DNA of 64,000 nt. Origin: Prorocentrum cordatum. Taxonomy: Eukaryota > Sar > Dinophyceae > Prorocentrales > Prorocentraceae. The translations under genes were made by a program, and so were the position numbers. The stretch lies in assembly GCA_963575745.1 (NCBI GenBank), contig CAUYUJ010000664.1:46885-110884 (forward strand), given 5' to 3'. Below, one piece after another: positions 1 through 64,000 of this stretch (its first letter is position 1; each line of letters begins with the position of its first letter). The notes under the pieces were generated by a model. It had not been told where the DNA came from. It made no database searches and was given only the letters and a program-made list of their open reading frames with translations.

Positions 1-235
1 ATTTGGCCGGTGTCTTGCCCGAGGTTCCGTCAGACGGAGCTCGCGACTCTGGTGATTGGCCTACAAAGACTGGGTTGCCGTCGAGGAGCGACTTACCCCG
101 CTCGCGCTTGCCACCGTTTTTCCCGCCACCCTTGCCTTTGCCCTTGCCCTGCGTGTGGTCAGCTGCAGGAAGGCTGGACAGACGTGGCAGAGAATGCGAG
201 CTGCTGGCACCCCAATGTTGACCGCACTGCCAGCT
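1..235 (-). CDS. GK-rich coding fragment, partial at window edge
   Basis: An open frame on the minus strand starts after a TGA at 236-238 and runs off the left edge. It has no internal ATG, so it reads as an internal exon or a fragment. The translation contains CGQHWGASSS, then LPAADHTQ, then an alternating Gly-Lys tract (QGKGKGKGGGKNGGK) and a Ser/Pro-rich end (GQSPESRAPSDGTSGK). Such GK-rich tracts are typical of disordered, probably nucleic-acid-binding, tails in dinoflagellate proteins, and a similar tract (ERPSKGKGKSKD) ends the chain at 8.8-9.2 kb. No catalytic domain is visible. That this is real coding sequence is inferred from composition and from the diverged copy next to it. Confidence 0.4.
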
Positions 236-280
236 TCAGTTGAATGTCAAATTGACTGAAACTCTACAGACCAATTACGT

Positions 281-499
281 TCAAGCTCTCGCTGAAGTGT
301 CCAGGTATGCCGTCGGGGGGGGGGGGGGGCACCGCCGTGGGCACAGGGCCTGGCAACAATGGCCAGGCAGGGCCTTTGCCTTGCCCCGCTTGCCACCACC
401 CTTGGCCTTGCCCTTCCCATCGGGCTGGCCCCCCAGTGCTGACGGTAGAGGGAAACAGTTACTGAACACTCCCCCTCCCCCCAAACTCAATGTTGGCAC
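281..499 (-). pseudogene. Diverged duplicate of the GK-rich fragment
   Basis: The minus strand repeats the pattern seen at the left edge. The DNA reading CAGCACTGGGGGGCCAGC matches the part of the first copy that encodes QHWGAS, followed by GKGKAKGGGKRGKAKA in another frame. About 60 bp present in the first copy between these two parts is missing here, and the frames do not agree. A run of 13 or so G residues at about 317-329 breaks any frame downstream. Best read as a decayed tandem duplicate of the same exon. Confidence 0.3.
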
Positions 500-3039
500 G
501 CGCGGGAGAGACTGCGGTCGAAGTGCATCTCATCAGGCCCACCGCCAACTTTGAACATTGGGGGGAGGGGAAAGCGTCGACGGATGAATGTTGCATGTGA
601 TTGCTAATTTGTTCCGAGGCCTGTGATCTCCATGGGGACCCGTGGTGATGAAGCAGCCGATTCTCTGCTTTCAAGGCACGCAACACCAATCGATCTTCGG
701 CTCGCCTGGCCCGCTGTCTTCTGTGCTGAGACGCAGAAAGACCTGAAAAGACTGGGAACTCTGGAGATGAAAATGAAATCGTGGCCACACGAATCAAAGA
801 AAATGACAACACTTAGGGTCAGCGCCCAATGCGGTCTGTTCGGTATCGGGTCAGGTAGGCCGCTAGAGCCCAAACCATCCTCCTCCTCCTCCTCCTCCTC
901 CTCCTCCTCCTCCTCCTCCTCCGCACCCCGCCAAACACTGAAGGAACTAGCGTTCGTGGGGTGCTAAAGCAAGCCTATCAAAGAGTATTCCCTCTTCGTT
1001 TTGACTTTGCGTTTTATTTGGCGCCCCCACGCCGAGCATCAAGCAAGCAATTAAGGGTGGCAGCGTTCGACGGCGAGATTCAAGCGCTGCGCTGCAGGTC
1101 TAGCGTTCGGCCCTGAGCACCCCCAAACCAGAACACCATGGGCACCGAGACCCTGACAATAGCCACCCCCGCCTACCTCCCCCGTCCCCCCCCTCTCCCC
1201 TCGGCCCCCCGTCCACGCGTCCCGAAAAGACACACGCAGGCGCGCCTTGGCAACCTCGGCGTGCGGGCGCCACGTTCGGGCCCCGCGGCGCCACAGAGGT
1301 CCCTGGGGTGGCTTTGGGAGCTCTGGGGCCCGCGTCGGAGGAGGGCGTTGACGCGGTGGCGCTTAGGGGGACCAAACCATGCCGGACGCCTGGCGCCGCG
1401 GGGCGCGCATGCCCGCGTCGCTGTACGATTTGGCCCTCCAAGGCCGTCCCGCCTGGCCCACGGGGAGGCCGGCCGAGCGTCTCCCATTTCGCAAGGGGTA
1501 GGCGGGTTGGCGGGGTGGCGTGCTGGGTTGGTTGTGCCTCTTGGCGGGGGCTCGGACTGTTGATTTCGATTAGTCCACGTGCTCCATGCTCCCGTCCCCG
1601 TCGCACTCACAAGCATCCCCCTTTCCTGACACTTGCCGTTTCCTCCTCATTCGCATGGTAAGCGGCATCATCACCACCATCAGCACCCGTGCCCGCTGAC
1701 CACACTCCGGCAGGCGGCTCCAGCCTCGTGTCCAGCATGCTGGCAGCCACTTTTGATCGCACGGAGAGGGGGGACGCGCGCCAAACCAGCGGCGGGGAGG
1801 AGTGCGCGCGCCACACGCGCCACGGGCCTCTTTTCCCGGCGGGAGGGCGACGGATCAAGGCGGGTCCAACGAGGAAGAGCGGCACTGGGACGGCGACAGG
1901 AGAAAGAAAGGAGAGGGGGAGGATGGGAGAAGGGAGAGGGGAGAGAGAGAGAGAGAGAGAAAAAAAAAAAAAAAAAAAAAAAAAACTCTTCCTGCGCCCT
2001 CCTCCTCCTCCTCCTCCTCCTCCTCCTCCTCCTGCCCTCCTCCTCCTCCTCCTACATCCCCTCCCCCTCCGCATCCTCATTCCGCTCCGCCAGGGGGGCG
2101 GAGAAGCGAAGGAAGCGGGAGAGGGGAAACGGGAGGGAAAAGGGCGGAGGGGGGGGCAGGCAGGGGAGGACAAAGAGGGGGGGGAGGGAGGGGGGAGAGG
2201 GACAGGGGACGGGGGGCAGGGGAAGGGCGAGGGCGGGGCCAAGGCATCGGGGGCGGGGAGGAGGAGGAGGAGGAGGAGGAGGAGGAGGAGGAGGAGGAGG
2301 AGGAGGAGGAGGAGGAGCAGGGGCGCAGAAAGAGAGAGACGGGGCGGAGTGGAACAGGGCAGGGAGGGGCGAAAAATATAACGGTGCCCCGACTTCGGCG
2401 CGACGGCTGGTGCGCAAAGCACTTCGCAAAATTGCGCGCGCGCGTTGGACATTGCATGGCGCTTGGGGGAACTGATCGGGTCGACTGCGTTCGCGGTCAA
2501 AAGAGCTGATCTGCCAAAAATTGCCTGACTCTCTGCTCCAGGCCAGAGGTGACAACAGGGGGGAGGAAGCAGGGACGGGGTGTCGGGCTTGAAGGGGGAA
2601 TGTTCATCAGAAATGTTGGACGAACTCTGACGCTTATATGCCATCCACTCCATTCGCTGGAAAGATATTCTTCAACAAAGACCGGAAATCACCGCACAGA
2701 GTCTTCGTCCGCACACCCCTCGTCACTCCCGCCATCAGCGTTGCCGCCATCATCATTCATCATGTAGACCTTGGCGGCCTCCATGCGTTTACCGTTGAAG
2801 ATACGAGCCGCTGCAGAAACTGCAGCGTCACGCTGCACACTGCAACTGTTTGTTTTATGATACTGGGGACGACTACGTAGGTTGATATTTCGCGGCGGGG
2901 ACAATTCAGTGCGGTTGAGTTCAGCCCGCGTGCCATCTCCAGCGGAGCGGCCCCTGAAGCGCAGGCGGGACACTGGAAAACGGCAAGAAGTGAAAAGGCG
3001 AGGGAGGGCCTGAGGTAACGCCAGAGGGAGGAGGAGGAG
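500..3039. other. No gene seen; low-complexity DNA
   Basis: Holds a (TCC)n microsatellite at about 877-921, a GA then poly(A) tract at about 1940-1985, (CTC)n at about 2000-2052 and (GGA)n at about 2258-2316. Long apparent ORFs here translate to poly-Ser, poly-Arg, poly-Pro or poly-Glu and are artefacts of the repeats. The part at 1050-1600 is very GC-rich, with open frames on both strands, which is a composition effect. Confidence 0.6.
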
Positions 3040-3230
3040 GATGAGGAGAAGAAGGAGGACCAGCGTAAACCGAAGACTCATCAACGATCTTGCAATGCAC
3101 CATCCCTCCAAGTTCCCCCTTCATAAGACCCTACAAGGATTCATTTTCACTGAGGGAAGTGCCCCGTCGGAAAACAACAGTTTGAAAATCCTGAACTGCG
3201 CCTGAACACCATTCCTTGGACTTTAACGCC
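3040..3230 (-). repeat. Dispersed repeat, copy A (partner at 58.5 kb)
   Basis: Read on the minus strand, this stretch carries the ordered blocks CAGTTCAGGATTTTCAAAC, GGGGCACTTCC, CTTGTAGGG, AACTTGGAGGGA, ATTGCAA, then a CCTCCT-type tract. The same blocks in the same order and similar spacing occur on the plus strand at about 58518-58700. The two copies are diverged but clearly related. Just upstream (about 3200-3360) a degenerate repeat of roughly 70-90 bp is also present (units containing GGACTT.AACnCC.CGAAT). Confidence 0.6.
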
Positions 3231-3416
3231 ACGAATCACCGTTATTGTTGCGTCTTGACGTTCCTGAATCGCGCCAAAACACCCTTCCTGGGACTTCAAC
3301 ACCTCGAATCCGCATAACCGTTGCGCCATGACATTCCGACATCGTGCCACACCACAATCTGGAACTTGAACCATGATAATACTTGAAACTACTGCAAACT
3401 CGTAATACGAATGTGT

Positions 3417-3535
3417 GCGGCGCTTAGGCGAGGGCCACATTTTGAAAAGGAGCCGCCCTCCGCCCGTAAAACTCCTTTACTTGTTTAGAAATGGATGGGC
3501 GCGGCGCTACGGCGAGAGCCACATGTTGAAAGCGG
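3417..3535 (-). repeat. GTGGCTCTCGCC-type repeat, two units
   Basis: Two units, about 85 bp apart, contain the core GGCGAGAGCCACATNTTGAAA (RC: TTTCAANATGTGGCTCTCGCC) next to GCGCGGCGCTA. The same core recurs on the plus strand at about 59803 and 60029, and in weaker form at 5563-5760 and 60120-60350. No coding capacity is evident. Confidence 0.5.
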
Positions 3536-3659
3536 GCCACCCTCCATCAGTAGTCTCTTGCAAATTCTAAGCATCGGGGTTATAAATCATAAGGGAACCT
3601 CAAGAAAAACGCCCAACCAACCCTACCGACACGCCTCATCGTGCGACAGGAGTACTTAG

Positions 3660-3840
3660 TTGTACGGAAAAGGGATGGAGGAGGAGGAAGAGAGGAGGAG
3701 AAAGAGGAGGAGGAGAAAGAGGAGGAGGAGGAGAACACGATACGATACGAAAGCAAGTGTGGCCGATTGTCTCAGCTCTCTGTCAGGAGGAGCAGGAGGA
3801 GGAGGAGGAGTAGGAGAGCGAGGCTGGAGGGGGGAGGAGG
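3660..3840. repeat. Purine-rich GAG/GGA microsatellite
   Basis: Interrupted (GAG)n/(GGA)n with a non-repeat island at about 3735-3785. All apparent ORFs over it are low-complexity Glu/Arg or Ser/Leu strings. Confidence 0.7.
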
Positions 3841-4340
3841 AGCGGAGGGAGACAAGGAGGAAGCAGGGCGACGGAATGGCGAAGCCAAACAAAGAGAATC
3901 TCGACAACAAAATGTATCACTGACATCAAAAGCACGTGTTTCGTGGCGGGAGCGAAACATCAAATACATCACAAACAGGATCTCCATGAAAAACAAGCGA
4001 CCCACGGGGGCCCTGCGGATACGCACCGCCACTCACACCCAAGAACACTGCGATTGTTGGATGTTCCCAGCATTGGACGGGGACGCCCAATAAAATAAGA
4101 GCTCCAACTGTCTGGTTGGTCATACAGATGTGAAAGCTAAGAGACCTAAGTGGATTGTAGGAATTATTAAAAGGCCAGACCCCACATTTCAGAAAATTCA
4201 CGGGCGCTCCTGGGCGCTCACGGCGTAGTGTCTCGTGGCCTCTGGGGCGCCGATCCCGCCCAGACCGATTCCAACACCCCCCCTGTAGCCTTCCAAGGAT
4301 CGTTGGATCAGGCCCTCGAACTTTCCGCCGCCTCATGGGA

Positions 4341-4706
4341 CTATCCTGGAACTCTCTTGGGCGCCGTTTGGGTCGTCTTGGAGGCTCTGGGGCTGCCATA
4401 GTTTGTTCGCGGTGCGGCAAACGTTGTTGGACCACGGCTTGAAAGCATCCGCCGGTTCCACATCACGCTCTGGCTAACCTTTCCCATTTGAAACAGCGCA
4501 CCTAGAGAATCGGCACCGTCCGCCTGCTTGCCAACGAAACTCACGCAAATCCTGGTGCAACCATGACATACCGAATTGCCACCACCTTGCGAAAACCAGG
4601 TTACTGCACAGTGGTCGCCGCAAGCTGTATCCGCTACATGAGCCAGAGTAGCCCGTTTCGCATAACTGGCTGCTACAGGATACGCAAGGCCCACCCTTCT
4701 GCCCAA
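4341..4706 (-). CDS. Short Cys-containing ORF, doubtful
   Basis: A 121-codon minus-strand frame in otherwise ordinary sequence, not driven by simple repeats. It contains CGDHC and, 15 residues later, CHGCTRIC, a possible metal-binding pair. The string CTRIC also occurs as WCVHCTRIC in the tail of the retroelement-like chain at 9.1 kb, which may be chance or a decayed relative. No recognised domain, no leader relic and no clear start; it could be spurious. Confidence 0.2.
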   Translation of the reverse strand: MGRRVGLAYPVAASYAKRATLAHVADTACGDHCAVTWFSQGGGNSVCHGCTRICVSFVGKQADGADSLGALFQMGKVSQSVMWNRRMLSSRGPTTFAAPRTNYGSPRASKTTQTAPKRVPG

Positions 4707-5544
4707 ATCAACTCGGGGGACATAGAAAGATTATGGAGCTACCCTGCGATGCCATCGGGATCGGCTGGAAATGGCTGAATTCCGAGGGCAAGCGTAGCTA
4801 TGCTTGTTCATTGGTGCGGGATTGAGGCCACAACTGTGTGGCTCGTGCTGCTCGTACCCCACTAAGGTGCCTCTCAAGAAGGGGGGTGGCGGCGCTCGGG
4901 TTGCATGTTAGCAAGGTCACCTCCTCAGTAGGCAGGGCGTCCTGGCACGCGGCCCCTCGTGATGTGTGAAACCAGTGCTTTCAAACTGCATTTGAAAGCA
5001 GGGCGTTGAAAGAAGTGCTGTCGTACCAGAGACCAATGCGGAAGTGTAATCAACCTTCGCCTCGAGCCACGCAGAAGAAGAGTGGCAAGCACGATATCGC
5101 GCCTGCTGTAAGACCAACTCTGGTATCGTTTGTCGTGTGTATGCGTGCGAATATCCGCAAGCGCCCGAGGTCTGGAAAGCCTCTGCATGCGTCTCCAGCC
5201 GTTCTGAGGTCACATAGATTTAATATATGGCGTCGGCTCAACATCAAACGGCTAGCTGGAATAACCCAGTGGCAATTGCCATCGGCTCTCTCGTGTTACT
5301 TGATCCATAGTTTGCCAATGTAGCCGCATGCGTTACCTAGCCGCATGTACCCCTTGAGCCGCATGCATTACTTTAGTCGCATCTCCATCCTGCTCCTCTT
5401 CGTACTCCTCATCCTCTATCCTTCGTGCTTATGAATAACTCCCCCCTGTCGCACCCCCAGACGCGTCGGTAGGGCGGCCAGGCCTTTCACATCAGACGCC
5501 CCCCCCCGCTAATGATCCTGGAGCTTGAAATCTGCAACAGCTTC
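4707..5544. other. No gene seen; short TAGCCGCAT repeats
   Basis: Mostly unique sequence without a convincing frame. At about 5320-5385 there are four imperfect copies of TAGCCGCATG spaced by 10-20 bp. Confidence 0.5.
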
Positions 5545-5790
5545 ACGGAGGGCTGGTCGTTGTCCAAACGTGGCTCCCGCATTAGCGTCGCACACACTCG
5601 TCTGAAAACGTTCCGACTTTACGACAGTTTCACGGGTGCAATTCGGCTGGTTTTCAACAGAAATATACTCCCGCCTTAGCGTCGCGCACATGTGTCGTAA
5701 AGGTGTGCAACAGTTTCAAGGATGAAGGGATGAAGGCCGGTTCTTTTTCAGAATATGACTGTCGCCTTGGCGCCGTGCACATTCGTTCTG
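5545..5790 (+). repeat. Degenerate GTGGCTC-TAGCG repeat units
   Basis: Three units about 100 bp apart (cores near 5563, 5663 and 5755) contain variants of GTGGCTCCCGCATTAGCGTCGC followed by a CGTCTGAAA or similar block. They are related in pattern to the units at 3417-3535 and 59.8-60.4 kb. Confidence 0.4.
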
Positions 5791-5889
5791 AATGTCCCAC
5801 CAGCCATCTGGGCGTGGGTGGTTTAACGAATACTGTCTTCTCTCTCCCAAAAATCCTTCTTCCCCTACCCACTTCCCTGGGCCTGGGAG

Positions 5890-6780
5890 GGGGGGTGCGC
5901 GACCCATTGGAGGGCACACGATGGCCCAAGATGGCTCCAGGAGGGCCTCAGAAAGCCCAAGACGGCCTCTAAGATAGCCCAAGATAGCCGAACATGGTTC
6001 AAAACAGCCTCCGACATAACTCTAAGAGGCCCCAAGACAGGCCCAAGACGGTTCCAGGTGACCCTCCAGCCTTCCTAAGCACCCTCCAAAGAGGCCAAGA
6101 TCCTTCGAAACCATCGGGAACCTTCTCGCGTTTTCGCTTCCGATCTGCTTCTGAGGCCTCAAGATGGCCCCAAGACGGCCCAAAAGAGCCCCAGGAGGGG
6201 CCCAATAAGGCCCCGGGAGCGCCCAAGTGCGCTCCAGGAGCGGCCCAAGAGGGCCCAAAGGTGAAATGTTTGAGCCTCCGAGGGGGGGGAACCTGAATTC
6301 AGGAACCCTCCTCTTTCTGAGCAATGGCGCCCAAGAGGCCTCTCATACCCCTCCAGTGAGCCCCAAGAGCGCTCCAAGGGGCCCCACGGGGGCCCTTAGG
6401 GAACCCGCAAGATGGCCTGAGGCATCCTTCAAGAACCTCTCACAACAACATATATCCAAAACCCGACTTCTCGTCCTCCATGTCATCGTTCGTTCCTTCC
6501 CTCCTCCTTTCCTGCATCCTCCTCCTCCTCTTCCTCCTCCTCCTCCTCCTTCTCTATGTGTCCTCCTTCTCCTCCTCACCTTTCTCCTCATCCTTTTACC
6601 GCCAAGACGGTCTCAGGAGGACGAATACGGGCCAAGACACCCCAAGACAGACCTTCAAGAGGCCTCAAGACAACCTCAAGATGGTCCAAGATAGCTAAGC
6701 ATGGCTCAGGATAGCCTCCGACAGCCTCCAGCCGAACATGGCTCAAGATAGCTTCCAAGAGGCCTCAAGAAAGCGTCCGA
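5890..6780. repeat. Degenerate CCCAAGAnGGC minisatellite
   Basis: Many imperfect short units of the type GCCCAAGAnGGC(C)TCnAGAG occur at roughly 10-25 bp steps, interrupted by a (CTC)n block at about 6510-6590. ORFs crossing it (Pro/Gln/Ala/Gly-rich) reflect the repeat. No gene is called. Confidence 0.6.
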
Positions 6781-8038
6781 TCGTTCGTGGATGGGCTGGT
6801 GGGGATACTTTTCCGTCGCAGCCGCAAGCGAAGGCGCAGGCGGCGTGAGAGGTCAACCCGGGCTACGGGCAAAGCCTAATTGCCCATTTAACGCATTCAT
6901 GGCTGCCGAGACTGCCGCCGAGGGAGGCTCAGGGGCGCCGCTGGCGGGGATACTTTTCATCGCGACCGTAGCGGCACATCGCTCGGCGTCAAGTCAGACT
7001 GGTCGGGATCTTCTTTTTGGTCAGCGGCGTCATGAAGCGGGTCAAAAGGCGTCCAAACTCTAGCCGGGCCACGACTAGGCACCAGAAAAGCGGAAAGCGG
7101 AAAAGCAAGACAGGCGCAGAGAGGGGCCAGTGAAGCGAGCGCGCGGGCTGCGACTCAGAACTGCACCAGGAGCGGCACGCCCAACCCGTTGGCGTGGAAA
7201 TCCCGGCAGTGACCATCAAGTAGGCGCAGCCAAAATTGCACGGCGGCGCAACCGTCAACACGCAGAGGTCGATCACCCATTGCGAGTCGGCAAATGGCCC
7301 GACGAAACAGGTCCGACAAGCACTTCAGGGCGACATCCGTGCCGTGGGTGAAGCGACAGCACCGCGTCGGCGCCGGAGTGAAAAAAAGGGCAGCCTCGTC
7401 ACAAACAGGACTGCAAACGACAGATCTTCTGGCATGTACACCCGGTGGCACAGGTCGAAAGCGAAGCCCATGTAGGAGAAAGCGGCCGACGGGCGCACAG
7501 AGCCACACATGGCGAAATCCTTGCACTGAAGGGGGCGGCACCGTAGCAAGCCCCCACGGAACCCAAGCGGTCACCAGTGGAGGCCGACCCCAAGCAGGAG
7601 CAGGCCAGGGACCACCTGGCCGCCAATCCCCGGCGTGGTCACGCATCGAATTCGAAGCGAGACTCACGGAACCCTCCCAGTCGCCAGCGGAGGCCGACAC
7701 CAGACCGGAGCAGGTCAGGGGCCACCTGACCGTCCGTTCCCAACGTGAACCATGCATGGAATTCAGGCTGTCAGAGCACCAACGGACAGCAGTATTGGCG
7801 GCAATCTCAGCCGCGTGGGATAACACCCGGCGAAACGAAGGAGATGAGGGGAAGTGCGCGCCAGGGACGGTAGCAACCCGCTGCGGCAGCTAACCGCTGC
7901 GGCAGTAGGAAGCAGGAGACACGAACATCGGAGCCCACTGAACCCTTCTGGCCATCGGCAGGGGGGGGGGGCGCCAGCTGAAGGCAGCCAGTAGGCACAG
8001 CCCACCCAGTCCCGATTAATACATGATCCCAGCGACGC

Positions 8039-8040
<2 letters not shown>
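6781..8040. other. No clear gene; two-copy tandem repeat
   Basis: Open frames exist on both strands but no domain is recognisable. At about 7560-7640 and 7672-7750 a unit of about 110 bp is duplicated (TCnCCAGnGGAGGCCGAC, GGAGCAGGnCAGGG, CACCTG, ATGGAATTC). At 7886-7900 stands GCAGCTAACCGCTGC, the first copy of a motif discussed in the findings. This may be the 3-prime flank of the minus-strand chain that ends at 8.8 kb. Confidence 0.4.

Positions 8041-8095
<55 letters not shown>
8041..8095. repeat. (GA)27 microsatellite
   Basis: Uninterrupted GA dinucleotide repeat of 55 bp, flanked at 8100 and 8218 by two copies of the CTAAC motif. Confidence 0.95.
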
Positions 8096-8098
<3 letters not shown>

Positions 8099-8789
8099 TC
8101 TAACCGCCGAGGCAAGAAGAGAAGGAGGAGGAGGCACCAAAACCCGGCGTTCACTGACGCGCACGCCAGGCGTTCGGCACCGAATACAAGATCAGAGTGA
8201 CGCAGGGGGGATAGTCAGCTAACAGCTGATGCAAAAGGAGAAGAAGGAGGAGAGCTCACCATAACCCTGTGTACACTGACGCGCACGCCAAGCGCTCGGC
8301 ATTGAAGCTTCCCTCAGTAAACCCGCCACGCGCACCAGTTTGCCATTGCTCTTCACACGAAGTCCCGGGAAAAGCTGGGCTCTTTCGGCCGCGAAGTAGC
8401 GCGCAGTCACGGATGATGAAGTCCCACGCTGAGCTAGCAAACCATCCCATATGCGCCAGCGGGGGTAGGCAATGCATGCATGTGCGCAGCCACGCGCTAG
8501 TTACTGCAAGAGCCCTCAGAGGAGGCGCAGTCGATGAAGCATTCCGGCCGCTATTCGATGGGGCGCTTCGCAGGGACAGTCACGGTGGGCTGCCAGTCCG
8601 ACGCCAGCTGCCAGCATTGAGCCGCAGCGACTGCGAAGGAAGCAACATGGAAGGGAGAGCAGGGGAACGCGGCTAACCGCCGCAAGCACACGAAAGCGAG
8701 TTAGCAGCGTAGTCGCCTGGCGCACCGCGTACCCGGTGCAATGACAGAGCCGTATCTCGTCGAAACTGGGCGATGCCCCACGCCCACTA

Positions 8790-9389
8790 TTACTGACGAT
8801 ACAGTTTCTCGTGCCATAAATTCCATGGGCTCTCGTTTACTCGGTTCCTGTTCCCAGCCTTGTCCAATGAATCGGGTCCGTCCTTCGACTTGCCTTTCCC
8901 CTTGCTCGGGCGCTCTCCCGCTGCGTGGGACCTGGAGGCGGCGGCCCCGCTGCTGCTGGCAGCTCCTGAGCTGGAGTCGTTATTGATAGCCGGGAGCCTG
9001 TCCGTTGGGCTGCGAAAGCAGGCGTTGGTGCGCAGGACATGGTCGGCGCGGTACACGTCGCAGTTTGCAAACCCCCAGGCGATGAGGAAGACCCAGCAGC
9101 TTGGCGGCTGCGGTGCCGGGTCAAGAGTCGGCCGGGCTTTAGTGAGGCAGATTCTGGTACAGTGTACACACCACAGGTCACTCAACATGCTGCCTAGCTC
9201 TTACTGCATCCTGAGGATGAAAGCGCTGTCGGACTCGCAGGAGTGTTGTGACTTGATCGTGCGTACTGGTGCCTTGAATACCTTGGACCCGTCGCTCTTC
9301 TTGGGCTCGTTGGTGGGCAGTGGGTTCTTGAAGAAGGGTACCCATATGACCTGTCGTAACTTCACTGGTCCCTGTATCCGCGCGAGCAA
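8790..9389 (-). pseudogene. C-terminal segment of retroelement-like chain, Cys motif and GK tail
   Basis: Two open pieces (9389-9201 and 9188-8790) follow each other. The first is basic (NPLPTNEPKKSDGSKVF, FILRMQ). The second begins SMLSDLWCVHCTRIC, a C-x2-C-x3-C pattern, and continues through a Ser/Ala-rich spacer to a GK-rich basic end (ERPSKGKGKSKDGPDS) before stopping at 8790. This looks like the natural C-terminus of the minus-strand coding chain above it. No enzymatic motif is visible. A repeat of the GK-rich type sits at the left window edge. Confidence 0.4.
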
Positions 9390-9466
9390 CCAGTCCTGTC
9401 GTCAGCCTTGTGCTGAGTTGGACCGCCCCGTTGTCCTCGTCTGCCGCTCTGTTCCCAGCCTCGCAC

Positions 9467-9826
9467 CTACCCTTCCGGAAGAGCCCAGTGCGGTGCATCT
9501 TGCTTCCTCGGCAACGGGGGTCTGTCGTCCGTGACGTTGGATGTTTCGTCGTCAGCAGTCTCGGCGTTGTGACCGTCGCCTGTAGCTGGGCTTTCTTCAG
9601 GCTCGTCTGCTACGTCCGCTTCAGATTCACCGCCCACCTCGTCCGGGTCGTAGTCCAGGTCGCCCTCGCGAGGGTCCCTGTGTTCATCTGTGGCGGCAGC
9701 AGGCTCGCTGTCTGAGCTTCTTTTGATATTTCTTGTCACTGTTCGTATACCTTCGGGTCGGGACAGTGAGTGGCTTGTCGCTCGGGTCCGTGCCAGGGTG
9801 AGCAGGAAATTACTGCCCCCCGACAA
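9467..9826 (-). pseudogene. Acidic linker segment of retroelement-like chain
   Basis: This open frame is strongly acidic and disordered-looking (DLDYDPDEVGGESEADVADE, ETADDETSNVTDD). It overlaps the end of the preceding frame-0 segment by a few codons in a different frame, so an indel or intron lies near 9810-9826. Composition suggests a flexible linker between the Cys-rich part and the basic tail. No domain recognised. Confidence 0.4.
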
Positions 9827-11417
9827 AAGCGTTCATGACTACGCTGATCGAGGGGCCCAGCCTCTTCTCCTCGTCGCGTGCCCGTTGAGAGCCAGGATCC
9901 CCCCAGGAAACAAAGACTTCCTTGGCGTTATCAGCCAACGTGGCCATTCGCTCCTGAAGTTCCTGAAAAGACACGTTGACTGGTGCAGTGGTACGGTTTG
10001 GGGCGATTCGCCGAGATCCTATCCCGCGCGGGAGCATGCATCTGTCCAGCGTTCCCAAGCTAACGATGTCCAGACGCATTGCATGGCCAGGGGCGTCCTC
10101 GATGTCAAGTCTGACCAGCCAGTAAGCAAGTTCGTCTGTGCTGTGGACCCTCGGGCCTGTGTCCCCGTCGAGGGTTTCGCTAACGTGTGCCACCCACAGC
10201 TTCTGTAGCCGCTCGTCCTTCCCGATGAGGTGTTGCACGACCAATCCAACGGCCCATCTCTTACCATCCAATTCCGTGCCTGGCACCAACCCGTCGGTGG
10301 CGAGTCCCGTCGGAGGGAACGCCCAGGCCAGTGTGGAGCAGGCCAGAAGGGCGAGCCAGTTGACGTCCAACCCTTGGTCTGGCACCTCGTACTGGTTCGC
10401 AAGCACGCAGAAGATGTCGTTGGCAACTGCGTTGATACGTCTGAGGCACAGGTACATTTGAACTGGGGTGTGTCCCTGTGTGCCGCTGTTGTCGTCAGTC
10501 CATGCCTGGAAGAAAAGGCCGAGCCCCGTGTTGACCACGTCTGGCAGTTGCGGAATCTTGATGTCCGGAAGCCTTTCCTTGATTGCGTCAACTCGTTCTG
10601 GATTGGGTGTGGGTTGTGGCGACGTCTCAGATCGTGACCGGCACACATCGTCGTCGTCGCCGCGTGGTACCTGCGCTGTTTCTTTGCCAAAAGCTAGGGC
10701 GTGGCCCCCCGCGTCCTCTTATCCCTTCTTGGATGTCCCTGCTGCGGGGGATGCTGGATACATCAATGGCGCGTCACGCGCAAGGATGCGGTTGATGACG
10801 GATGGAGCAGCGTCAAAGATGCGAGCGAGACAGTTCCCGCAGCACCACCCAGCGTTTCATTCGCCATTCGTCCAGCAGTCGATCCAGTTGCCCCAGGGAG
10901 GTAGGTTGCACTGCTGGGCGTCCGCCCTGCCAGGAGCCGGTCGCCAGACGAAGCACTCGACCGCTGGCTGCCCGTGTTTCCAAGTGCACAGCAGCTTGGG
11001 CTCTGGGCAGCCGTCGCAGGTTGCACTGTAGACCCCGGACCTGAGTCCATCTGTGCCGAAGCGGTCGTCGTCGGGTCGTGTCGGGGCTTTTGGCGCGCCT
11101 GTCACCCTGGGGTCGTTGGTCGAGTCAGGTGTGAGAAGGAGGTCGCGTAGCAGGCAATCGGCGGTTGGGTTGGCGACTTTGGCAAGCCCGGTCGGGAGGT
11201 GCACAGGCGGCATCAAACTGAAGGCTGCGGTCCCGCTGGGCATGCTATTCCAAATGTTGGCCAGCTTTTCGCGCATCGAGTCGCCTGCGGGCGCATCAGC
11301 ACCTTGCTTCTCGAGGCTGTCCACCCAGCCCAGCGCACAGCCAACGGCAGTTGAGTCCCTCGTGCCATCCTGCAAACCTTGCCGTAGCCAGACGTTGACG
11401 CACATCGTTGTCCTCAC
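9810..11417 (-). pseudogene. Cys-rich plus alpha-rich segment, one frame with nonsense codons
   Basis: A single minus-strand frame stays open from 11417 to 9810, with stops at 10857 (TGA) and shortly after it near 10720 (TAA). The first half has paired cysteines (TCDGCPEPKLLC, CNLPPWGNWIDC, then NAGWCCGNCLARIF), suggesting zinc binding. The second half is a normal-looking globular stretch (DIKIPQLPDVVNTGLGLFFQ, TDELAYWLVRLDIEDAPGHA, LQERMATLADNAKEVF). I do not recognise a family. It sits 1.4 kb after the helicase in the same orientation. It could be the C-terminal part of the same polyprotein, or a separate gene. Confidence 0.4.
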
Positions 11418-12651
11418 AGGTGCCGTCGATGTTTGCGGAAGGGCCTCTCTGACACTCGTCGCAATGGAAGCTGGCAGTGTTCTGTGACGGCGAGAAGCGC
11501 CGGTCTCTGTTCGAATCCTTTTCGAACACTTTTCGGTGTCATTGTGGCGCCAAGTTTCGCTGAAGGGGTTCAGGCATGAGAAGGTCCTTCTGGTCCACCG
11601 CTCGCCCAGTGCCCGGATAGTGCAGCTTTTGGTCTGGCGTGCACCCGGGATGCTTGTGATTCACTGCGGTGGATTTGCAGAGCCAGCAGATGGTGCAACT
11701 GGTTGTCTCGTTGCCAGGCTGGTCATCCGTAGGAGCCAGCCGTAATTGGAGCGGTTCGATGAGCTGGTCGATCACCAGCAGGACCCCTTTGATGTGAAAG
11801 TCAAAACGCTTGCATTCTCCCCACGTTGACGGGCATCCTGCATGTTTGGAGACATCGTGGTGTTGGCTGATTCTTGAAAGCACGCTCACGTGTCATAGCG
11901 CGTCGGTGAATATCCGATGCCGGTTCTGGTAGTCGTGATTGGAAATATTCCATGTCAGGCCAAACTGCGTCTGGAAATGAAGGTCCCTTGCAACGGATGC
12001 GGCGCCGGTAGAGCTGCCAGGTTTGCACGCGCCCAGAACGGCCTCCACGATATCGCCTGTCCCTTCTTGATCGGAGAATGGGAAGAGACAAGTCCTTGGT
12101 TCCCGAAGCGCTAGCATCATCATCACGAGGGCAGTGCAGGTCTGAGCACGCGCGAGGGGGTCAGTAGGCGCGCAGTCACCTTTAATGATGTTTTCCAGGC
12201 CGTCCGTCCCTGGATGATGCTGGCGCATTGGACACAGTGCCGTCGTGGCGCTCCATACTGTGGGTAGCGGCTTGTCCATGCCAGCTGGCGGGCCCCGACA
12301 GTCCTTGGATGCGCGCTTCTGTAGGAAACCTTTTGGCCTTTCAGGCAGGTTGGCCACCGGGGGCGAGGCGCTGCCGTCGCCCCACTTGTGGCCAAGCCCG
12401 ACCGCGCGCATCATGCACGCCCAGAGAATGTTGCATGTCTGATTGCCCGCATCAAATCCAACCGTAACATCATAGATAAACCCTTTGTGGCTCCACACCT
12501 TTGTGTCGTAAAGATTGGGATCGTTGGGACGTTGCGCAGGGCTGAGGGCGCGCGGGCGAAGGCCAGAAACAAGGTAGAGGACAGGAAGAGGGCGGGTGAG
12601 GCCAGGGGCGCTCTTAGCGATTTGATGAGCTGCTTCGCCAGAGCTCTCCAT
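11296..12651 (-). pseudogene. Cys-rich segment downstream of helicase, one frame with two stops
   Basis: One frame runs from 12651 to 11296, interrupted by single stops at 11893 and 11539. It holds VTVGFDAGNQTCNILWACMM near its start, then SCTICWLCKSTAVNHKHPGC (C-x2-C with later His and Cys) and SFHCDECQRGPSANIDGTC, so at least two candidate zinc-binding sites. The frame differs from that of the helicase C-terminal motifs, so a frame change or intron lies between 12.65 and 12.8 kb. Family not recognised. Coding character is inferred from the long shared frame and the regular Cys spacing. Confidence 0.4.
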
Positions 12652-12805
12652 TCAAATCCTTCTGGTAGCAGTCTGTCGATGCTGTAGACGAAACCTTTGG
12701 CCTGACCCCCTCGCATTTGACCTTCTGCTTCTGGATGCCGGGTTGTTGCGGTTGGGCTGCCGCCTGGAATGGCGGCCCCGATCTCAGCAGTTGCATCCCA
12801 GGGAG

Positions 12806-13235
12806 CTAGTGAGCTACAGGGCTTTCATCCCCTGTTGCGCTCCGCCCAAGGCTCAGCGACGCCGGTCTCACCCAGAGGTCTGCGGCCACGCCGTATCCGG
12901 CGAGGGTCCGAAGAGCAGACTCGGTCGCAGCCTCGAACATCCGCCGGTCTCCGATGAGGACCACGAACCGTTTAGCTCTGGTCAGGGCGACGTTGGCCCT
13001 GTTTGGCGTGTCAAGGAAACCCCAGTCGTAGGACCCATTGGAGCGCGTGGTAAGGTAGATGACTATGTCAGCTCCTCCTCCCTGACTGGCGTCAATAGTG
13101 GAGCGGGAGAGCTGACCAGTCTCCATCAGGTCAGGGAACGTTTCGGTCAATCCCTTGAACGAAAATGCCAACCCGTTGTCGGCTGTCGGGGGACCATCGA
13201 GTGGGCAGTCAGCGCCCAGGCCGGAAGCGCGGGCA
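12806..13235 (-). pseudogene. UPF1-like SF1 helicase, C-terminal motifs V-VI
   Basis: The frame carries RSTIDASQGGGADIVIYL (motif V region; STVDSFQG in UPF1 relatives), then FLDTPNRANVALTRAKRF (motif VI with the arginine finger) and VVLIGDRRMF. These are the expected last two motifs of a UPF1/NFX1-type superfamily 1 RNA/DNA helicase. They follow the N-terminal core at 13260-14858 but in a different frame, so an intron or indel separates motif IV from motif V (about 13230-13440, where a CTAACCGCGCG motif lies). After motif VI the frame ends in a basic stretch at 12806. Confidence 0.8.
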
Positions 13236-13259
13236 GGAGGAGAAGAGCGGGCGCGCGCG

Positions 13260-14858
13260 CTAACCGCGCGTGGTTGGGAATGAAATGGGGAGAAGGGAGT
13301 GGATGACTGACAAATGGATTTGGCTCTGAAGCCGCTGTAGTGCCTTGGTTTTCCTTACCCTGCTTCGATTCAGCCAGCGCGGCGTTCTTCCAGAAACCAC
13401 TCTTGCCCTGTGGCCGCCCGCCGTACAGTACGGTCCGCTGCGCAGCGTAGGGGGGGCGATCACTTTGACGGTTAGTCCACAGTTAAGCATGGCGGGGCCA
13501 AGCGCGCGAACTACTTCAAGGCATGTGGCAGCCTCGTGAAGGTTGGCGCAGCCGCTCTTGGCATTGGAGGTGGTGTCCGCATGTGGATTGTCGATCATGA
13601 GCACACGGTGGACGTCTCCAGGCATCATCCCCTCGGTGTGTAGGTCGCTGATCTCGCCCCTGAATTCGTCCACGCCTTTTCCTAGCTTTTTGACGACAGA
13701 CTCCAGTCGCTCGTTGCCCAGTGGACGGTGCGTGACCCACGGGCTCCCGATTACAATGGGACGTTCTTGTAATGGCGCGAAGAGGCCTGACACGATCTTC
13801 TCGTCGTAGTAAGCGAACCTGGAGAAGCCACGGACGTCGGGGTGGCACCTGAAGCACTTTGTGAGAAGTACTGTGGCAGAGCTGTCCTCGCCGAGGGAGT
13901 CTTGAATTTTCCCGAAAAGGGAAACTTGTAGCCCCAATTTTCTAGCGTACCAGGACTGCACTGTGGGCGGGAGATGCTTGGGATCGCCCACGGGGACGAC
14001 GCGGGCACCACAGTCGACCATGATGCCGATGGACATGGCAGCAGACACCTCGTTGACCTGGCCCGCCTCGTCGATGATACCGAGGATCACCTTGGGTGCG
14101 TTGGGCTGGTCGAGCCTCCAGGAGCCTTCGCGGGTCGCGATGATAATGCTGCATTTGCTGCTGAGGTCGCCTTTGAACTTCCGCCAGCTCTTGCTCTTGT
14201 TGGACCTGTCGGGCTCGGTGTTCCAAGCACGTCGATAGTGACTGGTGGCGGGCAACTTGTGAGCGCCAGGGTGCGCGATGCGTTCGTCCACTGCAAGTCG
14301 TGCAGCGCAGCTCGGGAATTGCGAAAAATGTTCGAGGCGGCCCTCTCTGCGCGCTGTTTCGAGGGCGACGGCTGCTTCGTCTGCTGCTGCGTTGGAGCCA
14401 GCGACGGCGAGAACAATGGAACCGAGTCCCGCGACACGTGCCCAGAGCCTGGCTAGTGCGGCGGCGAAGCGCGTTTTCCCTGTGCCACGTGGGCCTTGCA
14501 CCGCCGTGACGAGATGTTTGACGGATGAGCGGAGAGCCTGCGTGTGGTCGGTGTCCTCAGCGGGCACGTTGTTGGCACGCTGCCACACCGAGCCTGGGCG
14601 TTCGTCTATTTCAGCGTCTGCGATCGTTTCCAACGCGTCCGGCGTGCTCACCAGGTCGCCAAACTGGTCGGGATCGAGGAACTGGCCCCCGAGCGTTGCA
14701 CGACTTCGGAGGCACAGAAAGTGTCCGCTTAGTGCGTTCCTGCAGGTGTCGTTGGACCTTCGTTTCTTCCCGTCGTCGTCTGTCGCAAAGGCCAGCGCGC
14801 ACGGCAACGCAGCAAGCGTGGTCCCCATAGATCGCCCCGGTGCACACTGGAGCGGCAC
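13260..14858 (-). CDS. UPF1-like superfamily 1 helicase, ATPase core
   Basis: A 532-codon open frame with the ordered motifs of a UPF1-like SF1 helicase. A Q-type lead-in is followed by Walker A GPRGTGKTR (residues about 122-130), motif Ia VAGSNAAADE (about 152-161), Walker B IIDEAGQ (about 261-267), motif III VGDPKHLPPTV (about 290-300) and the LTKCFRCHP block (about 332-340). VKVIAPPTL near 13450 fits motif IV; beyond it the frame turns Arg/Pro-rich and is probably not coding. The enzyme would unwind nucleic acid using ATP. Catalytic residues K (Walker A) and DE (Walker B) are intact. The first ~40 codons overlap the end of the upstream frame, so the real N-terminus lies upstream and there is a frame change near 14840. 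It is in the same strand and order as the RT/RNase H block. Confidence 0.85.
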   Translation of the reverse strand: MPLQCAPGRSMGTTLAALPCALAFATDDDGKKRRSNDTCRNALSGHFLCLRSRATLGGQFLDPDQFGDLVSTPDALETIADAEIDERPGSVWQRANNVPAEDTDHTQALRSSVKHLVTAVQGPRGTGKTRFAAALARLWARVAGLGSIVLAVAGSNAAADEAAVALETARREGRLEHFSQFPSCAARLAVDERIAHPGAHKLPATSHYRRAWNTEPDRSNKSKSWRKFKGDLSSKCSIIIATREGSWRLDQPNAPKVILGIIDEAGQVNEVSAAMSIGIMVDCGARVVPVGDPKHLPPTVQSWYARKLGLQVSLFGKIQDSLGEDSSATVLLTKCFRCHPDVRGFSRFAYYDEKIVSGLFAPLQERPIVIGSPWVTHRPLGNERLESVVKKLGKGVDEFRGEISDLHTEGMMPGDVHRVLMIDNPHADTTSNAKSGCANLHEAATCLEVVRALGPAMLNCGLTVKVIAPPTLRSGPYCTAGGHRARVVSGRTPRWLNRSRVRKTKALQRLQSQIHLSVIHSLLPISFPTTRG

Positions 14859-15391
14859 ATGTTCGTCAGGGCGGTTTTGACCTTTTCGCGCTGGATCCCA
14901 CCGGGCGCGACGTCAACGCGGCAGTGAGGCGCGCCTGTCTTTTCAGACAGGGGCGCTACATAGGTGCTGCGCACTGGCCCGTCGACCTTGTCGTGCTTGA
15001 CCAGAAAGCCATTGGTTGGGTAGACGCGAGAATGCGGATGGAGCCCCTGCTCGTCGTCTGGGATGACCTGCCCGGGGAGGCGCGGGAAGACCACGCGGAG
15101 ACAAGCGATTTCGTCGGTTTTGGGTCCCTTGTGTGACAGCAGCACCGCTCGTACTCCTTCCCCCCCGCAGTCTGCTGTCGGCTGCCACTCGGTGTTCCAG
15201 CTGACCACGTAGTAGTCCGTGGCTTCGCTTTCCTCGATCCAGTCCTCTAGCTTGTACTCCTGAATAAACCAGCGTCGCCTCGCTGGTGTCACCAGTTCTA
15301 GGCAGGCGTCTATGGCGCAGGTGCGCTTGGCTTTCAAGCCCCTACGAGTCTTGGTCTTTCCGTCGTAGTCTGGGCCCAAGTTGGCACGCAT
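14729..15391 (-). CDS. Helicase N-terminal region (1B-like)
   Basis: This open frame precedes the helicase core and its last ~40 codons overlap it in another frame. The convincing part is 15391 to about 14840: KAKRTCAIDACLELV, WFIQEYKLEDWIEESEATDY, then beta-rich text (YVVSWNTEWQPTADCGGEGV, RAVLLSHKGPKTDEIACLRV, NGFLVKHDKVDGPVRSTYVA). In UPF1-like helicases the segment before Walker A is an all-beta stalk/1B region, and this composition fits. The downstream end (LRCRARWPLRQTTTG) is shadow. The frame equals that of the RNase H block at 16.9-17.7 kb. Confidence 0.55.
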   Translation of the reverse strand: MRANLGPDYDGKTKTRRGLKAKRTCAIDACLELVTPARRRWFIQEYKLEDWIEESEATDYYVVSWNTEWQPTADCGGEGVRAVLLSHKGPKTDEIACLRVVFPRLPGQVIPDDEQGLHPHSRVYPTNGFLVKHDKVDGPVRSTYVAPLSEKTGAPHCRVDVAPGGIQREKVKTALTNMCRSSVHRGDLWGPRLLRCRARWPLRQTTTGRNEGPTTPAGTH

Positions 15392-15401
15392 TCAACTTGA
15401 C

Positions 15402-15901
15402 TCATCTGGACGAGTCTGGCGACGTGTTCCTTGGCGTGGTGTTGGCGTCAGTTGCCCAGGTGTTGGGCAGAGCGACTCCACTGGGGACCCTTCCGATGGG
15501 AATCGAGGGGATGATCGCCTGTCTGCCATGATTCCACCGGGAAGTGCAATTCTTCTTGATCTCAGCAGCAGCATCCCGTCCGCGACCCGTAGTAACCGCG
15601 GTCTCTGGTTCCTCGCTGCTTGCGACGCCCGGCGTGGTGGAGGGATTGGACAGCGCACTTGGTTGTCCTGAGGTGCCCTGTGTCCGGGGGACTGGCCGGC
15701 TGGGAACAGCGCCAGGTGCGCCGTGGGGGCTAGGGCCAGCAGCGCTCACAGCCGCACCTGGGCTGCCAGTGCCGAGTACCGGGGCGGCCTCGTCCTGAGG
15801 GGGGGGCGACTGGCAATGCGCCGCCAGAGGGCCCTGGTGGTGCCATTGCTCGCACTGCCTTCTCGTTGCGAGCGATGTTGTCGGCGGTCAATATTTTGGA
15901 T
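15402..15901 (-). pseudogene. Pro/Ser/Thr-rich linker before helicase
   Basis: Coding-like text continues through this stretch but changes frame. The frame that ends at 15730 carries KILTADNIARNEKAVRAMAP. The frame ending at 15402 carries VASSEEPETAVTTGRGRDAA, EIKKNCTSRWNHGRQAIIPS and a Thr/Ser-rich end. It reads as a disordered linker joining the His/Cys segment to the helicase, with at least two frame changes (indels or introns). Confidence 0.4.
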
Positions 15902-16579
15902 TCACTCGGTGCCCCGGTGTTCCGTGTTCGGGTATGCGCCTGTGCTCCAGGGTCCCAGGCACTGTTTGGTGGGCGGACATGGTCTTTGTTCCCGGTTACT
16001 CCCAGTGGCGGCATAGCTTTGGACTCTTGGTAGGTCGCGGGGTAGAGGACTGGGACATGGCCCCAGCCTGGTGGGAAGACAATTTCCTGGCCGCGGCACA
16101 TCGGACTCCAAGGACCCGGTAGTCCCCGTTCCGCCCAGTCGGCTGGCGCGGCCTTCCACTCTGGCTCCCATTGATCCCACTTGAGGCGTGTGACGTGGTG
16201 CCCGGTGACCCTGTCCGCGCATGTGCCGATGGTGCGCGTTCCACAGATTCCCAGCGGAGCCGAAATGACTCGGATCACGCCAGCCGTCCTTCCATTGTTT
16301 GGTGATCATTTCCAGGTGGTGATCTCCACAGAAGTGCGCTTTATGCCACACGTGCACCTGGCAGGGCTCGCGCTGACATCCCCATGTCTGCATGTGTCCC
16401 CAAGCCATCGTCGGCATGTGACGGAGCTCGAACATGGGCTGTCCAGTGGCGGCGCCCCGCCGCGGCCCACATGGGTCGCGCGGCCCCAGCGCCAGAAAGC
16501 GAGCCGAGACATGTGCTTTCCCGCTGCTGCCCCACACTGCTTCAGAGGTCATACCCGCTGCGGCAGCTAACCGCTGCAA
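15902..16579 (-). pseudogene. His/Cys-rich (putative zinc-binding) segment after RNase H
   Basis: The same frame as RNase H continues here after a TAG at 16580. It contains MFELRHMPTMAWGHMQTWGC, then QREPCQVHVWHKAHFCGDHH, a dense His/Cys cluster that could bind zinc, and then a Trp-rich stretch (KQWKDGWRDPSHFGSAGNLW). After about 16250 the better-looking text moves to another frame (HHVTRLKWDQWEPEWKAAPA). No named family is recognised. Shared frame and strand with RNase H argue that it is part of the same polyprotein. The motif GCAGCTAACCGCTGC (plus strand, 16563-16577) lies exactly at the junction. Confidence 0.5.
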
Positions 16580-16861
16580 CTATGATCCCGGCGAGCTATC
16601 GCTGGCCAAGGCGGCGGCGGACGGAGGGGGGAGGGGCCCGACCGTGCGCCCCCAAAGCCGAAACAGCTCACGGGCGTTCCAGCGCGTCCACCGCGGCTGC
16701 AGCGCCTGCAGCGCCCAGGAGGTCCACCTGTGAGAAAGGAAAGAGGGGAGGAAGAGGAGGGGCGGCGGCGGCACGGTGGAAGAGGATGGCGGTTGCGTTC
16801 TGGCCAGCTTGTGCAGCTTGTGGGCCCAGAAGACGCCCAGTGTGACAAGGCGGTCAGCAGC

Positions 16862-17737
16862 TCAGTTGAGACGTCTTCGCACGGCCTGCCGGGTCAGCGT
16901 CCACCCCGCATCCTCAGCGGAACGAAGGCCTGTTTCCATTTGTTGGCAGAGCGTGAGACGTCTGTACCTGGCTGCGCCTGCCCCGTATCTCATGGCACCG
17001 AGATTGTCGCCAACCACGCGTGCCATTTGCCCGCGACGCGCTGCGACGCGTAGAAGCGATAGCCCTGCGCCCGCCTGTTCGGCCGCCTGTGCGCCATCAG
17101 AGCTGGGTAGGGCTACGATGCCAAGTCCGACGAGGTCGGGGCGTCCAGTCTCTGGGTTGCGATACCAAAGCGCGGCGCCGCCTCCAGCGACCCTGCGTTC
17201 ACCGAATGCGCGCGCGCCGTCAAAGGTGACCTCGCACGGCCACAAGGTGGAGTCGGGGTTAGAGAAGAGAGAGTGGTTGACAGTGACCTCGACTCCCCGC
17301 TCGAGGTTTTGCGCGGCATGGAGTGTGGCGACGTGTGTGTCGCAAAGGCGGCAGCACCAGCGCGTCCACTCAGCTGTAGGCCTGGGATCGGTGCGTGGGC
17401 ATGGGAACTAGCCAGGCCCGGGTAAAACCTCGCCCGCTCTGCGATGATGTGCACGCACGGTAGCAAGGCGCTCGCCAGAGGCTACTGCGCGGCAAAGGAC
17501 AGGCAACCTCCTGATTTCACCTCCCGCCCGTTCCGCAGCGCGGTTGGCGCGCGGAGTAGCTGAGCTGCACGTCGCGCGGTGAGGCAGGGGATTGTTGTTA
17601 CGCGCAGCGCAGTACTCTTCCATAGGAGCGCAGACTGCAGTTTCAGCGTCCTGACCTTCACGCGCTGGCGGGGGGATATCTTCATAGTTTTCGGCCTGTT
17701 CCATGTGATCAGGGATTTCAGGGCCAAGTGCGATCAA
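16862..17737 (-). pseudogene. RNase H domain of a non-LTR-type retroelement
   Basis: One frame runs from 17737 with a stop at 17408, through a Cys stretch (RWCCRLCDTHVATLHAAQNL), into an RNase H fold. Its catalytic acidic residues are visible in order: VTFDGARA (first Asp), GGGAALWY (glycine hairpin), AQAAEQAGAGLSLL (Glu), ARVVGDNLGAM (second Asp) and, just after a TGA at 16862, AADRLVTLGV (final Asp of the N.xAD motif). The stop falls between Asn and Ala-Ala-Asp and would remove the last catalytic residue. In LINE-type elements this domain removes the RNA template strand during target-primed reverse transcription. Downstream the frame stays open through a Pro-rich linker (PPPPLPLPSFLSHRW) to 16580. 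Confidence 0.75.
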
Positions 17738-17757
17738 CCTCGCACCTTCCTGTGGTG

Positions 17758-18498
17758 TTAGGGGGTGATCGTACGATTAGTGCAGTACCGAAAGGAAGTC
17801 TGATGCACCACTCTAGCTGCCATCTGCTGATGTGACCCAGTTGTCATTACAGCCCTTCCCAGATCCAGCGGCCCCCCCTCCTGCCAGACCCGGCCCCAGG
17901 CCATTGCGACCGCTGTGCACAATGCCCACGGGCGTTCCGCAGTTGCCTCGCCGCACAGCGGACAGACCTCATAGGAGCCAGAGGCGAGCGGAATCTGAAG
18001 GCAGGTGGTTCTGCCGCCCCTGATGGTACGCGCTGCCCGGTGGAGCTCCAACGGTAGCACTTCGTTCGGGAGCGCGGCCCAGAAGGCGATCTGGTTGGAC
18101 CATTATCCGAGGCAAGAGTGACACCAGGCGTGGCCGCGTTGCTGGGAGCTGGCGGCGTGCCAAATCCTGTGCGCTGTTTGGTGGCAGCTGCAGGAGACGT
18201 GCGTGAGTCTGTCTGCGGCGCCCCTTCGTCTCGCTGATCCTGGCATCCCGCTGGAAAGGATGCGAAGCACGTGGACCGCAGCCGTGAAGGAAGGGGCGCG
18301 GCGAAGTAGATTCCATTCGACACCGATGCCGGCTGCCCACCTGCGGTCTGCGCTGGTTTGCCTGAGCCATTTCTGCATCGGGAGTCCGTGTAGCTGGTGC
18401 CAGGCAGCAGTGTAAACCGCCCGCGCAACATTTTTGGCCGTGGCGGAAGGCTGGGTTGTCGTGCACTTGTAGAATCACAGCACCGGCCTTGCCTGTTG
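17758..18498 (-). pseudogene. RT-RNase H connector with CPLC-type Cys motif
   Basis: This is the same frame as the RT thumb, interrupted by stops at 18499 and 18103 and one near 18467. The text is protein-like: CTTTQPSATAKNVARAVY, QTSADRRWAAGIGVEWNLL, LTHVSCSCHQTAHRIWHAA, then ASGSYEVCPLCGEATAERPW followed by ALC. A C-x2-C plus downstream Cys/His between RT and RNase H is usual for LINE-type polyproteins. The last part (GHQQMAARVVHQ) runs to a stop at 17758, after which coding shifts frame to the RNase H block. Confidence 0.5.
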
Positions 18499-19729
18499 TC
18501 ATGACGAGAGCCAGCGGAGCCGAGCCCGTCTCTGCGCTGGTGTAGGGCCGCAGATGTCATTCGTGACGTGCCCGCGTACTGCCACCGCGAGCGCCAGCGC
18601 GGCCGGACACTTGGGTGACCCGGGTACCTGGAAGAAAATCCCAGTCCCGGTGAATATGAAATCGCGGATCCAGGTGGCACCGGCCATCCCGAAACTGACC
18701 CGGAGTTGCGCACGTAGGTCCCGCTCGATGCGGTCATCTAGTGAAAAGCAGTGCGCAGGGTACGGAGTGACGGACGCAATGTACGAATTCCAGGCAGCAG
18801 CAGCGCTCGCGGGAGAGAGGTTGGCGAGGCGGAGGGTGGTGCTGCGAGTGCGGATTTGGGAGAGAGCTGTTTGCCATGTGCCTTGGATGAGCGCTGCGGC
18901 TTGCTCCGGTGTGAACCGACCGTGGGGCGGCATGGATCCTCCCAGGCTCCTCGAGACGATGCATGCGCCCAGATATGGCCACGTTGGCTGCACGCAGCTG
19001 CTGCCAAACGGGGAATCGTCGAGCACTTGTTCCCACCAGGAGTGGTGGCCAGCGGGTGCTACGGCAGTCTTGAACTTGCATCGGCATGCAGTCTGCCAGG
19101 GGGAGCAGGCGCGCGCGTCGCCCAGGCTGGTTGCGATGAGTTGTGATGATCTGACAGAGTAGCCCGACTGGGAGCCCGGTGATCCGCGCGCAGTCGGGCG
19201 TGCCTCCCGGTGTGCGCTCCAGATCTACAGGCGCGCCGTCAAGGAGCTGCCATAGTACGCTTGTATTCCCTTGCACTTCAACCCCGCAGCATGCGTGGCA
19301 GTTGACAAGTAGCCCAGCAGCTCTCGAGGCCCATGTAAGAGCCATCGTAGCCCTGAGTGTCTGCGCCGCATCCTGGAGAAGGGAGGCGAGGTCGTTCACA
19401 TAGGTGGGGCAGCTGTCTCTGGTGACATCGGAGACGGCTCGGATGATGGGGTCGTCGCCAATGCACCATAAGGGAGGAAACGCAGTCCCCCCCATGCCTA
19501 CTGAACGCATCAACTTGCGTTTGGGGCCGCGATATTTCGCTTTGTTCATGTGCGCGCCACGGTCAGCAAACAGGGCAGCGAGCGCATGACGCATCCATGC
19601 GGGGAGGCCCCACCGCTGGAGCAACCTACCGAACCATTGGATGGAGAGGCGGTCGAAAGCTATATTTTGTTCGCAGAAAATGACTGCTGTGCTCGGTGCG
19701 GGCGCGAGCTCTGCCGTACATTCCTGCAT
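18499..19729 (-). pseudogene. Reverse transcriptase of a non-LTR-type retroelement, inactivated
   Basis: The RT palm is clear: motif A VIFCEQNIAFDRLS, then QRWGLPAWMRHALAALFADR, motif B RSVGMGGTAFPPLWCIGDDP, motif C CPTYVNDLASLL and the hydrophobic motif D/E region (ASRAAGLLVNCHACCGVEVQ). A frame change near 18980 continues with the thumb (PTWPYLGACIVSRSLGGSMP; YLG is the usual thumb landmark) to 18499. Known RTs have Asp at the first position of motif A and at the third position of the YxDD box. Here they are Glu and Asn (AAC in place of GAC), so the enzyme should be dead. Order RT then RNase H, and no integrase, indicate a LINE-like element. The last ~100 codons of the long frame ending at 18734 are shadow. 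Confidence 0.8.
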
Positions 19730-19937
19730 GTACCCCTCTGTTGCCGTGCAGCGTCAGCCGAGCATTCTTTCCCAAGTGTCGTGTGGCGGGGGCACTGGGT
19801 GTGGGTCTCGGCCGAGATGCTCTGTGGCTGTTCTGATGTTCGGCCCGCATTGTCCGCCTTTTTCGGCCGCCTGATCCTGGGGGAGCAGCAGCTCAACCTG
19901 GGGCCCAAGCAGGCCGGCTCAGGTGGCTCCGACGGGT

Positions 19938-20711
19938 TCAATGTGGCAACTGCCGTGGTCGCATGTGAATTGGTAGTTCAGCGCCTGGCTTCTTTCCTAT
20001 CCACGCGAGAAGGCCAACCGAGGGACCAAGTACGGCAGTAATGTTGTGTGGACTCTGGTCAGCAACGTACCACCCATGTGCAATCAGGCAGGCAATGAAT
20101 ATTGCGCCTGCGTGGTAAACTTCAGGGGGCTCTCCGTCCACGCCTGGCGTGCTGCGCGCAGGAGCTTAGCGCCGCCCCCATCAAGGGGTCGGCGCGCGGT
20201 CAAGGGCCATGGACTTTCCTTCCCTGAAGTAGCTGTCGAGAAGATCGTCGGCGCAGGGTGGAAGGTCTGGGGCTGCCATCCAGAAGGGACGGCCATCGAT
20301 CAGGATTTGGTCAACTTCGGCGTGCTTCTCGGTCCAATTGCCGCCATTGTCCCAGATGCCGGTAACGTTGTGCAGTTTCTGAAAATTGTCCCTGCCAGTC
20401 TTGAAATGGGCTGCGAGGGCCTGTCGCTCGGCACCTGGTCCCCGTTCAGACGGGGTGAGGGCGCTGGCGCGTTTCTGGGCCATCTCGAGGTTCCATCTAC
20501 GGAGCCACAGGTTGGCTCGCGCCTGAACGAGCTCCCTCCCGCCCCAGCCGGAGCGCTCTAACCAATCGGCTAGAGGGGCAACAGGTTGCAGCGCACCTTT
20601 GTCGCGAACCGCTAGAGCGAGCAATGTTCCCGGGCTGGTCTGTTTACGTTTCTCGGTCCACTTCTTCCACCATTGCTGCAGGCCCGACGAGAGCTTGAGT
20701 CTCCCCAACAT
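19938..20711 (-). pseudogene. RT N-terminal lead-in segment
   Basis: One frame covers 20711-20181 and, after two stops around 20170-20183, 20141-19938. The text is helical and basic (SSGLQQWWKKWTEKRKQTSP, GGRELVQARANLWLRRWNLE, DNFQKLHNVTGIWDNGGNWT) and ends in REGKSMALDRAPTP. That ending resembles the PGPDG-type turn that precedes RT finger motifs, here cut by a TGA. The second part (FIACLIAHGWYVADQSPHNI, GKKPGAELPIHMRPRQLPH) fits the finger region. Between 19938 and 19729 the frame is lost, then the palm follows. There is no endonuclease domain upstream, so the element is truncated or rearranged at its 5-prime end. Confidence 0.5.
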
Positions 20712-20855
20712 TACCAGAGCAAGCAGACAAGGCGGGGTGAAATCATCTCTTTGTCACTGTTGAGGCAGATGTGGCTGGGCGTATACTTCTTCGTCGCCGC
20801 CGTCGTGGAGATCGCGTTGGTCTGGTATTAAGCCCGCAAGCGCAGGCCGCGTCCA

Positions 20856-21000
20856 GTCGACAGTGGCTAGGCACTCTCCAAGCCAACCTTGCGGGTTAAG
20901 GGTACCCCCCCGTCAATGGAATGCTTTGCTGGGAACTAGGCGGTGGGGCATGGATACTGCAAGGGCGCTCCCCCGTCAATGGAATGCTCTGCTGGGAACT
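20856..21000 (+). repeat. Short interspersed repeat, partly duplicated; shared with 42.4-42.5 kb
   Basis: It contains GTCGACAGTGGCTAGGCACT, CTCTCC, then GGTTAAGGGTACC and CCCGTCAATGGAATGCT, and then TGCTGGGAACTNGGCGG. The part from CCCCGTCAATGGAATGCT to GCGG is repeated about 64 bp later. The minus strand of 42450-42507 carries the same blocks in the same order (TCGACTGGCTAGGCTCTC, GGTTAAGGGTACT, CCCGTCAATGGAATG), without about 11 bp in the middle. Confidence 0.65.
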
Positions 21001-21230
21001 TGGCGGTCGTTTATGCTTAGTTGTCGCCCGCCTTCCCAGGCGCGTGGTTTCAGATCCGTCGTTTATGCGATCTTGTCGTTTTTGAACGACATGAGCTTGA
21101 ATGTGATCGGCCCAACAAGGCTGCCAGCCATGTTTGTAAATGGGCCACAAGTCAAGAGCAACCTTGACCTCGGCCCGTAGCAGCCGAGAAACTAACAACG
21201 GTTGGGTTCACGAACCCAACGGTAGTGAAT

Positions 21231-21266
21231 ATTTGAGCCTTAAGCTTTGAGCCAAAATGGCAACAG
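21231..21266 (-). other. Tandem spliced-leader relics
   Basis: The minus strand of 21247-21266 reads CTGTTGCCATTTTGGCTCAA, matching 18 of the first 20 positions of the known dinoflagellate spliced leader. A second truncated remnant (AAGGCTCAAA) follows at 21233-21242. Leader relics in genomic DNA are the established mark of mRNA copied back into the genome; two in a row mean two rounds. Downstream on the minus strand no long ORF begins at once; the first large coding segment is the RT lead-in at 20711. Confidence 0.85.
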
Positions 21267-21269
21267 AGA

Positions 21270-22675
21270 GAGGGGGTGGAAAGGAGTTAGGAAAGAAGGC
21301 GCGAAGGAGAGTAGAGGTTGAGAAAGAGCAGTAGAAAGAGCGAGGAAAGGAGGAGTGGGGAAGAGGGGGGAGGGCGAGGAAGAGGACCACGGAGGGAGAG
21401 CAGACACGCTCGGTATTGTTTGAACGGTTGCCCCCCCCCCACTGCCGGCACATTCCCCCAGCGGCGCGCGGGTGGAAGGGGGCGGCAAGTCGACGTCGAC
21501 GCCGGTTGCGCCACATTTGTAACAAGGGGTAAGAAGAGGAGGCGGGAAAAGCAGGAGGAGGAGGATGGCGGCGAAGACGATTAGGACGAGCAAGAGGAGG
21601 AGGCAACCCACAATGAGGAGTTGCGAAGTGTTCTCCTGGGCCCCCCGCCGAGAGTTCGCCGCCCTGCCGTCCAGGGCCCGCTCGCAGAGAGGCTCCTCCT
21701 CCCTCCTCCTCCTCCCTCCTCCTCTTTCTCCTCCTCCTCCTCCTCCTCCTCCTCCTCCTCCTCCTCCTCTCCTCCCCCTCCTCCTCCCTCCCCCCCCTCC
21801 TCCTCCCCCCCCCCCCCCCCACCCCCACCCCCCCCCCCTCCTCCTCCTCGTGCTGCGCCGCGCAGCGCGGGCCTCCGATGGCCGCCGCCGCGACGAACCT
21901 CGAGAGGGCCGCGGCCCTCTCCCTGTGCATGCCCGACGTCGGGATCGAAGCGAGGTAGTCGGCATCGGCGCCGACCGCCGCCTTCACGACCTCCTTCGTA
22001 GTAGCCTGGGGGGTGGCAAGGTCGGTACATCGGTGGGCCTCTCTCCCTCTTCACCAGCCCCCATCCCCCCCCTCTCCCTCCCTCTCCCCCCCTCATCCCC
22101 CATTGTCCCTGAACATCCCCAGGGACATCCATCTCGTCATCACCCTCATCATCGAACTGTCGTCATCGTCATTCGTGCCATTGGCGTTGCCACATCGGCA
22201 TCATCATTCAATCAATCGCGGCGTGTCCATCCATACCTCCACCCGCACCGTCATCACCAATACCATCGACAAACTCATCGTCATCATCATGCGGCAATAA
22301 TCACCATCTTCATTGGTAGATTCATCGATGCCTTCCTCATCGCATTCATGAATGCGACGAGGAAGATATCAATGAATGGTCGTCATTGGCATCACTCGTA
22401 TCGTTCGCATTGTCATCTTGCGTATTACCCGTGGCCTCATCGTTGGATCTTCCGCGACCTCCCGCCGTCGGCATGATCATCATCACCACCGCAACCATCC
22501 TTCATGATATGCATCCTCACCTTGTTCATTCCTACTTCTCCTGGTCCTCCTGTCCCTCCTCATCCTCCGTTCTTCCCTTGCCCTCCTCGCTCGTCTATGC
22601 TGTCTCCACGTTGACCTTGCCATCCTTCTCATTGGCATCCTCAGCATTCCACCGCCCCTATTCGTCCCAGGCCTC
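21270..22675. other. No gene; low-complexity C/T- and G-rich DNA
   Basis: Contains (CTC)n and C-rich tracts at about 21705-21850, CATCATCA-type repeats at about 22135-22310 and a G run at 22708-22723. Apparent ORFs are poly-Pro, poly-Arg, poly-Ser or His-rich and follow the repeats. Confidence 0.7.
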
Positions 22676-25153
22676 CTACGGCTGGCTCTTCATTCCCCCC
22701 CGCGTCGGGGGGGGGGGGGGGGGCGGCGATGGGAGGGCGAGGAGCTGGGGGGGGTGGAGGGGCGCAGGTGCATTGGGGAGGAAGAGGAGGAGAGGACTGG
22801 AAGAGGAGGGAGGACGGAGGAGCAGGAGCAGGAGCATGAAGGAGGAGGAGGGGCCGCAGCAGCAGCAGGAAGAGGATTTGTGATTCGCAGCCTTGGCGAT
22901 CGCGCTCGCGCTCACCATCGGGAGCACCACGAAGTGCCCGAGCGACACCACCTTGGAATTCACGGCCTCCACGGGGCAGTAGAGGGGCATCGCGCAGACG
23001 CCAGCTGGCGCGTGGAGCGCTGCTTCACCTGGAGACGGACGAGCATCGATTCTTTCAAGCTGCACTGGGCTTCGTCCGTCTCCATGAACTTCAAGTAGTC
23101 TTTCAGCGAGACCCCGCACGAGAGGACGCTGCTGGCCTGGTGAAGCATCGCGTAGAGGTCCGAGCTCATCGCCACGATCGTGCACTCGAGCCCCATGAGG
23201 GGCATGGAAGATGGCCCCCACCTTGGCGCGTCCACTCTGACCGACACCAGCCACGGCGAGAACCCACCTTTGCAGAAGTCCACGAAGTCGTCGATGCCGA
23301 AATCGGTCTCCGTCTGCACCCAGTCGGCCGCGACGCGGCCCTGGCAGCCCAGCCAGTTCTGGCCCCTCGTCGTGAAGCTGTTGGTGTGGATCTCCACCTT
23401 CGCGTTGATAGCATCAACGTTGGCGTCGATCATTCTGTTGATCATCTTGAGCTCAGCTGAGTCCGAATCGTCCCACAAGATGGCCTTCGCCGCGTCGAAG
23501 CCGCAGTTCTTCTCCACGGTCGCATTGAACAACAGAGGCTTCTTAGCTTTTCCGCCCTTGCTCTTCTCGGTCTCGGCCGTCAGCGACTTGTACTCTGCAT
23601 CGCCCCGCTGGGCGTAGAGCGCCCTGGAGACGTTGTCCGCGAACTCCTTCGAGAAGCTGGCCTTCATGAGCCTCCGCTGAATCTTCACGCGCTTGTTGCA
23701 GTGGCTCATGTACTCGATCGCCCTGCCGTGGCCGCCCTTCTCGGTGAGGTAGCGGAGGCCATCCAACTGCGCGTGCACTTTCTTCTTCGTGTTCTCGATG
23801 GTGGTCATGTTGCCGTGGAGCCTCTCGACGACCTCAGCGAACGTAGTCTTGTTGCAGTCGGCGCCGAGCCTGTCGATATCTTCATTGATGCGCTGCGCCA
23901 GGTCGGTACGTCGGTGATGAGCTTCTCGGTCGGTACGTCGAGGTCACTCTGCGCCACTGTGCCCACGACGTTGCTTGCGGACCTGAGCTGGTGCACTACA
24001 CCTGACCCAGTAGCCATGAAACCCGAGTGCACGTGAGCAGCCATCTCAGACCAGTGCCGCTTCAGCTCCATGAACAAGACGGGCTCCATCTTGCCGATGT
24101 CGTCCTTCACTGGCAACACGCGCTCCCTGGTGGCGTCGTCAATGTTGAGCCCGGCCTTGGGGTTGAACAGCTTCTGCTTGCCGCCCCTCTCCGAAGTCCC
24201 CTTCTTCGACTTCGCGGCCCCCCTGGAAGCGTCTGGAGTTTCAGCCCCGCCAACCGCTTCACGCGGAGATGTTGCCAAACCGAGCGTGGAGGCTGCCAAG
24301 GTGTCGACGCTGCTGCCCCTGGAGCGGGATTCGCCGAAAGTCAAGAAGTGTTCGGATGAGCAGGTATCGGTCGGCACATGCGATGGCCTCCCACGGGTAT
24401 CATCCAACATGCTCGGCGTCTTCGTCATGATGCGCCTGCGCTTCACCTCCGCATCGAGCTCCGACTTCTCCTCGTCCACGGTGAGGGTGGAATGGGACGT
24501 GGTCTCGCCCTTCGACCTCCTGATGCGACCGATGTCCTTGATAGCGATCTTCTGAAAAAACCTGCGTCACACCGCCCACCACAGTCTTCTCATCGCAACG
24601 GCCCCTCTGCTGCTCGTGGATCGCGGCGAACTCAGTGTGGCACTGCTGGTCCGTATTCCTGTGCCAAAAACCCTCGAACGCCATGAATTCAACCAAAGAC
24701 ACGGTGATATCATCATTGATCGCTTTGTCCGTAATTTTCGATTTCACCTCGGTCACGGAGAAGATCTTCTTGGTACTCTCTCTGGCGGTGCCCCTCGCTT
24801 CTTCGAAGGATCGATCCAAGGCTTCACCCGATTTTGCCAAGCTGGACGGTTGTGCCCCAAGTCATGTTCCACTTGCTCGATCACGTGAGGCGGAGCACTC
24901 TCGTGGCAGTAGTTGTGGGCACGCACAGCGTTGAAGCAACGCCCGTGGAGCATCATGTTCCTCCAAGACTTCTGATCCCCATTCTGAATATCCTCATCGC
25001 ACAGGCCGCGCTGGTAGCACGGGAGAGCACTGGAAGCTTCTTCTCCGAAAATGTCCTCGTCTTGCGAGGCCGCCACGGACATGAATCCCGACCTCGCAAA
25101 AAAAGGGCGTGGTTGCGCACTGTGCGCCAGCTCCAATGGAGCCACCAGAAAGG
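22676..25153 (-). pseudogene. Retrocopy of an unknown dinoflagellate gene, frameshifted
   Basis: Starting directly after a spliced-leader relic, protein-like text runs for 2.2 kb with frame changes near 24840, 24555, 23930 and about 22990. Recognisable stretches are EEASSALPCYQRGLCDEDIQ, FNAVRAHNYCHESAPPHVIE, KKIFSVTEVKSKITDKAIND, LNIDDATRERVLPVKDDIGK, EYMSHCNKRVKIQRRLMKAS, FGIDDFVDFCKGGFSPWLVS and VVSLGHFVVLPMVSASAIAK. The change near 24555 is at a T6 run and the one near 23930 at a duplicated GGTCGGTACGTCG. No family is recognised. The protein would be about 750 residues, Lys/Glu-rich with helical parts. Absence of obvious introns plus the leader relic indicate a processed copy. Confidence 0.6.
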
Positions 25154-25166
25154 CTTGAGCCAAAAT
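25154..25166 (-). other. Spliced-leader relic (13 nt)
   Basis: The minus strand reads ATTTTGGCTCAAG, a perfect match to the last 13 bases of the dinoflagellate spliced leader. The reading frame of the gene copy at 22676-25153 follows immediately (LVAPLELAHSAQ). The position at the head of a coding frame makes a chance match unlikely. Confidence 0.75.
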
Positions 25167-25169
25167 TTG

Positions 25170-25856
25170 GGATGTTGGGGGATGGCTCACGATGGAGCTG
25201 GGCCGCTGGATATGTCATTGTGCCAACGTGTTTTGCCTTGGGGGGGGGGGGGGGGGGGGGAGGGGGTGGGGGGGGGGGGGGTCCTCATTGCTTGCGCCCC
25301 CACGCGAATCTTAATCCTTCAGGCTCATTGTTGGCTAAGTTCCCTGTCGACGCCACGGGGTTCCCAAGCCCTCAGGCCCTCGGGCCAACTACTGGCAGGC
25401 ATGGCTTGCGCCGCACGAGATTTCAAACCCTTGATGCTGGCGACTGGTAGGCTTTATGTTGGCGGGTAGTGTTTGAAAGGTTGCTGTGGCTTTGCTGTCT
25501 GGTAGGGTTGCTCCAATGTTTGGTGGGAACGCACTGCTGCTAGAAACTGTTCGGGCGCTGCTGGCCCGCGTTTGGTTTGGGTGATCGTGCTGTCTGGTAG
25601 GGGTCCCGTGCATCAACAGAATGCGCTGACTGGTAGGGATCGTTTGGTTCAGGAGCAGGAGGGAGGGAGAGACACGTTTCCGACCTCAGAGCGAACCTCG
25701 CGATTTCAACGCAGCCTTGACGTGGCCATCAAGCGTCGCCGCGCGACACAACCACAAAGAAGATGAGCTATCACCGATGCCGCTCGATGATGCTGAAGCT
25801 GCAAAAGGACAGATCCGCCGCCAGACGCGGGCTCACGATTGATATCCAATGCGATG
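25170..25856. other. No gene; G run and CTGGTAGGG repeats
   Basis: Holds a nearly pure G tract at 25230-25281 and four copies of CTG(T)CTGGTAGGG between 25436 and 25640, at irregular spacing. Confidence 0.6.
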
Positions 25857-26678
25857 TCACCATGGCTGCGGCGCCGTCAGAGACGAGGACGAGGAACCAC
25901 ACTCCACCTCGAAAGTAACTTTGTAGCTGGTCGTTGACTCTGGAAGCTCGTGGAGCCGCACTGGGAACTTCTCACCAAGCTTGTCGGAGAAGCACTGCTT
26001 GATCCCAGTCGGGACCTCGGACCAGCCGAACCACTGGGAGCTCGCCGTCAACAGAAGCTTGTCCGAGACCGCCTTTGTCCTGACGCAGCGCGGCGGCATG
26101 GGCGGCGACCGCGAGCGCGGAGCGGCCGCAGCAGCACCGCTGGCACCGCTCCTATTAGACCCGCTGCTGCCTGTCATCGGCCGCGGCGGCACTGCTGCAA
26201 CTGCAGCAGCTGCTGATTGGCCGCGGATCCTCCTCGCCGCTTCCTCGCAGGCGACCTTCGCGCGCTGCTGCATTCTGATCAGGTCATCCTGGAGTTCTCT
26301 GGCCTCCTCGGCGAAACTCCTCGTGGCCATCGCTTTCGGGATAGCGACTGGGGCGGCGCCAGCACTGGCTGCTGTGGAGCCTGATGCCGCCGAACTCGCC
26401 GCGGAAGTCCTGGTGGTGGGCGTAGCGTCCTCCGTCCTCGTGAGCTCTGCTCGCTGTTTCTGGCGATGCTTGACCACGTCAGCTGGAACCGTGTCCTCGG
26501 CGGCAACCTGCGAATCCGCCAACGATTCTGCCTGCGTCGCCGCATCCAGGGTGTCACCGTCGCCGCTTGGAAAGAACTCGAGCGCCTCCAGCGGGCCGAA
26601 GTCCTGGGTTGCGGCCTCCTCGCGAACATCAGGCAGAATGAGCGCGGTCGCGTCGACCTTTCTGTCTGGAGGCCCCAT
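25857..26678 (-). CDS. Hypothetical single-exon protein, 273 residues
   Basis: The frame is open for far longer, but upstream codons are low-complexity; the first credible start is the ATG at 26676-26678 (MGPPDRKVDATALILPDVRE). The first third is acidic, the middle is Ala/Ser/Thr-rich with a helical EEARELQDDLIRMQQRAKVA stretch (possible coiled coil, about residues 120-145), and a Ser/Gly/Ala linker with SRSPPMPPR follows. The C-terminus is globular: SDKLLLTASSQWFGWSEVPT, IKQCFSDKLGEKFPVRLHEL, YKVTFEVECG. It is intact and lies 0.7 kb upstream of the retrocopy in the same orientation, as in dinoflagellate unidirectional gene arrays. Family unknown. Confidence 0.6.
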   Translation of the reverse strand: MGPPDRKVDATALILPDVREEAATQDFGPLEALEFFPSGDGDTLDAATQAESLADSQVAAEDTVPADVVKHRQKQRAELTRTEDATPTTRTSAASSAASGSTAASAGAAPVAIPKAMATRSFAEEARELQDDLIRMQQRAKVACEEAARRIRGQSAAAAVAAVPPRPMTGSSGSNRSGASGAAAAAPRSRSPPMPPRCVRTKAVSDKLLLTASSQWFGWSEVPTGIKQCFSDKLGEKFPVRLHELPESTTSYKVTFEVECGSSSSSLTAPQPW

Positions 26679-26699
26679 CGATGAAGTAAACAATAGAAA

Positions 26700-27311
26700 C
26701 GTACTCAGTGACGTGAGTAGCCACAAAAGGTGGCAGCCGCTGATGACCAAAATGGTTACGAGCGACGAGCTTCGGCATCCCCGAAGCAGCAGCAGGAGAG
26801 CGAGGACGAAGAATCGAAGGAGCACGAGAAGAGGAATAAGAAGCAGGGCGATGATGACAAAGAAGAGGCGAAACCTGGAGCAGGAGGAAGGAGGGGTCGA
26901 AGAGGAGGGAAGAGGAGGAGAGGGGATAAGAAGAAAATGGAAAGAGCAGTGGCAACAGTCGCAGGGCGATGGGGGGGGGGAGGAGGAGGACGACGGGGGA
27001 GGCCTTTGGGCCTTTGGGGTCATCTTGGCGGCCTCCTTGGGGTCCTCGTGGCTGTCCTGGGCCGTTGGGGTCGTCGTGGGCTGTCCTGGGGGCCTCTCTG
27101 GACCGACTTCGGCTGTCTTGGGAGAGGGCTCCCAGAGGCAATTGTGGCAGGATGTCTCAGACGAAACGCGTATTGTCGTTTTGCCAAGCGTTCGTAATGT
27201 TCCTCATCCTCCTCGCCTTGCCCCTAATTCTCCTCATCCTCCTCATCCTCGTCCTCATCCTCATCGTCCTCCTCCTCATCCTCCTCCTCCTCATCATCAT
27301 CATCCTTCCCC

Positions 27312-27344
<33 letters not shown>

Positions 27345-27460
27345 CGCTCCTCAAGCTGCAGAACACTGAATGCGACTTGGCCCAAAGTTGTCTCCTGTTT
27401 TTTGGCAGCACTCCCAACGCGAGCGCAAACATTGACCAGAGCATTGGCTCCAGCTGATGC
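26700..27460. other. No gene; low complexity
   Basis: GAG/GGA-rich (26780-26990), then TCCTCAT-type repeats (27195-27310) and a C run at 27315-27343. ORFs here are compositional. Confidence 0.6.
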
Positions 27461-27464
27461 CAAA

Positions 27465-27730
27465 TGGTATGGAACGACTGATGCTGGCAGCCTAGTGATA
27501 TGAAGCGACTGCAGCTGGCAGCCTAAAGATGGAGAGCAGGCAGCCTATCAATGTGAAGCGAGTGCTGTTGGCAAGCACCGTGAGGATCTGAAACGAGTGC
27601 CGTTGGCAAGCACCCGCATGATATGAAACGCTGGTGGCACGGCAAGCGCCACCAATATATGACACGAGTGCTGCAGGCAAGCGCACGCCGATATGAAACG
27701 AATCCTGCAGGCAAGCACTCTATGAACACG
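27465..27730. repeat. About 45-bp tandem repeat
   Basis: Six or so units with the pattern GATATGAAACGAGTGCTG(C)NGGCAAGCACN run head to tail, first with GGCAGCCT then with GGCAAGCA endings. A second short repeat (GGTGCAAACGAGCT, ACTGGACTG) follows at 27740-27880. Confidence 0.7.
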
Positions 27731-27889
27731 CTGCGTTGCTAAAATGCGATGGCTAGCTAGGCTCTGGTGCAAACGAGCTACACTGGACTGGTGCAAACGA
27801 GCTGCAATGGACTGTCGCAAACGATGCGATGGCTAACCTGCCATCTGGCGCGAACGGGCTTCACTGGACTGCGCTGCTATGAATGCAAC

Positions 27890-28449
27890 GTCACGGGCGA
27901 ACCTGACTCAGACGAGCTCGACGCATCCGCCCCCTCATGACGGCGTGGTCGGACATCCTCTGGTGCTGGCTCTGGATCGGCGGTGGATGCTGGAGCTGCT
28001 GCATTTGCTGGGGTTGGTGGCCGCACAGCCAGCAATTCTTCCACGTCGCCAAACGCTCAGAATTCAGCGCGTGCTTCTGGTGGGCGCGGTTTCACCGCCC
28101 TCCATGTTCCGCACACTCTGTTCATTTTGCCAGGTTGTTCGGCTTTGTGTTTCACGACGGACGTTCCCACTTTGGGCAGCATCGCGCGCCCCTTTGCGTT
28201 GAGCTCTGTCATGAACACTGTTCCCAAAGCCTGGAGCATCGCAACTGCCGCGACGAAGTCGGCATCTGTTACCTCCGAAACCTTGCGCGCGAGCTCGTGG
28301 GGCAGGAGAACTTGGTCGGAGCTCATGCGGTATACGTGCGCTTCTGTCTTGCCGTGCAAGCTCTTCCTAGTCCTCGGCATTCCCGTGGATGGAGACACTT
28401 CCAGCTCCGACTGGGCAAATGCTCGAGCCAGAACTGCTACAAAGCAAGG
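27890..28449 (-). pseudogene. Coding fragment with in-frame TGA, unknown family
   Basis: One frame is open from about 28449 to 27890 apart from a TGA at 28057-28059. Text before the stop: VAVLARAFAQSELEVSPSTG, HGKTEAHVYRMSSDQVLLPH, VSEVTDADFVAAVAMLQALG and MLPKVGTSVVKHKAEQPGKM. After it: FGDVEELLAVRPPTPANAAA and an acidic Ser-rich end. A TGA just upstream (near 28450) may mark an exon start, since TCTCAG precedes it. Family not recognised. Confidence 0.45.
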
Positions 28450-28759
28450 TCACTGAGACCCATCCCTTGGGCGACTAGGCTCCTGGGCGCGCCTCCTTGG
28501 GCCCCCGTGGGCCCTCGATGTGATGCTGAGCGGTTCCCTGCTGGCATGCTATCCTCAGCTGGCTATTCTACACTGCGCGTGCAAAGGAACGGGGCCACCG
28601 CCTGTGGCTACTATTTGTTGACTAGCCTGTGTTGTGCGCGAAATGAAACGCGCATATAGCCTAGGAGTTGCTAGTAACACGCGTTAGTGTACATTGCACA
28701 GTTACGAGTTAACACGGCGACAATCGCACTGGAAGCGCCGACAACAGCGCCGCGAAGTG

Positions 28760-28782
28760 CCCCCCCCCCCCCCCCCCCCCCC

Positions 28783-28813
<31 letters not shown>
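28760..28813. repeat. C homopolymer tract
   Basis: Nearly pure C over more than 50 bp with a single A; length is probably unreliable. Confidence 0.8.
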
Positions 28814-28979
28814 TTTCCCCCAAAAAACAAGATAACAAAGTGTTCGATGTCATTTTCAGGTTGCGCGAAACACTCATGTAAACGCTGGGTGCGTCTTTCG
28901 AGCGCATGCCTGCTGAAGCTCGCGCGCGCGAGCTTCCGTAGCGCATGTGCGTTTTGCATGCAGCGCCGCAAAGTTAAAT

Positions 28980-29203
28980 CGAACAACGAATTCAGAAAAC
29001 GCAATGTAAAACTTTTTTTTCTGTGTCAAAGGGGCAATCACGTAACTATATTACAAGCTCAACGTCATGCATCTCGCGCGAGCGGGTTTCATTTGTGCGG
29101 GCGTTTTCTTGCGCGGACAAATTCCTCCAGTTAGTTGGGGAAAAGAAAAAAAACGAATTGCGAAAACCCCATGTAAAATTGCAGTCTCGGTGCGCAATAG
29201 GCG

Positions 29204-29262
<59 letters not shown>

Positions 29263-30850
29263 ACTGGTGTATCAAGAAACAGAAAGCCTGCATTTAGCGC
29301 GCGCAAGTTTAATGTCTGTTTTTTTGCGCACGCGACGTCGCGACGTTAACTAGAAAGAGGCATTGCGAAAACCCAGGGTGCCATGCCATTCCTTAGATGC
29401 CAAAGGGCTCATATCATTTTTGCGTACCTACAAATGCATGCAAAAACAAGTTCGCGCGCGTTTGCGTGATGCGTGCGCGCTTTGTACACAGTGCAATGTT
29501 AAATGGAAAAAAACGATTCACGAAAGCCAACTGTAAAAATGTCATCATCTGCGGATGCAATGAGCAACTACAGGAACGCAGAATGAACGGGCAACGACAG
29601 CAAACTGAAGGCTCCGCGTTCGCCGCTTTAGATCATTTACGCGCGCACTTTCGCATGCACCACCGCGGACTTTAAATTGAAAAGCGAGTCGCGAAAACCC
29701 ATGGTTAAATTATGTCATGCGGATGCAACCGAAGATCACGTGAACGTTGGCGGCGCGCGTGACCTTGAGTTCGCGCGCGTTTCCCCTTCATTCAGCGTTC
29801 ATGTGGGTGCCCATTGCAGCGAGAGAAAGAAAGTTTACACCGGGCGTTCTCGATTTATTTCGACGTTGCATCGAAGCGTTGCAAGCTGAACGGGCATGAA
29901 CTCCGCAAGCGCGCGAGCTGTAGTTTGTATGCGTTTTACGTATGTTACAATGGTATGGCCCCCTTTTGCATTCAGATGGGGAAATTATACATTTGGTTTT
30001 CGCAATGCGTTCTTCAGGGTAATTCGGCGCGCTGCGTGCAGGACTGGATACGCAAATCAACTTTGCTCGCGCGATAAGCAGATTGAATGGTTTGTGCGAA
30101 TTAACCATCGTTGTAACCGTGCCTCTTGCAAAGCGAGATTGAAAGTTTACATTGGGCGTTCGCCATTCGTGTTTCGATTTAACTTAAAGAGTTCCGTCTG
30201 TTTTAAACAAACGCGCAAAGATGTAGCTGGCGCTCGCGAGAGACCTGATTTGCAACGCAGCAGTAGGTCAAAGAGTTGCTCATTTCACCTAGAGACAAGA
30301 CGTTTTACATTGCGGTTTCGAAATTCGTTGTTCGATTTACTTGCGCAGCACTCAATGCGAAGCGCGCGCGCGCCACGCAAGCTCGCGCGCTCGAGGGTTT
30401 GAGCCCGCGTGCGATTGCGAAGGCAAAGTTGGCGCGATCGCCTCTTGCGCCCATGGATTATATACTTTTGGTTCTCACTTGCTATTGAATTAAATTTCGC
30501 GGCGCGGTCTGCGAACCGCCCGCGCGCCACTTGCGCTCGCGCGCACAAAGTCGAGCCCGCGCGCTTTCACGCAGCCGACGCTCTGGCGCCAGCATCTCGC
30601 ACCCAGAGACAGATGTTAACACTGGACTGCCACAGTGCGCTTGTCAGTTTGATTTCGCACCGAGGCATGCGAAAACGCATGCAACATTGATGAATGTCGC
30701 AAGCGCGACCGCAAGTTTGCGTCAAGGCCATGGCCATGCCCGCGCACGTGCCAGTCTTCGCGTGCACGCGCGCCCGCCTTTCCCAATGACGCCCGCACTC
30801 AGAGAATGAAAGTTCACACTTGTGTTTCGCGGTTTGGTTTTTCGAATTAA
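28980..30850. repeat. Satellite array in head-to-head inverted orientation
   Basis: Units with a core like ACGAATTGCGAAAACCC then ATGTAAAA recur near 28985, 29150, 29355, 29510 and 29685. From about 29830 the same core appears reverse-complemented (TTTACATTGGG, TTTCGCAATTCGTT, CGATTTAACTT) near 29830, 29985, 30140, 30300, 30465 and 30810. Spacing is about 155-205 bp. Between cores lie CG-dinucleotide runs (CGCGCG). No coding potential is supported. Confidence 0.65.
29207..29260. repeat. (AT)27 microsatellite
   Basis: Uninterrupted AT dinucleotide repeat of 54 bp inside the inverted satellite array. Confidence 0.95.
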
Positions 30851-31487
30851 CTTCGCGGCGCCGCACTCGACCGCGGGGGGCGCCCCCCTCCCCCCGCCCC
30901 GCCCCGGGCCCCGCAAGCCCGCGCGCGCGAGCGCGCGCGCGCTGCGCGCCGCGCGCGTTTGCCCAAATTCGCAACCGACGCGGCATCCGCTGTGCGAGAG
31001 CGATAGATATGGCCATCGGATGTTCCAGTTGGAATGCCGATCCAGGATCGCTCAGGTTCGCATGAGGCCGCGCGCGACTGGCGCGGTGCGCGCGCCCATG
31101 CACGCGCGGATGCGCTGCGCGTAGTGCGCGACGCGCGGCGCGCCGAAGCTGCGGCGCGCCGCGCAAACCCTGGCGAGTTCGCAACGTCATCGGCAATCGC
31201 AGCGTGCAAGCTAATTATTTGCCTGCAACGCTGCGACGCGGCGACCATTTCGTGCGGGCCATGGCGATGGCGCGCGGGCGCGGAGTAACGCGCGCGCCAC
31301 GCTGGTTACGCGCAGCAATTCACGCGCGCGCCGCGCGCATGCATGAACATGACGACCCAGTACGACCAGCATGGCGTGGCATTGCTGTCGTTTGCGCATG
31401 CAGTGCCCCGCCCGCACGCAACACCATGCAAGCTTGTTGTGGAAGTGTTGCTTTTCATTGCTTATGTCGGTTGATGAAGTTTATGCG

Positions 31488-31650
31488 AACCTCTGTGGCT
31501 TATGCTTAGTTTATGCTTAGTTTATGCTTAGTTTATGCTTAGTTTATGTGAACCCCGTGGTTTATGCTTAGTTTATGCTTAGTTTATGCTTAGTTTGTGC
31601 GAACTCCCTTTGGTTTATGCTTAGTTTATGCTTAGTGTATGCTTAGTTTA
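31488..31650. repeat. 11-bp tandem repeat TTTATGCTTAG
   Basis: About ten copies of TTTATGCTTAG, interrupted by TTTATGTGAACCCCGTGG, TTTGTGCGAACTCCC and TTTATGCGAACCTCC variants. At 31849-31885 the reverse complement of the interrupting form (GGTTCACATAAACCACC) occurs, so the flank has an inverted counterpart. Confidence 0.85.
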
Positions 31651-33700
31651 TGCGAACCTCCTGGGCGGCTTGCCAGACAGCCCAGCGCAGGGCCGATGGT
31701 AAGGTGCAAGGGTACCCAAGCTGGCGCAAGGGAACTCAAGGCTCGCCACCATTTCTATCGGAATCCTCACAAAGATACTCAACCCGCCCTGGGGGCATGG
31801 CGCATGGATACTCCCAGGCCATCCGTCGAGGCTGCAAACGGCCGAGGTTCACATACACCACAGAGGTTCACATAAACCACCGAATTCACATACCCCGCCC
31901 ACAAAGATGGCGCATGACACGCGCTTGCAACCGCGTGCGCACTGCGGCCACGTGCGCATCGTCGCCGCGGCCGCCGTCGCCGCCCGCGCCGCCGCCAGTT
32001 GGCGTTTGCGCCGCGCCGTCTAGCCAGCTTCCAAGCCATGGAACTCGCGGGTGTCAGATGAGCGACAGTGCGGGGTTTTGTCGCCCTGCGCATAAGGCGC
32101 CCACCCCTCCTCACGCGCGCGCAGTCGGCCCTGCATGGCCCACTGGCAGCTCTCTTCTCCTTGCACAGCGTGCCAATTGTGGACGGGGTCCCTGCGCCGA
32201 AATGAGGTTTCAGGATGCCAAATCTCACTTACGGGGCACGCAATCCCGCCTCGTGCCCGCTCACGCACCTGCGAGAATCGGGGAGATTGGTTCTCCCAGG
32301 GAGGGACGTGGCGCACAGGGTTTAAACTTGCTTGCGCATGCCGCAGCAGATGCTACGATGCCAACGTCGGTTCATTGGACGCCGGCTGGATGGCATGGTC
32401 GCTGGCGGCGGGTGCACCGCCATGACGGGCGGTACCATCGGCGGGCGTGGCACGAGGCGCTGCTGGCCCATGCGTCCGTTGAGAGCCCAGCAGCGCGTCG
32501 GCTGAGTTGTTTTCGCGTCAGGTGCGTTGGCGGGAAGTTGTGCGCGCGCGCGCGTGCGTGCGCGTGCGAGGTGGAAAGAGTGGGGGGAGGGGGGGGGGGA
32601 GCATCGGTCGCCGCGGCATGTCAGGCGTCCAGCAGTCGAAGCCGCCAACGGCACCGCAAATTCGATGGGCCCGCGGGGTCGCTGGCGACCAATGGCGCCG
32701 CCTGGCCGAGCCCAGCCGCCGCGGCGGTTGCGGGGGGGGCGGCGCGCGCGGCGATCGGGGCGGCGCTTGGTGTTGCGCCAATCGCCTTGCTAGGGCATTG
32801 GCTGCGGCGACAGCGGCGATCGCTTAGCCACGGCGTTGACTTGATTGTTGGCATGAGGAGGGCTGACACGCGCGGCTGGTTGCCTTCCAGGTCAATGATC
32901 ATTTCCGCGGGCAAGCTCGCACGATTGGACCAGCGCGCTGAATGCGCGCGCGGGGCTCTGCGTTCGCGGAGCATTCGACCGCCCTCAACGCTGGCACCCG
33001 TGGCAAGTTTAAACCAAATGCAATGCTTCGTTTGGCTTCGACGCTGGCATGCACGCGCGCTCTACCAGTTGGTTGCGCGACGCGCGCTTCGCGCGCACGT
33101 GCGCGCGGCGGAGGGGGGGGGGCGGGGGGGATGCGCTGCGTGACCAGCCATGCACGTCTCGCCGCGTTGCCCGCGCACCTCCACCCCCTATCCCCCGTGC
33201 CCGCCCCGCTGTCGGTGGTCAATCGCTGCTGGGGCTCGCATGGCTACGCACTGTGTCCGTCGGCTGCGTTAGCACGCGGCACGCGCGCGCGCGGGGAGAG
33301 TGGCGGCGGCGCGCGGAGAACCACTGCGGGCAACCAAGCCAGCAGGGTCCGCGGGGCGGTCGGCCCGCGCGCCGCCCTTGGGCACTTGCCAGGCCGCCCG
33401 CTCCGCTGCGCGCAGTGCAAGCGAGCCCGCCGAGTTCAGCGTTACTTGGCAGATCGCGCGGGACGTGGCAAGCGCGCAGCGCGCGTCAACATTAGTAAGT
33501 CCGCGATGGGTTCTTAACAGGGCGGGTTCCATCCGAAGTCGGCGAATAATCGCGCCACCCATAGCCGCGCGACACGGACAGCGCAAACCCATGGGCGCGA
33601 CAACAAGCGTCGGCGCGCGGCAACCAGAGGCCAAATTCACGCGCGCCGCGTTGACGACAGCGCGTGTTGCGAGCTGAATCCCTTACTCGGCGAGCCCGAT
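31651..33700. other. No gene accepted; CpG-rich DNA
   Basis: Very CG-rich with many CGCGCG runs. A 497-codon plus-strand frame (31650-33143) exists, but its Ala/Arg/Gly bias and lack of domain motifs, together with long frames on the opposite strand, make it a composition artefact. Confidence 0.5.
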
Positions 33701-33789
33701 GTCCATTGCGGCTGCGCGCCGCTGATAAGCTTTGACGCACGGGGGCGCAGCTTCAAAACTCTATGGGGGCGCGGCTCCAAAACCCAAAT

Positions 33790-35440
33790 GCTGAACAGTC
33801 TCTGATCGGAAGGCGGAATCGTCCCAGCGTGTGCGTAGCATGTACGAAAGGCATAATGCGAAGCGCCAGCGCGCGCGAGCGCGCGCGCGCGCCAATGCGC
33901 GCGCGTCGGCGTTTTGTGTTGTCCGCGATAGAAAAGTCGACGCGTCCCTCGGCCTCCTTAAAGGGCCACAGAAATTTTGAATTCAGTTTTTAGAATTACA
34001 GGTCGATCTTTCTAGGATGCGCAATACAGAAGTCCTCAACGCGCGCGAACGCGCGCGCGGCAATTGCGCTCCGCTGGTAAGTGTGTTTCCGCGGAACGAT
34101 GTGACATTCCAAAACCAAATGGCGAAAACCCAGTTGCATAAATCCATTCGCTGGCTGGAAGACGGGGTCACCCCCACGTGGGCATATGATAAGAATACAC
34201 CGTGCGAAGAACCAACGCGCGCGCGTGCGCGCGCGTAGCGCGCGCATCGGCGTTCTGCATCGTCCACCTTAGAAATGTCGACGCGCCCGTCGACCTTTGT
34301 AAAGAACACCAGGAATTTGTGAATTCAGTTTTTGGGGTTACATCTAGTTTTTTTTTCTGTTGTTGAGAACGCAGAACCCGTCAACGCGCGCGCGTATATG
34401 CGCGCGCGGTTGCTGCGCGCCGCTGGATGCATGGGAGCAGCGTTAAATTCACAAACCCAATGTGATAATCCATTCTCTGGTCGGACGACGGGACCATCCC
34501 AATGTAGCTATTGCATACGAAAGGTATAATGCGAAGCGCCAGCCAGCGCGCGCGCGCGCGCATCGGCGCTCTGTGTAGTCCACAGTAGACAAATTGATGC
34601 GCCCGTCGGCCTCCTTAAAGAGCCCCAGGAATTTTCGAATTCAGTTTCTGAAATTACATGTCGGCTTTTTTGCAGCCTTGACAAAATGAATTCTTCAACG
34701 CGCGCGCCGCTGATGAGGTTAACGCATGCCATCTGTGTTAAACTCCCAAACCAAATTGCAAAACACAAAGTGGAAATTCATTCTCTGGTCGGGACACGGG
34801 GTAACCCCAGCGCGTGTAATTCATGCGGAACAAAAAAAAATGCGAAGCGCCAAAACGCCAGCGCCAACGCGCGCGCGCGCGTACACGCGCGCATCGGCGC
34901 TCTGTATCGCCAACCATAAAAATATCGACGCATCCTTCGGCCTCCTTACAGAGCCACAGGAATTTTCGAATTCAGTTTCTGGAATTACATGTCGGCGTTT
35001 CTATGGGGAACAATACAAAACTCTTCAACGCGCGCGCGCGCGCACGCGCGCGCGCGCGACGGCTGCGCCACGCTGGTCGGCTGAACAAGGGATCGATTTC
35101 TGATATACAGATAGCAAATTATGAACATGCAGAATGCAAAACTAAACATCATTGTTTGATTGGAGACGGGACCATTCCGATGTGCGTGTGTGTATCAGAT
35201 ACGAAATACATCGTGCGTAGCGCTAGCCAAACGCGCGCTAACGCGCGCATCGGCATTCCCTTTGCCCACGCTGGAAAGGTTGACGCGCCCGTCGGCTTCT
35301 TACACGGCCACAGAAAGTTGAGTTCAATATTTAGAATGCGTGTCGGTTTTTGTATTGTAGGCGATACAGAACTCCTCAGCGCGTGCGCGCGCGTACGCGC
35401 GCGCGCACGCGGCGGCTGCGCGACGGTGTTAGGTGGCGAC
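33790..35440. repeat. About 335-bp tandem satellite with CG-run blocks
   Basis: Five units are visible. The landmark GAATTCAGTTT(T/C)TGnAATTACA occurs at about 33979, 34321, 34637, 34968 and (as GAGTTCAAT) 35320, i.e. steps of 342, 316, 331 and 352 bp. Each unit also has CTCCTTAnAGnGCCACAGGAA before it, CTCnTCAACGCGCGCG after it, CAnTCnCTGGTCGGAnGACG mid-unit and GCGAAGCGCCAGCGCGCG near its end. Confidence 0.85.
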
Positions 35441-37000
35441 GGTTACGCCTGGTTATACTACTGCTACGGTGGCTATACACACTAGTACATGCACGGCAAC
35501 TTCTACTAATACTACTGGGGGCCCCTTGCGTTTCATCGTGATCATATGGCTGTCGCTACTGATAGTATTAGTATGAGTGTTGGTACGGTAACACCTGCAA
35601 ATAATAGTACGAGTCTTACGATAACGGCATCAAGGGCTACTACTCCACTTACTTCTATTCCTATTACGTCTACGCCTACTACTACGACGACTTCTGCTAC
35701 TACGTCTACGGCGGCGGCGCTTACCATTATAACGTATACCGCTAAAAAGCGAATCGTGGTGTTATGGATGTCCTTCCTACGACGGTTGCTGCTACTATTG
35801 CAGATGCTACACAAAGACTGGGGATACTACTACCTACTGTTGCTACGTTGGCATCGTGATGATGGGGCTGCCCCCAATGGTGTGACATCGCAGGCTTGCG
35901 TAGCATAGATAAACATAGCAACGTATAGCGTAGTTAGCGATAGCGTTGCGTTGCGTAGCTAGCGGTCAGGCGGCTGGGCTTGGCACGGTAACTGGAGCTG
36001 GCGCTAGCATTCTTAACCGTGGAGTTGGCGTTGATTGAAACGCTTACGCTTGGCGTTGGCCTTGTTGGAGCTGTCGCTGGCACGGGAATGCTGTCGCTGG
36101 CACGGAGCTGTTGTCGCAGGCATTTTGGCGCGAAAGCGCACGCATATCAATTTAGTTTGCATTGGCAGACCGGCGCTGGCACTGTTAATGCTGACGCTGG
36201 CACGGTGGTACTTGCGCTGGCACTGTAATGATATCGGTGACATGTTGGCGATGTCGTTGGCACGGTGACGTTGGCGTCATCATGTTTTGTCTGGCGTTGG
36301 CACAGTTGATGTTGATGTTGGCACGGTGTTGCTTGCGCTTGCGATGTCCGATGTGGCGCCGCTAAGCCGCCGAGATCGGTAACAAAGATGGCGCGTGCGC
36401 CGCTGGCATTGGCACTGCTGGCACTGGCGCGGCAATGCTATCGCTGGCACGGCAGCGCTGCTGCTGGCACGGTAATGATGGTGTTGGTGCGGCAATGTTG
36501 TCGTAGGCGCGGTCATGTTGTCGCTGGCACGGTAATGCTGTCGCTGGCACGGTGATGTTGGCGCTTGCATTGCTCTCGCTGACACGGTGCATCCGCGGCG
36601 CATGGGGCGAGACGTTGGCTTTGGCACGGGGTAAACTTTCTGGGTCCAGAAGGGGGAACAGAGGCGAGTTGCGAAGCCATGCGAGGTTCCAAGCATATCG
36701 CCTGTTGCCCTTATGGAACGGCGTTGAAACGGGGTTAGTTGATCAGAGGTCGGCCCGACGAGGGAGCTCTTGAGGCCACCTTGGGGGGGGGGGGGGTGAA
36801 TATACAATGTTAGAGCCCAAGGGTCATGCAGCCCAGAGCGCACCAGAGCCCCACTGATGGTTGTGATCGCCCTGGATGTTGGCGATGCTGATGTTGGTGA
36901 CTATCGCGCCGATGGGAATGAACATGGCGATGGTTTCGATGCCGTGAATGCGTTGCTGATGTTTGCGCGGCAATCACTTTTCACTTTTTTTATTGCATTG
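35441..37000. repeat. CTGGCACGGT minisatellite and flanks
   Basis: From about 35990 to 36600 degenerate units of GCTGGCACGGTAATGCTGTC recur every 20-40 bp. The part before (35440-35880) is ACT/TAC-rich. A run of G stands at 36784-36796. No gene seen. An A-rich stretch (AATAAAAAAAGTGAAAAG on the minus strand, about 36977-36995) lies just after the end of the gene at 37008 and may be a poly(A) remnant. Confidence 0.6.
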
Positions 37001-37007
37001 CGTGCTA

Positions 37008-37970
37008 TTATCCAACATCCACTCTGGCGTACGCGTCCACCTCTGCTGGGGTGGGTTTCCTGTGACCCGCTTTATCTGCGGACTCCCACGCCAGGCGCAA
37101 CCACGCGCCAAGATAATACTGCGCTGCACGGGGGCCATATCGATCTGCGCCCAAACGAATAGAGCGAAACAGCCTGCAGTTGCCATGGCCGACGTTACAA
37201 CAGTGCACGCGAACGCCAATTGCGTCCACACCAGATGGTAACTTATGCGTCTCTCTGGTGACCCGCTGGCCTTCGATGAAATGTGCGATTGCGTCCACGC
37301 CAGCAAGCGCAACTTCATCTCCCACGGGCGCTGGACCTGGAGCAGGGAGGGGCGCTGGAGGTGGAACAGCACCGTCGTCTCCAACGACGTCGTCGTCAGC
37401 GATGCCATCGCAGACGACGCCTCCAGCATCGGGCGGAATGGGATCCTCCGCCACTTCATCGACGATACCTTCAATGGGCACGAGTTCACCGTCGTCGCCG
37501 ACAACGTCATCAAAAACAGCTGGCACTTCGATTTTCGTTTTTTTTGCCGGCCTGTCAACAATTGCTGCAACCTCAGGGTCCCCGTCTCCTTCCAAAGCTT
37601 TGAGAATGGCAAGGTGCTTGGCTGCTCTCTCACCTGGCACTGCTTTGGTCGGGTCCTTCAAAAGCAATTGAAAAAATGAAGCTGGCTCCGACGATCTGAA
37701 TGGCTGGGCACCCTTGGCAAACAGTGCCTCCAGCGACAGAAGGACTAACAGATAATGCTTCCTACCAACATTCATTTTGCGTGAATCGTACGTCCCAGCC
37801 CCATCGAACCCCTCGTAAAGAACAACTTCCGAGCACGATGTCCATCCAAGTGTCTCAAGACAGTCCAAAATGCACAGTGTAGGCCAGTTCATCTTGGAAC
37901 CAGAAGGCGCTGCAATCTGAGGCTCACATAACTCCAAACAGCCATCAGCATCACTTGGAGCTGGCTTCAA
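37008..37970 (-). CDS. C-terminal part of multi-part dinoflagellate gene
   Basis: This 320-codon frame continues the preceding one (ends 37951) after a shift at an A8 run (about 37972-37979). It starts in KPAPSDADGCLELCEPQIAA, continues SKMNWPTLCILDCLETLGWT, GRKHYLLVLLSLEALFAKGA, a nuclear-type basic motif (RPAKKTKIEV), then an acidic low-complexity zone with repeated VVGDDG blocks and a final globular part (VDAIAHFIEGQRVTRETHKL, RYGPRAAQYYLGAWLRLAWE). The VVGD motif also occurs at the N-terminus of the first part (MSDDDVVGDAAP). Family not named; I recall similar multi-copy proteins in other dinoflagellates but cannot verify it here. Confidence 0.55.
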   Translation of the reverse strand: MKPAPSDADGCLELCEPQIAAPSGSKMNWPTLCILDCLETLGWTSCSEVVLYEGFDGAGTYDSRKMNVGRKHYLLVLLSLEALFAKGAQPFRSSEPASFFQLLLKDPTKAVPGERAAKHLAILKALEGDGDPEVAAIVDRPAKKTKIEVPAVFDDVVGDDGELVPIEGIVDEVAEDPIPPDAGGVVCDGIADDDVVGDDGAVPPPAPLPAPGPAPVGDEVALAGVDAIAHFIEGQRVTRETHKLPSGVDAIGVRVHCCNVGHGNCRLFRSIRLGADRYGPRAAQYYLGAWLRLAWESADKAGHRKPTPAEVDAYARVDVG

Positions 37971-39625
37971 TTTTTTTTAAACTTTGTCTACTCTCAATCG
38001 ACACATCCATGAACTCAAAAAAATCGAATGGCCCAGGACCTTCGACGGGATACGCGTGAACAGCATCACCATCCAGCCCTTGCCAAAGCCATCTTTCAAA
38101 AAACTGCACATTCACAGTGAATGACTCAGTGTCACTGACATTCTGATTCACAGTCTGCATAAGTTTCGCGCGGACCTTCAAGCTCAAGACCTGCATGTAC
38201 ACGCATGGCGGCCCATCATCATCGCCCCCACGGCATGCCAATGAATAGTAGCCGTACGGCACGAGAACTTTAGAGAGGAAATCCCCCAGAAGGCCCGCCT
38301 CTCCGACTGCAAACCCTTCGGCTTGTTTTTTTTTCTTCGACTGTGGGTTCCGCGGAGGCTCACGATTGCCGCCGCCACTGCCGCCTCCCTGATCTGGCTC
38401 GTCATCACCAGGGCCGTCTGGCCCATCATCATGGTCCAGGTCGTCTGGCCCGTCGTCGGCGCCCCCTGCGCTCGGCCCTGCACCGCCGTCGCCACCGCCA
38501 CCGTCGCCAGGAGCGCCTGCGGAAACTGCCATGCCATACCGCATGGAGCTCAAGTGCGTGGCAGTGTAGGTCCTGGCAACAGCTTTGGACCTTGCCAAGC
38601 GTGAAGGTGCCATATTTGTAAGAGACGCCCTCGGTGGCTGCAGTACTGACTTCGCATCGGTCCAGTTCCTGTCGAGATCCGCACCTAGCGCACTACAGAA
38701 ACCACGCACGTCCTCAAGATTGTTCTCGAGCCTCATGGAACTGGCGATCCAAGGAGAGGTGCCTCGCCGAGCTCGCAAGTGGTGGTGTCTAGCAGCTGCA
38801 TGGGGCCCCTCAGCAACAGTGTCGTCCAAAGGCGCATGAAGAATGGAATCGATTTCAGCCTCCAGTTCTGGGCTGATGTTCCCCCAATGCTCGTCGATGC
38901 GATCCACGGCAGCACGCATTCTCGACCCTGGCCTCATCACAGCAAGAGTCACCGAATCGTGACAATAGTGCGGGTGCCGATTATACAGCTCGTTGCATCT
39001 TGATTTGATGCCAGGCTCACGCAACCTGCCCAAGATGTATGGCAGATCGTTCAAAAACTGGTTTTTCAAAGAACCAAGCGCGAACGTACTCCTCACCATT
39101 CCCCGGGCCTGGTGCAACAGCTGAGGATCGGGGCCGAACATGCCCTCCCCAAGCATTTGCCTCAGCCAGCCCCGCCCTCAATCTCGACATGCCGCACTCG
39201 AAAGCATATCCAAGCACGCAGCCAGATCGATCACATTGGATGGCCTCACCAGAATCCCAAAGATGGCGGTGGTAAGGACAGTACCCAGCGAAACGTCTCA
39301 AATCATTCAGCCACGCATTGAACCACATCATAAACTTGAAATGGAAAGGAAACGCTGGACAACTCAAGGACGCAAGAACTGAATTCAAACGGACTGGGTC
39401 TCGAATCTCACCAAATGCATCTGTGGTGATGTGGCCTTTCACAGACCAAATGAACTTGTCCAAACACGCCAGAACACGATACAACTTCTGCCACCGCCAC
39501 TCCGCAAAACTCGGCACCGTGGTCACGGTACTCACCAGAGCAGCTAAGCCAGGCAACCCAGTGGCTCTCCAGTGGGTCTCTAAAGTATGCCACACTCCCT
39601 GGGGTGTGCACATTTCCAAATGCAC
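37951..39625 (-). pseudogene. Middle part of multi-part dinoflagellate gene, one frameshift
   Basis: Two overlapping frames: 39625 to about 39145, then about 39150 to 37951, with the shift in CTTGGGGAGGG. Part one: TVPSFAEWRWQKLYRVLACL, FPFHFKFMMWFNAWLNDLRR, then GYCPYHRHLWDSGEAIQCDR and SGCVLGYAFECGM, a Cys/His cluster that could bind zinc. Part two: LNDLPYILGRLREPGIKSRC, HPHYCHDSVTLAVMRPGSRM, a Gly/Asp-rich disordered region, SKKKKQAEG, and a globular end (TESFTVNVQFFERWLWQGLD). It follows the DDE-like part in the same orientation and precedes the C-terminal part with no gap. Confidence 0.55.
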
Positions 39626-40140
39626 GCGCGCACGATGATGTGTATATCCATCCTCCTACCTCCTACCTCCTACTCCCTCTTCTCGTTCCCTGCCTCCTAC
39701 TTCTACGTTGTACCCCCCGCGTCCCCTCCCAGGTGGGTATATCGTTCTGGCCTCAGAGAACATCAGAGGATTCTTGACGTACAGTTTTTGGCACGTCGGA
39801 GGTATTTCTTTTCAGGCCTACATCCTACCTCCCACATCGTACATGATATCTCTCTATGTTTCTTCATGCATCGTTCATCGTCGGATGGAAGCCACACTGA
39901 ATGTTTACTTGAGGCCTTCGGTCAATTCCCCGCCGTGCCACGAACCGTGTGGGGGTGCGCCGAAGCCAGCCTAATACCTCTCACCTCGCGTTTCCTGCCA
40001 CTTACCCCCTGCCCGCCACTTCGCAGGTTCCTCTGGCCCCCCCAGTTGTTCACGGGGATGGTGGGGGGGCAAGGGTAGGACGAAGTAGGAGACACGAGGT
40101 GCGAGGCATGATGGGGGAGTTGGGAATTGGAAGGCGGCGC
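39626..40140. other. Non-coding insertion interrupting the gene
   Basis: Between the N-terminal part (protein-like until about 40140) and the middle part (from 39625), some 500 bp lacks coding character and is rich in TCCTACCTCC-type pyrimidine runs. It could be an intron kept or gained after retroposition, or an inserted short element. Its ends carry loosely inverted TCCTACTTC/GTAGGAGG runs, not good enough to call terminal repeats. Confidence 0.4.
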
Positions 40141-41654
40141 GCATTTGAGTACACGCGAGCCTCGTCTCTGAAAAGCGAGGCCAACGACTTGACCCTGTCA
40201 AGAAAGCGTGGGAACCACGCGAGACTATTGCAGCCGTGCCTGATGAGATTGTCGATCTTGCGCCTCCAACCAGGAACGACAAGGGCACGCGGCAACAATA
40301 ACGGCTGTCGGGGAACAGAACACGTCGTGCCAAGACAACGATAAAAATCTGGCAGGCAGTCGTTAATTTTTGCGACCATGTATTCTGTTCCCATATCGGA
40401 AACCACACCACGAACGCGAACAAGACCGTGTCGCATGACAGCGGCATTCCCGCCGAACACCAAGTGGATCTGCCATAACAGAGCGGCAGTCTTGGCAAAT
40501 GCCGACAATTGAGTTCTCATCAACAGAACGGGGGGAAATCTCCTGGACAAGAACTCTCGGCCGTTCAAGCGAACACGATACGAGGCAGCTTGCATTTCCC
40601 AGCCTCTGCCCTGTGGGCTGGAATCAATATAAAGGTATATGTCAACATTCTGCCGGTTAACAGTGGGGAGAAGCTGTTTGGTAAGGCGCATCGCAGCCCA
40701 ATCGCATCTTATCCTTGCTATCCGTAAGGTTTCGCATCGCAACACCCGCAACTCGCGCCGCAATGCAATGCGGTCAAACTTCCCACTGTCTGCAAACAAC
40801 TTACTCCACGCAGACGCACCTTTCCCAGCGTGCCTGAGCGACCTCATAGTACAGCTGGCATCCAACCACGCCAACACGAGAGGGCTGTCGACGCAGTTGC
40901 GCCGTCTAACTGGAACAGCGGCTTGCGCAGGAGCTGCTGGCGTGGGCACCAGTTCCGAGTGCAGCTGGCGAAACCGTTTCAAGCAAGGGGCACGCGGCCC
41001 GAAGTTCAAGGTCTGCGTGAAGCGTTGCCGCAAGACATCACAAGAAAAAAGACATGGCACCAGATCCACGAGGCCAACAGCCAATGTTGGACATACAACA
41101 ACAGGGCCATGTGTGTTGATACGACCGCATTCTCGAGTGACGAGGTCCAACAATTCGTCCCAGTCCGCTTGCAAAACGAAACCATCCAACGATGTGTACG
41201 TGCAGGGTTTACCTTGCAAATGGGCCAACACCGCGTGGTGATTCACAGCATCAGGCGCAATCGCCTGAGCTTCAACCAACTGCATGGCTTTCACAGCTTT
41301 GTGAACGAGCACGCCGTGGCAAGGCCTGCCTCGAAGCGAACCCAGCGCTGATTGCAATATCAGCTGGTTGAGATCTCCAGGGAGGCGTTCAGCATCCCGC
41401 AGGGGGATCAATTCCCAGTGGCCCACAACAACACCAAACAACCAATGCTGCCCGTCCTCAAAGCGAGCACCCTCGGCGGCTGCAAACTGGGATGCCCAGC
41501 CTCCCCCGCGCACGCCGAACACGAAGTAGAGCCTCTCGGGCCCGCAGAACTCGTGAGTTCGCACGTGCCGCCGCCCAGCCGTTCCAACGGCTGTCTCGCC
41601 CGCGGCCGCGTCTCCCGCAGGAGCGGCATCGCCGACGACGTCGTCGTCGCTCAT
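40050..41654 (-). CDS. N-terminal part of multi-part gene, possible DDE-like domain
   Basis: The frame opens at 41765, but the upstream codons are leader relics, so I choose the ATG at 41652-41654 (MSDDDVVGDAAPAGDAA). Text is protein-like to about 40140: RLYFVFGVRGGGWASQFAAA, LRGRPCHGVLVHKAVKAMQL, WDELLDLVTRECGRINTHGP, FRQLHSELVPTPAAP, DSPLVLAWLDASCTMRSLRH. About residue 340 stands VDIYLYIDSSPQGRGWEMQA and about residue 415 VRGVVSDMGTEYMVAKINDC. SD.GTE after an upstream Asp resembles the catalytic spacing of DDE transposases/integrases (RNase H fold); this is a suggestion, not a demonstrated match. Spliced-leader relics at its head indicate a retroposed mRNA copy. Confidence 0.6.
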   Translation of the reverse strand: MSDDDVVGDAAPAGDAAAGETAVGTAGRRHVRTHEFCGPERLYFVFGVRGGGWASQFAAAEGARFEDGQHWLFGVVVGHWELIPLRDAERLPGDLNQLILQSALGSLRGRPCHGVLVHKAVKAMQLVEAQAIAPDAVNHHAVLAHLQGKPCTYTSLDGFVLQADWDELLDLVTRECGRINTHGPVVVCPTLAVGLVDLVPCLFSCDVLRQRFTQTLNFGPRAPCLKRFRQLHSELVPTPAAPAQAAVPVRRRNCVDSPLVLAWLDASCTMRSLRHAGKGASAWSKLFADSGKFDRIALRRELRVLRCETLRIARIRCDWAAMRLTKQLLPTVNRQNVDIYLYIDSSPQGRGWEMQAASYRVRLNGREFLSRRFPPVLLMRTQLSAFAKTAALLWQIHLVFGGNAAVMRHGLVRVRGVVSDMGTEYMVAKINDCLPDFYRCLGTTCSVPRQPLLLPRALVVPGWRRKIDNLIRHGCNSLAWFPRFLDRVKSLASLFRDEARVYSNARRLPIPNSPIMPRTSCLLLRPTLAPPPSP

Positions 41655-41691
41655 GTCCGCTGCGAAAATGCCACGACACAAGCGAAACGAG

Positions 41692-41729
41692 TTTGGGCCA
41701 AAACAGGTTTGAGCCGGAATGGTTACGGA
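41692..41729 (-). other. Tandem spliced-leader relics
   Basis: The minus strand of 41710-41729 reads CCGTAACCATTCCGGCTCAA, 17 of 20 positions identical to the dinoflagellate spliced leader (three transitions). Directly after it, 41692-41703 reads TTTTGGCCCAAA, a truncated second copy with two changes. The first ATG of the following gene (41654) lies 38 bp after the second relic. Confidence 0.8.
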
Positions 41730-41765
41730 AGAGCAGCAGAGCAGGAGTGTAAGCACCCCGAGCAA

Positions 41766-42397
41766 TTATCTCGATTGGGGGTCAGAAACTGACGGCAGTT
41801 CAGGATGAATGGGGCCCTCGCGACCCCTTAACGGGCCTGGCTTTCAAAACAAGGGCAATGATCCCGAGCAGTGGCCTGAGCTTTTCGCTTGAAACGTCCA
41901 TCCATGGTGTAACTTGTCGCATTACGATATACTACGTTTGCACGGATGGGCGGCAGCAACGTTTCAAAACATCCGTTGTCGTCTTGAGACATCTCTGCAA
42001 TAACTCACAGTGTCGTCTTGAGACATCCCCGCAAGTTGATTCGACCACCGTGCCTTGCGGGCGTAGCGAAGACAACCAACCGCTGAAGCTAAGAAAAGGA
42101 TGACGAGAATGAGGAAGTTTAAGAGGAGGAGAGCGAGGGGGGGCATAGGGGGGGAGGGGGACGAGGAGGAGGACGAAGAGGAGTAGGAGGAGGACGGGAA
42201 TGAGTTTTTTTCGGGAGCGCGCATGCGTTCTCATCAAACGCAACTGGTCCAAGAACGAGAAGGAATGCGAAATCGCATTCCTTCTCGTTGTTACACTGCT
42301 TTCTACAACTGAGGGCGTAATGTAAAAAAGTCGTCGATGCTCTGTGCGCGAAGTGTAAAAATCGTAAGTTAAGGGAACTATTTCCGTCTTATGCTTA
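41766..42397. other. No gene; short repeats and a hairpin
   Basis: Contains a direct repeat GTCGTCTTGAGACATC at about 41979 and 42013, a GAG-rich tract at 42110-42200 and the inverted repeat listed separately. It separates the leader-headed gene from the truncated end of the endonuclease. Confidence 0.6.
42254..42289. repeat. Perfect 17-bp inverted repeat with 2-nt loop
   Basis: AACGAGAAGGAATGCGA is followed after AA by its exact reverse complement TCGCATTCCTTCTCGTT. RNA from either strand would form a strong hairpin. It lies about 110 bp beyond the truncated end of the endonuclease frame. Confidence 0.9.
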
Positions 42398-43618
42398 CTA
42401 CCCCTCGGTTCCCATAAGTTTCAGCCACTGTATGGGGTAGGTTACCTTAGCCTCATTCCATTGACGGGGGAGTACCCTTAACCCTCGGAGAGAGCCTAGC
42501 CAGTCGACAGCTTGTATCAAGTCAGTGAGGTCACCCTCCGGAATGGCATAGGTTTTCTCAAGGTAAGTGTACAACCGACGTAGCTCGGTGTGGGCCTCGG
42601 CGGGGGGGCCTCGGAACTCTGCGGGCGTGAGTGTGCGGTCGCGTCTGGCAGGGCGACTGCCGTCGGGATCGAGATGCATGATGGCATGGTCCGACAGGGA
42701 AGGCTTCCACGCCTTCCTGGTATGGTAGGCCGCCAGTGACGCTGTGGGGCATGCCATTCAATCGATGGCGGAGTCGCTGTCGCGGTCGGCGCAAGCGGGC
42801 CCGCCCGCGTGTGCAATGCTTGAGTTGGTGGAGGCAAGGAGGTCACAAAGGTTTGCCACGTCCTCGACCTCTCCCTCGCGTGGGTCTTCGCACTGCAGGT
42901 TGACGCCTCCCCCCCAGAAGGTCGGGACATCGTCGAGCCTTTCAAGTGCCTCGCGGGCCCCTTGTATGGTTTCACTCTTGAGTGACGGTGGTAAATAAGT
43001 ACTGATGAGCCTGACACGAGTACCTTGCGCATCGATGTCTGCCCATATAGCGCATCCTGGGACAAGTGTGCCAGAGGCGAGCAGGGGCATTCCATGAGGC
43101 ATCAAGATGGCCGTTCCTCCTGCGAGGCCGCCCCCTGGCCCCCTGAAAGCTGGCGTGGAGGCAAGGGCACGCGCTGGCAAGAGGCTAGCCCAGACGCCAC
43201 TTTCGTGTTCAGACCAGTGAGTCTCTTGTAGAAAGCAGGCGCGTTCCCTGGTGGTGACTTCTGTCAGGACAGCATGTTTAATTCGGTTTTTGTGCGCAGT
43301 GGTGCTTCGTGGGTATCGAACGCTCCAGCATGCCAGGCGTGGTTTCCCGGTGCCGCGAGCTCTCTGCAGACCTGCAAGAAGGTCGTCGAGTTTGAAATCG
43401 GCGTAGAGGTCACGCCAGGTGGGGTTCTGCCACTGAGAGCCGCGGAGCGCGGCCCAGAGGGCGCGTGGCGAGCGTACCGGGGCAGCATGGTGAGCGAGGA
43501 GGTGAGAAGAAAGAGATCGTGCCGCAGTTTTCCAGACGCGACTGCGGGCAGCCGGCGCCAGCGCTGCCCCGTCGGGGGGCCCCAGGGCCTCCCGTTGTGG
43601 GAGGGGGGCCCAAGTTGA
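42398..43618 (-). pseudogene. AP-type (EEP) endonuclease of a LINE-like element, truncated
   Basis: One minus-strand frame, continuous with the methyltransferase frame, holds the conserved blocks of the exonuclease-endonuclease-phosphatase fold used by LINEs to nick target DNA. Blocks: RERACFLQETHW (catalytic Glu), GGGLAGGTAILMPHG, VRLISTYLPPS, VPTFWGGGVNLQ (GGDFN position; the Asp is Gly here), DSDSAID followed by TGA where Trp is expected (stop at 42758) and MACP, and WKPSLSDHAIMH (the SDH box). After the domain the frame continues EFRGPPAEAHTELRRLYTYL to GLRVLPRQWN and ends at 42398 without any RT. The missing Asp and the TGA argue for an inactive copy. Upstream the frame reads WRDLYADFKLDDLLAGLQRA and PRLACWSVRYPRS. 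Confidence 0.85.
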
Positions 43619-45237
43619 TTAGGGGGGGATTACCGTCGGTGGGCAGAGAGGTGGAATGACGTTCCCAGCCTCACAGGAAAGTCGTATATCATCTGGAAAG
43701 GGTGATCTGGCAAGCCGATCGACCCTGCAGTGCTGTTTGGCAAATGCGAATGCATGGTCAAAGCCCGCCTGGATGTCGAGTGCGCACGGCGTTCGGCGAT
43801 CTCCGTAGACTCCTGGCACTGTTGCAAGGCATGCGTCCATCAGGAGCCCAACGATCCTTTGCTGGAGGGATCGGGGACCAAAGTGATTGCCAACGGCGTC
43901 GTACAGTTCTCGGCTGGCGAGTCCCATCGCGCCGTAGTAGTCCAGCATCCAGGTGGCTCGCGCGCATTCTTCGGGCGCTGGTACTCGAAGCCCGTGTTTT
44001 CAACCCTCTTGCATGAGCCATCGTCTCCAGGATCTTACTTGTTCCTCTTCCTGTTGTCCATCTCTCCCCTTCCCACTGAGAACGTGCTTCAGGCCTTCTT
44101 CGCATTATTTGTGCGTGGCGCTGGCGTTGGTCTCTCGTAGGATGCGTTGCACCCTTTTGCTCACTTCGGTGAGCCGGACGCAAAGCCATGGTTGGCTGCA
44201 GTTGAAATGGCACAGCAGATGTTTGGGATGCAGCTGGAAGCATCTTGCTAGCACCTCGTTGGGGCCCCCACGAGACCTGGTCCACGCCGGCACTGCACCT
44301 TCAAAGTGGAAGGACCATTCGTTGCCCCAGGGGGGGGGAAGCCCCGGGAAATCAAGGTCGAGGTCAGACCTAGGGAAGGAGCCTAACCATAGCCTGTCTC
44401 GCGGGCTGACCACCCATTTTCCGGCGTCGATTTCGACGACCCAGTCATCTGGGACCTCCCCCATGGCTCTCTGCATGCCTTCCCGGTGAGGTTTGCGCAT
44501 GGAGCCCGCGTTTTCAACGACCACATGTATTGTGACGTCGTTGCGGTAGCATGTGGCGAGGGACCACGCCAGGGGAATTGCGAAAAAGTGGACCGACTTG
44601 TCCCCGACGAGGCCGTCCTGGCCGCCTCGAGACCCTGCGCATGACAGATTGTTGCATGGGCTGCCCCCAACGATCAGGAGGAGGGCGTCGGGCTCAAGGG
44701 AGGAGACGACATGTTCCCACACCGTCATCGCAGCACCGGGCGTCCTCCTGAAGAGGTCCCACACGTCCGAGGCGAGGATTCGGTGCGGCGGTCCGCCGTC
44801 CCGTGCCCGTGTCTCAGGGCATTCTCAGAGCTGCGTGGCCCTTTGTGCCATGCAGGTGTCGTGCTCTACGAGGTTGGAGGTGCGGAAGAGATCAGCGCGT
44901 CCCATTCGATGTAGTAGGTCCCCCACTGCGTACCTGGCTGTCCCCCACCCGTCAAACAAAGAGACCAAATGCAGCGGGCGTTCCTGTCGCCCTCCTTGAT
45001 TGGTTAATGAAGCGCTGAGGTCGCCTGTGTTCTTGCCATTGTGGAGAATGGTAGGGTCAGGTCGTCGTTGGAAGTCGCTCGTGGAAGCTTGCGCTGCTGG
45101 CGCTACCTGGCCAGTCACTCGGCCGTCGTGCACCCTGATGTCGCGTGCTACAATGACCCCTTGTCTGGCGAGGTCATGAATGGCATCTACGACCATCTGT
45201 GAATTCAAGCCTGCCTGGGAGCATGCGACAAGCATCG
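43619..45237 (-). pseudogene. DNMT3-like cytosine-5 DNA methyltransferase in a retroelement
   Basis: One frame carries nearly all C5-methyltransferase motifs in order: I LHLVSLFDGWGTARYAV (cofactor binding), II NLVEHDT, III ILASDVWDLF, IV IVGGSPCNNLSCAG with the catalytic Cys, the following GLVGDKSVHFF, VI VVVENAGSM with the catalytic Glu, VIII SPRDRLWLGSF, IX RVPAPEECARATWM and X ELYDAVGNHFGPRSLQ. GGSPCNxLS followed by G..s.hFF is closest to the DNMT3 type. The enzyme would methylate cytosine in DNA using S-adenosylmethionine. Stops at 44825 (TGA), 44105 (TAA), 44000 (TGA) and 43619 (TAA) break it, all without frameshift. N-terminal to motif I is AQAGLNSQMVVDAIHDLARQ. The frame passes straight on into the endonuclease. 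Confidence 0.85.
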
Positions 45238-45334
45238 GGCCCTCGGATGTCGCCGGTGCTATTCCAGCGGTTGGGCCGGCGTGTCTCGACCAGGCGCACT
45301 GGAGCAGATCGCTTGGATTCGGGGGAGAGCTGAG

Positions 45335-46403
45335 TTATTCGACGACCTCGTTGGCGGGCCGTTGTCGCTCCGAACGCGCATTTGCTGGCGCCGCTCTGCT
45401 GGCTGGTCGCGCAGCTCCTTTGGCCATCGGAGAAAGCACCGTTTGTACCACACCTGAGGCAAGACGTCGCCCCGCGCCCATCCGCCTCAGTCGGTGTGGC
45501 AGCTGATCTAGCCCGAGCCACCTTGGGGCCCGGGTTGTCCGCGCTGGTGCTTTTGGCGCGGGTGATGGAATCTGATTTGCCGCCCGTCTAGCGGGCGGCT
45601 GACGACGGCCTGGCGGCTGCGCGCCTCTTTTAGGTTGTGGGCCCGCTACAGTGACCGGCGTCTCTGGTTGGGTTGCATCGCGATTGGCGGGGTTGATAAT
45701 GTTCGGTATGAACGTCGCAGCACCGTCGTTTACGGAGGGGGTTGGGGCTGGTTGCGGCAACCTGTCGGTTGGGATGTTCTTGTTGCTGCACGTAGAAGGG
45801 CGTTGCGCGGTGCCCCAGCGTTGAGAGCAGTTTGGCTGACAATCCCCCGCATGGTCGCCCATGTAGTAGTGAGCAGGGCTCGTCTGGCGCGGCGGGGTCG
45901 CAAGGGTTGTTCCGAAGCATGCCGCTGGGACGGTCGATCACCAAATTCGGCCTGGCGCTATGATAATGCGAGTCGCCCCCCGCGCCCCGTCCAGGTAGGC
46001 GAGCTTCGTTCCAATAGCTGACAAGCAAAGTATAACTTTCCTCACTCCGCCGAAACTGCTCGAAAAAAAGCCTCTTGGTTGGTGCGCGGAGTTGGCCGAC
46101 CGTGGTTCCCCAGATGAGGGGTGACATGACAGTCTGCCAGCCCCTTGAGGAGCTAATGCTCTCAACCCTGTCCTTGAACCGTGGGGTCTTAACCTCCTCT
46201 GTAACATGGCCAAGATAACGCTTCGTGTTATTGAGAAGTGCGTTCCACTTGGTGTTGATGGCGCAATGGAGGTTCAATCCTTCTGGAATTCCGCCGGCCC
46301 TGCCGAGTGGGTTTCTCTCGTAATCAATCTCGCCTGCGCCAGGGAGTGACAACAGCTTGTTTCTTCGATCAGTAGCCTGTGTCGCGCGTGCTGACGAGCT
46401 CAC
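45335..46403 (-). pseudogene. Linker and globular segment N-terminal to the methyltransferase
   Basis: From 45862 to 45335 the frame is the methyltransferase one and encodes a Pro/Ala/Arg-rich linker (PTDRLPQPAPTPSVNDG, PNIINPANRDATQPE, RRQPPARRAANQIPS), ending in a TAA at 45335 before the frame carries on. From 46403 to about 45865 the convincing text is in another frame: EIDYERNPLGRAGGIPEGLN, HCAINTKWNALLNNTKRYLG, VESISSSRGWQTVMSPLIWG and RLFFEQFRRSEESYTLLVSY. Thus one indel lies near 45865. No domain is recognised; the globular part may be an ORF1-like nucleic-acid-binding module. Confidence 0.5.
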
Positions 46404-47623
46404 GGCAAGGGAGCTGGGCGCCGGGGAGTGACCTGGTCAGAGGTGGCAGCGTTATTCCCGTTAGGGGAGGCCTCGACTGTTGGAGAGTGGGCGGGAGAGG
46501 CAGCCTGGGGTTGCGGGGTGGTTCGCATGCCATTGTTAAGCGAGGAGGGGGGTGGGTCGCCTTGCAGCGGATGGGGCTCAGCGGGAATGGGAGGGGTGGC
46601 GGAGGAGACGCCGGGGAGGAGGACGTCCGCCATGGCATGGTCTCCTGGAGACGTCGGGGCGCCGTCGCTGGAGGTAGCGGCGGGAGTGACAGGTTGCTGC
46701 TGGGAAGGTCGGGGCTGCGTGGCGGGGGTAGGCATTGACTGAGTCCGCGGCGCGGGAGTGACAAGTTGCCGTTGCGAAGGTCGGGGCTGCGCGTCAGGGA
46801 CGGGGATTGACTGAGTCGGCGGTGCGGGTTGAGTCGTGGAGGCAGGGACTTGGCAGGGGCCACTTGCCTGAGTCCTGCGTCTGGGTGCGCGTCCTGGGTC
46901 GGGGCGTCGTCGGTCGGCAGCTCCAGCGCTTCTGATTCTGTCGTCGAGGACCGCAGAGGCCTCTTCTGCGTTGGCCGCGACCTGGCGGGGCGTGACCGGC
47001 GCAAGGTCTCCCCGCGCTCAAGGGAAGTTAAGAAAGAGGTCAAACGCGCACTGCGGGTCAACCTCGCCAACTGGTGCAAGCCATTGCTGGGACGGCGATT
47101 GCCTATAGAAGTTGCCAGGGATTTTGCGGCCCTGAAGCAGTTGGTATACATGGTCCCTCCTGAGCCGCATGGGGCCTGTCAGCTGAATGAGCCAGAGCAT
47201 GGTGAAACCGTCCCAACAATATCTCTGCGTCCGGTTTCCTGCGGCGGCCCTCCTTTCCTCTACCTCGAGGATCCCAACAATTGCTCGTGTGACGTCATGT
47301 ACTCGTTGGTCGTGGAGCGTAATCTCATATTGGTTGAGAAGGGCTCTAGCCGCTGCGACGGCGTCTTCCTGGGCGGAGACAAGTATAGGAGGGGGGTGCA
47401 TCGTCGCCGGGTGTCCGGGGGCAGGGCAGCGAGCGAGGGATAGATAACTGGACGCGCGGCGAGCGAGCGAGGGAAAGCTGGGTGTCGATGCGTTGATTGT
47501 CACTCTGGACGCGCTGGGGGGTCGGTGGGAGGCCGGGCCCAAGCTGGACAGGAGCGGGCGCGCTGGGCGGGGTCTCGGTGGACGCAGGGACGAAGACAGG
47601 GCCGATGGCCAGGCCGGCCTCAA
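46400..47623 (-). pseudogene. Helical segment and Pro/Gln-rich spacer of the polyprotein
   Basis: Between about 47420 and 47018 the text is globular: SAQEDAVAAARALLNQYEIT, VHDVTRAIVGILEVEERRAA, RYCWDGFTMLWLIQLTGPMR and DHVYQLLQGRKIPGNFYRQS. It is followed (46735-46400, same frame number) by a disordered Pro/Gln/Ser/Thr spacer (QPRPSQQQPVTPAATSSDGA, NNGMRTTPQPQAASPAHSPT). In the DNA at 46690-46830 a unit of about 72 bp (GAAGGTCGGGGCTGCG, GATTGACTGAGTC) is tandemly repeated. Upstream of 47420 coding is in a different frame. No family recognised. Confidence 0.45.
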
Positions 47624-49371
47624 TGGTAATGAGGGGGCGAAAACTGGAGTTGCTGGCCGAGTGGCTTCCTATTGCCGCAGGGACGGCCACGGTGGTCCAA
47701 GAGGGCAAGGTGTAGCGCAGCACGGCGCGCTCACCTGCTGCGGTGACAATGAGGCTGCCGCCGGCTGCGACGACGAGAAATGCGAGTTCCCCTGGGCAGT
47801 GGCTGAGCTCCACTCGTCGCGCAGACTCGCTGTCGTGTCTCCCGCGAGGAGGCGACGGTTCACTGCGACCGTCCCCTAGAAGGGACCGGAAGCGTCCACT
47901 GTTCTCAGACAGCCAGTCTTCGGTGATCTGGGGGGGGCCGCATGGCGCAGTGGGTTCGGGGTAGAAGGTGGGTGGCCACAGCCGCGTCAAAAGCCGTATG
48001 TTGCCTTGGCCAACGGAGGTGGCGCACGCGCGGCTACCTTGACCGCGCGGGCTGCGACTGTTGTCGTTGCGTTCGCTACTGTGCTGTGCGAGGTCGCTAC
48101 CTATGGACCGGTGCTGCTCCTGACCGATTTGGGCTCCGTATTGATCGATGGATTGAATGGCGAGAACCTGTGGGTGGATAGCCGCACAATGCGTTTGGCT
48201 GGTCTCCTGGTTCCTTGCTCTGTCCAGGTGTTCTCGTATGTTTCGCGGCATCTGGGGCGCCCTGCGCGCTCCGCCCCTGGCTGCCGTGGCAGGAAAGATG
48301 CGATATTCAGAGCTCTCGGACCTGAGATAGGCATTCCGACCAAAGGCGCCAGCCATGGTGTCGCAGGCAGCAGCGCGGACGAGCACCTGCGACATCTGCT
48401 AATAACACTTGAGGTCAGGATGGCACGCGTAGACGCACTGTACCTGCTCGACGTTGTCTTGTCCCGTTGTGTGTTCGATGGCGTCGACGATTCGTTCATG
48501 CGTTAGCTGTCCAGCGTCTGCGATGTTCCATCTGAGATGGAAGCCAGACTCAGGATCTGTGAGTCTGCTCAGCGTAGGGCCGCCGTCCCATTTCCCGGTC
48601 AAGATAAGCCTCCGCGGTGGAGTCGCATTCAGGTAAGATCTGCCTGGCAATGTCTGCGGGGCCTCCTGCAAGAGTCTGCCAAGCTGCGCGGCAGCGATCC
48701 TTTCCGGCGTTCTGATGAGTAGTAGCCCAATTGTGCATACGCTCGCTCTGTAGTGTACTGCTCGTGATGCTTGACAGACGACTGGGCGCGCAAGGGGGGT
48801 GGAAGGCGGATTCATGGGGACGTGCACAATATCGCCGGTTTCGTGCTGTCTCCCTGTGGTGGCGCCTTTCCAGCTGTACTCACTGGCCACCCAGTCGATC
48901 CCTGCGTGGAGTCAGGCTAACTGGGCCTCGGCGTTTCGCTCGTCCCCGTCAGGTCGATTGGTGTAGCATCGTACAACATGACGGTACAGCTCCTCCAATC
49001 CTTGCCTTTGCAGCGCGGCGTCCTTCGGGAGCGAAATTCTGGAGGTGGCCCAGGCGGTTTGCTGCGAATTGCTATCTTCGTTGGTAATGTGATAGACCCA
49101 GAGGGAGATGCGTGCGCAAACCTCCTGATTTCTGCCCCCCGGGAACGACGACATGAAGAGCGTTCGATCTGTCGTGGTTATGCCGTCCCCAGTGCGCCAC
49201 TGGCCCGGGAGGGGTGACAGTTCTCAGTAAAGTCCCTCCAAATTCAGCTTGGCTGGCCAGTAGCTGAAAATATGGGGGGGGGGTCATCCTTCCAGTGGCT
49301 AGGGGCCGTCCAACTGGGGCCATGAGCGATAGACGAGCGGCAGATCGGGCTGCCCCAGTGGGCGTTGGCAA
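47346..49371 (-). pseudogene. Polyprotein segment between RING region and spacer
   Basis: One frame runs from about 49154 to 47346 with single stops at 48912 and 48399. Text: RNQEVCARISLWVYHITNED, LQRQGLEELYRHVVRCYTNR, SLCTIGLLLIRTPERIAAAQ-like text at 48740-48800, ESGFHLRWNIADAGQLTHER and IVDAIEHTTGQDNVEQVQCV, then a Ser/Arg spacer and a beta-like part (PGELAFLVVAAGGSLIVTAA, TVAVPAAIGSHSAS). From 49371 to about 49140 it is preceded in another frame (PPPYFQLLASQAEFGGTLLR, HWGRHNHDRSNALHVVVPGG), the change being at a C6/G6 run near 49137. No domain is recognised. Strand, order and decay pattern match the rest of the element. Confidence 0.45.
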
Positions 49372-49419
49372 TGGTTAGCAGTTCAGCAGTATCGGGGCCT
49401 CCCGGTGAGTTGGGGCCTT

Positions 49420-50604
49420 CTATCGTGAGGGCCAAAACCGGTGCACTTGCTTGCGGTCGGCGGCCACGGTCTCAGAGATGGCGTCAGTTTGCGCGGCGCG
49501 TAGGCACGCAAGGATGATGTTTGGCCCGTTGGGTCGGTGCGTGGTCTGCGCGGACGCGAGGGCAAAAGTGGCGGCAGCTGCGTCGGCGTCTACGTCGCCA
49601 AGCAAGGACTCCAGAGCGACTGGCATGTCTGCCAGGGACTCCCTCACAGCTTCCCTAACAAGTCCAGCTCGGAACATCGGCCTCCCTTGAGCGCGGTGAA
49701 AGTCAGGCGGGAGTCTGGCGACTACCGCCGCCCATCGCTGCAGCGCGACAATGGGTGCTTCTCGCAGTCTGTTCCGCATCGACGGTTGGTATTGTGTCAT
49801 CCTGCATTGTGCGTCTGTGTTGCGGTTGATGTGTATCCTTTCGCCGATGGCTCGGGCGTCTTCGTCCGGGATGTTGTGGGAAGCTGACTGTAACGAGTTG
49901 GCACCGTTCCGCTGACCTGGTCGAAATATCTGCTGGCACCCTGGTCCGAAGTCGTTGATGACCTGCGCAAGTTCTTCGGCGGTGGCTCGCCCCTGGGGAA
50001 CGGGGATCTCAGGGGCGCCGCCATTACGCTGCGCAGTTCCCTGTGGCGTACCTTGAGGCCCCAGTGCTTGAGCGGCGACGTTCCCGAGGCCGGGTGCTCT
50101 GCAGCGCGGGCACCTCAAAATACTGATTTGTTCCCTCCCGGGGCCAGCGAGGCTGAAGACGTCTGGTTGTTGCAGTCTCCATGCGGACAGGCAGGCAGCG
50201 TGGAATTGGCGACAACATGGAATGATCGCAGTCGTGGTGGCGTCGAGGGCTGACCAGCAGATAGCGCACTCCGGTGTGTCTCCAGTTTCATTCTGCGGAG
50301 ACGTAAGACCGCGCGCGGGGCACGCTGGCTCGGTCTCCCGTAGCACGCATTCCGCGCATACCTCCCGGAGCACGAAGGCGTCTCTGGCGGCGGATTCGCC
50401 GCTTGCGGCAGCCGCGCAGCTCACGCGGTGGAAGAAGGGAGCTAAGCTAGTCGAGGTGAAGAGGTCGCAAGCCTGGCATTCCTCGGCCCGCGCCCCAATG
50501 AAAAACTCGAGGAGTCGCTGTAGTTGCAGCGTCGCGTGGATGTCACACAGGATGAGCCATTTAGATATGACAGCAAATTGGGCAATGTGGATCCTTCGTG
50601 CCAT
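49420..50604 (-). CDS. RING-finger protein segment of the retroelement
   Basis: A 394-codon frame, open and with an ATG at its head. Near residues 42-45 a CQACDLF pair and at about 81-95 CAECVLRETEPAC occur. At about residues 113-170 lies a RING-type finger: PECAICWSALD, PCCRQFHAACLSAW and, after a long loop, LRCPRCRAPG. The order C-x2-C, C-x3-H-x3-C, C-x2-C is that of a RING-type E3 ubiquitin ligase domain, though one ligand is hard to assign. After the finger: GRATAEELAQVINDFGPGCQ, QYQPSMRNRLREAPIVALQR and LESLLGDVDADAAAATFALA. RING fingers bind E2 enzymes to promote ubiquitin transfer. Here it would be an accessory function at the N-terminal side of the DNMT-EEP element. The frame begins where the preceding one ends (50604). 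Confidence 0.65.
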   Translation of the reverse strand: MARRIHIAQFAVISKWLILCDIHATLQLQRLLEFFIGARAEECQACDLFTSTSLAPFFHRVSCAAAASGESAARDAFVLREVCAECVLRETEPACPARGLTSPQNETGDTPECAICWSALDATTTAIIPCCRQFHAACLSAWRLQQPDVFSLAGPGREQISILRCPRCRAPGLGNVAAQALGPQGTPQGTAQRNGGAPEIPVPQGRATAEELAQVINDFGPGCQQIFRPGQRNGANSLQSASHNIPDEDARAIGERIHINRNTDAQCRMTQYQPSMRNRLREAPIVALQRWAAVVARLPPDFHRAQGRPMFRAGLVREAVRESLADMPVALESLLGDVDADAAAATFALASAQTTHRPNGPNIILACLRAAQTDAISETVAADRKQVHRFWPSR

Positions 50605-51967
50605 TACCAGGGGGCAGAGGAAGTGTCTTCAAATTCGCGGTCTAAGGCATAGCCACATTGCCCAAGAAAGCCACCTGTCAACGCAGTCAGCTTTAGTAGT
50701 GGCGTCCCGCAGCGATTCCCGAAGTCGAGTCGCCTTGTGTCGATTGACCTGGTGTCCAGCGGCGGCCGTGCCTGTCGCCATCCACCGCGTTCGTCAAGTC
50801 GTTCGGCAATGTGCAGGCGCTCTAGTAGAACTGAGACTTTGACGGCTAGGTCCGGGTCTCGCCACTGGTGCACCCTGCCAATGTCCTCCTGTGTTGCCCC
50901 TTCTTGTCCCGTTGACATCTGCTCCTCCCACGGTTGTACGTTGCTCAGTCTTGCCATCCTGGACGCAGCTTGAATGGCCTCGGGGCTTCTGTCTGAGTCT
51001 CCGTTGAAGACTGAGTACAGCTGATTCCGTGAGCGTCAAGCTTTTGCACCATCAACTTTTGCAACGTGCGCTCAATGTACCCGCATGGCCGCGGCGCGGG
51101 GGCGGGCCGCCCAGTTCCGGCTCGGCGCCCCCCCACCCCCATCTTGGCGCAAGCAAGCTCGATGGTGTCGACCGACGCCTCTCTCCAGCAGGCTTCCGCT
51201 GCGTTGATTGCTCTGGCGTCGAGTTGGTGGCGCCCAAACACATCGAGTAAGCGCGCGCCCGTCCAGCTCCAGTCGCAGCACCCCAGATGAAGTTGACAAG
51301 AATAATAGCAAACTTGTACACGCTGGGGAGGGTGAATGAAGCAATGTACTCGCGCACCTCCTGCATCTCGGATTCGCAATCCTGGAGACGCCTCCTTTCC
51401 TCACGCCCCACGAGCATGACGGTGATTGCCTGCATGGGCGGAGCTTCGATTTGAGCTGCCTCTGCGATTCCCATGACGGTGTCGACGCGTGTGAGTTACC
51501 CTGTGCAGTTGGTGCGGTCATGCTCCCCCAGTGCCGAACGATGGTGCGCTCAATGCATATCCCGATCGGTTCGTCGTCTTCGAGTAGGAGCGCAAGGTTT
51601 TGATGCTCACCGAACGCTAGAGTGGCGCGCATACAATCAGTGCCTGAGTGGCCAATGCCCGCTCGGTGGTGGTCATGCCGCGATCGTCGCGCACTAGTTG
51701 GACATGAAGCTGATCGTCGGACTCAACCTGGTCCGCGACGAACATCCCGATGTGTTGTTGAGGCCATGCGATCTCCGCTGTTTGCAGTCCAAGTTGGGTC
51801 AAGTGACGGTAGGCAAAGGAGCTTCGTTGAGCAGGCTGGCTGCGCGCTCCTGCACTCCCGCCTATAGTTGGGGCGAGCGTGGCCTGCACGTGAGGCGACG
51901 CGAGTGCTGTGGGGGGCCAGCCGGCGAGCTGTCCGGGCAGCTTGCCTTGCGAGATTTGGTCGTGCAT
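50605..51967 (-). pseudogene. Polyprotein segments upstream of the RING finger
   Basis: Protein-like text continues in changing frames: RALATQALIV preceded by LTQLGLQTAEIAWPQQHIGM (51967-51617), MRATLAFGEHQNLALLLEDD and EPIGICIERTIVRHWGSMT (51632-51500), AAQIEAPPMQAITVMLVGRE and YIASFTLPSVYKFAIILVNF (51474-51290; a hydrophobic stretch), INAAEACWREASVDTIELAC and YIERTLQKLMVQKLDAHGIS (51230-50945), then DIGRVHQWRDPDLAVKVSVL and TPLLKLTALTGGFLGQCGYA (50957-50604). At least four frame changes occur. Each piece is short but joins the next without a gap, which supports one long ancestral frame. No domain is named. Confidence 0.45.
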
Positions 51968-52064
51968 CTCGCCGCAGACGTTGGTGGCCCACTCAGCGCT
52001 TGCTGCGCAGAGAAACGCGGATTTGTCAGCGGCAAAGCGGAGGTGGCTCTCAGTCGAAGCGCGG

Positions 52065-53017
52065 TTAGCACGCGCTGATCACGCGCCGCTGGCGAGGTCC
52101 GCCCATGTCCCCAGTAATCCACAGACTAACATGTTGGGGAGTAGTCTGCGGCGTTGCGCAGGCCCTGGTAGAGGTGGCAGGAGAAGGGGGCCAACCGTTG
52201 AGCTGCGCGGGCGAGAGGAAGGAGGATTTCGTTGGTAAGTGAATCAATTGGTAGGAAAGGCGGGCTCTCGCCGTCGAGTTCGTCTGCCAGCCAGGGGGGC
52301 GAGAATCTCCCACGCAGCGGGCGTGATCCCACGACAGGGGCCCGGCGCCCTTAGGCACCAAGGACCACGGAGAAGACGTCGTTCGCATGGTGTGAAGCGT
52401 CTGCCGAGCTGCGGAAAGGTTGCGTTGTCGTCCCAAGGCCAGATCTGCTTGTAGTCGTAGTCCTGTAGCGGCGGGGTGACGCCCGGTGCTGGAACTGCGC
52501 GATCGTCGACAAGCCATTTCGGTAGCTGGATGGCTCTCTGAGCGTCGGCTGCGATGGCGCGGTCGAAGGCGCTGGATAACAGTCCGCTGGCGGGGCCGCC
52601 GCGGGGGCGGCGATGGCAAGCCCTGGCGCGGAGCTCGCTGCGCGGAGGGGAGTGGGCGATTGCCTGTCTCCTTTCATGCATCAGTGGCTGCAGCACTTTG
52701 CCGGGCAGCGGTGCCTCTTCGCTGCGCTGTTGGGGGTGCGGTTTACGCGGGGGGCCGGGGGCGGTCGCGCGAGTGGAGTGGCCAACTCGATCGCCCCCAT
52801 CGGTCTTGATCAACAGCAGCACTGCCGCCGATGCCGCAGCATTTGGATACGCGGAACATTTTGGGGCATTCTGCGCGAGCGACGCATTTCTCAAGGTCCG
52901 TGATTTCGTCGCTGTCAAGGCGCGTGCATTGATCGCTGTTGCTGATGTGGCGCGCAGTGGCAAGACGCATGGCGAGTAACTGTGGCAGGCGCGGCCTGAC
53001 GCCCCCCAGTCTTCCAT
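52065..53017 (-). pseudogene. Polyprotein segment, Cys-rich start and conserved-looking core
   Basis: The best text is at about 52600-52270: SSAFDRAIAADAQRAIQLPK, WLVDDRAVPAPGVTPPLQDY, DYKQIWPWDDNATFPQLGRR. Upstream, in another frame (52970-52743), there is CTRLDSDEITDLEKCVARAE and CPKMFRVSKCCGIGG, a Cys cluster that may bind metal. Single GCGGTTAGC on the plus strand at 52061 is in the orientation opposite to all other copies of that motif. Family unknown. Confidence 0.4.
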
Positions 53018-53039
53018 CAGAATATTCCCCGTCTAGAGT

Positions 53040-55020
53040 CTAGGCGACATGAGTGAGGCCCATGATCATGAGGATGTTGGAGCAGTGGTCGCACTCGGCG
53101 TCGCAGGCAGTGAGACGCTCGCGTTGACGACATTCAGCTAATGTGTCAGCTGATGTCAGGATGGGGCGTCCCGCTGGGTGGCTCTTCCAGGCTAAGTGCG
53201 CCAGCGGTTGCAGTCGCATCGTGGCCTCGAAAGACCAAGGCGTTTGGCCAGCGCGCCAGGGCCAGCCCCCTCGTGGGAAGGGCGTGACTTGCATCAAATC
53301 TTCGATGCAGGGACCTCGTTTGCTCGCTCGGGAGAGATCCGGGCGATCGAGCCCACGCGGGGCTGCGCTTCGGGGGCCAACTCTCGGGCGGTTGTGCCAG
53401 CATTGCAGTGGCTGGCGTACTGGTGGAAGGTTACGTTGGCAGTCGTGGGTTGCTTCAAATCTGGCGCGACAGCGGGGCGGGTCGGCGCGGTGGAAGAGGG
53501 GGGGGGAGGAACAGGCGAGGGAGAGGAGCTATCGCGGCTTCTGCCTGGGTCGGAGGCAGGGCGCGAGGGCCCGGCATGGCTGCTTCCATCAGCATTATGA
53601 CTGCGTGGGGGGCAGAGGTGGGGCGACGTGCCTGGGGGGTAGAAAATGGTATGGTGGCTGCGGGGTTGGTGCTCCATCGTCTCCCATTTCCAAATCCGAG
53701 TCGCGCTCCCGATCAACTGGCACGTCAGCGGCGACCTCCTGTTCAGTGGGGGCTGGGAGTGGAAGGCTTTGAAGAGACTTGAGGGCTTGCTGCGCCCCGA
53801 GGAGGGCAGCGTTCGGGTCAAAAGTGGCGGGGGGGGGGGGTGCAAGAAGGCGATGGCTGGGTGTCAGCGCGGGCGCCCGCGCCAGGTGCACCGGGCTGTC
53901 GCGCATTGTTGTCGTTGTCGTCCTGTGTGAAGTGCCGAACTTCATTGGGAGTCCGAGTCGGAGAGGGAGTAGGAGAAGGGGCAGCCAACCGGAGTTCGAG
54001 GAGAGGGCTGGTTGTCGGGCGTCTGCCTTGCAGGTTCTTCGTGGGCTGGCTGTCCTTCGGGGGGGGGGGTCGAAGAGGCGTCGGGGGGCGCGCGGTCCTC
54101 CGCGGGGCGGTCGCACGCAGTGTCGGCGCGGAGTTGCTGAAGGGGTTGCTGACCTAACTGCGCACAGCCCCCATCGGTGGGGCGACCAATCGTCGCTTCC
54201 AGGACGACATCAGTCGAGGCGGCGGGGGGGGGCAGGGGGCACAGCTAACCGCTGCTTCACTGAAAGATAGTGGGGCAGGCGCAATTGGCATGTTATCAGG
54301 AGAAGGGAGGCGACTAACCGTTGCAGCCTCGGGATGAACAGGAGAGGGATGGGACATCGGATGGGGGGCAATCTCTTTCGGTAAGCCATCGTCTCCAACG
54401 GCGCCGGGCGCGGTCTGAGGGGATCAAATTGATCCTCGATCGGCGTGCCCTCACCGATCTGGTCGCTGTTCCCGCTTGCCCTGTGTTTGCCAGAGGCTGA
54501 ATTCCCTGCGCGCCGTCGTCTCCAGCGACGGGATCTGATCCAACGGATACTGGTTGACCCTCATCGTGCCGATCTTGGATCCTGCCCGATGTGTAGATCG
54601 ATGTTTGTACCCGCTGGCCGACTTCGCCCTGGGGGCCATCGTTTGTTTGCTCATCGGAAAGTGATAGAAACCCCAGGCTCTGCACTGGTCTGCCACAATC
54701 CGCCCTGGCGACAGGTCCCTGGATTTCGTCTCGATCGCCGTCTGAGCCCCCGTCCACCCCGGTGGCCCTAGGGCGGCGAGATGGACAGGAGGCGCGTCGA
54801 GGCCTGGCGGCAGCCCGCTATCGCGCGCGACCTGGCACGGGCGGGCACGGGGGGGCCGCGGCGGCCCAGGCGGCGCGTCGGGCGCCCCCTCGAGAGAGGA
54901 GGGGTTGCCCGCAGACGGTTTGAGCCAGACTACGGACTGGCGGGGGTGTTTTTTTTTTTTTGGTCGCGGCCACCAGCGAGCGCGCATGCGGCGAGAGACG
55001 GTGCCCAGGCCGACGGGCAA
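53040..55020 (-). pseudogene. N-terminal Pro-rich region of the retroelement polyprotein
   Basis: From 53297 to 53040: RLQPLAHLAWKSHPAGRPIL and RQRERLTACDAECDHCSNIL (Cys pair). From about 54116 to 53300 a Pro/Ser/Arg-rich spacer with LKSLQSLPLPAPTEQEVAAD, ERDSDLEMGDDGAPTPQPPY. At 54690-54470 basic text with a possible start ATG (MSKQTMAPRAKSASGYKHRS, DQIPSLETTARREFSLWQTQ). Frames change several times and C/G runs (53828-53839, 54060-54069) lie at the changes. This is the most upstream part I can link to the element; beyond 55020 coding character is lost. CTAACCG motifs occur at 54246 and 54314. Confidence 0.35.
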
Positions 55021-55559
55021 ACCTAATTAGCTACAAGACGCGCCGCAGGCCGGCCGACCCACTCGCCAAGCAGCAGCGGGGCTGCGCGGGAGGCAGACAG
55101 CTGGGGGCATCCAGGGAAGCTCAGGCACGCGCAGTCTGACAAAATGCCGAGAAATTCGGTTGATGCCGTGAAGCATAACCCACACAGACGACGGGGGGAC
55201 GTGCACGAAGGAGTGGTGGCCATCATGCTGGGTGGGCGTTCAAGCGGGAAGAACGACGGGCGAGTCGCCAGTGGGGCGCCAGGCCCAGGGCCGCCCCAGC
55301 GGCGCGGGCGGGCCAGGGGATCTGAGCTGCCGAGGGACGACGCAAACCTGCCTGAAGAGGGGGATGAGTCCAGGGTGCTGTTGCGAGCGACTGCAGAAGG
55401 CTAACCACTCCGGCGCGACCACAGTACCCAAGGGGCCATCGCCCCGTGCCCGAGGGAGGCCCGGACGTCAGTGGGCCGGCCCCTCCAACAACAGAACAGA
55501 GCCGACGCCAGATGGACTGAAGGAGAAAGCTAGGCTGGCGTGGTGAAACATCGCCAGCG
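55021..55559. other. No gene seen
   Basis: GC-rich sequence, long frames on both strands with Gly/Arg/Pro bias, a CTAACCACTCC motif at 55401. Nothing that I can support as coding. Confidence 0.4.
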
Positions 55560-56245
55560 AGGTAGGGGGATCCATGGAGGGCGCTGCGCGAGGCAAAGCT
55601 GGTGGGAGAAAAAATCGAAAGAAAGGTGGGGCGTCCAGGGTGGAACTGCACGGCAGCTGCCGCCTGATGTACGCCGAAGGCCACAGTGGGACAGTCTTAT
55701 CCGCCGAATCCGGCATTCCCCGCAAGGAACCAGGTTCTCCGTCGAATCCGTCATTCCACGCGGGCGCCCAGGGTCGCAGCTAATCGCCGCTGAAGGTGAA
55801 GTAAAGTTACCGCTGTGGGCAGCCCTGGGGGGCGGGGACGAACGCCTCCGAGACCAGGATACAAGCCTGTCGGCAGCCCAGCCTGGGGGGGGCCCGGGGG
55901 GGGGGCGGCGGGGGCAGACATCGCCGACCCCCCACCCGGAGGGGTTCCCCAGGGACATCCTGCCAAGCTGGTGGGAAGGGACATCGCCTGCAAGGTGGGG
56001 GGCCCGGGGTGGAACTGCACGGCCGCTGTCGCCTGATGTACGCCGAAAGCCGCCGTGGGACTGCCTTATCCGCCGAATCCGACATTCCCCGCGAGGGTCC
56101 AGGGTCTCCTTCGAATCCGTCGTTCCCGCGGGCGGCGGGGACAGACATCACAGCACATCGCGCGGATCCCAGGTGCACCTGGCCGGGGGGCACGGCCGCC
56201 AGTCCCCGAGGGGCATCCAGGGTCGCAGCTAACCGCCGCTGAGAG
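55560..56245. repeat. Two-copy repeat, period about 370 bp
   Basis: The blocks GTGGAACTGCACGGC, GCCTGATGTACGCCGAA, CTTATCCGCCGAATCC, TTCCCCGC and GTCGCAGCTAA(T/C)CGCCGCTGA occur in order at 55640-55790 and again at 56009-56240. The two units differ by substitutions and one insert. Gly/Pro-rich ORFs over them are not supported. Confidence 0.8.
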
Positions 56246-56459
56246 GAAGGTAATACCGAACGGTCGATCTTTTCGTCCACTACTGGCGTGGCCCAGGGTG
56301 GGCAGTCTGCAGCCAGTGGACTGGCTCGCTGAGGGCAGTGCTGCCACCTCGAAGGCCGGCGCATCCAAGGGTGGGCAGTCTGCAGCCAGTGGGCTGACTC
56401 GCTGAGGGCAGCGCTGCCACCTCGAAGGGCGACGCATCCATGGGGGGTGTGTGGTGGCA

Positions 56460-57400
56460 CATCCAGGGGCGCCGCTGACCGCTGCTGAAGTGTAGAGAAG
56501 GGGTGCCCCACCCGTAGTCTCAGCTGCTCCCCGCGTGGATCCAGGGTCGCGGCGAACCGCCGCTCCGGGTTGGGTGGGGGCGAAGCGCCCACGGAGGGTG
56601 GTGGCAGACGGCCCTTGGCAGACAGCACTGGGATGCAAGAGTGCCCTGAGCCCCCGTGGGATGTCGCGTGCCCGCACAGGGGCGCCGCTGACCGCTGCTG
56701 AAGTGTAGAGAAGGGGTGCCCCACCCGTAGTCCCAGCTGCTCCCCGCGTGGATCCAGGGTCGCGGCGAACCGCCGCTCTGGGTTGGGCGGGGGCGAAGCG
56801 CCCACGGAGGGTGGTGGCAGACGGCCCTTGGCAGACAGCACTGGGATGCAAGAGTGCCCTGAGCCCCCGTGGGATGTCGCGTGCCCGCACAGGGTCGCGG
56901 CTAACCGCCGCTCTGGGTTGAGTGAAGACGGAGGTCTCGCGCCCGTAGTCTCAGCTGCTCCCCGCGTGGATCCAGGGCCGCGGCGAACGCCGCTCTGGGC
57001 TGAGTGAAGACGGAGCGCCCACGGAGGGTGGCGGCAGACGGCCCTTGGCAGACAGCACTGGGATGCAAGAGTACCCTGAGCCCCCGCGGGATGTCTCGAG
57101 CCCGTAGTCCTGGCTACTCCCCGCATGGATCCAGGGTCGCGGCTAACCGCCGCTTCGGGTTCAGTGAAGACGGAGCGTCCACGGAGGGTGGCGGCAGACG
57201 GCCCTTAGCGGACAGCACCGGGATGCAAGAGTCCCTTGAGCATCCGTGGGAGGTCCCGTGCCCGTGGTCTCAGCTGCACCCCGCGTGGATCCAGGGTCGC
57301 GGCTAGCCGCCGCCCTGGGTTGAGTGAAGACGGAGCGCGCACGGGGGGCGGCGGCAGACGGCCCTTGGCCGACAGCACCGGGACGCAGAGCACCTCGAGC
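56460..57400. repeat. GC-rich minisatellite, units of about 215 and 160 bp
   Basis: GGATCCAGGG followed by C(C/G)GCGGC(T/G)AACCGCCGC occurs at 56537, 56750, 56968, 57127 and 57287 (steps of 213, 218, 159 and 160 bp). Each is followed by TGAGTGAAGACGGAG, CCCACGGAGGGTGG, GGCAGACGGCCCTTGGC and CACTGGGATGCAAGAG. The longer units contain an extra GCCGCTGACCGCTGCTGAAG and GTGTAGAGAAGGGGTGCCCC block. A 439-codon frame over this array (minus strand) is repeat-driven. Confidence 0.9.
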
Positions 57401-57682
57401 CCCGCGGGCCCCTTCCCGCCGCGGGGGGCGACGGGACGGGCGCCCAGGGACGCGGCCGCCGGACAGGAGCACGCGCGGATCCTCCACTGCCAGCGCGGCG
57501 CCACGACGGGGGCAGCAAACGGCTGCTATGGGGAGACGACCAGCCACTGCTTATTGCCCCTCCTGGGTGCGCGGGTGTCCGGGTGGTCCTTTGCCGCCTG
57601 GCGACCCCTGCCCGCGCCGCCGCTTCGACCCGGGTGCCGATGCCGCAGCTGAGCCCAGTCGACGCCGAGGCCCAGCGCGTCG

Positions 57683-58399
57683 CTAACGGCCCGTACGTCG
57701 CACTTGTGGCTGCGGAAAGAAGCCAGGAAGTGAAGGCAAGTTTGCGGGTCGTGCCGTAGCGGGTCGAGCGCGCCTTTGCTGCCAGGCGCGGCCAGCTGCG
57801 TGCCGAAAGCGTGCCAAATGCCTGAACATTGCCCCCAGGGTGAGTTGGAGCCGCCTTATCGCCTGGCCGGGTGTCTCCGCGGGAAGGTCCCAGTGGATGG
57901 TACCGATCTTTGCTTTGTACAGCTGCTGTCCCGTGTCGGGGTCTGAGGGCTCTGGCCATTGGCGCGGCACTGGCCATTGGCGCTGCCGCGTGTTCTGGCC
58001 GCAAGTCCCCGGCGAACCAGCCCCGCTGTCCTGGACGGAGGGCTCGGAATCTGTTTGCGACAGTTCCGGTTGCACGCCTGGCGGGGCCCTGCGGGTGGGT
58101 GCGGGCCGCATGGTGGCCGCCGGGCAGGGGCCGGATCGCCTCCGGCAGCCCGGGCGGACGCTGCCCTGAGGTGTGCGGGGAGAGGCCCCTTTCGCTGGCG
58201 TTCGCCTTCGGGCCTGTGCCCGCCGTCGCTCACGGGCGCGCCCCCTTCGGTCGCCGCGAGGCTCTCGCTGGACGCGGGGGCACCGCTGGTCGTACCAGGT
58301 GCGTGCAAGAAGCGAAGCGTGAAGAACTTGCAACAGTTCCAAGGTCTCGCTTGGCTGAAGGCCCAGGAACGGTGTTCGAGCAAGCTTTAGGAACGTCAA
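57683..58399 (-). CDS. Hypothetical ORF, basic
   Basis: A 238-codon minus-strand frame outside the tandem arrays. It starts FLKLARTPFLGLQPSETLEL with LLQVLHASLLARTWYDQRCP, passes an Arg-rich stretch and ends in YKAKIGTIHWDLPAETPGQA, IRRLQLTLGAMFRHLARFRH. A short duplication CCATTGGCGC(T/G)GC(A/C) lies in it (57957-57987). No domain is recognised. GC-rich DNA opens long frames by chance, so this is weak. Confidence 0.25.
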   Translation of the reverse strand: MTFLKLARTPFLGLQPSETLELLQVLHASLLARTWYDQRCPRVQREPRGDRRGRARERRRAQARRRTPAKGASPRTPQGSVRPGCRRRSGPCPAATMRPAPTRRAPPGVQPELSQTDSEPSVQDSGAGSPGTCGQNTRQRQWPVPRQWPEPSDPDTGQQLYKAKIGTIHWDLPAETPGQAIRRLQLTLGAMFRHLARFRHAAGRAWQQRRARPATARPANLPSLPGFFPQPQVRRTGR

Positions 58400-58517
58400 G
58401 ACGCAGCCGTATCGATGGCTCGCGCAGATGAAGTCTCAGGCGTAGTATTATGGCACAGGTCTGGACTGTCAGAAAGCGAAAATCACATTGAATCGAGCGT
58501 TGATATTACAGGAACTG

Positions 58518-58700
58518 TTTTTGGGCACGATTGAGGATTGCCAGACGGTTGCCTTCCAATGGGGCATTTTCCACAATGAAAAAATTCTTGTAGGGCCCCA
58601 TGAAGATGAAACTTGGAGGGAGGGTTTATTGCAACAGCCTTGATGCGCCTTGGGCTTACAATAGTCTTCCTCCTTTTCCTCCTCCTCCTCCTCCTCCGCC
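58518..58700 (+). repeat. Dispersed repeat, copy B (partner at 3.0-3.2 kb)
   Basis: Ordered blocks ATTGAGGATTGCCAGACGGT, GGGGCATTTTCC, CTTGTAGGG, AACTTGGAGGGAGGG, ATTGCAACA, GGGCTTAC and CTTCCTCCTTTTCC match the minus strand of 3040-3230. The copy ends in a (TCC)n tract at 58670-58770, as does copy A. Confidence 0.6.
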
Positions 58701-59222
58701 TCCTCCTCCTCCTACTCCTCCTCCGCCTCCTCCCCCTCCTCCTCCTCCTCTTTCTCCTCTTTCATCCTCTGGCGGTGCAATCCCCGATCCCTCCCACCAA
58801 CGTGGCGAAGAAGGAGGCGCCTCTGGACACCCCGTTGCTCTGGGCAGCACAGGGCCCGCACCGCCGCCGCGATGCCGTCGACGCCCTCCCCAGGGGCCGG
58901 GCGGAGGGGGGAGAGCCGGAGGAGGCGGAGACAGGCGAGCGCGAGACGTCGGTCCGACTGGACCAGCCCTAGAGATTAGGGGACAACTCCTGGGAGGACC
59001 TCGTGAGAACGAAAACTGGCTACTGAACCCGACAGGCGGGCAATCTTCTGACCATAAAAAGATGGATGGGGCCGAGGATTGAGCCCAGTGTATCCAGACT
59101 GAACGAGATCTGGCGGGTTTTCGGCCACACGTATGCCAGCGCCGATTCTGAATTTCCCCCCCCAGGCATCCTGACGGAGGGGAGCGCTGGCGGCCAGAGC
59201 CCTCGGGAGGTGGCCTCGGCTG
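58701..59222. other. No gene seen; (CTC)n and ordinary sequence
   Basis: (CTC)n to about 58772, then GC-rich sequence without a convincing frame. Confidence 0.5.
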
Positions 59223-59392
59223 TTGCTGATGTTGCTGCTGTTGTTGTTGCTGATGTTGCTGGCGGTGTTGGTGCTGGTGTTGTTGCTGTTGTTGCTGTTG
59301 TTGTTGCTGTTGTTGTTGTTGCTGTTGCTGTTGTTGTTGGTGGTGGTGTTGGTGTTGTTGTTGCTGCTGCTGTTGTTGTTGCGGCGCTGGGG
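59222..59392. repeat. (GTT/GCT)n microsatellite
   Basis: TGTTGTTGCTG-type trinucleotide repeat, which yields poly-Val, poly-Leu or poly-Asn strings depending on frame. It is followed by a CTAACAGCTGC motif at 59399. Confidence 0.9.
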
Positions 59393-59799
59393 CTTGAGGC
59401 TAACAGCTGCATGCACACCGCCACGGTCGGAGGGTGGGAAGGAGGGAGAGTTCAGAGGGGAGCGGACGAGCGAGGGGCAAAGGGGTAAAGATAGGTGAGG
59501 AGTGGGGAAGGAGGACTGCGCGGAGGAGGGAGAGAGGAGGCAGGAGGAAGGGGGGAGGCGGAGGGGGGCTTCCTCCTACTCCTCCCGCACCTCCTCCATC
59601 CCCTTTCCTTCTTGATTGCTCCTCCCCGTGCGACAGCCAGACCAAGTGTCTGTAGGGCGAGCCTGGCGTTTCGCCTGAGACTTCATCCCCGCCTACGACA
59701 CCGACACATGAAATTGCCGGGCAGCTGCGTTGAAGGGGGGTCCAAAGGTTGAAGTCGTCTCCGAAGCTCCCAACAGTCACGCACATCAAGGGCAGGCTG

Positions 59800-60370
59800 G
59801 TTTCAGAATGTGGCTCTCGCCCTAGCGCCGCGCAAATTGCATTTCAATATTCCAACCAGGTACAGGTTTCCCAAGTGAGGACGGGGACGAGGGGAGTGAT
59901 GGCTTATTCAAGTCCATCCCCATGGGTTTCTTGATGTCCCCTTTCCTCTCGTACCCGTTTCATGTGGTGTGGGGGGGGTCAACGTGGCTTTCCTCTCAGT
60001 GCCGCTACACAGATGGAGAAGGGTTCTTTTCAAAATGTGGTTCTCGCCCTCACGCCGCGCGCAGTCGTCTGTGAAAGTCCTGTCAACAGTTCCAAAAACG
60101 GATGGGGGATCCGCGTTTACAGTGCGGCTCTCGCCGCCTTAGCGCTTCGCGCATTCGTCCCCGAAGCGCCCAGCAGTTAAGTTACGCGGACGGAGAGCAG
60201 TTCCTCTTCAAAAGAGAACCCTCGCTTGGTGAGGAGTGGCTCCCTTTCAAATCAAGGCCCTCGCCTGTGATTTATCTTCGAACTGTCAGGCCAGCCGTTT
60301 CTACTCAAAGAAACTTGCGCGGCCTTGGGGCGGCCACTCTCAAAAGCGGGGCTCTCGCTGGACACCCCCA
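59800..60370 (+). repeat. GTGGCTCTCGCC repeat units
   Basis: TTTCAGAATGTGGCTCTCGCCCTAGCGCCGCGC-like cores (quoted in parts: TTTCAGAATGTGG, CTCTCGCCCTAGCGCC) occur at about 59803 and 60029, with weaker units at 60120, 60228 and 60340. Spacing is about 90-220 bp. They match, in opposite orientation, the two units at 3417-3535. Confidence 0.5.
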
Positions 60371-60922
60371 TGTCTTCATGATCCCCCCCGTCGCCGTCAT
60401 TGTGGCTACACGTACGGATGGCAGCTCCTGCACGAGACGGAGCCATCGCCCGAGCTGCAAGACCACGGGGCGTTCGTCTTCCAAGGGGGGGCGCTTCACG
60501 CCGCGCCCACCGCCTCCTCTCCTTTCTCTCGTCGGCCGACCGCCGCGGCTGCGCATCGCCCGCAGCCGCCCGCGCCGTCTCAAGGATCTCGAGGCCGCCG
60601 GCAGCGTCGCCTCCAGACACCGGCCATGCGCGATGCGGAAATGCTGGCGTAGCGACTTCGGTTTAGCAAAGTAGAGTGCCTTATCACACTTATAGATGTA
60701 GCTGTCTCAGATGCAAATGTACTTACCGAAGCCGCAACTATACTTACACGGTGTCCCTAACCATACTTACACAACAATTTATAATCGACATATAACCATC
60801 TTATAACTTTCATAACTTTCATAACTTCTTCAATTTCCATGCCCCTCCCCTCCCCTCCCCCCCTGTGGTTCGGTAGTGAGCCAGTAGGACGGCGAGAAGA
60901 AAGGAGGGGGGAAGGAGGAGGA

Positions 60923-61119
60923 CAGCGATGCATTCGCTAACGCATTCCTGGGTATGAGCGATAAATTTGCTATGTGGTTCTCTGAGCGATCAATTCGCTG
61001 TGCAATTATCTGAGCGATCAATTCGCTATAAGCGATGAATTCGCTATGTGGTTCTCTGAGCGATCAATTCGCTGTGCAATTATCTGAGCGATCAATTCGC
61101 TATAAGCGATGAATTCGCT
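60923..61119. repeat. AGCGAT-NN-ATTCGCT palindromes, upstream cluster
   Basis: Eight near-palindromic units of the form AGCGATNNATTCGCT stand at about 60923, 60957, 60985, 61013, 61031, 61059, 61087 and 61105. From 60969 the unit GCTATGTGGTTCTCTGAG with its following palindromes is duplicated exactly with a 74-bp period (60969-61042, 61043-61116). Further copies lie on the other side of the gene. Confidence 0.9.
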
Positions 61120-61220
61120 GTGAGGCCCCTGCCCATGCCGCCCCCACTGCGCCATCATTCGAAGCCGTTTGCATACGCAAGCCCGCGCGTTTTTTTTTGG
61201 GTGGGTGGGGCCGCATAGCC

Positions 61221-62660
61221 ATGGCTGCCCAGCGCTTGCGCGACCAAGTCGAGGCCGTCGGGCGATTGCTCGAGGCAGTGCAAGGGCAGCCCTGTTTCGA
61301 TACGGTGGCGGCCGCGCAGGAAAGGATGCTCGCGCAGGCTTTCGGGAGCGCGAAGCTGCAGCCCACGCAGGTGACAACCCTCTCGTCTCTCGTCGCAGCG
61401 CAACCCTGGTCCGAGGTTTCCAAGGGGAGGCTGTTGGAGAAGCTCGGCAGCATCGTGGCTTCTGGCAGCGCCGTGGGTTTGCGAATGGCTCAGCAGGATT
61501 ATGAGTGCATCTTCGGGTACCTGACAGCGGGCTCGTGGCACCAGTTGGCGCGGACCGACGTGCCCGAGGAAGCGAAGCTCAACGTGCTGGTTGATGTTGC
61601 GATTAGCTTAAGTCTTCGCAACCCGACCGAAGGCACGTATCATATGTTGACGGCGATGTGGCGCATGGCCGTGGACGGAGCCGAGGCCGCGAAGAATTTG
61701 GCGCGGGCTGCAAAGTACTCGTACCTCCAGCAGACCAAGCGCGTGTTCAAGCGCCAGGCTGCAGCTGAAATTGCGGCCCTCGTCGAGGGGAGGGAGACCT
61801 AGGAGAAGGGAGGGTGGGGGAGGAGGAGGAGGAGGAGGAGGCAGTTTCCCCTGGCCGCAATTTCACCCACGAAGGTTTCGAGGCTTCCTGCGCCCCCCGT
61901 TCGGCTGACCGAGCTGCCTACGTCCCCCTCGACGTTCTGCGAGGACCACCCTGGCTTCTTCAAGCAAGTGTATGGCGACGAGTTGCCAGCTGCATGCCCC
62001 GCGCCAGAAGCCGCGATTCGCTCCGCCCAGGCTGCGCACCCATGCCGCAACACAAAGCAGCAGGCCACGGGGGCGCAGATGATGAGCGCCTCGGCGTCGC
62101 AGCCCGACGTTTTGCAGATGATGCAGCTCATGTTCGATAACTAGCGGCGGGCGGACGTCGGCGCTCAGACGGGCCCTTTGAACCTCAAGATCCTGGGAGG
62201 CGGCGCGAAACGTGCCGCGGCCTCGGCGTTCGCAGCCGTGGAGGACGCTGCCCCGAGTTCTCTTCCATCTTCCGCCTCAGAAGGGGCACCGTCGCCAGCA
62301 GCGCCAACGCCACCGTCGCCAGGGACGCCTGCAGCAGCCAGCGTCGCCAAAAAGAACGTGACTCCCCCCAAGAAGGAGGACGTCGCCTCGGTCACCGAGG
62401 ACATCCTGCACGGACTCGTGGCCAAGGAGAAGGGGGGGGGCCCGAAGCCGAAGGCAATGGGGAAGGCAAAGGGGAAGGCGAAAGCAAAGGCGACGAAGGC
62501 TGGGGCTAAGACGACGGGCGAAGGCCACGGGAAGGGCGTCACCGTGTCACCCCTGTTCAAGCCCATCAAGAAGCTCGGGTGTTCGAAGTGTCGTTACGCC
62601 AAAAAGGGGTGCTCGAGTTGCAAAGAGCGGCTCAGGATTTCAAAGCTGCTGGGTACGTAG
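61221..62660 (+). pseudogene. Multi-copy dinoflagellate gene, retrocopy with two in-frame TAGs
   Basis: The ATG at 61221 (MAAQRLRDQVEAVGRLLEAV) opens a frame that encodes an all-helical part: QGQPCFDTVAAAQERMLAQA, AQPWSEVSKGRLLEKLGSIV, RMAQQDYECIFGYLTAGSWH, EEAKLNVLVDVAISLSLRNP. It reaches TAG at 61800. The same frame continues with RLPAPPVRLTELPTSPSTFC, EDHPGFFKQVYGDELPAACP and QPDVLQMMQLMFDN, TAG at 62142, then an Ala/Pro/Lys linker (KGKAKAKATKAG) and a final GCSKCRYAKKGCSSCKERLR, a compact Cys/Lys motif. I recognise this domain order from other dinoflagellate sequences but know of no assigned function. A poly(A) tract at 62943 and no introns indicate a processed copy. Confidence 0.7.
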
Positions 62661-62942
62661 CCCATAATGTGTGTAGGTTTCCTGAGGCGCTCTCGGCCGC
62701 GCTGGGTCCGCCACGCACTTTGCCAGATGTATTTCGGCCTGGGCCGTGCCACACGCCGCGCGCTCATAGTCATGCTACGGTGTTTCGGACAGAGCGTCCA
62801 ATGCATTTCGCTACCGCGCTTCTGTATATGGGGCCCTGGAGAGCGCATCCTAGCGTTTGGGTAAGCCGCGCGAGCGCCCCAGGGAACCCTGCCGCTCACT
62901 TTTACTCTTGTGAAGGCGTGCCTTACCGTTGCCTGCGATGAC
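62661..62942 (+). other. 3-prime UTR of the retrocopy
   Basis: About 280 bp between the stop at 62658-62660 and the A16 tract, without a credible frame. It contains ordinary sequence and no canonical AATAAA just before the A tract. Confidence 0.5.
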
Positions 62943-62958
62943 AAAAAAAAAAAAAAAA
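62943..62958 (+). other. Poly(A) tract of retrocopy
   Basis: Sixteen A in a row after GATGAC, immediately followed by CAGCGATCCACTCGCT, one of the flanking palindromes. The position after a coding frame on the same strand fits a reverse-transcribed mRNA tail. Confidence 0.75.
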
Positions 62959-63250
62959 CAGCGATCCACTCGCTAAGCGATTCATTCGCTTGGGGATAGA
63001 CAGGGTGAGAGGGGTGAGAGGGGAGAGTGATGGACCGCTGACTTGGAGAGGGGTAGGAGGGGTGAGAGGGGTGAGAGGGGTGAGAGGGGAGAAGGAAGAG
63101 AGGAGGGTGAGAGGGGAGAGTTATGGATGAGGCCTCGACCCCTCAAGCCAACCCCCAACCCTGCGTCAGCGATGCATTCGCTTTCCTCCGACCTCCCATC
63201 GAAGCAGCGCTCCCTTCACCTCAACCCTGTGTCAGCGATGCATTCGCTTG
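62959..63250. repeat. AGCGAT palindromes and GGGTGAGAG minisatellite, downstream cluster
   Basis: Palindromes of the AGCGATNNATTCGCT type at about 62961, 62978, 63167 and 63232. Between them (63004-63118) is a 10-bp tandem repeat GAGAGGGGTG in about 8-10 copies. Confidence 0.85.
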
Positions 63251-63285
63251 CTCGCGGAGCGCCCCTGCGACCGCGCCTTCGCATT

Positions 63286-63314
63286 GCCATTTCGGCTCAA
63301 GGCCTCGGCTCAAG
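63286..63314 (+). other. Tandem spliced-leader relics before an intact ORF
   Basis: 63286-63301 reads GCCATTTCGGCTCAAG, 15 of 16 identical to the 3-prime part of the dinoflagellate spliced leader. 63305-63314 reads TCGGCTCAAG, a second truncated copy. The ATG of the next gene is at 63339, 25 bp after the second relic. Confidence 0.9.
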
Positions 63315-63338
63315 GCCTCGGCGGCCGCGCCAGCGACA

Positions 63339-64000
63339 ATGGCCGACGACGCGGAGAGGTCACTGCAATCGTTGCTGTCTTTGGGCGACCCCTTTGCGCA
63401 GTTCCAGGGTGGGGCCCAGGAGAGCGGGGGCGCTGGCAACGAATCGCGCATGAATCCAACCTCAAACTCAGAGCCCCGCATGAGTCCCATCTCAGACTCA
63501 GAGTCCGAGGGGCGGAGCGCCGCCGACAAGGGCAAAGGCTGCAAGGGCGGGTGGCGCGCCAGCGGCAAGGGCGAGCCCGACAGCGACGGCGACGCGGAGA
63601 ACCCGAGGCGCAAGCAAGCGAGGATGACCTTCCTGTGGTACACCCCGCAGGCTCTCAAGGACGAGGAGGACATGGCAAAGCAGTTCGCCGTGCCATGGGC
63701 CATGCGCGGCCCGCCTCCTCCAAGCGAGGGGGGGGGGGCGACGATGTGGCGCGGCAACAGATGGTCAGAAGGCGAGCGGCGTTGGAAGAAACGCGGTGGC
63801 ACGTCCAGGGAGTTCTTCGAGGAGAAGTACGGCTACGGCGGCTGGGGCTGGCAAGCAGGCCACGTGCCGAAGCGGCCTTCGGACTACAAGGGCATGGGCG
63901 GGGGCAAGGGCGCCTCTTCCAGGAGCGGCAAAGGCCAGGAGCAGAGCAAGGGCGGCGCCTTCTCCGAGCGCAGCAAGGGCGGCAAGGACGGCAAGGGCAG
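63339..64000 (+). CDS. Intact ORF with leader relics, partial at window edge
   Basis: From the ATG at 63339 the frame is open for 220 codons to the end of the window. N-terminus: MADDAERSLQSLLSLGDPFA, then a Ser/Glu-rich part with two similar repeats (ESRMNPTSNSEPRMSPISDS), a GK-rich tract (DKGKGCKGGWRASGKGEPDS), basic RRKQARMTFLWYTPQ, ALKDEEDMAKQFAVPWAMRG, then RWSEGERRWKKRGGTSREFF, EEKYGYGGWGWQAGHVPKRP and a Gly/Ser/Lys tail still running at 64000. A run of 11 G (63728-63738) keeps the frame. GK/GS-rich tails suggest a nucleic-acid-binding, disordered protein. No enzymatic domain in the visible part. Likely a functional retrogene. Confidence 0.75.
   Translation, partial: MADDAERSLQSLLSLGDPFAQFQGGAQESGGAGNESRMNPTSNSEPRMSPISDSESEGRSAADKGKGCKGGWRASGKGEPDSDGDAENPRRKQARMTFLWYTPQALKDEEDMAKQFAVPWAMRGPPPPSEGGGATMWRGNRWSEGERRWKKRGGTSREFFEEKYGYGGWGWQAGHVPKRPSDYKGMGGGKGASSRSGKGQEQSKGGAFSERSKGGKDGKG

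What the first reader, a model, noticed from the sequence alone, without database searches (positions are those of the whole stretch)
42398..45862. DNMT3-like methyltransferase fused in frame to a LINE endonuclease
Seen: stop positions 45335, 44825, 44105, 44000, 43619, 42758 and 42398 all fall in one reading frame, so 3.4 kb of coding text is continuous apart from isolated stops. It carries C5-methyltransferase motifs I-IV, VI and VIII-X (SLFDG, GGSPCNNLS, VENAGSM, RDRLW, AVGNHFG), then EEP motifs (LQETHW, GGGVN, SDHAIM). Known: C5-methyltransferases have been reported inside dinoflagellate retrotransposons. Inferred: an ancestral polyprotein in which an element brings its own CG methyltransferase to the insertion site, possibly to self-methylate.
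Basis: partly seen in the sequence, partly recalled or inferred. Interest (0 to 1): 0.9.

Follow-up and report, generated by a model that had tools for sequence, protein, structure and literature searches.

The report
Broken LINE carrying a DNA methyltransferase
This is the dead copy of a jumping gene, probably in a dinoflagellate alga, that carried its own DNA-methylating enzyme next to (not fused to) its copying machinery; the kind is already known, but here another large mobile element has cut it in two.

Summary
The features are real; "fused in frame" is not. On the minus strand, 45334-43622 encodes a C5-methyltransferase (25 homologues, best E 2e-104). The stop at 43619 is its natural end: the four best homologues end 79-82 residues after motif X, the window copy 86. 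Six codons on begins the equivalent of an intact relative (P0028, 1791 aa, endonuclease and reverse transcriptase). So the methyltransferase is ORF1, and the endonuclease starts ORF2, of a LINE. The stop at 42398 is not in the LINE: at 42502 starts a 21,639-bp insertion with terminal inverted repeats and an 8-bp target duplication. The rest of ORF2, reverse transcriptase included, resumes in frame at 20855 and runs to about 16.7 kb. The copy is dead: at least 3 premature ORF1 stops, 13 stops in the ORF2 alignments, frameshifts, lost endonuclease and RT residues. The design matches SymbioLINE-Dnmt (de Mendoza 2018), here in a 60% GC, probably non-Symbiodinium dinoflagellate (inferred). Profile and predicted fold are nearest DNMT3, but the PCN motif is confined to one clade of the family. 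Linkage of the two ORFs rests on this locus and the published design; the host genome could not be searched. New member of a known kind.

The parts
43619..45361 (-). ORF1 of the LINE: C5-methyltransferase with an upstream helical stretch (winged-helix-like by eye in the model of a homologue); premature stops at 44825, 44105 and 44000, and one at 45335 eight codons inside the alignable part; natural stop TAA at 43621-43619
   Evidence: 25 homologues, best 42% identity, E 2.2e-104; tblastn extents up to 45361; family columns kept in 90% or more of rows, P226, C227, E274, N275, R314, present; C-terminal length as in the closest homologues
45338..45937 (-). probable N-terminal part of ORF1: Pro/Arg-rich, low similarity; 5' limit of the element not found
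   Evidence: open frame; relatives P0003, P0005 and P0012 have Pro/Arg-rich N-termini (by eye); homologue alignments reach only its last 8 codons
42503..43618 (-). ORF2, 5' part: EEP endonuclease (LQETHW at 43231-43214 and SDH kept; WN->WS and GGDLN->GGGVN changed; stop at 42758)
   Evidence: P0028 residues 4-368, 50% identity, E 2e-86; Exo_endo_phos_2 E 0.022 here, 5e-4 in P0028
42503..42510 (-). target-site duplication CTGTCGAC, ORF1-proximal copy
20864..42502 (-). 21,639-bp inserted DNA-transposon-like element splitting ORF2; imperfect terminal inverted repeats TGGCTAGGC...GCCTAGCCA
   Evidence: end alignment score 68 against a maximum of 27 in 200 shuffles of one end; inner part of the TIR found only at the two ends with up to 3 mismatches, none expected
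20856..20863 (-). target-site duplication CTGTCGAC, distal copy
16674..20855 (-). ORF2, 3' part: linker, reverse transcriptase (YVNDLA for YVDDLA at about 19402-19385) and a C-terminal region that looks like RNase H by eye; 3 or 4 frame changes, 12 stops in the alignments; firm to 16751, the last 29 residues rest on a 24-bit match
   Evidence: P0028 residues 366-1789; RVT_1 in P0028 E 1.4e-6; Pfam finds nothing in the four window pieces themselves at E<=1

Best explanation
A degenerate copy of a two-ORF LINE retrotransposon. ORF1 is a C5-methyltransferase protein with a Pro/Arg-rich N-terminus; ORF2 is an endonuclease-reverse transcriptase. The copy was later split in ORF2 by a 21.6-kb TIR element. 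How intact relatives most likely work (inferred): the ORF2 endonuclease nicks the target, the reverse transcriptase copies the RNA at the nick, and ORF1 travels with the RNA and methylates cytosines, most likely in the newly made DNA, so that a new copy is already methylated as its host genome is. Shown here: the parts, their order, their separation into two ORFs, the decay of this copy, and the later insertion. Not shown: any activity, the substrate, or the benefit.
For: Homologues of the methyltransferase, the four best sharing an ORF end: 79, 82, 82 and 82 residues after motif X in P0003-P0006, 86 in the window. ORF2 relative P0028 aligned from its residue 4 at window 43591, 9 codons after the stop, with no methyltransferase found in it. 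P0028 residues 4-368 and 366-1789 map to 43591-42494 and 20855-16674, same strand, meeting within 3 residues. TSD and TIRs at the break; joining the flanks at the TSD gives one ORF2 alignment of 708 columns across the junction, W-TRPALAG against W-TGPALPG. Published architecture: DNMT in an ORF upstream of an RT ORF (PMC5890265).
Against: No second genomic instance was read: the contigs of P0003 and P0028 could not be fetched, so linkage of this ORF1 type to this ORF2 type rests on the window and on the published architecture. P0028 is the only ORF2 relative found (1 among 5722 candidates), and its PDB matches are weak (R2 protein E 0.059, TRAS1 ORF2p E 0.27). No LINE target duplication or 5'/3' end was found (no shared word of 14 or more between 45400-54000 and 13000-16800). 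No clear CpG depletion: CpG o/e 0.86, 0.88 and 0.92 in the DNMT, EEP and RT pieces and 1.09 in the ORF1 N-terminal piece, against 0.87-0.94 in three flanking stretches and 1.07 in the insert; TpG+CpA o/e is somewhat higher in the first three (1.19-1.26) than in flanks and insert (1.07-1.15). The paper's own yeast assay saw no DNA methylation by SymbioLINE-Dnmt, which its authors call inconclusive.
Confidence: 0.88

Rival explanations
1. One reading: one polyprotein with methyltransferase, endonuclease and (later) RT, broken by isolated stops.
For: ORF1 and ORF2 are in the same frame here, 6 codons apart by P0028's called start.
Against: Shared ORF1 end in the four best homologues; P0028 starts just after it; 3 hits among 3867 candidates of about 1090-3460 aa, none with EEP/RT listed. 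One in three neighbouring ORFs share a frame by chance.
Confidence: 0.05
2. Chance neighbours: a methyltransferase from another element or a host gene next to a LINE fragment.
For: No second linked copy could be read; homologues P0018 and P0029 carry the methyltransferase in larger proteins with other regions, so the domain is not tied to one design.
Against: Same strand, same frame, 9 codons between the ORF1 stop and the first aligned ORF2 residue, and the published ORF1-ORF2 order.
Confidence: 0.06
3. The RT piece at 20.9-16.7 kb belongs to a second, independent LINE copy, not to this one.
For: The two pieces lie 21.6 kb apart; identity to P0028 differs between pieces (39-51%).
Against: They meet within 3 residues of P0028, with TSD, TIRs and frame restored.
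Confidence: 0.02
4. Same element, other role: ORF1 methylates or only binds RNA, or the domain acts as an RNA chaperone, and DNA is never its substrate.
For: ORF1 of LINEs usually binds RNA; the authors of PMC5890265 raise RNA methylation themselves and saw no DNA activity for SymbioLINE-Dnmt in yeast. Two uninterrupted relatives, P0004 and P0005, have EM for the EN of motif VI.
Against: Nearest folds are the DNA enzymes DNMT3A/B; Cys of motif IV and Glu of motif VI kept in 90% or more of the rows.
Confidence: 0.3

Closest known systems
SymbioLINE-Dnmt (de Mendoza et al. 2018, PMC5890265; abstract, sections 6 and 7 and passages of others seen)
   Same: LINE with a DNMT in ORF1 upstream of a separate ORF2 with Exo_endo_phos and RVT_1; some copies carry premature stops
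   Different: Described from Symbiodinium; here a window of 60.3% GC. CpG depletion not clear here.
SymbioDIRS-Dnmt3 and KnitGypsy-Dnmt3 (same paper)
   Same: Retrotransposon-borne C5-methyltransferase, DNMT3 kind
   Different: DNMT inside the Pol polyprotein of DIRS or Gypsy elements; here ORF1 of a LINE
DNMT3A/DNMT3B catalytic domain

Membership tests
SymbioLINE-Dnmt | DNMT in an ORF upstream of a separate ORF with RT | tested here: met
SymbioLINE-Dnmt | EEP endonuclease and RT together in ORF2 | tested here: met
   relative P0028: RVT_1 E 1.4e-6 (28.6 bits, cut-off 29.6), Exo_endo_phos_2 E 5e-4 (20.4 bits, cut-off 27.4), both below the cut-off; window pieces map to it
SymbioLINE-Dnmt | flanking target duplications, conserved UTRs, no poly-A | tested here: inconclusive
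   no shared word of 14 or more found; ends of the LINE unknown
SymbioLINE-Dnmt | DNMT belongs to the published orphan clade | not testable with these tools
   published sequences not at hand; no look-ups in supplements allowed
SymbioLINE-Dnmt | reduced CG content of the element | tested here: inconclusive
   one copy, o/e 0.86-0.92 (1.09 in the N-terminal piece) against flanks 0.87-0.94
DNMT3 family | closest relatives are DNMT3 enzymes | tested here: inconclusive
   best by profile and fold, but no tree with DNMT1/2/3/5/6 references was made
DNMT3 family | motif IV of PCN type across the family (PCN in the DNMT3A and DRM2 chains aligned) | tested here: not met
   PCN in 2 of 22 tree rows plus the partial P0012; the other 20 rows have PCQ (17), PCI, PCT or PCP
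Plant DRM | rearranged order of motifs | tested here: not met
   motifs I, IV, VI, VIII, X in the usual linear order
DNMT-EEP-RT polyprotein | one uninterrupted ORF with both domains | tested here: not met
   genomic copies not examined

The most novel reading that the evidence does not exclude
A broad, old family of element-borne DNMT3-type ORF1 proteins, larger than the published SymbioLINE set, with several companion designs (RING-DNMT in a 2110-aa ORF, long Pro/Arg-rich N-termini), lives in LINEs of dinoflagellates outside Symbiodinium and places methylation at the insertion site; in the clade seen here the in-frame ORF1 stop next to ORF2 may also allow some read-through into a methyltransferase-endonuclease-RT product.
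Probability: 0.2. Interest if true: 0.6.

Novelty: new member of a known kind. Interest (0 to 1): 0.36.

Why it matters
It supports the published two-ORF design against a fusion and, if the host is what its composition suggests, extends methyltransferase-bearing LINEs beyond Symbiodinium, which bears on whether such elements came before or after the unusual dinoflagellate methylome. It also shows how a nested insertion can hide the reverse transcriptase 21.6 kb from its endonuclease.

Tried and rejected
Fusion polyprotein: rejected. Two independent LINE fragments: rejected by TSD, TIRs and restored frame. RING ORF at 50.6-49.4 kb as the 5' end of ORF1: P0029 joins a RING and the methyltransferase, but P0029 gives no tblastn match at E<=1 to the window upstream of 45.0 kb, so left open. 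Identity of the inserted element: the Pfam scans of the ORFs chosen from it gave no match at a cut-off (best Glu2-Pro E 0.005 for one ORF), and one ORF gave no PDB match. LINE target duplication: no shared word of 14 or more. CpG depletion: not clear. Rfam: no match in the window at gathering scores. Scans of viral contigs with P0028 and P0003 and of prokaryote contigs with P0028 found no relative; a scan with A2 brought 62 viral-contig loci of 25-36% identity, which I take to be general C5-methyltransferases of phages and did not read. The fold rows shown are C5-methyltransferases; families not listed there are not excluded.
Full report
Observation. The frame from 45937 to 42503 has 6 stops in 1145 codons; the two other frames of that strand have 24 and 27, and order-1 Markov sequences have a mean of 26.3 and a minimum of 13 in 500. 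Profile libraries give only sub-threshold matches to the window itself: DNA_methylase E 0.09, NCBIfam dcm E 0.08, Exo_endo_phos_2 E 0.022, and nothing for the whole chain. By phmmer against the PDB the methyltransferase part gave DRM2 at E 0.016 over 34 residues; the endonuclease part gave only an unrelated chain at E 2.

Two ORFs, not a fusion. The window stop 43619 lies 86 residues after motif X. In P0003, P0004, P0005 and P0006 the protein ends 79, 82, 82 and 82 residues after it; in the 10 other homologues looked at the tail is 90 to 495 residues. Five members share a tail like AAEHGRRAQ (seen by eye). An endonuclease-region search gave one protein at E<=0.001 among 5722 candidates: P0028, 1791 aa, E 1.4e-79, with RVT_1 (28.6 bits, cut-off 29.6) and Exo_endo_phos_2 (20.4 bits, cut-off 27.4) below their cut-offs; its PDB matches are weak (R2 protein E 0.059, TRAS1 ORF2p E 0.27). 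No methyltransferase was found in it. Its residue 4 aligns with window 43591, so its first residue falls 6 codons after the ORF1 stop. P0028's start is a gene-caller's choice and its DNA was not read. A third search, for methyltransferase-bearing proteins of about 1090-3460 aa, gave 3 hits among 3867 candidates; the only Pfam domain listed is a RING in P0029.

The missing reverse transcriptase. P0028 residues 4-368 map to 43591-42494 and residues 366-1789 to 20855-16674, on the same strand; the match is firm to 16751 and the last 29 residues are a 24-bit piece. At the break the minus strand reads ...CTGTCGAC-TGGCTAGGC... at 42510 and ...GCCTAGCCA-CTGTCGAC... at 20863. The ends of the 21,639-bp stretch between are inverted repeats of 49 and 60 nt (one 11-nt gap), score 68 against a maximum of 27 in 200 shuffles of one end; the inner repeat is found only at these two places, none expected. 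The direct repeat can be read as 8 to 11 nt; 8 fits symmetric TIRs. Joining the flanks at the duplication gives one alignment to P0028 of 708 columns through the junction. So one LINE was split by one TIR insertion, and the stop at 42398 and the last 105 nt of the reported chain belong to the insert.

State of the copy. ORF1 has premature stops at 44825, 44105 and 44000, and one at 45335, where the homology begins to fade; the ORF2 alignments hold 13 stops (1+5+2+3+2+0) in frames -1, -3, -1, -2, -1, -3, some of the five in the second piece falling where its alignment runs past a frameshift. Against P0028 the endonuclease has lost Asn (WNVR to WSVR) and Asp (GGDLN to GGGVN), and the RT YVDD is YVND; LQETHW and SDH remain. 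That these are the catalytic positions is established knowledge of the families, not a result here. The methyltransferase kept its key residues. I draw no conclusion about selection from that, as no DNA of relatives was available. CpG o/e is 0.86, 0.88 and 0.92 in the DNMT, EEP and RT pieces, 1.09 in the ORF1 N-terminal piece, 0.87-0.94 in three flanking stretches and 1.07 in the insert; TpG+CpA o/e is 1.19-1.26 in the first three and 1.07-1.15 in flanks and insert. That is a hint of deamination at most, not a test of self-methylation.

Host. A 21-nt spliced-leader pattern (recalled) has one match with 3 mismatches at 21266-21246, none expected, which points to a dinoflagellate. Window GC is 60.3%. 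Prorocentrum cordatum has 59.7% and three Symbiodinium entries 50.4-51.9% in a published table (passages of PMC11453091; P. cordatum also in passages of PMC10666404). The host is therefore inferred, not shown.

What is known. De Mendoza et al. 2018 (PMC5890265; abstract, sections 6 and 7, passages of others) describe SymbioLINE-Dnmt: a DNMT in an ORF upstream of an RT ORF, an orphan DNMT clade, purifying selection, CG depletion, no activity in yeast for the LINE enzyme (inconclusive by their account), while DIRS enzymes methylate CG. A 2025 paper (passages of PMC12344493) repeats the orphan placement. Four literature searches (20 listed of 238, 5 of 5, 1 of 1, 9 of 9) listed no other paper that I recognised, from title and start of abstract, as describing a LINE with a DNMT in ORF1; the library is not complete. 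The word methyltransferase does not occur in the main text of the P. cordatum genome paper.

Verdict. A real, beyond-chance feature of a known kind, wrongly read as a fusion. New here are the correct ORF boundary, the recovered RT half, the nested insertion, and the likely wider host range. Linkage of this ORF1 type with this ORF2 type rests on this one locus plus the published architecture, because the genome search stayed unanswered in all 14 tries.

Noticed in passing
window 20864-42502 (-): 21.6-kb element with about 50-nt imperfect TIRs and an 8-bp target duplication; its ORF 41765-40050 has no Pfam or PDB match and looks DDE-transposase-like by eye only.
   Followed up: partly
window 49420-50628 (-): ORF with a RING-H2 finger, E 7.8e-5, below the curated cut-off, 4.1 kb upstream of ORF1 on the same strand; the related P0029 joins a RING and the methyltransferase in one 2110-aa protein.
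   Followed up: partly
window 12806-14912 (-): Two pieces of a superfamily 1 helicase, AAA_11 E 3e-17 and AAA_12 E 5.8e-14, in different frames; host gene or another element.
   Followed up: no
window 21246-21266 (-): Relic of a dinoflagellate spliced leader, 3 mismatches of 21, none expected by chance, near one end of the inserted element.
   Followed up: no
homologues P0018 and P0029: Methyltransferase followed by a Cys-containing C-terminal region shared by these two proteins, protease-like by eye; suggests a second ORF design with extra enzymes.
   Followed up: no
homologues P0004 and P0005: Uninterrupted ORFs of the same clade with altered motifs I, IV and VI (SFMDG, SSPCQDM, CEM for VEN): possibly methyltransferases losing activity while the ORF is kept.
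   Followed up: no
window 46680-46823: Two 72-nt tandem copies, 82% identical, in a Pro-rich frame upstream of ORF1.
   Followed up: no
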